Below are positions 1 through 64,000 of a DNA stretch of 64,000 nt, one piece after another. How positions within the stretch are numbered: the stretch's first letter is position 1; the number at the start of each line of letters is the position of its first letter. Source of the DNA: Prosapia bicincta (Eukaryota > Arthropoda > Insecta > Hemiptera > Cercopidae). The translations under genes and the position numbers were made by a program. The notes beneath the pieces are model-generated. The model was not told the DNA's origin and made no database searches. It saw nothing but the letters and a program-made list of their open reading frames with translations. The stretch spans positions 240,001 through 304,000 of the forward strand of contig JBAIZL010000060.1 in the NCBI GenBank assembly GCA_036971475.1, read 5' to 3'.

Positions 1-3000
1 TTTTTCGTCACTTGCATTGTGTTGCAGTTTCTTTTTGCATTGTCTGTTTGTGAAGGAAGTTTCTATAACGATAACCGAGTTTGTTTGTTCATTTTATTAT
101 TTTCATCCTAGAGCATTATTTATGATATTGTGTGGTAACCATGGCAACAGTATAATGTTATACAATATACAATGGAGGTATTTCATATATATCTTTGAGA
201 TGTTCATTTCTATAGCGCTAGACTTCGAACAGGAAGATACTTGGTCCGAATCTGACCTACAAACTACCAAATGTTTATAATGTAATTATTGAATAAATAT
301 TTGAAAATATTTTATCAACATCAATTGCCATTTACTCCAGGTTTGCAAAAATGTATTTAAACTTGACTGGATGATTGAAAAAGTATTATAATGAAAATTG
401 AAAATTTGTAATTTATATCAGGAGAGTGTGAGCTAATAGAAGTACTTGAATAGCTTTCTGTATAGACTATTATTATAATTGTCTGTTTGTCATCTTTTAC
501 TTTTAGTGAAATTTTGTTATTTATTCAGTGAATAGCCTAATTTAAAAATACATCCCAGGATTGTGAGAATTGATGGTCGTATGTTAGCTGAATTTAGTGG
601 AAGTATTAAGGGCCAAATCTTCTGATATGATCCAACCTTTATTATTAGATTGTTTCCCTAAGTTAACAATTACCAGTTCCTTATACTCTTCAATAACTAA
701 AAGTAAATAACTACCTATTTGAGGTTTTCATTTGGATATGTAGATTCAATTCTTACATTCAAGTAATGATATGGTATCTGTTTTATTTTTACGGTGTTAA
801 CAAGAAGTGTTTACTAGTTTAATTAATAAGATTATATTTTAGATCGAATGTTAATATAATATTAAAATTGACTTGTTTAAGAGTTTTTCAAAATATTTTA
901 AAAATTGTTTGGATCATAATTTTACAGTGGGTGTCTTTATAAAGTTAAAGGTTCATTGGTTTAATTTCGATATCGCCAAAAAAAACTTATAATTACTTTT
1001 TTGTTTCCAGCTAGACCAGTGAAACCAATATCAAAACTAAAATTGATTGATATAGTTTAATCAAATACTCTTATATTAAATTAAATACTCCTAAACCAAT
1101 AAAATCCAACATTTGATTACAAAACTAAATAGTAAATAACAACTTTTAAATTTAGAGTTCCTTAGAAAGCGATAAAATGTTTGTAGCATGTATCTCAAGA
1201 CACAACTTTAACGTAAAATTTCTTGAAACAGACAACAGAAATAATAAACCGTAACGATCGCACCCGTGGCTTATGCCACTCGCCTTAAAAAGTAAAAATC
1301 CTTTCACATTCAAGTGTACATAATAACACCCCGTCTTGTAAAGCCTGGAATCTTTGAAAAGTAAAGTGGATGGGAATTAATAGAAATTGCTATGAGCGGT
1401 AACTCGATATATAAAGGTTTCCTTAAGAGTGGAGAAGGGAATTGGTGTTTTGCAATGTAGTGACGAGAGTAAAAGCTCTGGTGACAGACAGTGCGTGATA
1501 AAGCACTGGGTTCTATTAGGGAACTCAGTTGTCAATAGTAGACCCAACTGAAACCGTGTTTGAACCTTATTATAAATGGTAAACGTGGCATTAGCCTTTA
1601 GGAGTGAAATTTGATGAACAGTTATTTACTCTAAAATGCCCAAATATTGAACCTTTGTAAAATCGTAACAATATAAAAGTGAATATCAGACCAGGTTTGG
1701 AGATTATAAATAAACAAGACGGCTACTATGACAACGGAGTTCCCATTGGTGGGAAATCCAAGAAGGAAGTATGATGTACAGAGATTAGGTTTTGTACAAG
1801 AAAGCGGGCCTGGTCGTGTTCTACCATCAGAGCAAAAATGTAATAAAACAACAGTAAATAGTGTTTCGATGGGATACGGGAGTGTAAAGATATTTGGGCA
1901 GATGCCCAAACATCTTAATATATCATATTGACCAAGAAACGCCTAACATAGAGAATTTCCCAGACGCCATGCAGTATGAAGACATTAGAACTTCAAGAAA
2001 GAAATGGACAATGCCCAAAAACTAACCAGTTTTGGAAGATACTTTACCTTTATCCAGTACAAGTTCATATAAACAATCTATTTGTCTTTTTAATAATTCT
2101 TTATTTCAAAATATATTAATTTCAAGCTAAAATTAAATAAAAATTGAATAGATAAACCTCTCTTAGGTTACCTAAATTAACTTATAAACATTCTAAATTG
2201 CCTTTCTATTTAACCGTTTGTCTGAAATGGGTAGTAACGTTTTAAGTTTACATGAAAGACCAGAAATGGCTTTATTCTTGAGTAGCAAATAGAAATCATT
2301 TATGAAAATAGCAGATAATTATTAAAATGAGTGAAATTAAATGAAGTTTGTATTAAATTCATAGCCTAGTATATTAAACTAGGGCAAACTAAAACTAGAT
2401 TATTTTTAATAAGATTCTGAATGTGAAGTGAATGAAGTTTGTATTAAAAGGCATACCCTATTGTAGCTAGATATAATAACCTTAAAATGTTTAAATATTA
2501 AGAAGACGCTGAGATATGGAAAATGTAACATGTATAAACAAAATTCTTTGCAAAATTAGTTATAATAATTGGAATTGGTTAAATGTTAGAATATATTATG
2601 AACGTCTGCTTTTGGATATTATTAGCAAAGAATAACGGATATCTATATGTATAATTGTGTTAATAATAATAACATAGACTTAATAAGGAGACATATTTTG
2701 TACTATTAACCGAAACCAGATTGGCAAGTTGACTGTAGTTTCAGGTTAGATCAAACATAAGACGGTAAATCCTGTTAAAATACACAAACTAGATAATAAT
2801 CAATTCAAATGTAAAATAAAAAAAATTATATTTTCCAATTAGCTTCGTTTTTTATTTAAGATAAATAAATTCACTGGGTATCCAATTGTAGTATTTAAGT
2901 CAAAAGTGTCTCTCTAAGATTCCACTATCCCGAAAGGAGCTTAAAAGGCTTATAGGAGACTAATTGGTTTGTGTGACAAATTCAGGTGTTGGTTTCGCTG

Positions 3001-4053
3001 AGAGGTTTATTCCTTGAGATACAGGTCTCGAACCAGGGTTCGGAGTCAAGGGGTAAACCATTACTTTCTTGCGGACCAGGGGAGGTCATCGATGTGAGTT
3101 GAGAAGGTAGCCGAAGGACGGCGAGAAAGAGGCAGGGAGATGTAAGTTCCGCAAAATATTATTAGGTGTTACAGTATTTTATTTTATAATCGCCATTTAT
3201 TCCACGATGTCTGGGTCGATTGTAAGTTTGTACGAACAGTTACCAAATCTTAGGCACGGATCTATATCAGAGAGAAGATCTGATCCAGCATTTACCTTGC
3301 TCTAGTGAATACAAAGAAAATATTTAATGCAATGTCAGTTTTTTTATGATTTTCCTGATAGGTGAAGAGCACAGAGCTTATAGCAACATACTTTACAAAC
3401 TTAGGCTAAGTAACGAGTATCTCGTACAGCTTAATAAACTCTGAACCACAAGTGTAGGCTAATATTTAGATATAAAACACAAACGATAAAGTGTAGATAT
3501 CCAGTCATGATAAGACAATGCGTTTGAACAGTTATCTAGTGTTACAATGCGTCCACTTTATATTTTGGAATTACAAACAAAATTGCCTGATTTCTTTAGT
3601 ACCCAGGCACATACAGTCTCCAAAAACATCTTATTCACATTTTGTTTCGTTTTGTGATTTAGTTTGTGAGGCTTTCTGCTGAGTTGCATAAAGTAAACGA
3701 TAAGGTAACTGATACATATTTTTGAAACTGCTAGTAATAATAATAACAACAGCAACAATAATAACAAGAAGAAGAAAATTAACAAATAATATTATTATTG
3801 TTCTTAAAACCTAAATAATGTTGGAAAAGTATAGCGCATCCTGCTTTCTAGTGTGTCATGTAACCAAACGTTCGCAATTATCAGTGTTATTTGAACCTTG
3901 TCCAATGCTCTTCTAAAAAGTGGCCTTGTGCTGCATTCCTAAAATTGATGTAAAATCTTCAGTCAAGATGTCTTACGACGACCCGAACCTCTTTACCGCC
4001 AATTTTACCTTGTACAATAAACTGAAACTGTTGATATTTTGTATTATTTAAAA
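1..4053. other. AT-rich intergenic DNA, no supported gene
   Basis: About 4 kb of AT-rich sequence. Open frames here are short (under 95 codons), lack recognisable domains and look like chance. A locally GC-richer patch at about 3000-3140 could hold a small exon: there is an acceptor-like CAG near 3023 and a GTGAGT near 3094. The peptide between them matches nothing I know, so no gene is called. A short poly-Ser/Leu-coding AAC/AAT/AAG-rich tract lies near 3735-3785. Confidence 0.6.
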
Positions 4054-4059
4054 TACGTC
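4054..4059. repeat. Left target-site duplication, TACGTC
   Basis: TACGTC stands directly before the first base of the left terminal inverted repeat. The same six bases in the same orientation follow the last base of the right repeat. A 6-bp duplication fits Polinton/Maverick integration and some other DNA transposon groups. Confidence 0.9.
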
Positions 4060-4099
4060 AGTAGGAAGTGTGATACTTGGGCGCGGACCCACCCCTAAC

Positions 4100-4560
4100 T
4101 TGGCCGCTACGTAACCTAGGACTATAGGGGTAGTTTTGGATGATGCTCAAGGTCATCCCGGCCTTGACCCTAGACCAAGGGGTGGTTTCGACCACGATTA
4201 GAGGGGTAGGGGGTAGTTTTTCGAAAAAAAAAAACAAAATCGGCCGCTACGTAACCTAGGACTGTAGGGGTAGTTTCGGATGATGCAGGAGGTCATCTCG
4301 GCCCCGACCCCAGACCCGGAGGTGGTTTCGACCACGTCTAGAGGGGTAGGGGGTAGTTTTTCGAAAAATTTTTTATTTTAACCTAACTCGACCGCTACGT
4401 AACCTAGGACTATAGGGGTAGTTTCGGATGACGTAGGGGGTTGACGCCTACCTGATGCCGGCCTAAGGGGTGATTTCGACCGCGTCTAGAGGGGTAGGGG
4501 TAGTTTTTCGAAAAAATTTATTTCCAACACACTGACCCAAGCTAGCCAAAATGGATCTAA
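4100..4560 (+). repeat. Outer G-rich repeats of about 140-150 bp
   Basis: Three units begin at about 4102, 4242 and 4390. Each contains CCGCTACGTAACCTAGGACT, then GGGGTAG runs and a TTTTTCGAAAA block. TACGTA, CCTAGG and TTCGAA are small palindromes recurring in each unit. The same block lies inverted at about 16304-16763. Position next to the terminus suggests a role in terminus recognition or replication, which is inference. Confidence 0.75.
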
Positions 4561-4626
4561 CCCAACCTAACATACGTGTTGGGGGTGACCTCGGCCACGT
4601 TCAGGACCATACGCGGGGGATGCTCC

Positions 4627-4653
4627 GGGGGTGGATTGGGGGTGGGGGGTAGG
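4627..4653 (+). other. Potential G-quadruplex in the left arm
   Basis: Runs of 5, 5, 6 and 2 guanines lie within 27 bases, separated by TGGATT, T and TA. The mirrored site is at about 16210-16236 on the other strand. Whether it folds is untested. Confidence 0.4.
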
Positions 4654-4660
4654 TTTCGAA

Positions 4661-4990
4661 AAAATTTTGGAAAATCGTGCCTTGACCGATAGGGTATGTC
4701 TAGAGTGTATTATTGCGTCGGTAGGGGTAGTTTCACCTAGGGGTAGTTTTTGAATAAAATACGAAATTGCCGAAAATCGATCGGTTGGATCAACAGACAG
4801 TACGGGATATGTCTAGAGTCCAATAAGGAACGCTGCGGGGGTAGTTTACCTAGGGGTAGTTTTTACAAAAAATATGAAATTGCCAAAAATCAATCGGTTG
4901 GATCAAATGACCGTATATGGTATGGTTAAAGTCTATTATGGACCGTTGTGGGGGCGGGTGCACCTGTTTTCAGATTGCCAAAAATAATCG
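4661..4990 (+). repeat. Degenerate repeats of about 120 bp with a CGGTTGGATCAA motif
   Basis: Units near 4735 and 4850 share CCTAGGGGTAGTTTTT, an AT-rich spacer, AAATTGCC and CGGTTGGATCAA. A related AAATTACC plus CGGTTAGATCAAACGACC stretch recurs near 6010-6045. The inverted counterpart lies at about 15873-16202. Confidence 0.6.
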
Positions 4991-5039
4991 GGGTCCTAGG
5001 TAATAGTCGCTCCCGAACCCTCGCTTGAGGTAACACCAC

Positions 5040-5990
5040 CTAAGAGTGGGTAAAGCTAACACGGAGCACGGTCTCGGTTAAAGGCAATCCAAGCCTAGCC
5101 ACCCGGCAGCTATGCCTTAGGTAAAGCTAACACGGAGCACGGCCTCGGTTAAAGCCAATCCAAGCCCAGCCACCCAGCAGCTATGCCTTAGGTAAAGCTA
5201 ACACAGAGCAAGGTAAAGCCAACCTGGGTAACCCCGGAATCAGGCCATACCTAGAGACACCCAGGAGCCGGGCCTTAGTTAAAGCAGTCAGCCTTTAAGT
5301 AAAGCTACTCAAGAGCCGGGCCAAGATGATTGCTATATCAATTACATCCTATCGACTAAGACAAGTACCTCCACCAAGTCCTAGGTAAAGCCATCACGAG
5401 GCCGACCCCTCGGTAAAGCCACCCAGGACCTAGGTAGAGCCAATAAGGAGCAAGGCCACAGGTAAAGCCACCCAGGATTTAGGTAAAGCCAATCCTAAGC
5501 TATGCCCTAGGTAAAGTAATCCGGGAACTCGACCTTAGGTAAAGCTATCCCGAAGCCTTGCCCTAGGTAAAGAAACCCAGGAACCAGACCATCGGTAAAG
5601 CTACCATGGAGTCGGGGCCTAGGTAAAGCTACCATGGAGTTAGACCTTAGGTAAAGCTAACAAGGAGCAAGGCCTCGGGTAAAAGCTATCCCGAAGCCAC
5701 GCCCTAGGTAAAGTAACCCATGAACTAGACCTCCGGTAAAGCTACCACAGAGTTAGACCTTAGGTAAAGCTAACACGAAGCAAAGCCTCGGGTAAAAGCT
5801 ATCCCGAAGTCATGCCCTAGGTAAAGCTACCATTGAGGCAGACCAACGGTAAAGCTACCACGGTGTCGGGGCTTAGGTAAAGCTACCATGGAGTTAGACC
5901 ATAGGTAAAGCAAACACGGAGCAAGGACTCAGGTAAAAGCCATCTCGAAGCCTACCGATAGGTAAAGTAACCCTGGATTCAGGCAACAAG
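5040..5990 (+). repeat. GGTAAAG tandem array (left arm)
   Basis: A degenerate array with the core CCTAGGTAAAGCTA or CCTTAGGTAAAGC. From about 5380 to 5970 the core recurs every 25-30 bp (roughly 20 copies); before that the spacing is looser. Sequences between cores vary. The mirror copy lies at about 14873-15823. A regularly spaced core with variable filler resembles binding-site arrays or the homologous repeats of large DNA viruses. That comparison is inference. Confidence 0.8.
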
Positions 5991-6089
5991 TGGGGGGTGG
6001 TTATCAAATGAAATTACCCAAAAATGATCGGTTAGATCAAACGACCAACGACGTACATAGAGTTCAAATAGTCAACAAGTTGAATCAAC

Positions 6090-7520
6090 CAATCACAACG
6101 CAGGGGCCCGGTAGGCCTACGTAAACGGTCAATGTAAGACGAGAAGGCCTATATAACGTGTTAAACCTATATATATGACAGCCCACATAATGTGTTAAAC
6201 AAATATGCAAGCCTACATACATACTATGCTAGGCCGACATACTATGTCGGTAAATCACCGGCCAAAGCCTATATGAACTGAGATAGTTTCACCTCATATA
6301 TCAGGTAGAACCACGGGCAGGCAACCGTATAATATGGGGAGTACTATAAGGTATAGCTAAACCAATATATACGATAGCCCACATAATGTGTTAAACAAAT
6401 ACGCAAGCTTGCATACATACTATGCTAGGCCTACATACATGAATCCCTAAATGCGCCTACTATGTCTGTAAACCACAGGCCAAACCCCGTATGACCTGAG
6501 CTATTTTCACCTCCTCTATCAGGTCGATCCTGGCAACCGTATAATATGGGAGGTACTATAGGGTACATCTACCAATGCATAACCTATCAAGCCCACGTAA
6601 AGATTTATGACGTATCGGCGTTCGAGCGACTCAGGTATTAGACTCACCCTAACTAGAGGGGCAAAGGGTTATGATTGTTAAACTCAAAATTTGTCTATGC
6701 TACAAAATAATAAACAAAGCAACAAAGCCCCGTCGTTTCAGGGAATACGCTTGACCGTGTGCTAGACATGTACAGACTTGCAGAGATAACACATTATCTA
6801 AAAACCGCAACGGCAGCCGCTATAGCAAGATTAAAAGTCGCACGGCTGTGTCGTTGTGAATCTAGGCTCGCGTCTATGTTTTGATTAATGTATCAATTTA
6901 CTGTGTACTGTCGTCATACCAGGCCTACATATATATAATCAGAAATCAGTGTAAATAATCAAATAGCCTCAATGGATATATCCTATAGCTGTAAATGTAT
7001 CTAGATATAAAGGTATATATGGAGAAACACTAATAGCTAACAATGCATAACCTATCACGCCCATGACGGTCAACAAATATTACAATATAATTTAAAAAAG
7101 TTACGCAACCTATATACATACAATGCTAACCAATATAGGCATATATACTATGTTAAACCAGCATGCAATATACTCTAAATATATAACCTATATACAGCCC
7201 TTATTAGGCAAATATCCCCGTTACCCACATAGGCCTATGTTAAACCAGGATGAATGATAGCTTATATAGTGTGTTCAATAAATATGCGTGTAAACCCACA
7301 TAAATACTATGCTAACCAGCATGGATGCTATCCTACATAGGCTTATATACTATGTTAGGCATGCATACGTAATTACCTATATAGTGTGTTAAATAAATAT
7401 GCGTGTAAACCAAATAAATACTATGCTAAGCCAACATGCACGCTATCATACTATGTTAAGCCTACATAATGTGTTAAACATATATGTGTGTAAGCCGACA
7501 AGGGCCTACAAATTATATCC
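6090..7520 (+). repeat. Degenerate CATACTATGCTA / GTGTTAAAC repeat zone
   Basis: Interspersed short repeats built from ACATACTATGCTA, TAATGTGTTAAAC and GGCCTACATA. Longer near-copies occur; for example the stretch around 6170-6340 resembles 6360-6560 (GGGAGTACTATA, CAACCGTATAATATGGG). No coding potential is visible. The mirrored zone is at about 13337-14773. Confidence 0.65.
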
Positions 7521-8250
7521 AATGCATAGTTTAGCTAAACGGCTATCACACACTATCCTACAAGCTGCCCACAAATTACCACAAATTACCTGATACATAG
7601 CCCGGCTAATCATTAACACATAGTAGGCCCCAACACATAATATCTGGTGCATAGCCTCGCTAAATAAGCATAAACTCCCGGCTTATCAATTATGTATGGT
7701 CTAGATATAGTCACACATGTCATTTCAAAAGTCAGCTGGAAAGAAACACTAGCCTGGCTAATCATTATCACATAGTAGGCCCCAACACATAATCTCCAAT
7801 GCATAGCCAGGCTAATGTTCATCATGTAGTACCCAATGCATAGCTTGAGTATGGTTTAACAAACAGTATCCAAAGCATAGCCTGACCAAGGGATATCACA
7901 TGAGTAGGCTGATTACAAACTAACACATAATAATCATTGCATAGTCTGGCTAATGGTTATTAAATAGTACCTGTTGCATAGCCAGGCTAGTGATTAACAC
8001 ATAGTACCCGATGCATAGTCTGACTAGGGTAAACACATAGTATCCGAACCATAGATTGACTAATGGTTAACACATGGTATCCAAAGCATAGCTAGGCTAG
8101 TGAATAACTAGTGGTTAGTTTGACTATGGTTAACACACACACAGTGTCCGATGCATAGATTAGCTAACGGATAACACATAATAACCTATGCTTAGCCTGA
8201 CTAGGGCTAACACATATCCTATGAATGGCTCGACTAAGGCTAACACACAG
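7520..8250 (+). repeat. Degenerate GCATAGCCTGGCTAATG repeat zone
   Basis: Units of about 35-45 bp with the pattern ATGCATAG-CCTGGCTAATGG-TTAACACATAGTA recur across this stretch. It is present once here but twice in the right arm because of a 597-bp tandem duplication. The 70-codon frame here (minus, 7613-7825) is made of repeat sequence and also appears twice in the other arm, so it is not called as a gene. Confidence 0.7.
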
Positions 8251-8265
8251 TATCCGGATCGAATA

Positions 8266-8273
8266 TGACGTCA
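8266..8273. promoter_or_regulatory. CRE-like palindrome TGACGTCA (left arm)
   Basis: A perfect cAMP-response-element type palindrome in the inner part of the left arm. The mirror copy is at 11993-12000, and a further copy lies in the core promoter region at 10351-10358. Such sites bind ATF/CREB-type bZIP factors; function here is inference. Confidence 0.35.
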
Positions 8274-8615
8274 TCCAGGGCGAAGACGGCGGCTATGTTG
8301 ATACCGTGATGGCCGGTGTAGGCTAGATCAAATAACCAAACCACTGCCTTACGCTAAGTTTAACCAACCAACATACGCGAAGTTCAAACGAACAACATTT
8401 ACACCAAGCTCAAATAGGCCGTGGCTGGTGAAGGCCAGATCAGCTAATCAACGCTGAAAAACTTACGCTAATCAACCAACATCCACACCGAGGTCAATTG
8501 GTTAGTGAAGGCACCGGCAAAAGCCTTAGGCCTTAGACATAGCTACCAACGCATATCAAAATAGCTATGCAGAAACCGTCAAGGCCTGTCTAGGTATGTT
8601 GTATCATTTACAGCA

Positions 8616-8800
8616 TACTAACTAAGGTAAAGCTACCTTTCAGGTATGCCCTAGGTAAAGCTACCTTTGAGGTAGGCCTTAGGTAAAACCACCCAGGTCG
8701 TAGGTAAAGCTAGCTTGGAGTCAGCCCCTAGGTAAAGCGAGACCATAGGTAAAGCCAACCCGAAGCCTTAGGTAAAGCGAGCTTGGAGTCAACCCTTAAC
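8616..8800 (+). repeat. Inner GGTAAAG array spanning the arm/core boundary
   Basis: Six or more GGTAAAGC cores at about 20-35 bp spacing. The inverted repeat stops at 8720 in the middle of this array. Its last units (8721-8800) exist only on the left side, so the arm boundary may have been set by recombination within the array. Confidence 0.7.
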
Positions 8801-8882
8801 AATAGTTAAGCGGCTACCGATGCTCGCCTTATCATAATAGGTACTTAAGGTGTAAATAAAACTCTGGATATACAGGTAAGAC

Positions 8883-8888
8883 TTTATT
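8883..8888 (-). terminator. Polyadenylation signal of the RING gene
   Basis: AATAAA on the minus strand, about 20 bases beyond the TAA stop of the six-exon RING gene. Confidence 0.6.
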
Positions 8889-8906
8889 AACGAATATTTT
8901 GAACAA

Positions 8907-10104
8907 TTACTCCAGGTTCAGATATAGCCGGTAGCGTCTGTCTACGTGTTTCCTACATATGGGGCACATCTGCACCTTTTCAGCACACTCGTTGCAATAA
9001 ACGTGACCGCAGGGTACGATGACGGTGCATGGTGGTCTTCCCAAGCAGACAGCGCAGTCCCCTATACGATAGCCGCCTCCTTCAATCTGCTCTCCCGAAC
9101 TTCTCTGTTTCAACACACGTACAAAGTGGATAATTTATATTATTGTACACGAATAGTATAAATACAGGTATCGCTACAAAATGTAACACTTACGACCGTG
9201 TATGGAGGGTCTCGCTCGACCATTACTGCCTTCGCTTCAGCGACAGCCACTCTTCTTCTGCCCTCTTCAACTAGCTTGTCCAGCTCGCCAATCATAATCC
9301 TCCATACGCCGACTGCGTAGAAGCTATCCTCACACGTGTCTTTACGCAACGCCGCCTCTAGGTCCGATACAAGCCGTCTTAGTATATGTAGTGCATCAGT
9401 CGTTACGCTACGTGCTGCAGCTGCACGTGCATACTCCACAACAGTCTAGAAAAGGAATAAATAGAAATTAATAAAAATCTTGTATAAGCCTATACTACTA
9501 CTATCACCGTACAATACAAGCTTACCGCATATTGAGGAGGATATCGTATCCTACGTCCTAAACAAAGTAAGCAGTCAATACGGGCATGCTCGACCCCTCG
9601 TATGTGCTTCAGTTCCTCCTCTAATACGCTTGAATGAAAAACTCTATTTCCAACCCTGATGATAGCGTGATTTATTGGTCCAGCCTATGAAATACAATTT
9701 ATTAGTAATGAAAAATACAAAGATAACGTTAATAACGCACTAGGAATACAATAATCACCAGTGTTGGATGGTTGGTAGACTCGAGTCCTTTGGCTGGAGT
9801 GTTTGTCCCCTGAAAGAAACATATCATTATTAGATATGAAAATGAGAATCTGATAATAGTCTAAATTGTATATAATTACCTGCGATGTGGTACCAGAGGT
9901 ACTCGGTTCGGCCTCCATCGAATTGCGGCTATAGTACGGTGTCCTTGGGCTACGTCTGCTATCATCCCATATACCCGTTTCATCGTCGTTGTTTGTTGGC
10001 TGGAAAACCAATGGAAAAATTGGAATAACGAAAAATAGAAAGTATTTAGAAGAAAGAACACACTATTTCATACTCACCTCTGACTGAATACTTTTATCGG
10101 TCAT
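8907..10104 (-). CDS. Six-exon RING-finger protein (probable E3 ubiquitin ligase)
   Basis: I reconstruct this gene from splice signals. Exons on the minus strand: 10104-10078, 9999-9880, 9809-9759, 9684-9526, 9445-9194, 9104-8907. Each intron (70-89 nt) has GT and AG ends and all five are phase 0, giving 268 residues. The first nine residues are MTDKSIQSE; a Ser/Thr/Pro-rich low-complexity segment follows (about 10-66), then a middle region with a CxxC pair (C104, C107), a helix-prone segment (about 120-203), and a C-terminal C3HC4 RING. The RING ligands are C220, C223, C235, H237, C240, C243, C250 and C253. A RING at the extreme C-terminus followed by an RxYLxL-like tail is typical of IAP-family E3 ligases, but no BIR domain is visible. 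It is transcribed divergently from the BIR-RING gene. The TAA stop at 8909-8907 and the poly(A) signal agree. The third intron's donor (GTGATT) is the weakest junction. Substrate unknown. Confidence 0.78.
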
Positions 10105-10575
10105 CGTTAATCTTAACACACTTAATTGCAAAAACGCCGAAGACTGGTGCTCTCTGTATGAAATTCCCGGCATATATACCTACTTCACCCCTCCCCGCGT
10201 AATTGCTCATCACAAGCCGAAAAACGGTATATAATTACCTCTATGACCGACGGTAATAGAGTAGATCATACTCACAGAGTTCGACAATGCTTCTTTAAAA
10301 CCTATACATTAATACTGTTATGACCGCGATATCAACATAACCGCAGCAAATGACGTCAAACAAAATGTCGGTCAAGATGGCGTCCGGACGGTCATCTGTA
10401 TAGGTTTAACTGTTGCTTGCCATAACACTAGTCCATCTGCAGGGAAGGTCGGCCAAAGGGCGGGAGTGTACAAATCTGAACGAGTTCAACATGCCTCTGA
10501 TCAACCCTGACGTAATCATCCCCTAACCAACAATATAAGTACGGACAGCACAGACCCAAGTCCTCAGACAACACC
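10105..10575. promoter_or_regulatory. Divergent promoter region between the two RING genes
   Basis: A 471-bp spacer separates the two start codons. On the plus side TATAAG (10534-10539) lies about 30 bp before a TCAGACA initiator-like sequence (10564-10570). On the minus side TATATA at about 10173-10178 lies about 70 bp before the ATG. A TGACGTCA palindrome (10351-10358) and a TGACGTAA (10509-10516) are CRE/ATF-type sites. GACCG/CGGTC motifs recur at about 10245, 10322, 10370 and 10397. Shared control of both genes is inference. Confidence 0.5.
10534..10539 (+). promoter_or_regulatory. TATA box of the BIR-RING gene
   Basis: TATAAG 42 bases before the ATG, with a TCAGACA initiator-like motif about 30 bp downstream. 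This predicts an unusually short 5' leader of about 10 nt. Confidence 0.55.
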
Positions 10576-11112
10576 ATGGTAGGTGTCTACTACTGGACAG
10601 ATACTCTCACAATCGAGAAGAAAGCCTTCCCCAAACTATCACCGTATCGTCGTAGATTACGATCGTTTCGTACTTGGAAAGGAGTGTCAAATGATACTGT
10701 CAACCCCGAGCGTCTCAGCGAGGCGGGTTTCTTTTACACCGGCCCAGAAGATCAAACATTGTGCTTTACATGCGCCGGAGGCCTTAAAGATTGGTCAGCG
10801 AATGATGATCCGTTACAGGAACATGCAAAGTGGTTTCCTAAATGTAAATACATAGTGGGTATATGTGCTAAACAGGCACAGATGGGGGAAGACATCTGTA
10901 CAACAGACGATGAAGACTACTCGGACGACGATGACGGTGTAAACAATCAGATTGATCGTACGCTGTGCAAGATTTGCTGTATCGAAGAAATACAGGTTGC
11001 CCTTCTACCGTGCGGACATGTGTTTGCCTGTCTGGGGTGTGCATTGAACCTTCATGAGTGTAGCATATGCAGAGTGCGGACATCCGCTACGATAAGAGTA
11101 TATCTATCGTAG
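10576..11112 (+). CDS. Inhibitor-of-apoptosis protein: one BIR plus RING (178 aa)
   Basis: A complete, intron-free frame starting at the first ATG after a TATA box. The BIR domain spans about residues 27-94, with the GFFYTG motif at 51-56 and zinc ligands C63, C66, H83 and C90. D77 and W86 match the acidic and tryptophan positions of the groove that binds IAP-binding motifs in XIAP BIR3 (E314, W323), while the W after DDP is L80. An acidic linker (about 105-120) follows. The C-terminal RING has spacing C-x2-C-x11-C-x-H-x3-C-x2-C-x6-C-x2-C (C131 to C165), exactly the IAP arrangement. IAPs restrain caspases and ubiquitinate partners in the cytoplasm. Many insect and baculovirus IAPs have two BIRs, so this is a minimal form. 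It sits in the core of a mobile element opposite a second RING gene. Family membership is nearly certain; whether it blocks apoptosis is inferred. Confidence 0.95.
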   Translation: MVGVYYWTDTLTIEKKAFPKLSPYRRRLRSFRTWKGVSNDTVNPERLSEAGFFYTGPEDQTLCFTCAGGLKDWSANDDPLQEHAKWFPKCKYIVGICAKQAQMGEDICTTDDEDYSDDDDGVNNQIDRTLCKICCIEEIQVALLPCGHVFACLGCALNLHECSICRVRTSATIRVYLS

Positions 11113-11138
11113 CCTAATGTAAATAATACTATGTGATC

Positions 11139-11144
11139 AATAAA
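11139..11144 (+). terminator. Polyadenylation signal of the BIR-RING gene
   Basis: AATAAA 27 bases after the TAG stop, followed by a T/G-rich stretch (TTTTGTTTACATGTGTTTG), the usual downstream element. Confidence 0.65.
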
Positions 11145-11162
11145 ATGATTTTGTTTACATGT

Positions 11163-11545
11163 GTTTGTACTTATTGAAACTCCTAAAACAAACTATATAT
11201 GTAGAGGTCAACATAGGATAAGTACTAGTGTCTTGATAATAATATGATTTGAACTATAACCAAATTAAACATTCAGTGTTAAATCTAGTTACAGCTGCAT
11301 TATACACATTACAATCTGCTTGACAGGTCGCAACCCGCACGAGACACATTACTGGATATCTAGTAATCTCGGCCTCTAGACAAGTTTAACACTAGCTTAG
11401 ACATATCTCATAAAAATTCCAATCACCCGGCGTAATTTAGGTTAAATATAACTTCGTAAAAACATGTAAACTCATGCTAAATCTAGTGTGGTATTTCTAA
11501 CATAAACTGTTGTTAAAATCTGATTAGGGCAAAACACAGGCCCTT
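11163..11545. other. Core spacer between the BIR-RING gene and the right arm
   Basis: Unique AT-rich sequence downstream of the BIR-RING gene, up to the start of the right inverted repeat. No frame, repeat or RNA gene is recognised. Confidence 0.5.
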
Positions 11546-12052
11546 CTCCAAGCTAGCTTTACCTACGACCTGGGTGGTTTTACCTAAGGCCTACCTCAAA
11601 GGTAGCTTTACCTAGGGCATACCTGAAAGGTAGCTTTACCTTAGTTAGTATGCTGTAAATGATACAACATACCTAGACAGGCCTTGACGGTTTCTGCATA
11701 GCTATTTTGATATGCGTTGGTAGCTATGTCTAAGGCCTAAGGCTTTTGCCGGTGCCTTCACTAACCAATTGACCTCGGTGTGGATGTTGGTTGATTAGCG
11801 TAAGTTTTTCAGCGTTGATTAGCTGATCTGGCCTTCACCAGCCACGGCCTATTTGAGCTTGGTGTAAATGTTGTTCGTTTGAACTTCGCGTATGTTGGTT
11901 GGTTAAACTTAGCGTAAGGCAGTGGTTTGGTTATTTGATCTAGCCTACACCGGCCATCACGGTATCAACATAGCCGCCGTCTTCGCCCTGGATGACGTCA
12001 TATTCGATCCGGATACTGTGTGTTAGCCTTAGTCGAGCCATTCATAGGATAT

Positions 12053-13246
12053 GTGTTAGCCCTAGTCAGGCTAAGCATAGGTTATTATGTGTTATCCGTT
12101 AGCTAATCTATGCATCGGACACTGTGTGTGTGTTAACCATAGTCAAACTAACCACTAGTTATTCACTAGCCTAGCTATGCTTTGGATACCATGTGTTAAC
12201 CATTAGTCAATCTATGGTTCGGATACTATGTGTTTACCCTAGTCAGACTATGCATCGGGTACTATGTGTTAATCACTAGCCTGGCTATGCAACAGGTACT
12301 ATTTAATAACCATTAGCCAGACTATGCAATGATTATTATGTGTTAGTTTGTAATCAGCCTACTCATGTGATATCCCTTGGTCAGGCTATGCTTTGGATAC
12401 TGTTTGTTAAACCATACTCAAGCTATGCATTGGGTACTACATGATGAACATTAGCCTGGCTATGCATTGGAGATTATGTGTTGGGGCCTACTATGTGATA
12501 ATGATTAGCCAGGCTAGTGTTTCTTTCCAGCTGACTTTTGAAATGACATGTGTGACTATATCTAGACCATACATAATTGATAAGCCGGGAGTTTATGCTT
12601 ATTTAGCGAGGCTATGCACCAGATATTATGTGTTGGGGCCTACTATGTGGTGTTAGCCCTAGTCAGGCTAAGCATAGGTTATTATGTGTTATCCGTTAGC
12701 TAATCTATGCATCGGACACTGTGTGTGTGTTAACCATAGTCAAACTAACCACTAGTTATTCACTAGCCTAGCTATGCTTTGGATACCATGTGTTAACCAT
12801 TAGTCAATCTATGGTTCGGATACTATGTGTTTACCCTAGTCAGACTATGCATCGGGTACTATGTGTTAATCACTAGCCTGGCTATGCAACAGGTACTATT
12901 TAATAACCATTAGCCAGACTATGCAATGATTATTATGTGTTAGTTTGTAATCAGCCTACTCATGTGATATCCCTTGGTCAGGCTATGCTTTGGATACTGT
13001 TTGTTAAACCATACTCAAGCTATGCATTGGGTACTACATGATGAACATTAGCCTGGCTATGCATTGGAGATTATGTGTTGGGGCCTACTATGTGATAATG
13101 ATTAGCCAGGCTAGTGTTTCTTTCCAGCTGACTTTTGAAATGACATGTGTGACTATATCTAGACCATACATAATTGATAAGCCGGGAGTTTATGCTTATT
13201 TAGCGAGGCTATGCACCAGATATTATGTGTTGGGGCCTACTATGTG
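12053..13246. repeat. 597-bp tandem duplication unique to the right arm
   Basis: Copy one is 12053-12649 and copy two is 12650-13246. They look identical along the length I compared. The left arm holds one copy. The junction lies in a short ATGTG/GTG microhomology. The duplicate arose after the arms became identical, so conversion between arms has not erased it. Confidence 0.88.
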
Positions 13247-14872
13247 TTAATGATTAGCCGGGCTATGTATCAGGTAATTTGTGGTAATTTGTGGGCAGCT
13301 TGTAGGATAGTGTGTGATAGCCGTTTAGCTAAACTATGCATTGGATATAATTTGTAGGCCCTTGTCGGCTTACACACATATATGTTTAACACATTATGTA
13401 GGCTTAACATAGTATGATAGCGTGCATGTTGGCTTAGCATAGTATTTATTTGGTTTACACGCATATTTATTTAACACACTATATAGGTAATTACGTATGC
13501 ATGCCTAACATAGTATATAAGCCTATGTAGGATAGCATCCATGCTGGTTAGCATAGTATTTATGTGGGTTTACACGCATATTTATTGAACACACTATATA
13601 AGCTATCATTCATCCTGGTTTAACATAGGCCTATGTGGGTAACGGGGATATTTGCCTAATAAGGGCTGTATATAGGTTATATATTTAGAGTATATTGCAT
13701 GCTGGTTTAACATAGTATATATGCCTATATTGGTTAGCATTGTATGTATATAGGTTGCGTAACTTTTTTAAATTATATTGTAATATTTGTTGACCGTCAT
13801 GGGCGTGATAGGTTATGCATTGTTAGCTATTAGTGTTTCTCCATATATACCTTTATATCTAGATACATTTACAGCTATAGGATATATCCATTGAGGCTAT
13901 TTGATTATTTACACTGATTTCTGATTATATATATGTAGGCCTGGTATGACGACAGTACACAGTAAATTGATACATTAATCAAAACATAGACGCGAGCCTA
14001 GATTCACAACGACACAGCCGTGCGACTTTTAATCTTGCTATAGCGGCTGCCGTTGCGGTTTTTAGATAATGTGTTATCTCTGCAAGTCTGTACATGTCTA
14101 GCACACGGTCAAGCGTATTCCCTGAAACGACGGGGCTTTGTTGCTTTGTTTATTATTTTGTAGCATAGACAAATTTTGAGTTTAACAATCATAACCCTTT
14201 GCCCCTCTAGTTAGGGTGAGTCTAATACCTGAGTCGCTCGAACGCCGATACGTCATAAATCTTTACGTGGGCTTGATAGGTTATGCATTGGTAGATGTAC
14301 CCTATAGTACCTCCCATATTATACGGTTGCCAGGATCGACCTGATAGAGGAGGTGAAAATAGCTCAGGTCATACGGGGTTTGGCCTGTGGTTTACAGACA
14401 TAGTAGGCGCATTTAGGGATTCATGTATGTAGGCCTAGCATAGTATGTATGCAAGCTTGCGTATTTGTTTAACACATTATGTGGGCTATCGTATATATTG
14501 GTTTAGCTATACCTTATAGTACTCCCCATATTATACGGTTGCCTGCCCGTGGTTCTACCTGATATATGAGGTGAAACTATCTCAGTTCATATAGGCTTTG
14601 GCCGGTGATTTACCGACATAGTATGTCGGCCTAGCATAGTATGTATGTAGGCTTGCATATTTGTTTAACACATTATGTGGGCTGTCATATATATAGGTTT
14701 AACACGTTATATAGGCCTTCTCGTCTTACATTGACCGTTTACGTAGGCCTACCGGGCCCCTGCGTTGTGATTGGTTGATTCAACTTGTTGACTATTTGAA
14801 CTCTATGTACGTCGTTGGTCGTTTGATCTAACCGATCATTTTTGGGTAATTTCATTTGATAACCACCCCCCA

Positions 14873-15823
14873 CTTGTTGCCTGAATCCAGGGTTACTTTA
14901 CCTATCGGTAGGCTTCGAGATGGCTTTTACCTGAGTCCTTGCTCCGTGTTTGCTTTACCTATGGTCTAACTCCATGGTAGCTTTACCTAAGCCCCGACAC
15001 CGTGGTAGCTTTACCGTTGGTCTGCCTCAATGGTAGCTTTACCTAGGGCATGACTTCGGGATAGCTTTTACCCGAGGCTTTGCTTCGTGTTAGCTTTACC
15101 TAAGGTCTAACTCTGTGGTAGCTTTACCGGAGGTCTAGTTCATGGGTTACTTTACCTAGGGCGTGGCTTCGGGATAGCTTTTACCCGAGGCCTTGCTCCT
15201 TGTTAGCTTTACCTAAGGTCTAACTCCATGGTAGCTTTACCTAGGCCCCGACTCCATGGTAGCTTTACCGATGGTCTGGTTCCTGGGTTTCTTTACCTAG
15301 GGCAAGGCTTCGGGATAGCTTTACCTAAGGTCGAGTTCCCGGATTACTTTACCTAGGGCATAGCTTAGGATTGGCTTTACCTAAATCCTGGGTGGCTTTA
15401 CCTGTGGCCTTGCTCCTTATTGGCTCTACCTAGGTCCTAGGTGGCTTTACCGAGGGGTCGGCCTCGTGATGGCTTTACCTAGGACTTGGTGGAGGTACTT
15501 GTCTTAGTCGATAGGATGTAATTGATATAGCAATCATCTTGGCCCGGCTCTTGAGTAGCTTTACTTAAAGGCTGACTGCTTTAACTAAGGCCCGGCTCCT
15601 GGGTGTCTCTAGGTATGGCCTGATTCCGGGGTTACCCAGGTTGGCTTTACCTTGCTCTGTGTTAGCTTTACCTAAGGCATAGCTGCTGGGTGGCTGGGCT
15701 TGGATTGGCTTTAACCGAGGCCGTGCTCCGTGTTAGCTTTACCTAAGGCATAGCTGCCGGGTGGCTAGGCTTGGATTGCCTTTAACCGAGACCGTGCTCC
15801 GTGTTAGCTTTACCCACTCTTAG
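14873..15823 (-). repeat. GGTAAAG array (right arm, mirrored)
   Basis: Mirror of the left-arm array: GCTTTACCTAGG cores every 25-30 bp through most of the stretch. A GCTTTACC spaced array also occurs at the inner end of the arm (about 11565-11645). Confidence 0.78.
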
Positions 15824-16804
15824 GTGGTGTTACCTCAAGCGAGGGTTCGGGAGCGACTATTACCTAGGACCCCGATTATTTTTGGCAATCTGAAAACAGG
15901 TGCACCCGCCCCCACAACGGTCCATAATAGACTTTAACCATACCATATACGGTCATTTGATCCAACCGATTGATTTTTGGCAATTTCATATTTTTTGTAA
16001 AAACTACCCCTAGGTAAACTACCCCCGCAGCGTTCCTTATTGGACTCTAGACATATCCCGTACTGTCTGTTGATCCAACCGATCGATTTTCGGCAATTTC
16101 GTATTTTATTCAAAAACTACCCCTAGGTGAAACTACCCCTACCGACGCAATAATACACTCTAGACATACCCTATCGGTCAAGGCACGATTTTCCAAAATT
16201 TTTTCGAAACCTACCCCCCACCCCCAATCCACCCCCGGAGCATCCCCCGCGTATGGTCCTGAACGTGGCCGAGGTCACCCCCAACACGTATGTTAGGTTG
16301 GGTTAGATCCATTTTGGCTAGCTTGGGTCAGTGTGTTGGAAATAAATTTTTTCGAAAAACTACCCCTACCCCTCTAGACGCGGTCGAAATCACCCCTTAG
16401 GCCGGCATCAGGTAGGCGTCAACCCCCTACGTCATCCGAAACTACCCCTATAGTCCTAGGTTACGTAGCGGTCGAGTTAGGTTAAAATAAAAAATTTTTC
16501 GAAAAACTACCCCCTACCCCTCTAGACGTGGTCGAAACCACCTCCGGGTCTTTGGTCGGGGCCGAGATGACCTCCTGCATCATCCGAAACTACCCCTACA
16601 GTCCTAGGTTACGTAGCGGCCGATTTTGTTTTTTTTTTTTCGAAAAACTACCCCCTACCCCTCTAATCGTGGTCGAAACCACCCCTTGGTCTAGGGTCAA
16701 GGCCGGGATGACCTTGAGCATCATCCAAAACTACCCCTATAGTCCTAGGTTACGTAGCGGCCAAGTTAGGGGTGGGTCCGCGCCCAAGTATCACACTTCC
16801 TACT

Positions 16805-16810
16805 TACGTC
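16805..16810. repeat. Right target-site duplication, TACGTC
   Basis: It follows the last base of the right arm and matches the six bases before the left arm. Confidence 0.9.
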
Positions 16811-17069
16811 CTAAATAATATAATTTTTTTTTTATAGTGTGTATATTTTTTTTCTTCAGCGGATTGAGTAACTTATTGCTGTTTAGGACTCTGTAAACCT
16901 ACGGAATACGCAGCATAGCTCGGTAGATACACATTTTGAAAGCATCTATTTTCTTACACATGACATCTTACAACACATCATGAATTATTATTTGTGCTTG
17001 TATCATTTAAAAATATTTTATTAAATTTTTTCTTTGCTCAATGTAGCACTGTAAGCAAGATTTACAGAA

Positions 17070-17215
<146 letters not shown>

Positions 17216-18574
17216 GGATAGATGTTCCTTCTCGGATGGAAAAATATGATAAATAGGTAATTGCCGAAGTACACCCGTTCAATTTGTAGTGCATAAAAAC
17301 GCAGTACGACGTTTCGCCTGATTCTGATCTAACATTGAGGGCGTGACAATAGTTTGAGCGCGAACATCTAGTAATTCTAGTATATTATAAGGCTCACTTA
17401 GGCAGTGCTAATTGAGATTCTGATAAAAACGTCGGAACTGAACGGTTGTTGTCCGAGTATTAAATATTCATAATCAAAATTATACATAAGAATGTCACAG
17501 ACTGACGATCTTCCGTTCTGAACGACGTCCCATTGTCAAAGCAAATGGCGAAATGGTAGCATGTAAGCTGCTAAAATTTACAAAACCTACACCACTATGG
17601 GCCAATTTTAAATTCATCAGTTGAAGAAGTAGAGAATGAAAACATAAAAAACAAAACTTCTGAAATCATACAAGAACAAAACGTTTTCAACGGAAAATGG
17701 TTCAGGCGACAAAGCATTCCTCTCATACAGTTCTTATAGAATTATGTCATATTCTTTCAAATAATGGCTTTTTATGTCATATAACTTTATGTGTTATGTA
17801 ATACTGATTTAGAAAATGTAATTAGGTGGAAGTGATAGATGATGAGAGATTGATTTCGAGAAGAGAGTTATACGGAGGACAGAGAGAATTTGTGCCCTTG
17901 TGAGTAGATAAGAAACACTTTAAATCAATAAAACAACTGAAATATCCAGCAAGAGATTTCTGATAGAAGAACCTCTTTGAATATTTACATGGCAAAGGGA
18001 TTATTGCACGCTTATTTCGATCAAGTATATAATTAAATTGTTATTTAAACTGCTTGATATTTTAACAATCCCTAAAGGAAAAGTTTTGACCATTATTATT
18101 TTTTTAAATGTAGATTAGTTTATTATTCTAAAAATGTCTGTGACAGTATTTTCTAAAATTTTGTTTAGCCCTAAAATTTGGCTGTTTATTATGGTGGTAT
18201 TTAGATCGGTACTGCAAATCGTGATATTACAAAAATAATTGTCTAACGATCTATAATGACCAAAGGGATAACGACTAATAATAACCTTTGAAAACCCAAA
18301 AGTAACATAAACTCAATAAATACCAACTTTTACGACAAAATTTTTTTACAGTTTTTTTTCAGAAGGAAAGCACTATGTTGCAATAAACCTTAATTCTGGT
18401 TATATTTAATGTTGTTATTATAGGAAGTAATAATAAAGTAGGTTGCTAAGTGGCCGACATTCATCTCAAAATAGATATTGCAAAAGGGCTCACAAAATAG
18501 GGGCAACTTGATATTTTATGAATTAGGCGGGTGGTATGTTTTTAACCTTACATAATCAAACTAAATAAATCTAC

Positions 18575-18782
18575 TTAGTAGTTACATCGTAGTATAGCTA
18601 GTGTGCAGTATTGCTGTATTGTATTACAGCTATATTATATTATATCTTCACTGTAATATAGTACCATTGTACAGTAGCTATATTATACTGTAGGTCTCAT
18701 TGTAGTATAGATATATTTTACTATAGCTATATTGTATAATTGTAATATTGAAGAGTAGCTATAATGTAGCTCTATTGTTGTA

Positions 18783-18859
<77 letters not shown>

Positions 18860-19060
18860 GTACTTATTGCTTTTGTTTTAAAAGTTACTTTACTGTGGTA
18901 AACATATGATAAAATATATATTTTTATTGTTGTATATTAAAATTGTACAATCGTTATATCGCAGTTGTAGGTCTATTGTAGTATAATGATATTGCACAAT
19001 AGGTGTATAGTGATATAATAATATATATAGCTTTGTTTTAATCATTTTGTAATATTAGTA
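18575..19060. repeat. Degenerate TAGCTATATTGTAGTA minisatellite
   Basis: Variants of TAGCTATATTGTA and TTGTAGTATAG recur at about 20-40 bp spacing on both sides of a TATC/TA microsatellite. The units are heavily diverged. Confidence 0.6.
18781..18857. repeat. TATC then TA compound microsatellite
   Basis: About eight TATC units followed by about 45 bp of TA. Confidence 0.95.
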
Positions 19061-22000
19061 GAGTGTTGATCGATACAAAATATATCGTTGTATAACAATT
19101 TTCTTTCTTATTTTTATTTTAGTTTTGGTTTTTTTCATTTTTTTCTGTAATGAATAGCATTACAATGACTGGATTTTGAAATAATTTTAAGTTTTTAAAA
19201 TTAAATTTTTTATTTTTGTATTTGACTCTAGTATTTTTTTTTCTAAGTTTAGAGTTTTAAAGTTTATTATTTATGTTTGGAAAGGTGAAACTAAAAACTG
19301 TTTCTCAATGTTACAAGTAGTTTATTTGTTAGTAGTATTAAAAAAAAAGAAAAGAAATCTCACTATAAATATACGTAGTGTAGATTAGACCACACATTCG
19401 CTCCAACGGCTTTGTATGTGATAAGAGATAATGCAGTACGCAAGGGAGAAAAATCCGGGTGTATTTATCTGTAGAGGGATTACCTCGGGTTAACTACCCG
19501 CTCTACTTTGTTGTATTCAAGAGTTGTACCTGTTTTCAGCGCAGTATTTAGTGTGGCTTTGCTTTAAGAAATCTTTGTTATTGCTTATTTACACCACGTT
19601 GCATTTATATTACTTTATGAGTTGAATGAAATTACTTTCGCAAGTGCCATATATTTTGTTGTTTCTAAATTGGTATAAATTGCAAAAACTTTTATGTGAA
19701 TTATAAATTCTTTAATTGGTTAATAACTTGGAGATTTAAATGTGCTGGAACATTTATAGTAGTTTTAAAGTAACTTTAAGGTTAGAAGGAAACACAATGA
19801 TTTAACGCTCTACGTCAGCTTTCACTAGTTATTACGTTTTTTTAGTTTCACAACAAAATGTAATTTCTCTAGGGGTTTTACAAGTAAATGTTTTCAAAGT
19901 TAGAATACATGTTTTTTTCAGTATTGCCCAAATATCTGCTTCCCACAAACGGCAAGAGTTTATCACATCTCATTCGCCTATTTCACTTGGAGGAAGTTCG
20001 ATTTATTTTCGTCTACTTTTTAATCTAGATCATGTGCAGATTTTATTGTTCATCACCGTCGGATCTTTTAAAGGTTCTGACAAAATAACAAGTGAATGAG
20101 CTTTAAGATAACTTAAACTGCTGTCTCTGCAGTAGATAACTCATACAATCGAGAGATATTATACCAAGTATGAAACCGACTACACTTACGGTGTTGGCCT
20201 TGAACCCTTGGTACCAAGATGTAGCTCAGAAGATGAACATTCCAAACTGCGCAGTTTTCCAACCCCTAAACCTCTTCGTCTGTCTAGTTCGATGCAGATC
20301 TTTATCAACTCCAAGAAGACTATTTCAAAAAGCCAACCCTTCGTAGTAAGTAGACCAACCTGAATCCTTCTCTAATGTGTCGCTTTCCAAACTTTTAAAG
20401 TATTTAATCATAGAATAATTATTTAGTCACCTTAGATCCTCACTTAAGCTACCGGTATCTCCAAACCTTTTTTATTACATCCCCTTAATTTTAGTCCAAG
20501 TCTAGCAGACTCTAAGGTGGTAGTATTTAAAATGTTAAGAGTCCTAAGCTATTACCAGTATCGATAACATCTTTATCGAAACTCGCTACTAATAGTTCAC
20601 TAAATATAGTTCTACTCTAAATAAACCCATTGAATACGTCATTTGTGTAGTTTTATATAAACATAACAAATTATTAGGAAATGAGGAAAAATAATTCTTA
20701 TCTAGAAAGGTTTATTGCATTGATACAGAGGATGGAATGTTATTAATTACTACAATAACAAAATAGCTGCATGATATCTACTATAACTCATTCGCTATAA
20801 CCTTCACGTCCGTCACAAATACGTAACGCCCATCATAACTCAATTAGGGTTCTTGTTAACTCTATATTAAGACCTAAACGATATCATTTTGCAGATTTGT
20901 GTAATTCGATTTTTTGTTTGTATCTTTTTTGTTGCTGTAGTTTATCAGTTGTTTATTTTTGACTGCATGATAAAGATTCTAAGCCAATTGGGATCAATGG
21001 TCGTTATTGACCTCTGTGTTGTGCGGTTGCGCATTTCTCGAGTTGATTGAGCTGACAATTATGGAAACGTAGGCGGTTAATTGTAAATCTGTGGTGATTT
21101 ATCGAAATATGTTTGCTTCGGTGTCTTCATTATTAAAACAATCTAATTTTTCTTTGAAGACTCTTCTGCAAAATTTAGTTATTTTAAAAAATACTTACCG
21201 TATACAACTCTAAATGCGGTAGAGGCCAACAATAAATGAACAGGAAATATCTAAGAAGGGAGAGTGTTGCGTGTGGTCCCATTGTCTCACATTCATTTTA
21301 TTTCATTCATCCAGTCTCCACGCACCTTCGTGTTGTGTAAGACATAGATGTTAGCTGGCACCCTATTAATGTTTTTTTTAGTAAGTTTACAACACGTGCC
21401 CTTTACAAATATAAAATACTTTATTAATAATTTAATTAAATGTTATTCACATTACATGCTAGCTAACGAGAACACAATGTTTATAATAAATATCATATTG
21501 CATTTTCTTAGAATTGGTGTAATTAACACAAATATGTATCTCACACTAGACGTTTGGTTAATATGTTGTACAACATTTATAGTAATTAATTAAAGTATTT
21601 AAGAAAGCAAGAAATGTTATGCTTTAATGTAACATTTTACTATTTCCTCCACTTGTTAAAATAAATAGGATTTCCGTGATATTTCAGGTGTTTGTTTTCA
21701 AGGAGGATTCAAATTACAAAAATCGATCTTTTTGCATTCAAATAATTTTTCAAATAAATTATAGATATTTTAGACGATTATCTCTTATTTATCAGGTTTC
21801 ATCAATACACTTTTTAATTCTCCTAAATAAAGAGAATGATTATGAAAATTTATTTATTCTTTAAAAATATTTTTTAACGCCTACATTTTTACATTTTCTA
21901 CAATATTTACACATTTTTTTTACAATAAACTATGTAATAATACACTTCCACTGATGGTTTACTTCACGTGCTCTAACTCTGACGTCTAACGGTCATTCTA

Positions 22001-23944
22001 ATTAATATATATTATTATTTTATTTTTAGATGAATGTTTTTATGCTAAAGTTAATTTTTAGTTTAAGGTTAATTTAAATACATAATTTATATTTTTGTTT
22101 GTTAGTTTTCAATTATAAATATTATACAAATATAACAAACGAAGTCATGAAGGAATACATTTTAGCGTATATTATCAAGGTATAAAAGTAAAATGTGGCA
22201 ATATTTTCAGGACAGGTAGTATCGCACCTCCCTACCTAGCGTCTTCCCCTGCCAGCTAAATCAAGGTAAAAGATTAGTACAAAACCTTTGTTAAACTAAT
22301 ATTTCAGAGAAACAACGTTGCTACATGGTGATTTACCTTGTCTCTAAGTAGCAGAAGAGATTTATATATATTATACCTACAGAAGGTTGGTAGTCAGTGC
22401 GTTTTAGACCTAGTATGAAATACATCTACTTAAAGGAGGAGATTTCAAACTGGGATTAATTCTCCTCTGCCTTAAATACTAAAATTCTCATGCTCGCGTC
22501 TTAAGTACACCTACCTCTCGAGATATCTTGCTAGAGCATAGTGTCTTTAGTCTGCTACTAGTATTAAACCGAAAGTGACAATAGACTCAATACTTATTAC
22601 TAATGTAGGTTTCAGTATAGGGTAATACGTTCGATACGTTACAAAGAGTTGCAAGCAACTTACAATAACTTAATGAAAATCTACAAAGTCCATGTTACAG
22701 AAACTACAACTTTACTTAAATATCAGTAGACGTCGATATTTTTATTTTAAGCCATTTTATTAACAGGGATTTGATTTTAAAATATTTTCTGTTAGTCGTT
22801 AAATCGTCTTTGTTACAAAAATACTGCCATTTGATTTGACGAGATCATACAACGAAGTGGACATTTCATCTCCATAAAAGATTGTGAGAAGTGTCACCAT
22901 TTTTCTTTCTTTTTATCGCAGTAAGTAGACTCATTTATTTATGAATAGGACAGGTTAGGGAGTCAATATTCCAAAAATTGATTATAAAGTTTATTTTAAT
23001 CTTTCGTTGACTAAAACGTTACTTCAAATTGTTCAATTTGTAACAAACTTTATATTTATTACATTAAAGTAATTCAGTTATCATAATTTTAAGAATCTTT
23101 TCCTATGCAAATAGTGTATTGTTAATCAAATGTTAATATGAAGGTGAAAAATTGCGTAAAAAATTCCAACTTTGGCGGTTGTCAGGTATTTAAGAAATAA
23201 ACTTACGAAAGCGTGTACAGGGGGCTCGTATCCATGAAACATATGGAGTACCAGTCAATGAGGTTTATAATGGACTTTGCAAAACCGTTAATCTCAAGAT
23301 TTAGAATTATATTTTGTGAGCATATAAAGCCATGCTCATAAATCTTTTCACTCATAAATAAAATATAAGGTAACATAAGAAGATGATGATTTTCTAGCAA
23401 ATTTATCTACTATCAATCATAAGTTAACACTTCGGTAGTTGAATTGTTCACGTCTTCATGCTTAGTTGCACAACGAACCACTCTATTGTTCGTGATTGTT
23501 TTGAAAATTGATTTTTAGATACCAATTATCTATTCGTTATAAATGGTACCAGAAAACACTACAGAAATATTAAATACAAATACTCAATATGTGTCTTTGG
23601 TAGAGTAATAAAACATTTGTTGTAACAAAACCATAAATTACATCTAATAAAAATACAATTTACCTAATGTTTCTGTATTTTTCTTAAATTTTCATTAGTA
23701 GTGGGCGTGTAATTGTTATTTAATAAAATTTGTTTCCAAAAATACTTCATTTTTTTGTTCACTCGAACTTGAAGGTGAAAGCAATTATTTTTCGATCCTT
23801 GCCTTTAACCAATAAATCCATTCGATTCGCAAATGAATTCGTCTCATATTAAAATTTAGCACTTGTCTTCACGGGATTTTGACTTCTTGCATTTTTTGTG
23901 TTGTATTTCTTGAGGTTTTTCTTAAAAATTAGACATTTGGTATC

Positions 23945-24150
23945 AACTTGGAAAAACAAAAACACTACTTACTGATATTGTTTCCGGTAGATGCGTTTCG
24001 CACTAGGTCACTTCATTGTTCAATGCTATGCTCCACCGACAGCACTAAGTCTTGTTAATGCCGTAAGTCTTGTCCGTAACTCACAGCACTGACCTAGTGT
24101 GAAACGCGTCTGCTGAAAATATTAGTTAGTAGTGGTTTTTTCGCCAAGTT
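23945..24150. mobile_element. Imperfect foldback, possible MITE
   Basis: Arms 23945-24010 and 24090-24150 pair at roughly 80%. They share AACTTGG, ACTACT-A-T, TGCGTTTC or CGCGTTTC, and CACTAGGTCA. The loop of about 80 bp contains TAAGTCTTG twice. There is no coding content. It could be a miniature inverted-repeat transposon or a long hairpin; no clear target duplication was seen. Confidence 0.5.
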
Positions 24151-27100
24151 AATAACAAAAGCCTCATTTTTATTTTTCCTCAGCATATACCTGATTTCCA
24201 AAATAAATACAGGCATCTATAAGTACTAAAATTCAATTTTCATTGAAAATTCTTTAAATTTGGAAAACTTTAAATCAAGACCTAATCAAATTCACGTATT
24301 TGCCAACTTGAAAACACATTGATAGTTTTACGCTTATATATTTAGGTTATCTCTCAATCGCTCCGATATGGCAATATTCCTCAGTAGATATTACTGATGG
24401 CAACTGCATCCTTCAGGGTATTCATTAGAAAACAGTTTCTAATCGGACGATGAACGATCTTCTTATGGGTGGATAAGTGAAGATTAGATGAAACATTTTG
24501 CAGGTGTCTGTGATCAAAGAAAACATTTTTATTTTAGTCAGGGTTTTTTTATTTTAACAAATATAACAAATTCACGAACTTGTATTTACAAAATCTGGTG
24601 CATACACTACACAGTAGTATGGTATTAAACAACTTAGTACAGTTAGGTTATTTTACATTATGTACATGTAAAAACACAATTAAAATAATCTTTATAATAC
24701 AACTTCATAACTATTCTTAAAAAATAGTTTCAAAAACTAATATCTTAACATTAAATTATAGGGTATAATATCACTTTAGTAACAAACATATATATTATTA
24801 AGTAAATTGACATAACATTTTTTTTTTTAAAAAAGCTGTTACAAAATTAAAGTTTTTACTAATCAATAGGTATTTTCATAACAATATATTACTGTACAAC
24901 GTTCTGTTTGTGTTTTCTACAAAAACAAACATTTAGTCAATTTCTCATATGAGGAAATATGTGTACATTCGAAGATGCTACACGGCTTAATATTTTGGTC
25001 TTATGGTGCTATTATTTCTAGCTTTTGGCTTCTTTATAACAATCCAACGTAACCTCAAGACAAAAGTCACCCCCAGCTCTATACGATCAAACCTTCGTAG
25101 CACGTTTCCGTCTAGAGATGTGGAAGTATATAACCAAGTTTTTCTTCATAGTTTAGGAAGAAATGAAGAAAACTAATTATTACAAACTAGGGGGAAAAAT
25201 TTAGATTAATTACGATTTTTAGATTTTTCTCATTGTTTATACTGGAAGTGGTTCTAAACGGTTATTCATTTGTTACTGAAAGTTTAGATATGAGGTTGTT
25301 AAGTGAACTATGCCTAATTTGCCAATAAAATACATATTTTGAATAAAATAATAACTGGTTTCAAGTCATATTGAATTGTTTTCCTTTAATATAATTTTCA
25401 TTCTTTAATTTGTAAGGTTTCCTTTATTTAGAAAATTAAAATGGACAATCATTTAAAAACACTAAACGTAAAACAATCAATAAAGTTACTGAATGTTTAT
25501 ATTAAATTTGAAAAAGAGTAATTGTATAACTATATAAAAAAACAGTGTTTAAAAAAGTGTTGGCCTGTAGACCACCCAACGTACTACTAGAGTATACACG
25601 TTTCCCGAATTTAACTTCTCATATTTTTCTTCTGAATATTATCTATAATATCGCTTATATATAATATAAACATCAAGAGGTCTGTAATAAAAACGTTTTC
25701 CTGAAAGACCTAAAATTGTATCACATTGTTTAATAAATGCAACCTGAATTTAACCTATTCTAGAAAATTCAGATCCATGTAGCCTATTACCAATTAAAAT
25801 CTACAAAGTTCTTAGTTAACACAAAGATTTGTCCATGTAGTATTTACTTGATGTTTAATATACTGAAACATCCTATAATTATCCTTTCTACCAGAATATA
25901 CTATTCCACAATGGCAATTCGACGTACTAGTGTTAGTTCCATGTCTACGTCCACTTTATATAAATGCCTATTACCATAGTCTACTGTTTACTTTAGCCTG
26001 TTATAATAATAAATTTCATAATTTGGAGTTTAATCCGTCTGTCGTATGTTACTTACATATTTTTTATCTTTCGTAATGGTACAGCGGGTATAAGAATGTT
26101 TTCAAAACGTATTAGGTAAAATGTGAAGAACATTTGTCAAGACGAATAAAACAACGTTCATGATATAATAAATGGATGAGTCATGTCTCCTGGCATCGAA
26201 TTCTCTGAATTCATCCACCATGAAGTTGAAAAACTATAATGAACGGTCAGGAATCGGTCGTCATTCTATTTTACTGGTGTCTTTTTCCGTTCGTGTGTTT
26301 ACGGATTTAAGAATTTCGACTAGGAAGAAAAAAATACATTTCGCTTGGATTGGAGAAACTCTATTGATTTCATACAAGTTTAGTGTGTTACACCTCAGAT
26401 GCCACTAAGTTCCTGACAAAGTGTCCTTTTTTGACACGTTTTCTTCTTTCGCCTATCATTGCTTGATCACCACCTTCCACTGACACTGATTATAACTACC
26501 AACTTGATCTTAACTCTCGTTACCTACAAGGTGGTACAGTCGTGTTATTCCCAAGGTGAAGGTGGCATTTTGAATCAGAATGTCGCTAGATAAACGGACA
26601 GTAGACTAAGTTCACAAGATTCAAGGAACTTGCATTGGGTCAAACAGTTTTCTTTTTAATCCTAAGACCAAAATATTACCCCAAAACGTTTTGTTTAGGC
26701 TCGTTTATTCTTGATTATAATTCTCAAATACAAGTATTAGTATCACACAAAGAATTTTTACGTCAACTACTTCTGCATCATATTATGAAAATATGTCATG
26801 TTGTAGTCCCTTGATATTTTTTTGCAAAAAAACCTAAACAATTGACTTCAAAAAAATTCTTTGTTTCAAAGAAAACCTTTTTGAAGTAAATTTTTTTGTA
26901 ATATTTCAGCACCATAAAGTTTAAAATTACATATAACAATACTATGGTTGAAATTTTAAATTTACGTTTTATTCTTTTGCAAAGGAAATAAATTTACATT
27001 TTGGTTAACAGACTTGTGAGCGTTCAACTAAAAATGTTTTATATGAATGATGTACCTCGTGAAACGGAAGGAGAGAATTACATTAGGTCGATTATCAGCT

Positions 27101-28347
27101 ACGAGTAGTGCAGAGTATTAGACATTAAACGCTATGGGACCGCATCTCTCCTGGGTAAAGTCATGGCTCACACGCCCTAATAGACTTCTTTATGTTGAAG
27201 TAACCGTGCTACAGCTTCTCGTATCGGGGCATTGAGTAACTACACCATACGATAGTTGGTATTGTTACCAGGATAAAATAGTTTGTTCTTAATTTTTTAA
27301 AACTATTTACGCTGAATCGCAGGTGGGTTTTACACGCGAAGTTTAAACAAAAGTTTCCTAAAGTTCGTAAATCGTTAAAAATTTCTTGACAGTAGACAAT
27401 ATCGCTTGAATATTTAGTTTATTTTCCTCAAACCAGATGGAAAACTCCAAGCAATGAAAACCTGGAAGGGTGATTTAAATCGTGGATACAAAAATATGAG
27501 TTATTTCTACAATTTATTTTATGTAGCTACTTATAAAAAATTTAATTATGTAGTTTCAGATCGTATTCAGATTGATGTTTAAAGAATCTTATCCCTTAAA
27601 ACATTTTCTATTCAGGAAAGTTTTATATGTATTTACTTTGAAATTCTTTTTGTGCAGTAAATAAGCTTTACTCCAATTGGGTGAGTTATTAGGAAAACGT
27701 AAATAAGGGTCACAATAAATACAAGCCCCAAAGGTTAACTAAAACCCTTCTTTACGCAATAGTGACTGCATGAATATTTTATAAATGTGAACAAATATGT
27801 TCCTTACATAACAGTTTTAAAGACCCTGTCCATGAATGCAATAACTCTTTACCTTCCCTTGACTAAAAAAGTCTTTAATCGCTATTTCAACCTCCAAAAT
27901 GTCGACAAAAAGGAAATTGGCCTTTTCAAAGTAGTTTAGGAAGTAAATACTGTGTTACAATAACCAGAAATGTTTATTTTATACCGCATCTTAAAAACAT
28001 ATTCGTTTAAACTTCCTTATATTTTGAAATGCTACTTGTCCTTCCTTTAAAATGTAGTTTATTTTACATGAGTAGGTATGGTTAAGTCTGTTAATCAACT
28101 TGTATATTTTTATTTGTAAATAAATAGAATAAAAATGTAATTTTCAAACTTATCAGTAGGCACACAAAATTATGTAATAGAAATCGTATTAGAAATAACA
28201 AAATTTGAGCATAGTGATTTTCAAGTCCATTAGGTTACATTAGTTTCAATCAGTATATCTCTGTTACTTTAGAAATTACTTGGATATTATTCCACTAGCC
28301 AATATTTGGCCGGTTAATTAAATGAATGGATAATTAAGTCACGTTAC

Positions 28348-30447
28348 TTAAATTGTGTCTCCATCAGGGCAGGTTTCAGTCCATTGGGCACTTTTCTCTT
28401 TTGCTTTCGGAATAGGATCGCCCTTGAACAATGGCGGTGGGGATGGGAGCTGAGTAGGGAAGGCGTTAAGCGTTACCTCGGTGTCCGGCACAAACGCATC
28501 ACAGTCCTGCTTCGGATATCCTTCGGCTGTGTATCTTACATCCAGTTTGTTATAGTTTCCATATGAAGACATTTCAGGTGTGTTTGCATGAAATTCATTG
28601 TCTCGGGAGAACCTCCTGAACTGGTTAACAGCCTTGTGTTTCGGCTTGTGCGGTAAGGTCCGGCAATAAGCGGCCGGTGGCGGGACAACATCTTTGTTCA
28701 GTTTGGGCAATCCGAAGTCGATAGGGTACCCATCATCGCCGATGTACTTTGCCGGCCGAATGTGAATATCACTGCAGTTGTTTGGAAACATCTGACCGCT
28801 GCCGGAAAACCTCCTTACGCCGGGACCATTTTCTCTCCACTTTCTGTGGTCCAATTCTTCCAAAATGTTTTTCATGACTTCGCGACACGTTACAACTCCG
28901 ACGTTCAAGTCTCCAGCCAGTGTGTTCCCATGCTTTCCGGTTTCCATGTCGTTTATTAAGTCAGGGTTTTGTTCCAGCACGTAATTCTGTAACTGAAGTG
29001 GGCTTCCATATTTCGGCATAATTATTAAATTATTGTGAATGACGAAATCATTACCTTCAACATTGAATTCAACTTCCCTTTGCATCTTTTCATTACACGA
29101 GCTTCCATTTTTTTCTTGAAGGACTTGCGAAGGCAGTATAGTCCCGATTCCCTTCATATGGTCTGACATATCCTTAACTACCGGCGCTTTACACATATTT
29201 TCACCATTTCCTAAATCCTTTTTCTTTTTCCTTTTATGTTTCTTTTTCCCTTTTCTTCTCACCCTAATGAAACATATAGTTAAAATTAATATAAAAATCA
29301 AGGCTCCCACGGATACGCAGCCTGACACCATCATGACATACTCGTATGGGAAAGGAGTGACTACAACCTTTGGTTCCTCTTTCAGTACAATTCGCACTGT
29401 ATAGTTAGACTGCGTCTTACCTGCGGCGTTTTCCGCTACACAGAAGAACGTACCGTTGTCCTCTATGTTCGTGTTGAAAATAAACAGTTCGCTTCTCTTT
29501 TCAGATGCAACCTCTTCCAAGTAATAATAAAAATGTAGCCCTGGCGCGATTAGCGAATCGTTCTGAAGAAGGCTGTTCTGAAACCACCAGGAAACCTTTG
29601 CCTCTGGTATTGCCGTTACTCTACAAAGCAAGGATATGTTTTTCCCTTCTGCCGTCTCTAGATACAAATTAGTCGGAGTTGTGTCCGGCAAGCACGCGAG
29701 GTCGTTCGCTTCCAGCACGCTGATAACGCGACCTTTAAGACGTTGCGGGGAGGTGCATACAAGATCCGCCGATAGCGGCACTGCATACCTGATCAACCAG
29801 GATCGCAGATCCAACATGTGGCAGTCACAGTGCCACGGGTTCTGCTGTAAACTAATCTGATTTAATTTTTCGGGCAGTATGTATGAACCTTTAATGTTCT
29901 GAAGTCTGTTGTTGTCTAGGTACAACCATTCAAGCCGATCGAGACCAACGAAAGCCTTGTCATCAACCACCTCAAGGAGACAGTTGCTTAGATCTAAATT
30001 CGTCAGGTAAGACAAAGGTTGGAATGAAAAGCTTTTCAGATAGCGTATGGGGTTGTTAGTCAGCGTGAGTTTCATCAAAGAAGGGTAATCCGCGAACGTC
30101 TCAGTAGGCACGACAGCTAAACTGTTGTCGGACAGATCGAGTTCAACTAGATTCGAAAGGCCTCGAAACGCTTTGTCGTCGATCTGGTAGATCCGGCATT
30201 TCGACAAGTATATTTTTTGCAGATTTATAAGGCCCATGCGTTGAAATCTCTCCCGCGGTAGGTTCCTTAGGTTATTATTGCTAAAGTCGAGAACTTGGGT
30301 GCCGTGGTCCATGCCGTCAGGAATTGTTATCAGGCCTTTGTTGACACATTCCACCGTTCGTTTCCCTCCTTTCCACTTACAAACGCACATAGAGGGGCAT
30401 GCACTCACTATTCTCACCAGTATTAGAATGCCGCACCAAACTAGCAT
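28348..30447 (-). CDS. Kekkon-like LRR-Ig transmembrane receptor (699 aa)
   Basis: A complete single-exon frame. A signal peptide (about 1-16) leads into a cysteine-rich LRR N-cap (C17, C21, C23, C34). Six or so leucine-rich repeats follow (about 48-200; LxxLxLSxNxL pattern). The LRR C-cap contains NPWHCDC at 203-209, with C231 and C252 as partners. One C2-type immunoglobulin domain spans about 262-354 (C275, W287 or W288, C336; DNGTFFC). The transmembrane helix is about 371-394, followed by a strongly basic stop-transfer stretch (395-411) and a tail of about 290 residues ending GDTI. This order (LRR cassette, one Ig, one helix, long tail) defines the kekkon family of insect cell-surface proteins, which in flies modulate EGF-receptor or BMP signalling and axon behaviour. 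The C-terminal DTI could be a PDZ ligand. Which kekkon paralogue this is cannot be decided here. The coding GC content is well above the flanks. 5' UTR exons are not identified. Confidence 0.95.
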   Translation of the reverse strand: MLVWCGILILVRIVSACPSMCVCKWKGGKRTVECVNKGLITIPDGMDHGTQVLDFSNNNLRNLPRERFQRMGLINLQKIYLSKCRIYQIDDKAFRGLSNLVELDLSDNSLAVVPTETFADYPSLMKLTLTNNPIRYLKSFSFQPLSYLTNLDLSNCLLEVVDDKAFVGLDRLEWLYLDNNRLQNIKGSYILPEKLNQISLQQNPWHCDCHMLDLRSWLIRYAVPLSADLVCTSPQRLKGRVISVLEANDLACLPDTTPTNLYLETAEGKNISLLCRVTAIPEAKVSWWFQNSLLQNDSLIAPGLHFYYYLEEVASEKRSELFIFNTNIEDNGTFFCVAENAAGKTQSNYTVRIVLKEEPKVVVTPFPYEYVMMVSGCVSVGALIFILILTICFIRVRRKGKKKHKRKKKKDLGNGENMCKAPVVKDMSDHMKGIGTILPSQVLQEKNGSSCNEKMQREVEFNVEGNDFVIHNNLIIMPKYGSPLQLQNYVLEQNPDLINDMETGKHGNTLAGDLNVGVVTCREVMKNILEELDHRKWRENGPGVRRFSGSGQMFPNNCSDIHIRPAKYIGDDGYPIDFGLPKLNKDVVPPPAAYCRTLPHKPKHKAVNQFRRFSRDNEFHANTPEMSSYGNYNKLDVRYTAEGYPKQDCDAFVPDTEVTLNAFPTQLPSPPPLFKGDPIPKAKEKSAQWTETCPDGDTI

Positions 30448-32144
30448 TATCGCTTAGGTTCACGTGTATAATCAACAGTTCATTGTTTCCATCCGTAACT
30501 ACATTGCTTTTATTATTCAAAATGAACTAAACTTTGTAATATTTTTTTAATTTTCTTTTCATAGTTACATTTATATTTCATTTTTATTGTTGAAAGTTTT
30601 CTATTGGAATTATTAATCCTACGTACTTTATTTGAGCTCATTTTAAATATATTTTCGATACTAAGTGTTATATTTTAAACAATGAGAAAAAGTGATTATA
30701 GAAAGAACACCAGATATGAGTGTCACTGAAGTTAAGGCCTTGCAAGTCTTCAGAAATTTTTTCCTTCATCAGTCTGAATTGGACGACGCTTCATATGGAC
30801 GTCATTTCCGATGTGGGTACATAGTCCATCTGGTACTAATTAGCAAACTCTGCAACAGAAAATAAACATTGATAAAGTGATATTGACAATGATAAATTAT
30901 CAAGAAGTTGTGTTTGGTAATCTATATAATTTTTCATAATATCCTTAAATATTTGAAAATATTTAAAGTACGATATTTATTGGAAGAAAATAAATTTTAT
31001 GTTTAATAAATTCTCACTATTATTTGTCCTTACGTTTTTCTTGTCTATTTATATGGTACTACTCCCGTCCATTTATAAGCCTTTTTTCATTCTTTCCATC
31101 CAAATTTTGATTTCTTATGTTCGGTTTGTACATATTATTTCTTCACTCTTCATTCTCGAGCTTTTTTGGCATTAATGTTTCTATCCTCTTCCCATGTCTC
31201 ATGTCCAAAGCTTTCTAACTTTCCCATTTTTTCACTCCTGAAATCTTGCCCTCTTAGAATTCCATATATAACTTGGATTTTGTATTTCATTACTTCTTTT
31301 GAATTGTTCTTCTGGTACTAATTTACTAAATTTTTTATGTTGACCCATTTATTATTGTTACTTCTTCAAGTTTATAAGGCATGTAATATTTGCTCGATAA
31401 TAAATTGTACCCAACTTGTAGTTTATTTTTCCTTAAGTTAATATGGAAACAATATTCTGTTACAATATAAACAGAATTTTCTGTGTTACTGATTTTTTTT
31501 TCATCTTATAAACATTTGTTCATCATTTCAAGGAATGTAGCTGATAGACAACTTTTTGATTTATTCCCTATACGCTCCAGCTAACATACTCCTTTTATAT
31601 CTCAATAATTTTTATCCACAGACAATTTTAAAATACAATTATTATTTAAAGGTTTACAATATAAGTTGTGCATTTAGTAAATGTTCACCTCTTTTAAAGT
31701 ATTGTGACATAAAATGAAGTTTTTTCAGTTTGAATAACCAAGAATATGTTATTTTTAGGTTTTGTTTCGGACCATAAACGCAATTTTGTCATCTTATTTG
31801 TAGTTTTAAAGATATCAGCCAATAGGATTATATCGCCTATTAATAATGGAATACAATTGTGAATATATAAGTCGGTTTAAAGTTGCGAAACATCTCTAAT
31901 AAGATTTGTTGTAACTTCAAGTGTAGAAAACTTTCGAGGTTATAAAGGCAAGAGTTAAGAATGACAAATGATTAGAGTAGGACTAAATAAAGTACATGAA
32001 GGATCCCTTGATGGAAATTATTGCATGGGTAGGCAAGGTTGCTCGCGTAAAGCAAAAGGCTTACGTAAAGCTTTGAATCTAAATTAATAAATATTCTTGT
32101 ATTTGAATAACCTATGTTGTTTTAGATTATTAGACAAGAAAACG

Positions 32145-32148
<4 letters not shown>

Positions 32149-32190
<42 letters not shown>
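32149..32190. repeat. AT microsatellite
   Basis: About 21 AT dinucleotides without interruption. Confidence 0.97.
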
Positions 32191-32194
<4 letters not shown>

Positions 32195-34079
32195 TAAAAT
32201 CAAGTTATATTTATTATAGACGTCCTTAAACCATAAATAACCTATTAGATCTGTTTCGGAATACGTTTTTAGGTTCGAAATAATAGTTGAGTGCAAAGGT
32301 TTATTCATTTAAATAATAGGAAAGTTAAACTCGTGTTAGGACAGTACACAAAGAACAAGAAATGAAATAGTTGAAGGGTGCCAACCTTATCATAAATTTT
32401 ATACAATTTTTACTCCAAGAAGTAGTATTTTAACAAAATATTATTTAATGATAAAAATTATGAAATAATTTTCCTAGACATTACTACAGATGATTTATCT
32501 TTATAATCCAATACAGATTCGTAACTCTATAGAGATTTACCTATATAGCTCTAAGAATTATCATGAATGTTAAAATACTTGTAAAATTCTAAACGAAAAG
32601 CATAGGGCACATGTAACAGATTGTTCTAAAGGTTGGCTATCGTTAGAATTTATACCAATTAGCTAATGCATACGACCCACGTTTTTTCTTTTGAACCTTA
32701 AAAAATATTTTAGTAATTGGTAAAAAATCATTGATGTTAGAAAGTCACATGTATGGAACTACGAATCTGTACATTGTTATACTGACAACTAATTTGATGA
32801 TATTCCTAGGAAAACTATTTTATACATTTTAGTTCGTGTCAGAGACTAGTATTTACACTCTTTTGTTCTGAAAAGGTGGCACGAGTGAGTTGTGACGTAA
32901 CGACTAGTATGTAATGTATAATTTTAAAAAAACACAATAAATTCGTTGCTTATATGAAACGCGTTATCGTTGGAAAATGTAGGAATATCTGTTTATATTT
33001 ATCAATAAATACGGTTCTATTTAAATCATTTAACCTGTAAAATGATTGTTACCAAAAATGATGAGAAGCATAAAATGTAGTATGGTTTCAAGGAAAGTCA
33101 TTAAAACCGTTTATTATAGTAGAATTACTTACCGTTAGATTAAGTTAAATACATTATGATATTTATATTGACAGCAAAATCTAGTTTTATTCATTTTATT
33201 ATGATTTAAGTTTTAGAATGTGTATAGAAGCAGGAGAATATTAAAATAGGGATGACATAAAACACGATTTACATTACGTAATTACGTTAGAATTAGCAGT
33301 AAATGTACAAAGAAAGGTTTTGCCTTTCTTCATAAATATTAAAGTGCCTTTAGTGTGATGTGACGTCACTTTACATTGAATACCTGAACATAAGGGAATT
33401 CAAATTAATCTTAATTATAAGGTGGAATTTACGTTCAGAATACGTTTGGGAAATAGGCACACCTATTCACGCATTGAATAACTACACTGCTTTCCTCTCA
33501 ATACAGGCTGTTTTCTTTCCCAACCCTTCGTCTCTCTCATTTCCATTATATGTGGTCTCAACTAAACAGCATTTAATTTCTTTAGAGTGTCAGTAGCTGT
33601 TAACGAATACTACTGCTAACCAAACGGAAACCATTAATCTGCATTCTTTCTACAGAGAAGATTATTTCGACGATTTGATTAAGTCGACTGTTAAATTTCT
33701 TCGTAGATAGAAAAGCTTCAATGACAAGTTACATCTTTTTAAACAGTGATATTGAACAGTTGAGGTTTTTAAACTGTTAAACTAGTTTTTAACATTTAAA
33801 TAAGAAAACATATATTTTGAAAATATAAAGTTTACGTCCTCTCTAGATCTTTATTAAACGCTAGTTACGTTTAATTACAACAAATAAACGTTATCATATG
33901 ATGCAAGTTGTTTATTTAGTGGTTTATGGCTTACAGACTATAAAGGATTTCGTAGGAAATAAGGAAATAGAGAGGAGATTAGGATCTGGACATACGCCCA
34001 TTTACATGCGAGATCAATTAGAATCATGGAATAACTTCTTTTACAACTTTGTGAACCTGAAGTAAACCTAGTTCCAACC

Positions 34080-35345
34080 GAGGATGAAAAGAAGTTTACA
34101 CCTACACGTTACACTCGTAAGGAACGAAAAGAAACCATAAAGCACAATAAACGGACAAAACTACAAAAGAAATGAAAGATATCAACAGGGACTAAAAAAC
34201 CGGATAAAAGATGAACCAACTAAACTACAAAAAGAATTATCCAAAAAACTATCAACGGAAGAAACTCCATAGAAAAAAGTGAACCTAAAATACTGAAGAA
34301 AAACTGATGCAAAAGACTATGGCAGAAGCTTTTAATGGCAGATAAATAAATAGAGGAAATGATCAACAGTAAGAACGATGGTCGGAGGAGTCAATAAACT
34401 AATGAAGCTAAGAGTAGAAGGAAACAATAATTGATGGAAGGATAAACGAAAAGAACCACAACTGAAAGGAACAATAAACGGAAAAAAATCATTAAAAAAC
34501 GAAAATAAAGTTGAAAAATAATGAAGGTAATGAAAGAAGTAATTCTAAGAAAAGGTATGAATAAGCTAATAATTTATGAATAAGTACTGATAATCTGAAA
34601 AATCGATGTCGGAAAGGAACGATGAAATCAAAAAAAATATAAAATAAAGGAACTACGAAATAAATGATACCCTATCTGTAGAATGAAAACGAAAAAAATA
34701 GAGTATTCACGCATAGATGTACGTAGGGGATTACTACATGAACTAAAAAAATCCAATGGACAAAGAAAGAATAAACGCAGGGGACTGCAGACGAAGTACA
34801 GAAGAAAGAACGAAATGATTTCAAATGTAACGAAGTGTGTAATTAACGTAGTCTGTAAACAATATAAAATTAAGGAATGATAAATCAAAGGAACTATAAC
34901 TAAAACCATCTTTGGTCGGAAGAAACTATAAAAGGACGAAAATATGTAAGAAAGTAGCTAAGAAAAGGATAGAAGGAAGCTATTATAGGCAGAATATAGA
35001 AGGTAGACAATGAAAAAAATGTAAAGACGGAAGAATGAGAGGATGAAAGATAAACTGAATGGATAATAATAGAATGGTAATAAAGAGGAGGTACAATTAA
35101 AAATAGAAATATGACGTGAATAAATTATGAACGGATGACGCTAAATGAAGAAAAATGAATGAAAATAACTAAGAAGGTAAACGAAGGAACGCATTACGGA
35201 AGGAATTCGAAAATAAAGAAACGAAGAACTGAAGGAACAATGAATAGTTATAATGACTTTAGAAGGCTGAAGGAACGATGAACGGAAGGAACAGCAAAAT
35301 AAAAAACCAATAAATAAGAAACGTATAAAAAAAAATTAGCAAAGT
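34080..35345 (+). repeat. Purine-rich degenerate repeat tract
   Basis: About 1.25 kb with strong A/G bias on the plus strand and variants of GGAACGATGAACGGA, GGAACAATAAACGGA and GGAACTACGAAATAA recurring irregularly. It reads like an old, heavily diverged minisatellite. Frames on either strand are compositional artefacts. Confidence 0.6.
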
Positions 35346-36079
35346 AATAAACTACCAATTACGAACGAAAATACATTTGTTTATATTATAAATGGTTTAA
35401 ATTACTAAAAATGTTTAAGGAATAGATAGAGAGCAACAGTGTTTATAATATCCTTAAGAAACAAAAAGACTGCGCGTATAACATTGAAGTATGAACACTT
35501 AGAAAGAAAAAAAACCCATCACTTAGGATATTCATTAGGGATGTAAAGTTTCAAGTGTCACTAAAGAACAGCAATGTGACTGAATAACCGCAGTAAAATC
35601 TGCAGTATGCTCTGTAACATGAATAATGTATAACATTGTTAGACGTGCAAACATAGACATTCCGCAGGGAAATACTCGTCTGAGTTTTAAAATTGTAATA
35701 TAAGCACTGTCTTGTTACCTAAATATATATATAAATATAGGACGAGCGTTAGAAAAATACTAAGGAATCATAGTCGCAGAAACAGGCGTGATTGTTTGAT
35801 AAATTAATGAAATTAATAAAACTTGAATTTCAAAACTAAGCCACTATATCAAGAGCGTAGCTTCCTAAAGCCTTAAAAACCTAATTTGTAATCATAAAAT
35901 TACATTTTAAAATTTTCAAAATAATAATGCTGATGGGATGTTTTAGTATTGATAAATTGTACACTATAATTGTCCCACGTAATCTGCTAATAGTAAAATT
36001 TACTTCAGCCTCAACGTAAAACACACATCGCTTCACGCAAGGAACATAAATACGTTCCTGGATTAATATTACTGCCCCA

Positions 36080-36235
36080 GCTTGTTCAGCGAGTTTATTC
36101 CCGACGGAGACCTGCCAGGCGCTCTCTGTTGTGTGAAAAAGTGTTTACTGCCGGAAAGGAGAGGGTTGGGTCTGCTATCCCTAGCCAGTTGCTTGTAGCC
36201 TCGCCTGGCAAAACTTTAGGCTATTTACTTCCAAA
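36080..36235. other. GC-richer island with a 9-bp inverted repeat
   Basis: A roughly 150-bp patch near 50% GC within very AT-rich DNA. TGCCAGGCG (36113-36121) and CGCCTGGCA (36202-36210) are exact reverse complements. It could be a regulatory element, a non-coding exon or an old insertion; no frame is convincing. Confidence 0.3.
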
Positions 36236-38499
36236 GTTGTGAGCTTCGGTTGTTAACTTATTCTTTCAACAACACACTGTCCCTTTAATAAAACAAAACG
36301 CCAATTTCTAAAGAAAACGTTTTAGAGAAAGCTCGCGGGATGAGATAAAATAATTATTATTGTTAGAATTGTTATTCCGTAGTTATAAAAGGCGAGTTTT
36401 ATATTTTCAATTAATTACTAACTTAATATTGTGTACATTTTAATTTTAAAATTTTTTGTTATTCTTATAAATTTATTTGTTTTTAATACACTCTTAATAG
36501 TTACTTTTCATAAGCAATTTGGTTAATAGGCTCTAAATAATCTTCAAGGTCATTGTATGTAGTTATGGACATACAACAATGATCTTAGGCAACAGATAAT
36601 ACTGTTTAGTTAGTTCTCGTATTTTCCTCCGTGCTTTCCCTTGTTACAGACTGAGCAGTAATCTGCACATGCAAGGATATGTATATGAGGAATTCTTAAA
36701 CCCATTTTTTATTCATATATGACCGAAAGGTCTACTCACGAAATGCCCTAATCTTTCCCTATGTCTAGTAGCAGAAATACGGTATTATTTCTTTCATTTA
36801 GTCCCACATAATCTATTCTTTCTGATTTTCTTTTACAAGTGAATGAAAAAGGAAACATATTTTAGTTCTCGGTACAGAATAGCATCTCTTTAAGGGCACC
36901 AATATGTCAAATTACTCAGACATAAAATAACATATTGCTCAATGGTTAACCAGTGAATTACTTTTACTGATAGTCTTGAACCTACAAGACCACCAAATAG
37001 TATAGGATAAGCCAATGGTTTGTGGGGTAGGCGGAGAATATAACAAATTCGTGAACTCAATTCAAATAATTTCAGTTTCGGATGTCGTATTTCTAGCGGA
37101 TTGTGAAATACAGATGGTTGGATCCATCTTCGGAGAAGCTTGTCGAAAAATACTCAAAGTATGCTAATGCTATGAATTTGGGATGGGAAGAGGATCTAGC
37201 GGATATTTGTTCTACTCAATAGGAAGTTCAAGAAGATCAAGCTCAACATTTCAAGTGCTTTAGTTGGTAAAGAAGGTTATAATAACCATCAGAGAAATAC
37301 ATTTGACGAAATAACCTATCTACGGAGACTTCAAAATCAGAATCGAAGGTGATGAGGAGACTACGTGATAGACAATGACATACTGAACTCCTGAATCGGA
37401 CTGCTTGTATCTTTTTAAAAAGATGCAGTTACATAAGATCTCAATCTATAAACTTCAAGGGAATTGTTTTATCTACAGCCTAATAAGAGTCTATAAAAAT
37501 AGAATGGCTCTTGGCGGATTAGAGTTAAGATCATTATAAAGCTGAACTTTATAAAAAAATATTTTTGACTGAAACCTAGTGAGGGTTGTTCGTTTAAACT
37601 TTAATGTTTCTATTCACAATAGCCTAACTATGACTCAAAAATGTGTATTTCCTATGAAACCTATTCCTATTGACTATCGAATGGTCTGTATCGATTCCTG
37701 GTTACTGGATTATAGCATTTTTTCATAATATTAAAGGAGTATTTATTGATTTTATAAGACAACGTCCTAGTTAGAATGTTTTCTTTTATTCTAGAGGTGC
37801 CTAACAAAGTTTGTTTCTTTATAACGTAATTTCTATATTATGAACTTTTTTATTGGTATATTTCTACCATATTACAACTTTCTCTTGGCGGATAAGCCAA
37901 GACGTTCATAGATTTATCTTTGTTAATTTATATTGAAAGTACATTTCATTTATTCATCTAATTACTAGTAATTCACCTATTATTTTTTGTCAGAGAAATG
38001 AAAAATATATTTTTAAATATTCCCTTCCCCAAGTCCTGAATGTAAAATATTATTATATATATAACGAGTAGCATAACGTAAAATATTACTTGCGTATGCT
38101 AAAATATTTTGTAGAACTATTTCTCACGTCTGACGGTTCACACCACCCGGCAACATTTCCCACATGCGATCCCTTGCATGTTTCCATAAATTTGCACAGT
38201 AACTTGGCTCATTAATATTTATGAAAACGTTATTTCGGTTAGGTTAGGTTATGATTTAGTAATGTTGTAAAAACAAAGTAAACAGTAGAAAAATTACCAC
38301 GGCGACGTTGCAGTACAGTGAATAATAAATGTTTAATCTGGAGTGATTTTCTTGTTTTAAGGTTTGTAATAGTTGTGTTTGTTCTGCGGTAACCAATTTC
38401 ACGCCCTTTTTTCCAAATATTGTTACTTGTGTCAGTTTAAAATTTTCAACCTTTGTTTTACACTTTTCTCGTCCATCAACAGCAATAAACATAAATTAA

Positions 38500-39447
38500 A
38501 TGACCTCAACCGCCTTAATGTCAACTGCCTTAATCTCAACTGTCTTAATCTCAACCGTCTTAATGTCAACTGTCCTAATGTCAACCGTCTTAATGTCAAA
38601 TGTCCTAATGCCAACTGTCCTAATGTCAATCACCTTAAAGTCAACTCTCTTAATGTCAAATGTCTCAATACCTACTGTGTTATTGTCAACTCTCTTAATT
38701 TCAACTGTCCTTATGTCAACTGTCTTAATGCCAACTGTCTTAATGACAACTGTCTTAATGCCAAATGTCCTAATGCCAACTGTCCTAGTGTCAAACGTCT
38801 TAATGTCAACTGTCTTAATGTCAACTGTAACTCTCTTAAGTAAAATTTTTGTAATGTAAACCGTCTTAATGTCAACTGTCTTAATGCCAAATGTCCTAAT
38901 GCCAACTGTCCTAATGTCAATCACCTTAAAGTCAACTCTCTTAATGTCAAATGTCTCAATACCTACTGTGTTATTGTCAACTCTCTTAATTTCAACTGTC
39001 CTTATGTCAACTGTCTTAATGCCAACTGTCTTAATGACAACTGTCTTAATGCCAAATGTCTTAATGCCAACTGTCCTAATGTCAACCGTCTTAATGTCAA
39101 CTGTCTTAATGTCAACTGTAACTCTCTTAAGTAAAATTTTTGTAATGTAAACCGTCTTAATGTCAACTGTCTTAATGCCAAATGTCCTAATGCCAACTGT
39201 CCTAATGTCAATCACCTTAAAGTCAACTCTCTTAATGTCAAATATCTCAATACCTACTGTGTTATTGTCAACTCTCTTAATTTCAACTGTCCTTATGTCA
39301 GCTCTCTTAATGCCACTGCTTTAATTTCATTTGCCTTTATGTCAACTCTCTTAATTTCAACTGTCCTTATATCAACTGTCTTAATGTCAACTTCCCTAAT
39401 GTCAGCTAACTTAATGTCAACTACCCTAATGTCACCTGTCTTAAAGT
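38500..39447. repeat. 15-bp minisatellite with a 291-bp higher-order period
   Basis: Units of the form CTTAATGTCAACTGT (12-15 bp, mostly 15) run through the whole stretch. Blocks containing the distinctive CTCTTAAGTAAAATTTTTGTAATGT interruption repeat at 291 bp. Because 15 is a multiple of three, several frames stay open on both strands, including a 239-codon minus frame (38496-39215). That openness is a by-product of the period. Confidence 0.92.
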
Positions 39448-40516
39448 ACGAAACTTGACTATTTGAGCTTCTTCGATGTAAAGAAACTCAAATACCTAAT
39501 CAAGCCCCTGGCGTTTCACCACGTTGAAAGGAAAACTATTCTAAGCTATACGGAAATGTATTTTTCTGGAAAGCAAGACTTTGAAAAAGTGCTTATTGGG
39601 AGCACTCGTTTGCCCTAGTAGGGCTCATGGTCTTCTAATTGCTACATTTTGTAACTGCAAATTGGTAATTCTTTGGTCACTCAGCTGTGAAAGTTGCCAT
39701 TTTGATGTCGGACTCATTGCGGTCACATTACGCCAAAATATGCACTTTCTCAGTTCGGTCGAGTATCTAAAATTATATATGTGGTTGTAGAGTCAAATCG
39801 GAAGTATGCTATCTCGTCTGATTTATCCGGCAGACTCCCAAGCTTTCGTAGAGTACAGCAAGGCATAAAGGATTTAAGTGATAGACTTTCAATATTTCAT
39901 CCGGGTAGGGAACCTTTTTTTCCTACGGATAAGTAAGGGTTTACTGTAGTCTTTTATATGTGTGTTTCACTTCCTCCTTAATACTTAGTAAATTCTTAAG
40001 TTTTTCCTCTTAAGTAAATTCGATTTACTTATTGTTGTCTATTTCTTTACGTACAAAGCGTTTACTTGCTAGACACCTCTATGTGACTCTGGTAGAAGGT
40101 CGTGGTTCTACTTCAACTACGCGACTCTACAGAAGGGAAGCAATGATTACATCTACCGTCCCTACCTGAGCCGTACTCTACTTCCACAACAAGGGTATTC
40201 TTGTCCTTTTCAAGCGATAAGAATTAGCGCTAAACGCATACAAAGTACGTATAACTAATGCTATCGTGACATTTCATAGTGTTCAGACTTTAATCTATTA
40301 AAACTTTTAATTCTGCAAATAAACATTTTTTTTCTCTTTAAGAAATACGCCTACCATCCTTTCGCCTCATTCTGTGGTCTTTCTATGTCTCAGTTTCTGG
40401 TCGAACTATACTCCCTCAAATTTTAGAAAATAAATTGTTTCAAAGTGTTTACGCTATACCATTATTTATACCTTTTCATGTTTGTATCTAACATATTAAT
40501 TCACAGCGTAACGTAA
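39448..40516. other. Intergenic, nothing recognised
   Basis: No gene or repeat is supported. A 69-codon frame at 39581-39790 and a short open stretch near 40080-40250 lack recognisable domains. Confidence 0.45.
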
Positions 40517-40878
40517 AATACTAAACCTCTCTTCTATGTAGTAGTAATTACATTTACGTCTTGAATACGGTTAATGTAAAATACTGTTAATTCCTTACCG
40601 TCTTGAAGCTTCATGGTGACAGCCTCAAGGGATAGTAGAATCCAAGGAACGAACACATTAACAATTAGTTGTAGAGTAATAATACATTGAGTTATAATAC
40701 TAAACCTCTCTTCTATGTAGTAGTAATTACACTTACGTCTTGAATACGGTTAATGTAAAATACTGTTAATTCCTTACCGTCTTGAAGCTTCATGGTGACA
40801 GCCTCAAGGGATAATAGAATCCAAGGAACGAACACATTAACAATTAGTTGTAGAGTAATAATACATTGAGTTATAATA
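40517..40878. repeat. 179-bp tandem duplication
   Basis: Two almost identical copies, about 40521-40699 and 40700-40878. Differences seen include ACATTT versus ACACTT and GATAGT versus GATAAT. High identity implies a recent event. Confidence 0.9.
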
Positions 40879-41518
40879 CTAAACATTTCAATGTAAGGGA
40901 AACATGTAAATAATGTGGTAAAAACATTTCTTGTATCAACGTAAAGTGTTATCCTTATAGTTATAATTTTATACCTAGTTATAGTTAAATTTTATAGTTA
41001 TCATATAGTAATACTTTATACCTATTGAAATATAAAATCGTCAAATTTGTAAGGTTATGTTTTCAATACTTTTTAAAATCATAACTAAGAAAAGGTCAAA
41101 TAAGAACGATTAAGTTTTTTGTTCATTTTATTCATAGTGTTTGCTAATAGCTGGTTAAAAATATGCGGAGGTTTCAAGCAATAAGTCTTTGTTTGACTTC
41201 GTTCACTCAGTCTTATACTTTTGGATCATTCTGTTACTTTCATTAATATGATGCTGACTTACAATGCAGTCTTATAACTTTTAACTCCGTAAACCAAACG
41301 GTTTTTTTATTTTTAGAAATAAATTTCTGAGGTTGCCCTTATACATGTAAACTCTCTAAAATGAAAAAAAATACGTTACATTCGCTCTTTATCCTCTTGT
41401 TCTTGCTTATGTTTTTTTCAAGATTTTCCCATTTTTGCTCAAATGAAGGTTAAAATATATTTTTCTAATTTTTAATATAACTCTTTGTAACACTCTTAAA
41501 AATAAGGTGTTACATATA

Positions 41519-41630
41519 AATTCATTTATAAATTCATATATATAAATATAAATTTCATATAAATGCATTCATATATATAAATATAAATTTCATATAAATG
41601 CATTCATATATAAATTCATTTATATATTTG
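41519..41630. repeat. Short AT-rich tandem repeat
   Basis: Two adjacent copies of a 35-bp unit containing ATAAATATAAATTTCATAT, flanked by partial ATTCATTTATA copies. Confidence 0.7.
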
Positions 41631-41639
41631 ATTTTTATT

Positions 41640-43730
41640 TAATAATTGTGTCGTCCGAATATAAAAGAAATTTTTTGTTTCCTTTGTACAATTGTAATTC
41701 TAGGGTAAGTTTCGTAGCGCCCCTAGCTGGTAAAAATGTAAAATATCGTACGAGTTGGTAGCTTAAGTTAAAAAACTGACATCCCCCATGTGACGTAAGC
41801 ATGGTCTGATATCGCCTGATCTGATGACCCAATCAAAAAATTCAAAATAATAACCAAGGGTGGGAAATTCCGTTGGCGTGCCCTTGCAGAAGGCCCACTC
41901 CTCCATAATTTAGAAATTTGTAAGCTTCCAGTATTCAAAATTTAAGATGTCAAGGCCGGTACCAAATTTTATTAACGTAACTAAAGAAGAAGTCAGAAGC
42001 GATTATTCATATGTTTCAAATAAATAAAAGTTTATATAATTTTTGTTCAAGTGCGCGGATTTGCAAGAGCGATGCGTTAAGTGTTTAGTGATTCCAAATG
42101 CCATGGGCAATGTTTAATATGTTTTAAAGTGTTTTATAAGTAATGTGCACAATCAGGTACGTTTTAGATGATAATAAAGAAAATGTATTTTAATGTTAAC
42201 TAAGTTGAAGAATTTTTAATTGATAAACGGTTAACACATGAACGGTAGAAATAGTCCTTTGAATATTCATTTCTAAAAATTTAATTGGAAATCTTAAGTT
42301 ACTACCTTCTCGATAAATATAATTTTAAAGGTTAATAAGTAATTAAAATGTATGGAATAATTAGCAGTAATTAAAAGATAAATTACTCACATTGGTGTCA
42401 TTTGTTCTTTTGTAATTTGTCACGGATTAATAAATTGTCTAATTTTGTATTTTAAAACTTCCAATTCTCATTTCCCAAGTAACCTAGTTCTATCTTCCGA
42501 AGATATCAGAAGATCGTTTACAGAAAGACATTATTATGCCTGGCTGAAACGGAGAACTAGGAGCCCTTCGTAAGTAAGGTTAATTAATTTGTGAATTAGT
42601 AATTAACACACATTTTTAATAAAGCCCGGATAGATACTTACCCCAGGAAAAAGGCTCAACTGTTACATCTTTTTACAGAGAATAGTGCTGACTAATGCCA
42701 GTGTTTTCTATCCTAATGTTTTCTTGTTTAAAAGTTATTCTTTCATATATTTACAGAAATTAAATGTAAAATTTTATAACACTACGAGCGTGAAAAGAAG
42801 TTAAAGTTAGTACAGTTAGAAATTTGTAGCATGTGATATTTTTAGAAGCAGTTAGGTTATGTTACTAGATCATCTGTCTAACTTCTATGACTCCTAACAT
42901 CGTCATTTTCTTCCTTTGACGCGCCGCCTAGTTAATATCAGGCCGAAGTACGTTTAAAACACTCCCATTATCTTTACTTCCTTCGCGTTACTAGATTCTC
43001 TCTGTTTTTCTTTGGATTCGCAATCAAACATTTAATATTAAGAGTTAAGCCCACCGTGGAAAGGGCTTAGTATAAAAAAAATCCCTAGAACAATATAATA
43101 GTTTTTCCTATTATCATTATGAATAATAATTAATAACAGTTTTTGTCACTATCTAATAAAAATATTCGAGGTAAATAATTCAGTTCGGTTTACTGATTTT
43201 TTTCTCACTTAATATAATACAATCCGAATTTTGTTTGGTTACAGATGAAACGAATCTATTCAACAATTAACCGTATGGGTTGTTTGGGAAGACAGTCTTC
43301 AACAAACTCAAACTATATTACTGAAAGTGATATATCAATAAATACTTTTGAATTATATTTTAAATAATCTGTTTTTCTATGGAGGTAACATTCAATGACA
43401 TTACTTACTGTAACGGCCAAACAGGATCCTAGATTACCTGAAGTTTTAATGGTTGTTTAACGTTCAGAAAAAAAACAGTTACTCGTCTCCAATATCATAA
43501 AATTATATTTATGCTTATAACCATTAAATTACAAGTCTTCCTTGAGAAAAATAAAAACTGAATCTTGGATAATTTATTCTTCACTTTATACCACAGTGGA
43601 ATTAAAATTAGGAAGGTATTTTGCTAGCCAAAATGCTCTAAAAGATACATTCAGGGGTAGTCTGAATTGTACGAATCAAACCCCATGACTTTGGTTTCAT
43701 TATATCTCTTTCGTTACTCCGTTGTTCTGA
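41640..43730. other. Intergenic, possible old repeat remnant
   Basis: The part at 41690-41960 is less AT-rich and contains TAGCGCCCCTAGCTGG, but I cannot assign it to a transposon family. No gene is supported here. Confidence 0.35.
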
Positions 43731-43731
43731 G

Positions 43732-46634
43732 ATAAATCTTGGTTCACGTAAGATTGGTTATACAGTTTCACATTGAGGTCACGATATCTATCAGTATCAC
43801 ATTGAGGTCACATTTATAATCACTCTGACTATCAGCTTTTGTATAATAAATCTTGGTTCACGTAAGATTGGTTATACAGTATCACATTGAGGTCACGATA
43901 TCTATCAGTATCACATTGAGGTCACATCTATAATCACTCTGACTATCAGCTTTTGTATAATAAATCTTGGTTCACGTAAGATTGGTTATACAGTTTCACA
44001 TTGAGGTCACGATATCTATCAGTATCACATTGAGGTCACATCTATAATCACTCTGACTATCAGCTTTTCTATAATAAATCTTGGTTCACGTAAGATTGGT
44101 TATACAGTTTCACATTGAGGTCACGATATCTATCAGTTTCACATTGAGGTCACATCTATAATCACTCTGACTATCAGCTTTTGTATAATAAATCTTGGTT
44201 CACGTAAGATTGGTTATACAGTTTCACATTGAGGTCACGATATCTATCAGTTTCACATTGAGGTCACATCTATAATCACTCTGACTATCAGCTTTTGTAT
44301 AATAAATCTTGGTTCACGTAAGATTGGTTATACAGTTTCACATTGAGGTCACGATATCTATCAGTATCACATTGAGGTCACATCTATAATCACTCTGACT
44401 ATCAGCTTTTGTATAATAAATCTTGGTTCACGTAAGATTGGTTATACAGTTTCACATTGAGGTCACGATATCTATCAGTTTCACATTGAGGTCACATCTA
44501 TAATCACTCTGACTATCAGCTTTTCTATAATAAATCTTGGTTCACGTAAGATTGGTTATACAGGTTCACATTGAGGTCACGATATCTATCAGTATGACAT
44601 CTATAATCACTCTGACTATCAGCTTTTCTATAATAAATCTTGGTTCACGTAAGATTGGTTATACAGTATCACATTGAGGTCACGATATCTAACAGTATCA
44701 CATTGAGGTCACATCCATAATCACTCTGACTATCAGCTTTTGTATAATAAATCTTGGTTCACGTAAGATTGGTTATACAGTTTCACATTGAGGTCACGAT
44801 ATCTATCAGTATCACATTGAGGTCACATCTATAATCACTCTGACTATCAGCTTTTCTATAATAAATCTTGGTTCACGTAAGATTGGTTATACAGTTTCAC
44901 ATTGAGGTCACGATATCTATCAGTTTCACATTGAGGTCACATCTATAATCACTCTGACTATCAGCTTTTGTATAATAAATCTTGGTTCACGTAAGATTGG
45001 TTATACAGTTTCACATTGAGGTCACGATATCTATCAGTATCACATTGAGGTCACATCTATAATCACTCTGACTATCAGCTTTTGTATAATAAATCTTGGT
45101 TCACGTAAGATTGGTTATACAGTTTCACATTGAGGTTACGATATCTATCAGTTTCACATTGAGGTCACATCTATAATCACTCTGACTATCAGCTTTTCTA
45201 TAATAAATCTTGGTTCACGTAAGATTGGTTATACAGTTTCACATTGAGGTCACGATATCTATCAGTATCACATTGAGGTCACATCTATAATCACTCTGAC
45301 TATCAGCTTTTGTATAATAAATCTTGGTTCACGTAAGATTGGTTATACAGTTTCACATTGAGGTCACGATATCTATCAGTATCACATTGAGCTCACATCT
45401 ATAATCACTCTGACTATCAGCTTTTGTATAATAAATCTTGGTTCACGTAAGATTGGTTATACAGTTTCACATTGAGGTCACATCTATAATCACTCTGACT
45501 ATCAGCTTTTGTATAATAAATCTTGGTTCACGTAAGATTGGTTATACAGTTTCACATTGAGGTCACGATATCTATCAGTATCACATTGAGCTCACATCTA
45601 TAATCACTCTGACTATCAGCTTTTGTATAATAAATCTTGGTTCACGTAAGATTGGTTATACAGTTTCACATTGAGGTCACGATATCTATCAGTATCACAT
45701 TGAGGTTACATCTATAATCACTCTGACTATCAGCTTTTGTATAATAAATCTTGGTTCACGTAAGATTGGTTATACAGTTTCACATTGAGGTCACGATATC
45801 TATCAGTATCACATTGAGATCACATCTATAATCACTCTGACTATCAGCTTTTGTATAATAAATCTTGGTTCACGTAAGATTGGTTATACAGTTTCACATT
45901 GAGGTCACGATATCTATCAGTATCACATTGAGGTTACATCTATAATCACTCTGACTATCAGCTTTTGTATAATAAATCTTGGTTCACGTAAGATTGGTTA
46001 TACAGGTTCACATTGAGGTCACGATATCTATCAGTATGACATCTATAATCACTCTGACTATCAGCTTTTCTATAATAAATCTTGGTTCACGTAAGATTGG
46101 TTATACAGTTTCACATTGAGGTCACGATATCTATCAGTATCACATTGAGGTTACATCTATAATCACTCTGACTATCAGCTTTTGTATAATAAATCTTGGT
46201 TCACGTAAGATTGGTTATACAGTTTCACATTGAGGTCACGATATCTATCAGTATCACATTGAGGTCACATCTATAATCACTCTGACTATCAGCTTTTCTA
46301 TAATAAATCTTGGTTCACGTAAGATTGGTTATACAGTTTCACATTGAGGTCACGATATCTATCAGTATCACATTGAGGTCACATCTATAATCACTCTGAC
46401 TATCAGCTTTTGTATAATAAATCTTGGTTCACGTAAGATTGGTTATACAGTTTCACATTGAGGTCACGATATCTATCAGTTTCACATTGAGGTCACATCT
46501 ATAATCACTCTGACTATCAGCTTTTGTATAATAAATCTTGGTTCACGTAAGATTGGTTATACAGTTTCACATTGAGGTCACGATATCTATCAGTATCACA
46601 ATGAGGTCACTCTGACTATCAGCTTTTGTATAAT
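43732..46634 (+). repeat. 114-bp satellite array, about 25 units
   Basis: A homogeneous array with AATCTTGGTTCACGTAAGAT as landmark. Each full unit holds two copies of CACATTGAGGTCAC 29 bp apart. A few units are shortened to one copy (near 44596, 45470 and 46035). Variation is mainly GTTTCAC versus GTATCAC, TTTTGTATA versus TTTTCTATA, and AGGTCA versus AGGTTA or AGCTCA. No coding content. Confidence 0.97.
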
Positions 46635-49600
46635 CATGTGGAGAGATTTTTAAAACATTTTTAAATAGAAATGGGGAATGAGATATAATGAGAATGGGAG
46701 TCTTGCCTCAAGTGGGTAGTGTTGCTTTCTGACGTAAGATTTTTTCTATTTGGGCATAGAACTATTTACACACTACCAGTCAAATTTTCTTTTGTAAATA
46801 TAAATGTAGTAATATTCGTCCAAAAATATATATTGAAAAATATTTTATTAAAAATTAACAAGAGATTCAAGTTTGTGTTATAAAAAATAAAATATAAAAC
46901 TCCACAATCGCTTTGAATAATTAATCACTTTACAATAAGAAACAGCATATTAAACATTTTCATAAATTTTCGCAGAAACAAACTATCGTTCCCTGATATA
47001 GTTAATCCGGCTTGCACCGTAAGCGCTCAGCTTGGCTGCTATTGTTATGTATGCATATGTACGCTGGCGTTGCAAATATGCGGGAACCTTTCGGGGTTGA
47101 CTTCGTGGATTGTGACGAAATTGTCTCGACACAAAGGGGCGGGGGATTTGCATTTGCATTACTTAACTCTCCGTCGCAAAGCTTGCAACGTACGAACATA
47201 ATTTATTAAAACTGTTACGATTCCGGGAAATTTGTGTTTTCTAGCACAGAAATGGTTTTAAAAACGTTTTTTTTAAAAGAGTTTTTTTCTAGTGGTATTG
47301 TGAAATTGTACATGCTAATTACACTGAATGTACTTTCTTTTTTAAGGGTCTAACATACTATCCTAATTATTTGACCGATCATAATTTTATAACTATTTAT
47401 GTGTTTGTTAAGGTAGTATGAAAGTTATAGGGGAAACGTAAAAGTGAATGCACTCAGAATATCCATGCGGAGAAACTGAAAAAGTTTTTATAAAGAGTGG
47501 TTTACATGGGTTGAAAAGAATTTATGTTGGAAAGAATATAAATAAATATTTTATACAAATACAGGTTCGTAATACTTTCCTGTTTAGTAAAACAAAAAGT
47601 AGAGTTTAATCTTGATTTTTAATGGATTTTACTTTAAACATTTCATTCTTGAAATTAAATTCTTGAACAAATATTGTTCACATAAAATGTAAAAGCAAAC
47701 CAACATTATTAGTTTTACGGCTATATTTTTTGTTAGTAATAATAAAGTAGATGAAAGTTTGTATTTAAAATAATTACTGTAGTAAAAAAATTTATATTGA
47801 CTCAATTACAAACATAACAATTCAAGCCTTATATTTAACAGTATAGTTTAACATGTAATGTCTGTATTTTTCGAAAGATTGTCTAATACATTTTAAACCA
47901 TCCATAGAAACATTCTGGGGTAGTGGGAAAACCTGTCTCCACACCTGTTATGAGAAGTTATACTTCAGTTAAGCCACCGTGAACACTATAGCCATAATAT
48001 ACTACTATTCTGAATACCATAGGATCATAAAGTTGTTTAAAGTCATAATATCCAGGGGAGCACGGATACCTATACTCCTACGTATGATACCTTACTCACT
48101 TTAAATATAATGCCTTTTTCTTTTTCTAATTTCCATGCCAGATATTTTTTTATTTCCCTTATCGAATCAAAAATTAATTGTTTTCTATTACTTAACTAAG
48201 TTTATAAATATTATGCAATGATTTTCTAACTATTGAAGCGTTTAAATCGCCCCTAATCTAGATAATAATAATTACAAATGTTTTCTATGCTTTGTTGGGG
48301 ATGATAAAGAAAATAAATAATTATTTTGCACAAAGATACCTGGAATTATTCCTTCCTCTACTATTGCTACCATCCAAGCCTCATGGTCCATGAGTATACC
48401 AGACTGATACCTCCACATGACTCCGAGGGAGAGTAGGTCCACCTAAAATACCCGAGGGATATCTTACTTATTACTCCCAGATCAAAGGATAACACCGTCC
48501 TACAAATGATTCATTACCTGATTAACTTCTATCGCCTATCATAGAAAATCAATTATATGTTTTTATCTTAAAACAAATACACGCTAAACCTAGCTTGCTA
48601 AGGTTTCATTGCTAAAGTTAATTTTCCAACTTCCATTCAGAAAAGCGAGCTTGTAGCAAGATGATATCACGCCTTGTGAGTGGGGAGCTGTGCCACTCAC
48701 GCCAGTGCCAGCTGTTTGTAACTGGGAAGTGATTTCGTAACACATTTGTAAGGATTTTATTTAAAGTCAATGACAGTTTTTTGTTTCGCAAATGCTGTTA
48801 TATTGTGAATATTCGTTTACTGAACGGTGTTTCCATTTCCTCCACACTTGTAGTTTTCGTAAAATAATTACTTACATACTGTTTAACCCATAGATTTAAC
48901 ACCGTCTATAGTTCAGTCGTAATCTTCTGATTAACATTCCTTTAACGCATTAAACACATGTTCATTACGATTCCGTAGCTATTATTTTTCTCTTTTATAC
49001 TTATACCAAGGGATTTCATTATTCATTATATACTTCCAAAAACGTTTTGTTTTAAATAAAACCAGTTTCTTTAAAATTTGTTTGTAGTTTCTAAGGGCTT
49101 AGAATAAAGTTTTAGAATAATTTTAACCTACTTGTAAAAAAAGGAAGTTTTATATTCGACCCGCATGTTTTTTTAAATATTTGTTCCACAATAATTTTAA
49201 AAGTATTAAACCGGATATTTGTATTAATAAATAACAGATATTTTCCCAACAAAGTCAACGGCATAGAACAAAAACTAAATATATTGTAGATAGGATTTAT
49301 CGATAATACTTCTAAAAATAAATAAATTAAAATTTTAAAAAAACATACACAGGACCTACATTACAAGAACACGGATGTATAATTTTTACTTACTAAAAAG
49401 TAAAAGAACAATTTTCCAATCTTGAAAACATTATTTATCATAAGCGTATTACTCACAAAATTTCAAAGTCGGCGCCGCAATCATGTCTTGTACTCGCTAA
49501 TCCATCAAGTCTATTCCAAAAATATCTGACAGAATCAAATTTTTCCCATGATTAATTATAGCCATAACCCATAATTAATCAAAAACTTCATGTGATTGAT

Positions 49601-49773
49601 TTTGTGACGATATTCTGACGATAATTGATCTTTTGTTCTCAAAAAAGATCATACAATATTAGATTTTATTCATATAAAATATATGTGATTGAATATTTTT
49701 CGTTCATACATGCAGATGGCTGATAATTCAATTTTCTTTGAATGATTTGCACGTGATGTGATTATTGTAAATG

Positions 49774-49776
<3 letters not shown>
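46635..49776. other. AT-rich intergenic region
   Basis: No gene is supported. A GC-richer patch at 47000-47210 is listed separately. A perfect 8-bp hairpin stem (GTGAGTGG/CCACTCAC) lies at 48676-48700. Confidence 0.5.
47000..47210. promoter_or_regulatory. GC-richer patch with GC box and paired octamer motifs
   Basis: Within AT-rich DNA this patch contains GGGGCGGGGG (about 47136-47145) directly followed by two overlapping ATTTGCAT octamers (47146-47153 and 47152-47159), the reverse of the POU-domain site ATGCAAAT. Both strands also have a 65-codon frame without a proper ATG context. A distal regulatory element or a hidden promoter is possible; this rests on motifs only. Confidence 0.3.

Positions 49777-49855
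<79 letters not shown>
49777..49855. repeat. AT microsatellite
   Basis: About 79 bp of AT dinucleotides with one TTT interruption. Confidence 0.97.
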
Positions 49856-49863
<8 letters not shown>

Positions 49864-52300
49864 GATATCATAAAGCTTTTGAATCATACATTTTATAAAT
49901 TTCTCATATCTATAAATTACATCCATGGAAGAAATGAATGAATAGTTTGTGTTTATATCATAACTTGTTAATCTATTTGCCGAGGTGTAACACATCATGT
50001 AAAATCCTTAATTGTTCACATTCAGTATGTTAAATATGAGTCCAACTACGAAATGAAGCAAAGATTCAAAATTTTGTAGGTAATAAGCCTATGATCAATT
50101 ATGTTTTAATTATTGGAAAATTATGTTTTACTTTTTAGTGAGTAAAAAATACATACTTTTTTTTGTCAGTTCTGTTTAATAATAAATAAAGATATTTATA
50201 GGATCTTGAAATAAGTACTTTCGTAAAGCCAAACACACAGTTTTTTCAAGATCTTAATTCTACTTAATTACCTAATTCGTTACGGTTTTAAGACTTTTGT
50301 ACATTTTTATAACTACTCCAATTGCTGAGTAAGACCTGTGTGGCTGATATATAAGGCCTTGAGATCAGAACCAATTATGCGAAGTCAAAACCGATTAAAC
50401 GTTGAAAAATGTTGCTTATTATTAGTTTAAAATATATTATTTTTTTCTCATTTAGGAACCGTAAAATAACCTTAATCCACTTCCTATTTCTGTTTTGAAA
50501 CTACGCTTTAAGGAAAATACTGTACAAGCGAGATCCATTTTTCAATTATACGAACTGTCGTACTAAGTAATGTTTCTCAATTACTTATCCTACGTTTACT
50601 GAATCCAAGTTTCATTTTCATATTTATTTTTGCACTACGTAAGTCAATGTATTTTCAAATACATTCATCCCCTAATTTTTATTTATTTCATACATAGTGT
50701 TTTAGAACTAATTTTCAAATAATAAGATATATTCCAAGTAAATTCTGTTATCGAATAAAAGTATTGATTTCCAATTATTATTTGTTTTAATTTTTTATTT
50801 AGTAAATTTAACATGGGCTTATTATTTATTGAAACTACAAATAAACTATGTAGTCTACTCTCTCTTCAGGGGCGCAGTGAGGTTTTTTTGGGGGTTAACA
50901 CAAGAAAAAATTATAGTTCTTTTAAATTTTTATCTGCAAAAAAAATAAATTAGCTAGTTCTATAAAATATTTCATAACAATTTGAATCGCTCATGGGAGA
51001 AGTTGAATAATATAACTCAGAGATATTTTTCCTATGAAACACGCTTGCAGTAACCAAAGAGCTTTACTTAAATTTGCATATAAAAGAGAATTCAATATTG
51101 TTTAGAAACATTGAAAAATTGTAAAATTAGAACTGTCTAAACGGACTTGCTACAGCTGATGTCAATGAAAGCTTTTCCGTAACCAAGTTGTTTTAACGAT
51201 CTTTAAGTGTTCAGTGTTTTTTGTAAATTTTTATTTGGAAAGTGAATATTTAAAGTTATATGCTGGATCTTGTTTTTTAGCGTAAACCTTCGAGTTTCAT
51301 AAAGGAATCTTTAGCGTTACTATTTATTTAAGTTAAAACAAACATAGTTCTCTCCTGGTATCACAATGTATTTAATTTGAAGCATTTTGGAATGGCATAA
51401 AATGGCGATAAGTTTCCGAATTTTGACTCAGGAGTAGCTTTCTAATTATATCCCGACCCTCGCGGAATGTCAATACCCCTCCCTAGGAGACCTGTATGAC
51501 TTACTGCTAAGGCTTATTAAATACCGTGACTATTTAGATGCGATTTGTAAAGAAAGAAAAATTATTATTATTTAAAATTTATTCTTATAAAATACAACTA
51601 CACATTAACAAAGTTATTATCTTTTGTTTATATGTAATAATTTATATTTTTTATAATGAAATTTGATGAAAGATTTGATCTTGCCACAATAAAATAAATA
51701 AAATATTTATTGTACGTCCGTGTGTGTGTGAGCGTCAGTGTATTATATTTCGTCTGTGCGTTCAATTTAATTTTATTTATTAGAGTAAAATTACCTTTAG
51801 TAAACCCTCTACTTTTTTTAAATAATATTTTTTAATTGTTTATGAGATTTTAAAAGAATTTATGGTATGTATATGGAATTGTCTTCAATGTATAGTAATT
51901 ACTATTGAAAGGTTTTAACGAAAAACTCCTTTAAAAACGGCATTAACTTTACGTATACAAAAAGTATTTCATAGAAATATTTCTATTTAATCCTATTAAT
52001 TTAGTATAGCCGTACTGTTCTTTATATTCAACGAAGTACAGTAACATATCTCAGATTCGAATTGAAAACTGAGCCTAAGCCAAAATATGCTGTTATTGAA
52101 CTAACTAACAGTTTTTCAGGATTTCGGTTTGTGCAACTATTCAACGAACTTATGATTTAAGTAAAGTTAAAAGAAACAAACTGAAACAAAATGTTTTATA
52201 TTCCAATAGGCGAACCTCTTCAGCAAATTCAGGAAATTTCAGTAAGTTGTTACTTATTTCATTAGAAACGTTGAGTTATGGGTGACCGTTAAAATTATGT
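49856..52300. other. AT-rich intergenic region
   Basis: No gene or structured repeat recognised. A short GT-rich run lies near 51718-51730. Confidence 0.5.
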
Positions 52301-54240
52301 AGAATCTTTTAATATATACGTTAACGCTATTAAAGATAAGGTAGATGGTTCGACGATTGTTAAGGTTATGTAAAAGTGTTAAATTATTGGAAAATCAATA
52401 AAGTTTTATAAACATATTTTAAAGATACGTTCAAGCTATGTATGATCATAAACGTTTTATATAAACATTTATTAGAAGCGTTAAATGGACAGAGGATCAT
52501 TAAATATTTATAGAAACATTAATGTGGTGGAAAGTTATTAAAAATTCATAAAGTGAATAAAAATATTTTATAGAAACGCTCTAACTATGGACGATCATAA
52601 AGTTTCTTAAATGTTAAATATAATCGTTAAAGGAGCGGAGGATCAATAGAGGTTTATGTAAGCATTAAAGTAATGGAGGTTGAGCTTCCGTATAAACAAT
52701 AAATAGAAACGTTAAAGCTATGGAGGTTGAGCTTCCGTATAAACAATAAATAGAAACGTTAAATCTATGGATGTTGAGCTTCCGTATAAACATTAAATAG
52801 AAACGTTAAATCTATGGAGGTTGAGCTTCCGTATAAACATTTAATAGAAACGTTAAAGCTATGGATGTTGCTAATCTGTATAAACATTAAATAGAAACGT
52901 TAAAGCTATGGAGGTTGAGCTTCCGTATAAACATTTAATAAAAACGTTAAATCTATGGATGTTGAGCTTCCGTATAAAGATTTAATAGAAACGTTAAAGC
53001 TATGGAGGTTGAGCTTCCGTATAAACATTTAATAGAAACGTTAAAGCTATGGAGGTTGAGCTTCCGTATAAACATTTAATAGAAACGTTAAAGCTATGGA
53101 GGTTGAGCTTCCGTATAAACATTAAATAGAAACGTTAAAGCTATGGAGGTTGAGCTTCCGTATAAACATTTAATAGAAACGTTAAAGCTATGGAGGTTGA
53201 GCTTCCGTATAAACATTAAATAGAAACGTTAAAGCTATGGAGGTTGAGCTTCCGTATAAACATTTAATAGAAACGTTAAAGCTATGGTGGTTGAGCTTCC
53301 GTATAAACATTAAATAGAAACGTTAAAGCTATGGAGGTTGAGCTTCCGTATAAACGTTTAATAGAAACGTTAAAGCTCTGGAGGTTGAGCTTCCGTATAA
53401 ACATTTAATAGAAACGTTAAAGCTATGGAGGTTGAGCTTCCGTATAAACATTAAATAGAAACGTTAAAGCTATGGAGGTTGAGCTTCCGTATAAACATTT
53501 AATAGAAACGTTAAAGCTATGGAGGTTGAGCTTCCGTATAAACATTAAATAGAAACGTTAAAGCTATGGAGGTTGAGCTTCCGTATAAACATTTAATAGA
53601 AACGTTAAAGCTATGGAGGTTGAGCTTCCGTATAAACATTTAATAGAAACGTTAAAGTTATGGAGGTTGAGCTTCCGTATAAACATTAAATAGAATCGTT
53701 AAAGCTATGGAGGTTGAGCTTCCGTATAAACATTTAATAGAAACGTTAAAGCTATGGAGGTTGAGCTTCCGTATAAACATTTAATAGAAACGTTAAAGCT
53801 ATGGAGGTTGAGCTTCCGTATAAACATTAAATAGAAACGTTAAAGCTATGGAGGTTGAGCTTCCGTATAAACATTTAATAGAAACGTTAAAGCTATGGAG
53901 GTTGAGCTTCCGTATAAACATTTAATAGAAACGTTAAAGTTATGGAGGTTGAGCTTCCGTATAAACATTAAATAGAATCGTTAAAGCTATGGAGGTTGAG
54001 CTTCCGTATAAACATTTAATAGAAACGTTAAAGCTATGGAGGTTGAGCTTCCGTATAAACATTTAATAGAAACGTTAAAGCTATGGAGGTTGAGCTTCCG
54101 TATAAACATTAAATAGAAACGTTAAAGCTATGGAGGTTGAGCTTCCGTATAAACATTTAATAGAAACGTTAAAGCTATGGAGGAAACCTAACGGCTTCCG
54201 TTTAAACGTTTAATAGAGCCGTTAAAGTTATGGAGGGAGG
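52300..54240 (+). repeat. 47-bp minisatellite, about 32 units, with degenerate flank
   Basis: From about 52674 to 54183 a unit containing GAGGTTGAGCTTCCGTATAA and AATAGAAACGTTAAAGCTAT repeats every 47 bp with high identity. ATTAAATAG and ATTTAATAG versions are interspersed, which hints at multi-unit amplification. Before 52674, back to about 52300, irregular diverged relatives (TATAAACATT, AGAAACGTTAAA) occur. The last unit (54184-54240) is also diverged. Confidence 0.95.
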
Positions 54241-54805
54241 ATCGTTTAGGATCATAGAACTGTTTTATCCCAAATTTATGGTTACTTACAGTAAAATTAC
54301 TGTCAAATCAAATTATCTGAAGTTTTCCAACGCTACTTCATTGCTTTGAAAAGGACTATACCTCTAAGTTACTTTACTTTATAAATTACTTTTATAAATT
54401 AAAATTGTTATGAAGTCAAAAAGGCGTCTATGATTTGCTACAAACCTTACATTATTCTTTTTGCATTACCCAATTTTGTAGGTTTTATCTGAGAAAACAG
54501 CCGGAATTTACTTAAACCCGCTACACACGTCCCGACAAAACCACCCAACTGTCGTGTCGAACAATGTTGGACCCGACGGTTGGACAGTGTGTAGGCTTGT
54601 CGGCCGACAGAAAAGGTTGTACCTGACAGTCGGGCCAACCGATCTGGTTGGGTCAACGTGATATCCCGACAGCCCCCGACAGCCGACTCCCCCACCCTAG
54701 AAAACTGTCGAGTTGGCACGTGTGTAGCGTTGTCGGCCAACCAACACAACGAATCAGTTAACTTTAGGTAGCCATTCAGTGTTGATTGTGTCTGAAGTAC
54801 CAAAA

Positions 54806-55035
54806 ATGTCTCAAGTTTCGGCGGATGAGAAAACTATGATCGAAGCGTTACTGGAGAACTTAAAAACTTACCGCTGTTTGTGAGATGTCCAGTGTGACAC
54901 TTATTCGAACAGGGATCGGAGAAATGAGGCATATAATTCCCTTCTGGGCATTTTCCAAACAATGTACCCAGATGCAACATTGGGAACGTTGAAAAAGAAA
55001 CTGGAAAACATGAGAAATTTTCAACAATCTTCAAC
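54806..55035 (+). pseudogene. MADF-domain (Myb/SANT-like) Harbinger protein, broken
   Basis: The frame starts at ATG 54806 with a short leader, then reads into a MADF domain. A TGA at 54881-54883 stands where the family has tryptophan before the DV residues (TGG to TGA). After it the frame continues with NRDRRNEAYNSLL and YPDATLGTLKKKLENMR, the conserved second half of the domain, then loses similarity at about 55020. In PIF/Harbinger elements this DNA-binding protein assists the transposase. The gene is inactive by nonsense mutation and truncation. Confidence 0.8.
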
Positions 55036-55039
55036 GAGA

Positions 55040-55372
55040 AGTTCCAACGACCTCCCAGTTGCTAAATATCGGAGTGTCACAACAAACCGTTCTTCAGCAC
55101 TTACGCTTTCCCTCATGACTGTATTTGTTCTTTCAATGAAAGGTTTCACTTTAGCTAGCAAGTGTAGGCAACAATCCTCATCCATTCTCAAATAATTTCG
55201 GAAATCATTTTTTTTTCAAGTTCCCGAAGTAGGTTCATGTGGGAAAATTATTTCCGCTCCATTAACCACTTCTTCGCCCATAAACTTCATTTTTCTCCTT
55301 CTTTTCATCAGCAATAACCATAACGGCTAAAGCTGAACCAATTTTTTGCTTTTTTGATAAATGTGGTGCCAT
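55040..55372 (-). pseudogene. PIF/Harbinger transposase N-terminal fragment, broken
   Basis: The minus strand encodes FRNYLRMDEDC, VKPFIERTNTVMRESVSAEE and TLRYLATGRS, the conserved N-terminal region of Harbinger transposases. An upstream piece (KWLMERK) is in another frame; a stop (TAA after ERK) and a frameshift in a poly-A run near 55210-55218 break the reading. The DDE catalytic region is missing, apparently lost in the internal deletion that joined this fragment tail-to-tail with the MADF remnant. Confidence 0.82.
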
Positions 55373-55456
55373 TGGCAAACAAATCCAGAGCACTTGGAGA
55401 CACAACTTCACTTCACGAGAACAAGTTGGCTACTAACGGTAGTCATGGTCGAAACG

Positions 55457-56605
55457 TGTGTAGAGCTCAACCCAACAGAGGTGGTCGGGGAGTTCAGTAG
55501 TGTCGGGTGGTACGGTCGGGACGTGTGTAGAGCTCAACCCAACAGAGATGGTCGGGGAGTTCAGTCGTGTCGGGTGGTACGGTCGGGACGTGTGTAGAGC
55601 TCAACCCAACAGAGATGGTCGAGGAGTTCAGTCGTGTCGGGTGGTACGGTCGGGACGTGTGTAGAGCTCAACCCAACAGAGATGGTCGGGGAGTTCAGTC
55701 GTGTCGGGTGGTACGGTCGGGACGTGTGTAGAGCTCAACCCAACAGAGGTGGTCGGGGAGTTCAGTCGTGTCGGGTGGTACGGTCGGGACGTGTGTAGAG
55801 CTCAACCCAACAGAGGTGGTCGGGGAGTTCAGTCGTGTCGGGTGGTACGGTCGGGACTTGTGTAGAGCTCAACCCAACCGAGGTGGTCGGGGAGTTCAGT
55901 CGTGTCGGGTGGTACGGTCGGGACGTGTGTAGAGCTCAACCCAACCGAGGTGGTCGGGGAGTTCAGTCGTGTCGGGTGGTACGGTCGGGACGTGTGTAGA
56001 GCTCAACCCAACAGAGATGGTCGGGGAGTTCAGTCGTGTCGGGTGGTACGGTCGGGACGTGTGTAGAGCTCAACCCAACAGAGGTGGTCGGGGAGTTCAG
56101 TAGTGTCGGGTGGTACGGTCGGGACGTGTGTAGAGCTCAACCCAACCGAGGTGGTCGGGGAGTTCAGTCGTGTCGGGTGGTACGGTCGGGACGTGTGTAG
56201 AGCTCAACCCAACAGAGATGGTCGGGGAGTTCAGTCGTGTCGGGTGGTACGGTCGGGACGTGTGTAGAGCTCAACCCAACAGAGGTGGTCGGGGAGTTCA
56301 GTCGTGTCGGGTGGTACGGTCGGGACGTGTGTAGAGCTCAACCCAACAGAGATGGTCGGGGAGTTCAGTCGTGTCGGGTGGTACGGTCGGGACGTGTGTA
56401 GAGCTCAACCCAACAGAGATGGTCGGGGAGTTCAGTCGTGTCGGGTGGTACGGTCGGGACGTGTGTAGAGCTCAACCCAACAGAGGTGGTCGGGGAGTTC
56501 AGTCGTGTCGGGTGGTACGGTCGGGACGTGTGTAGAGCTCAACCCAACAGAGATGGTCGGGGAGTTCAGTCGTGTCGGGTGGTACGGTCGAGACGTGTGT
56601 AGCGG
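55457..56605 (+). repeat. 67-bp GC-rich minisatellite, about 17 units
   Basis: Each unit contains GTGTAGAGCTCAACCCAACA, GGTCGGGGAGTTCAGT and GTCGGGTGGTACGGTCGGGA. The last part matches the right terminus of the Harbinger remnant, so the array looks like expansion of the element's own end. Units vary at AGAGAT/AGAGGT/CGAGGT and GTAGTG/GTCGTG. Confidence 0.95.
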
Positions 56606-56608
56606 GTT

Positions 56609-56950
56609 CTAATTATGGTGATAAGGCGGTTACGCAAGAGCTGCTACTGAGTCCGACGCCCTTATCCTTCCGGTTTACTTCTACAGTCAGGTAGACATTC
56701 TTATTGTCACCGTTGCACTTAATCCCATTATGATGAAACTAAATATCCAAAGTGAATATAGGCTTCTAATGTTTCATCGTTTGCAAACTGTTTTATTCAT
56801 CCTGTGATGACGTCAACGTAACTGGCAATAATTTATTTAAAGTCTTAGGAAAAATATTTTTCTTAAGAAAATATGGACAGATATAAACATAAATAAACTG
56901 TATCGTTACAGAGGTCTAGGAAAGGCTGAACCATCTTTACCAGTACCAAA
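56609..56950. other. Short intergenic stretch
   Basis: About 340 bp with no feature recognised. Confidence 0.4.
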
Positions 56951-58000
56951 TAAATCTCAAACATAATTTGACGTTAAATTATTTCTAATATATGTTACTT
57001 TTAACGTTAATGTATTTCACATATAAGATACTTCTAACTGTAATGTAATTCTAATATATTATACTTCTAACATTATTGTATTTCTAATATATGATAATTT
57101 CAACGGTAATATATTTCTAATACAATATTTCTAACGGTAAGACATTCCTAACGTCAAACTTCTAACGGTAATGTATTCCTAACGCAATACTTCTAAAGTT
57201 ATTGTATTTCTAATATATGATACTTCTAACATTATTGTATTTCTAATATATGATAATTTCAAGGGTAATATATTTCTAATATATGATACATCTAACGGTA
57301 ATGTGTTTATAACGTATTACTTCCACCGTAATATATTTCTAATATATGATACATCTAACGGTAATATAATAATAACGTGTTACTTATAACGGGAATGTAT
57401 TTATAATATATAACACTTCTAACAGTAATGTTTTTCTAAAGTGATACTGCAAACGATAATGTATTACTAACGCGATACTTCCCATGGCAGTGTATTTATA
57501 ATATGTTTACGAAACTCTGAACGTTTTCTGTTTCTAAAGTGATATATTTAATGGCAGCGTATTTCTAACGTGATAGTTTTAGCAGTAATATATTTCTAAC
57601 GTGATAGTTTTAGCAGTAATATATTTCTAACGTGATAGATTTAGCAGTAATATATTTCTAACGTGATAGTTTTAGCAGTAATATATTTCTAACGTGATAG
57701 TTTTAGCAGTAATATATTTCTAACGTGATAGTTTTAGCAGTAATATATTTCTAACGTGATAGTTTTAGCAGTAATATATTTCTAACGTGATAGTTTTAGC
57801 AGTAATATATTTCTAACGTGATAGTTTTAGCAGTAATATATTTCTAACGTGATAGTTTTAGCAGTAATATATTTCTAACGTGATAGTTTTAGCAGTAATA
57901 TATTTCTAACGTGATAGTTTTAGCAGTAATATATTTCTAACGTGATAGTTTTAGCAGTAATATATTTCTAACGTGATAATGTCAACAATATTGTACTTCT
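56950..58000 (+). repeat. 31-bp minisatellite with degenerate flank
   Basis: From about 57556 to 57978 a 31-bp unit (AGTTTTAGCAGTAATATATT followed by TCTAACGTGAT) repeats about 13-14 times almost without change. From about 56950 to 57555 diverged relatives (TATTTCTAATATATGATAC, TTCTAACGGTAATG) recur irregularly. Confidence 0.93.
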
Positions 58001-60815
58001 AACTTTTGATACTTTTACGATAATGTATTGCTATCGTAGCAACACATTAAATATTGAGACTGAGATCAAATTAAAAGTTCTTTCAAATTACAATTTCCTT
58101 ACAACAGTTTTGTAATTCTAATTATATTAAAGCAAATATCAATTTATTCAATAGTTCGTTCTAAATTTGTTTAACTTTTATTAAATTGAAAACTTTTTTA
58201 AATTTTTTATTGAATTTAAAAACAGTTTCACACAGAGAAAATATTTCCATTTATAGCTGACCTGGAATAAAATAAAATCGATATGTTTAACTGCCATTGA
58301 TATTATTATTTAAGAAAATTAAGTACAGTTTTCAATAGTTTTAAAGAATTAAGAAATGTTACAAATTTTCAAAATACTATTTTTAAAAATATATTTTTTG
58401 TCAAACGAACAAGAATTAATTCTCTTTATAGATTTTATTATTTCAACTTTAACACTTTACCCGTTCAAAATGCAATAACAAACTAATGAGCTCAGCGGTG
58501 GGGGCTTGATTTTTCCATAATTTAGAATTCTCGTTCCTTTTTATATTTAATAATATTCAAAAGCACGTAGACGAGGGTGTGACGAAGGGGAGGGCGGTCA
58601 TTGCAGAGTAGCAAGTGGAAAGTAAACACCGCGACCTCTAACCTTTGTTCCTTTTATATTGTCAGGTGCAACATTAACACATAATGCAATACGGTATATA
58701 ATGAACAATTTCATACAAAAATATATAGAGGTAACATTTTTAATTGCTAGATCAAAAGATATAACCGTAAGTGTGAATTGGAGCGTTGTTCAAACACTTG
58801 AGCCGTGAAAAATATTAGCAATTTTTAAAATGTTTTTTCCCTTAATAATATATTTGTAAGCTATTTCTCAGGTGTTTGTCATAGCGTGATGTATACATTT
58901 TTTTAACTCCTTCATCTAAATTTTTACTAAAAATATGTTTCCTTTTATGAAGATTTCTAGACATTTTGATAAACAACTGATTTCTGTTTTCTTTTCACTT
59001 TCTTTTATAGGTCTATTAGGATCATTGATGAAGAGAGTTAGATACCTTAGATCGTCCTAGTTGAGAACAGTTGTACCACAGTTAAGCAAACCTGATCTGC
59101 GATGCCACAATTTTTCCCTAATCCAGCCCCTGTCTACTATTATAAACCTAGCTCAAAAGAACATAAGCTTGAATAGGGACGGATGTAAAAGGGATTCCAG
59201 TGACACAGGCAACTATATTGACGTTGACATACATGTTGGTGAACGTTTATTGTTTTTGAGTAAGTTTATTACTTTGTAAATGCAGAAACCAGGGTTTAAT
59301 AAAAGCAACATTTAGTAGGACCTAACTTTAAATCTATTTAAGGAATCAAATATAATATTGAGAAAAACCCGATGAATATGGTTAATTACGACAATAGCGT
59401 GGGATTATATTAAGAAGGTGGAAAATGGGTCACGAAGGGCAGGGCGCATCCATTAAGTGAGATCCCTAAGGATTGGGGAAGTGCCTTTCACTTACAACTC
59501 TGTTCTGGAAAGCTTTGAGGAAGGGGGAGTAACAGTATTTATGAATAAGTAGGACCATAGACTCTCGAAGTTTAGACATTCCGCTTCTCTGGCGTATACA
59601 CCATCCATTCATCCTTGGTAGTGGGGAGTCTCTTTACCAAAGGTAATAGCTTCCAGAGCATCCTAGTTTACTTCAGGTAAGATAATATCATATGTTCTCC
59701 TTTCGCATCTAGAGGATCGTTAGATTCTCTATAGTTCTACAAATTTCTATTTGCTCCTATCTCTTTTTCCTTACCAGAAATATTGAGGTTGGACACTTTA
59801 GTTTTGGTGTACTTCAGATATTCGGCCCTGATATCTTGATCGTATATATTCTGTGCCATAGGTATTAACACTGAAATATAGAAAGGTATTCTGTACTCTC
59901 GAAATATAACGCTTATAGGCTTGTTAAAAAGATAGGATGACTTCTCAAATTCCGCGAGCGATGTGAATTTAGTTTGAAATGTTTTTGTTTTGTTGCCTTT
60001 TACAACAATATAGCATATTTCGTTTGCTTTTCACACATACAAAGGATAGACGTATGTTGGCGTACTGAGCTGTTATCTGTTATAAAAAATGAAACAAAGA
60101 ATATGCATCTAATTTGTGTATAAAATAGAATTGGATGGTAGAATTAGGAAAGAAAATGTTTTAGGGAATTCTTATTAGCGAAGTTACTGATGATGTTGGC
60201 ATATCGGTTGGCACGTACAATATATTTGTGGAAAAACTCTACATGGCTTTTGCATCACGATAATGCACCTTCTGGCTCATCTTTGCTTGTGGGAGATTTT
60301 TGGTCAAAAACAACACTGTAATCATTCCTCCTGTGTCATTGTCCAGTTTCAAATATTATATGCAAAATGTGTTGCCTTTGATCAGTTTTGTTTTGAAGCA
60401 GAAAATAGCAAGGTGTAGCAAAATACTTCTAAATATCTTTATACTTGTCAATAACTAAAGAATTATTGAAGCTCTGGAGATGTGTAATAGCACAACAAAA
60501 CAAAAAAATAGGAAATTTAAATTACGTTGCCCGCGAAATTTGAAAAGTCAACTTACTCTCTGAACATACCTTGTAATATTCACTCCTAATTATTTTTCAT
60601 GATTCATTTGCGATAATAGTGATATTGGATGATCACTTTAAAAAACTAGAAACAACTATCTATATGGTTTAGAATTTTTCTCTATTTTCAAAAGTTCTTT
60701 GATAATTTTTTCTGTGTTAGTGCCTAATTTCTTATAAAGAAATAATAACTTCTTATCGTAGTGAACTATTAATAGAAATAATAAATTGTATATATACATA
60801 TATATTTATATATAA
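58001..60815. other. AT-rich intergenic region
   Basis: No gene is supported. A GC-richer patch at 58560-58650 and a 72-codon frame at 59061-59279, ending near a GTAAGT, were considered but give no recognisable protein. Confidence 0.45.
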
Positions 60816-61040
60816 TAATAAATTAAAAATATTTCATAAACAAGAATACTTTTAATGAATATATTTATTCAAAGCTTTTCGCCGATAAAATAGTATCAGC
60901 ATCTTCAGGAAAATAAGGAATTATTATTATCTTCGACAATTATTATCCTGAAGATGCTGATACTATTTTATCGGCGAAAAGCTTTGAATAAATATATTCA
61001 TTAAAAGTATTCTTGTTTATGAAATATTTTTAATTTATTA
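60816..61040. repeat. Perfect 95-bp inverted repeat with 35-bp spacer
   Basis: 60816-60910 and 60946-61040 are exact reverse complements over all 95 bases; similarity stops abruptly on both sides. The arms contain CCTGAAGATGCTGATAC and TATCGGCGAAAAGC. Motifs of this general kind occur near ends of some invertebrate retroelements (Penelope-like), which is inference. A transcript would form a long perfect hairpin. Confidence 0.92.
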
Positions 61041-61076
61041 ACTATATTACAAGAAAACATATCACCATATTTAATA

Positions 61077-61081
<5 letters not shown>

Positions 61082-61139
<58 letters not shown>
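61082..61139. repeat. AT microsatellite
   Basis: About 58 bp of AT dinucleotides, 40 bp beyond the perfect inverted repeat. Confidence 0.97.
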
Positions 61140-61141
<2 letters not shown>

Positions 61142-62590
61142 CGTTTATAAATTACTATCTCATCCCATGTAAAATTTTATATATTATAATGGAATAATTG
61201 TTGCACTCTATTCATAGTTCATATTCGGTTCAAATTATTCATAGTTATATTAGTGAACTTGCCGTTCGTTTTTAAGGGAGTGAATTAGCGCAGAACTTTG
61301 GATCATTCGACCTTGTTTGAGACAATCTCAATGGATCTGGTGGTTCGAAATACTCTCGAATCTTTTGACGCTACCGGAATCAAAATCTCAACGTCTACGT
61401 TAGCATCCAAGAGATGTTCCTACAACCCTCCACGGCTGCGATACAAATATAAACTGTTCGTTAAAAACTAATAACTTTCGTATTAAAAGTTAATATAAGT
61501 TGATCTTTATTTCAATTCCCACTACTTTTCAATACTAATTATTATTCGTAATAAAATATCTTCTATTCACAAATTGAAATACATTATTGAAAACCTGTAG
61601 AGGATGACAATGAATGTTAATATATTTATTTCCAATATTAGTTCATTAATTTAATTTAATTTTAATAAATACATTTCCTGTCTATTTTTCTACTTAGTAT
61701 TGTGATTCTATCTTTATTTAATAAAAACTATCTAAATACAAAGTCTCTTTGTAGAAATAGGAATTGATTTTAAAAGTTTTTTTATATTATTTGTTACATT
61801 ACATCTATTTTGACGCTTATTATATCAGCTGATCTATTAGACTATTGTATACAATTCTAAACTATTAACAGCTGTTATTATCAGTTTCTTTTTATTTAAA
61901 ATTAGTTGTAAAAATATTGAAATTGTGTACAATATTAAAATAATTGAATATTTCTTTATCTCCATTATTTTAATTACTACTCTAAGACGTAAAATGTATT
62001 CATCCAAACTATTCTCTAGTGCAAATTTTCATACAGATTTATGTAAATGACAAAGCTACAGGAATGCATTTTATTTATATAAATGGAATATAAAATTTTA
62101 TTATGCACATTAGGTTCTAGAAAGTTATTAGGTATATATTAGGCAAAATATTTCTTATATTCAAATTAAAAACCAAATATTTTAATTTCAATATGCAGAA
62201 AATGGTAGTTCGTGTTCAGTTATTCCTAATTATACTAAAAGCACAATGTTTTGTTTGTAAGTTCATGAGGATTGGCTTAAGATTGAAGAGAATACACAGA
62301 TCTTTAAATTTTAGTAACTTCTCCTTCAAATATGTTATAACAAAAATACTTTATTTACAGTTCATTAGAATTTTATTTTGTTGTATTAAATGTAAAGTTT
62401 CTACATTTATTGTAAATGAGCATATATTATTGCATAAATAGCCGAATTATAAATATTTTCTATTTATAGTAAATAACTAATGAGTACTCGTAGGTAGGTT
62501 TTGAGCAAGTTCTTATAACACCGTTAGTTATGGCGTTTACTGCCAAAAAGAACTATTATGATATTTCCCAAGCAGATGTTCACTTTCCTA
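61140..62590. other. AT-rich intergenic or intronic region
   Basis: No gene is recognised. If the candidate exon at 62592-62783 is real, this is its downstream intron. Confidence 0.4.
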
Positions 62591-62591
62591 C

Positions 62592-62783
62592 CTCATGCCT
62601 ATCTATATTCCACTCGTCATACACAGGAGTATAGCTAGTAGGCGTACGAACTCTTGCTCTACCTCTACAGAGAATAGATTTCCCTAAGGGATGCTCCTCG
62701 TGTTCGTGCTGTTGCGGAAAAACCATGCTATCTGCCTTAATACAATACTGCATGAACTTTACAATGACTTCAATATCCAAAAA
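62592..62783 (-). CDS. Candidate internal coding exon, unknown gene
   Basis: An open minus-strand segment of 192 nt (64 codons, phase 0 at both ends) with an acceptor-like ACATTCAG before 62783 and a donor GAG|GTAGGA after 62592. It is less AT-rich than its surroundings and encodes a peptide of coding-like composition with HEHEEHPLGKS and TSYTPVYDEWNIDRHE. I do not recognise the family. The polypyrimidine tract is weak and the exon could instead start at a later AG. If real, the gene extends beyond this window or through long introns. Confidence 0.42.
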
Positions 62784-62887
62784 CTGAATGTTAACAAGCT
62801 TATACGTCATCTCTTACACGTCACCTCTCGCCGTCTCTCTCTCTATAACTCACACACATACACAAACACACACTCCAAATATATTTA

Positions 62888-62902
62888 AAAATAAATAAAT
62901 AA

Positions 62903-62961
<59 letters not shown>
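62888..62961. repeat. AAAT then AT microsatellite
   Basis: Four to five AAAT units, then about 54 bp of AT. Confidence 0.95.
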
Positions 62962-62962
<1 letters not shown>

Positions 62963-63744
62963 TTCATACAAACTTGAAAGAAAATGTTGTTAAAGTGTAT
63001 AATCTGTTAAACATAGATTTAACATATATAAACTGTGCCCATACAGTTCATTAGCAAGAATGTTTATAAAATTATTTTTTAGACACTTTTTTAATCAATG
63101 TAACATGTTGATATTACCAAGAGCTTTGTAAACTGTCAGCAGCTAAAAGAACACTTAAATATAAATCTTCGAGTTTCTACGTTTAATATACGCATTAAAT
63201 CGCTTGATACTCTATGATTTCATAGACTAGCTGTTCTCATTAATCATAGGTTATGTTGCTTTTAGTATTGTACATTGTTTTTGCTATTATTTAATAATAG
63301 ATATCAATAAATGCAAAACATATACTTCAATAAAGTAAAATAATAGAATATAAAGATCACAAATGTTTTAGGCCTACTTTCAATACATCTATTTAAGTGA
63401 AATATCTTCGGGAGAGTGTGACCCTTTTATTCGTTCAATATAATACTTGAAATATTTTTTTTCACAAGATGTTTAATATCTACAGTAAATAAATGTGATA
63501 ACTATATTTTTACTGTGTAGTGTCTTACATTTTAAATACGATATTTAGATAGCTGTTAGTAAAATTTGAGAATATATTAGAAATATGATGACTTACTCTT
63601 ACGCGATATAAGGCAGGACTATGACAGCGTCACATATATGAGGTATGGTCACCTACATCAAATTCTTTAAGGGAACACAGGAACTTGTCTATGAGGCTTA
63701 AGCGGTAGAAAGGGGTGACGGAATAGAGGCAGGTTGTGAACGAT
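62962..63744. other. Intergenic, nothing recognised
   Basis: AT-rich up to about 63590, then GC-richer towards the terminal tandem repeat. No gene supported. Confidence 0.4.
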
Positions 63745-64000
63745 CATAACTGTCTGCTGATAAGGGACGATTATGTCTCCCTTACCAGTCTGTCTCGAGC
63801 GAAATCAAGTATCGGCAACCTAGCGAAGCACATAACTGTCTGCTGATAAGGGACGATTATGTCTCCCTTACCAGTCTGTCTCCATCGAAATCAAGTTCGG
63901 CAACCTAGCGAAACACATAACTGTCTGCTGATAAGGGACGATTATGTCTCCCTTACCAGTCTGTCTCCTGCGAAATAAAGTATCGGCAGCCTAACGAAGC
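63745..64000 (+). repeat. 86-bp tandem repeat running off the window edge
   Basis: Three units begin at about 63745, 63831 and 63916 (CATAACTGTCTGCTGATAAG). Each contains TAAGGGA and TCCCTTA as a hairpin stem with a 10-base loop. The array is cut by the window end, so its true length is unknown. Confidence 0.92.

What the first reader, a model, noticed from the sequence alone, without database searches (positions are those of the whole stretch)
4054..16810. A 12.7-kb mobile element made mostly of giant inverted arms, with an apoptosis-inhibitor cargo
Exact 6-bp target duplications and 4.7/5.3-kb inverted arms enclose a 2.8-kb core with only two genes, a BIR-RING IAP and a RING protein. No mobility gene is present. 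Terminal repeats of this size with an anti-apoptotic cargo are not something I can match to a described transposon family. One reading is a non-autonomous Polinton/Maverick relative that spreads as an IAP-bearing cassette, possibly protecting cells or aiding a virus that mobilises it.
Basis: partly seen in the sequence, partly recalled or inferred. Interest (0 to 1): 0.93.

Follow-up and report, generated by a model that had tools for sequence, protein, structure and literature searches.

The report
Giant-armed Maverick satellite carrying apoptosis inhibitor
A 12.7-kb jumping element that is mostly two huge mirror-image arms around two genes, one an apoptosis inhibitor, appears to be a dependent offshoot of virus-like Maverick elements; it and its relatives occur many times in this animal genome, which suggests a DNA-based way for such genes to spread.

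Summary
The element is 4060-16804 (12,745 bp) between two copies of TACGTC; its arms (4,661 and 5,259 bp) differ by three substitutions, one poly-A base and one 597-bp tandem duplication. It is multi-copy: 16 of 16 arm pairs checked have an exact 6-bp duplication directly outside AGTAG tips, one of them ambiguous. An IAP search scored 150 full-length matches, its cap; 139 lack stops. One sibling carries a nested 22,868-bp Maverick (polymerase B, integrase, ATPase, capsid) with AGTAGT tips, a 6-bp duplication and its own IAP and RING genes; the RING introns align with the window's. Best reading: a non-autonomous Maverick derivative moved by Maverick proteins in trans. In 14 of 16 copies the two tips are each other's closest relatives; four copies are near-perfect palindromes without detected genes; 14 of 16 lengths lie within 11.5-12.9 kb. 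I infer that one arm is copied from the other during replication, perhaps in a snap-back, satellite-like lifestyle. Mobilisation, packaging and IAP function are untested; no giant-armed autonomous element was found, and the search for more polymerase copies did not complete.

The parts
4054..4059 (.). left target-site duplication TACGTC
16805..16810 (.). right target-site duplication TACGTC
4060..8720 (+). left arm (4,661 bp), AGTAGG tip, no ORF of 100 aa or more; 37% covered by tandem arrays, 63% similar to another part of the arm
11546..16804 (-). right arm (5,259 bp), inverted copy of the left arm; 3 substitutions, 1 poly-A base and a 597-bp duplication apart
12053..13246 (.). 597-bp tandem duplication, two 100% identical copies, right arm only
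4102..4517 (+). subterminal 140-bp tandem repeat, 2.9 copies (mirrored at 16344-16770)
8721..11545 (.). unique core with the two genes
8907..10104 (-). RING gene, modelled as 6 exons (10104-10078, 9999-9880, 9809-9759, 9684-9526, 9445-9194, 9104-8907), GT..AG introns, 268 aa, C-terminal RING (best PDB match livin/BIRC7)
10576..11112 (+). intronless IAP: one BIR and a C-terminal RING, 178 aa
9165..9170 (.). CAGGTA in RING intron 5: the site that is duplicated around the nested 22.9-kb Maverick in the sibling copy on C340

Best explanation
This is a non-autonomous derivative of Maverick/Polinton elements. Shown: it inserted with a 6-bp target duplication next to AGTAG tips, as its relatives and a Maverick in the same genome did; its RING gene and IAP have homologues in that Maverick; the RING gene carries the marks of purifying selection. 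Inferred: Maverick integrase recognises the AGTAG tips and inserts the element, and Maverick polymerase replicates it, both supplied in trans. Inferred, less certain: because a single strand can fold on itself over most of its length, one arm is copied from the other during replication (snap-back or panhandle copying), which keeps the two arms of a copy nearly identical while copies diverge, and can also extend the arms and yield gene-free palindromes. Inferred from homology only: the IAP, perhaps with the BIR-less RING protein, blocks apoptosis while the element or its helper replicates.
For: 16 of 16 arm pairs have an exact 6-bp TSD outside AGTAG tips; the one on C199 lies in an AT run. The bases after AGTAG differ between copies, yet AGTAG is kept in 32 of 32 tips and in the nested Maverick, AGTAGTGACGGGG. 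Vertebrate Mavericks have 6-bp TSDs and (AGT)2//(ACT)2 as commonest end motif (PMC8097293, passages and section 7); two giant-armed copies read AGTAGT exactly. The nested Maverick encodes PolB (2e-47), integrase (4.3e-13), A32-like ATPase (1.3e-6) and a double-jelly-roll protein (2.6e-109), plus an IAP 48% identical over residues 55-178 and a RING-gene homologue with alignable introns. IAP: 150 matches scored, 139 without a stop. RING exons 1-5 in 30 copies: 40 nonsynonymous and 43 synonymous variants, 76% nonsynonymous expected, p=3.3e-8. The two tips are sisters in 14 of 16 copies and differ by 0-1.3% in 14 of 16. C333_100 has unlike tips (12%) but a matching TSD, so the chimera most likely formed before insertion.
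Against: No giant-armed element with polymerase or integrase was found among 16 pairs; the genome search for more polymerase copies did not complete. The arms have no blastn similarity to the nested Maverick at E 1e-3, so descent of the arms from it is not shown. The arms are over three times the 1,447-bp maximum given for vertebrate Mavericks. Pfam named no protease or minor capsid gene in the nested Maverick, and NCBIfam matched only its integrase, below cut-off. Two copies break the tip pattern: C333_100 and C260_89 are not sister pairs; C79_284's tips differ by 6.7% over about 105 bp and its sister support is 0.43. Arms of C340 are only 97.6% identical. The IAP selection figures come from copies picked by protein similarity and are biased towards conservation; the RING figures come from the same loci, which were not picked on RING. 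No expression, particle or transposition data.
Confidence: 0.74

Rival explanations
1. Same Maverick-moved element, but the arms are equalised and lengthened by ordinary gene conversion or break repair in the chromosome, as proposed for Galileo, not during replication of the element.
For: Galileo TIRs of one copy are 98-100% identical and non-autonomous copies have the longest TIRs, with a break-repair model (PMC3573991 passages). Long inverted arms are good substrates for conversion (general knowledge).
Against: Galileo's chimeric copies lack matching TSDs, whereas C333_100 has a matching TSD. Identity runs to the very tips in 14 of 16 copies. The length stays near 12.3 kb with and without genes.
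Confidence: 0.3
2. A foldback-type cut-and-paste element of an undescribed transposase superfamily that happens to make 6-bp duplications.
For: Anatomy fits foldback elements: very long, internally repetitive arms. No mobility gene seen in the element.
Against: AGTAG tips and 6-bp TSD coincide with those of the nested Maverick and the RING/IAP pair has homologues in it. IS3EU/GingerRoot have TA..TA (GingerRoot occasionally TG..CA) ends and Ginger2 has TGTNR ends, unlike these.
Confidence: 0.12
3. Assembly artefact: falsely mirrored contigs.
For: Long near-perfect palindromes are hard to assemble; no raw reads were available. The window contig is only 455 kb.
Against: 15 unambiguous and different TSDs with non-mirrored flanks at separate places, copies with different arm length and identity, and a distinct core.
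Confidence: 0.03
4. The IAP copies spread by retroposition or segmental duplication of a host gene.
For: The IAP is intronless and scattered over contigs; hard-clam intronless IAPs were read as retroposed (PMC7831173 passages).
Against: In 30 of 30 examined loci the IAP lies in the same core beside the RING gene, whose introns are kept, and is followed by the inverted arm (L055 lacks part of the RING gene). TSDs flank the element, not the gene.
Confidence: 0.02

Closest known systems
Maverick/Polinton (vertebrate Mavericks, PMC8097293, passages and section 7)
   Same: 6-bp TSD; AGT-type tips; terminal inverted repeats; a Maverick in the same genome carries homologues of the cargo
   Different: no polymerase, integrase, ATPase or capsid gene seen; arms 4.7-5.3 kb (over 6 kb in four siblings) against 46-1,447 bp; tips AGTAGG rather than AGTAGT in the window copy
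Foldback elements such as Galileo (PMC3573991, passages)
   Same: long, internally repetitive inverted arms; near-identical arms within a copy; longest arms in non-autonomous copies; chimeric copies
   Different: 6-bp not 7-bp duplications; arms about four times longer; the one chimeric copy here has matching duplications; cargo genes open; no P-type transposase seen
AAV snap-back satellite genomes (PMC8235507, start of abstract in a listing only)
   Same: self-complementary dependent genome, as inferred here
   Different: a parvovirus with particles shown; here only integrated copies are seen
Bivalve IAP expansions (PMC7831173, PMC8917759, passages)
   Same: many intronless IAPs scattered over chromosomes in hard clam; DNA transposons enriched near IAPs there
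   Different: those papers propose tandem duplication and retroposition; here the copies ride a DNA element with target duplications

Membership tests
Maverick/Polinton | 6-bp target-site duplication | tested here: met
   16 of 16 arm pairs, 15 unambiguous
Maverick/Polinton | AG/AGT-type terminal motif | tested here: met
   AGTAG in 32 of 32 tips; full AGTAGT in 2 of 16 copies and in the nested Maverick
Maverick/Polinton | terminal inverted repeats of the usual size | tested here: not met
   present but 4.7-5.3 kb against 46-1,447 bp in vertebrate Mavericks
Maverick/Polinton | polymerase B, integrase, ATPase, capsid genes | tested here: not met
So it is not filed as a Maverick proper, only as a dependent derivative
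Maverick/Polinton | mobilised by Maverick proteins | not testable with these tools
   inferred from tips, TSD and shared cargo
Foldback/Galileo | long, internally repetitive inverted arms | tested here: met
Foldback/Galileo | 7-bp target duplication (Galileo) | tested here: not met
   6 bp in 16 of 16; 7 bp
IS3EU/GingerRoot | TA..TA ends with 6-bp TSD | tested here: not met
   ends are AGTAG..CTACT; definition
Ginger2/Tdd | TGTNR ends | tested here: not met
   definition
IAP | BIR domain, C-terminal RING | tested here: met
   Pfam BIR and RING above their cut-offs; BIR matches NAIP, cIAP, livin and XIAP structures
IAP | inhibits apoptosis | not testable with these tools
   needs a bench assay

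The most novel reading that the evidence does not exclude
A self-complementary satellite of Mavericks: a roughly 12.3-kb defective genome that replicates by snap-back copying with helper proteins, is held to a fixed length (perhaps by packaging in helper capsids), and in its IAP-bearing form pays its way with an anti-apoptotic gene pair. The gene-free palindromes would be the defective-interfering-like form. This would be a DNA satellite system of an animal virus-like element, preserved in the germline in many copies.
Probability: 0.3. Interest if true: 0.93.

Novelty: new variant of a known kind. Interest (0 to 1): 0.82.

Why it matters
Here a dependent family with Maverick-type ends has become mostly inverted repeat, in some copies almost pure palindrome, keeps its arms nearly equal and its length steady, and has carried an IAP to many places (150 scored matches, 139 without a stop). 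That makes three questions testable: whether Mavericks support satellites, how long inverted arms are kept identical, and whether scattered intronless IAPs, which were read as retroposed in hard clam (PMC7831173 passages), can be DNA-transposon cargo.

Tried and rejected
Rejected: (1) that the 34.8-kb copy on C340 is the autonomous parent. Its ORFs first looked so, and a note of mine read the window copy as its internal deletion; the junctions instead show a separate 22,868-bp Maverick with its own TIRs of about 430 bp and TSD CAGGTA inserted in RING intron 5. (2) That the arms derive from that Maverick's ends: no blastn match at 1e-3. (3) IS3EU, GingerRoot and Ginger2, by their ends. (4) Retroposition of the IAP, for the 30 loci read. 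(5) Reading the IAP pN/pS of 0.088 as clean proof of selection: the 30 loci were the best protein matches; I rely on the RING gene instead.

Led nowhere: viral-contig scans with RING, IAP, tip pattern and capsid protein found no relative. Rfam: 0 matches in the window. NCBIfam on six proteins: only the integrase matched, below cut-off. Literature, in the open PMC library only: searches listed 2 of 2, 4 of 4, 1 of 1, 12 of 41, 15 of 419 and 15 of 57 papers. No title or abstract start there describes an IAP-carrying or palindromic Polinton, but nearly all were seen as listings only; PMC8905726, which names both Polinton and IAPs, was seen as passages that do not join them. Searches were for definitions. 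PMC6431247 was seen as passages. The host species was not identified; searches planned for it and for an unbiased IAP sample were not run.
Full report
Check of the observation. The element spans 4060-16804 (12,745 bp) between two copies of TACGTC. The arms are 4,661 and 5,259 bp. They differ by three substitutions (two adjacent), one base in a poly-A run and one 597-bp tandem duplication present only on the right. Past 8720/11545 the two sides stop matching abruptly; the arm's repeat array runs on for some tens of bases into the core on the left only. The element has 43.5% G+C against 31.9% for the rest of the window. Tandem arrays found by TRF, with periods of 24 to 141 bp in the arm, cover 37% of the left arm, and 63% of it resembles another part of itself. 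The core holds an intronless 178-aa IAP (one BIR, one C-terminal RING) and, on the other strand, a RING gene that I model as six exons with GT..AG introns, 268 aa. The RING of the latter matches best the RING of livin/BIRC7 among solved structures (1.4e-10). Apart from a 110-aa repeat ORF at the right end, no other ORF of 100 aa or more lies in the element.

It is a family. The window is contig C326, 240001-304000, of a 2.2-Gb assembly in 361 contigs. The outer 1.9 kb of the arm gave 66 matches, a lower bound since 40 of 4,278 candidates were scored. The 40 best rows form 16 inverted pairs (window included) and 8 single hits. I examined the 16 pairs: 9 read in full or nearly so, 7 by their tips only. 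The 8 single hits were not searched for partners (DNA around one of them, L027-L028, was fetched but only scanned for ORFs and the two genes). All 16 pairs have an exact 6-bp duplication directly outside tips that begin AGTAG: TACGTC, ATCCAG, CTGGTT, AACTCT, TACGGG, ATATAT (inside an AT run, so ambiguous), GACAGT, GTTTAG, CGTATT, ACCATA, ATTAAC, ATTAAT, TACATG, AGCATG, CACTTG, CACATC. The scan did not use the tip motif; it also listed other 6-mers inside the arms that are their own reverse complement (such as GCGCGC), which I set aside. In one search the duplication of C286 was missed because the best alignment started inside the arm; one search resolved it.

The helper candidate. The copy on C340 is 34,793 bp long. 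Compared with the window, it is an ordinary IAP/RING copy of 11,919 bp whose RING intron 5 is interrupted by 22,868 bp that begin AGTAGTGACGGGG, end in the reverse complement, carry TIRs of about 430 bp (97% identical) and are flanked by CAGGTA twice. That insert encodes PolB, an integrase with a sub-threshold chromo match, an A32-like ATPase, a double-jelly-roll protein and a matrixin-like protease, and a phospholipase A2-like protein. Pfam named no viral protease or minor capsid protein, so I call it a Maverick with its main hallmark genes, not proven complete. It also carries an IAP (48% identical to the window's over residues 55-178, 60% over 7-53) and a RING gene that aligns with the window's over exons and at all five introns, with one extra repeated stretch near exon 3; whether that RING frame is intact was not tested. 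So a Maverick with the same kind of tips and duplication length carries homologues of both cargo genes. That is the strongest link to Mavericks. The arms themselves have no match in it, and I found no Maverick with the giant arms.

Arms and lengths. Arms of one copy are 97.6-100% identical in the 9 copies read (C340 lowest), while the outer arm is 83-93% identical between the window and the other copies with long matches. In 14 of 16 copies the two tips (97-320 bp compared) differ by 0-1.3%; in 14 of 16 they are sisters on the tree, with supports from 0.43 to 0.999 where given. The nearest tip of another copy is 1.9-11.5% away for 14 copies. The exceptions: C333_100 (12% between its own tips, its right tip identical to that of C260_89 over the roughly 100 bases compared) and C260_89 are not sister pairs, and C79_284 has tips 6.7% apart over about 105 bp. 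C333_100 nevertheless has a matching duplication, so its mixed ends most likely existed when it inserted. Four copies are near-perfect palindromes without detected genes: arms of 6,249 bp (100% identical), 6,272 bp (99.92%), 6,228 bp (99.97% for the 6,244-bp alignment that includes the AT run) and about 6,041 bp (99.92%), leaving centres of at most 379, 65, 161 and 65 bp. 'Without detected genes' means no IAP or RING by tblastn at 1e-3 and no ORF of 130 aa or more inside, save a 143-aa ORF in the terminal repeats of C260_89 and one that straddles the right end of C313_243. Of the 9 copies read, 2 carry the IAP and RING genes (window, C340) and 7 show neither; two of the 7 tip-only copies hold an IAP match by coordinates (C79_284, C333_100). 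Lengths of 14 of 16 copies fall between 11,537 and 12,877 bp (mean 12,309, sd 436). The others are C79_18 (8,937 bp) and C146_254 (15,722 bp), the latter with about 3 kb of extra sequence in one arm that encodes a reverse transcriptase with a GIY-YIG domain. Similar length with and without genes suggests a length constraint; with related arms throughout the family, shared descent is an alternative that I cannot exclude.

Copies and selection on the cargo. The IAP search scored 150 of 2,805 candidates; all 150 matched over essentially the whole protein at 89-100% identity, and 139 of 150 have no stop. The scored set is the best-matching part, which favours intact copies. I read 30 loci, the best protein matches, window included: all 30 have the same core and the inverted arm after it, with the arm edge at window position 8720 in 26 of 30, at 8738 in two and at 8787 in two. 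Among them the RING exons 1-5 show pN/pS 0.25 and 40 nonsynonymous to 43 synonymous variants against 76% nonsynonymous expected (p=3.3e-8); one copy has a stop and one a 50-codon gap. The IAP shows pN/pS 0.088 (BIR 0.026, linker 0.70, RING part 0.10) and 15 to 24 variants, but this sample was picked by IAP protein similarity and is biased. Copies share ancestry, so the variant counts are not fully independent. Introns and intergenic DNA differ by 1.5-5.5% between copies.

How it most likely works. Shown: insertion with 6-bp duplication at AGTAG ends, multiplication, cargo homologues in a Maverick, purifying selection on the RING gene. Inferred: Maverick integrase and polymerase act in trans on the tips. 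Inferred with less confidence: self-annealing of a displaced strand lets one arm be copied from the other, which would explain within-copy identity, arm extension, gene-free palindromes and chimeric ends formed before insertion. The snap-back genomes of AAV satellite particles (PMC8235507, start of abstract in a listing) are the nearest analogue I saw. The cargo presumably blocks apoptosis, by homology; that the BIR-less RING partner modifies the IAP by RING pairing is speculation.

Compared with what is known. Intact vertebrate Mavericks: 6-bp TSDs, (AGT)2 as commonest end motif, TIRs of 46-1,447 bp, 12.7-24.6 kb long, with core genes (PMC8097293, section 7 and passages). The element meets the insertion features and fails the gene and arm-size features, so it is a dependent derivative and not a member in the full sense. 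Galileo foldback elements (PMC3573991, passages) share the arm style, with TIRs up to about 1.26 kb and 7-bp duplications. In bivalves, intronless scattered IAPs were read as retroposed, and DNA transposons were enriched around IAPs in hard clam (PMC7831173, passages; PMC8917759, passages). Whether those sit in such elements was not tested, and I do not know whether this genome is a mollusc's.

Noticed in passing
C340 copy, L019:5591 to L021:9457: A 22,868-bp Maverick with PolB, integrase, ATPase, double-jelly-roll, phospholipase A2-like and matrixin/hemopexin proteins and a YadA-stalk/T7-tail-fibre-like protein, plus its own IAP and RING gene.
   Followed up: partly
C333:100486647-100498946 (L061, L062): Giant-armed copy with two different tips (12% apart) but a matching duplication ATTAAC; its right tip equals that of C260_89 over the roughly 100 bases compared.
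   Followed up: partly
C260:223575476/223579729, C313:82145090/82151130, C313:267176912/267181970: Three inverted pairs of IAP matches 4-6 kb apart, as if the IAP lay inside both arms of a palindrome (coordinates only; not read).
   Followed up: no
L026:598-3060: ORF with reverse transcriptase and GIY-YIG domains (Penelope-like, a name I recall) inside one arm of copy C146_254.
   Followed up: partly
window 28354-30453 (-): 700-aa open frame with leucine-rich repeats and an immunoglobulin domain, probably a host cell-surface gene.
   Followed up: no
window 43732-46634, 52558-54236, 55447-56602: Satellite-like tandem arrays with periods near 114, 94 and 67 bp, judged from the offsets of self-matches.
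   Followed up: no
L028:3432-5800: Reverse-transcriptase-like ORFs, judged by eye only, beside the unpaired arm hit on C286.
   Followed up: no
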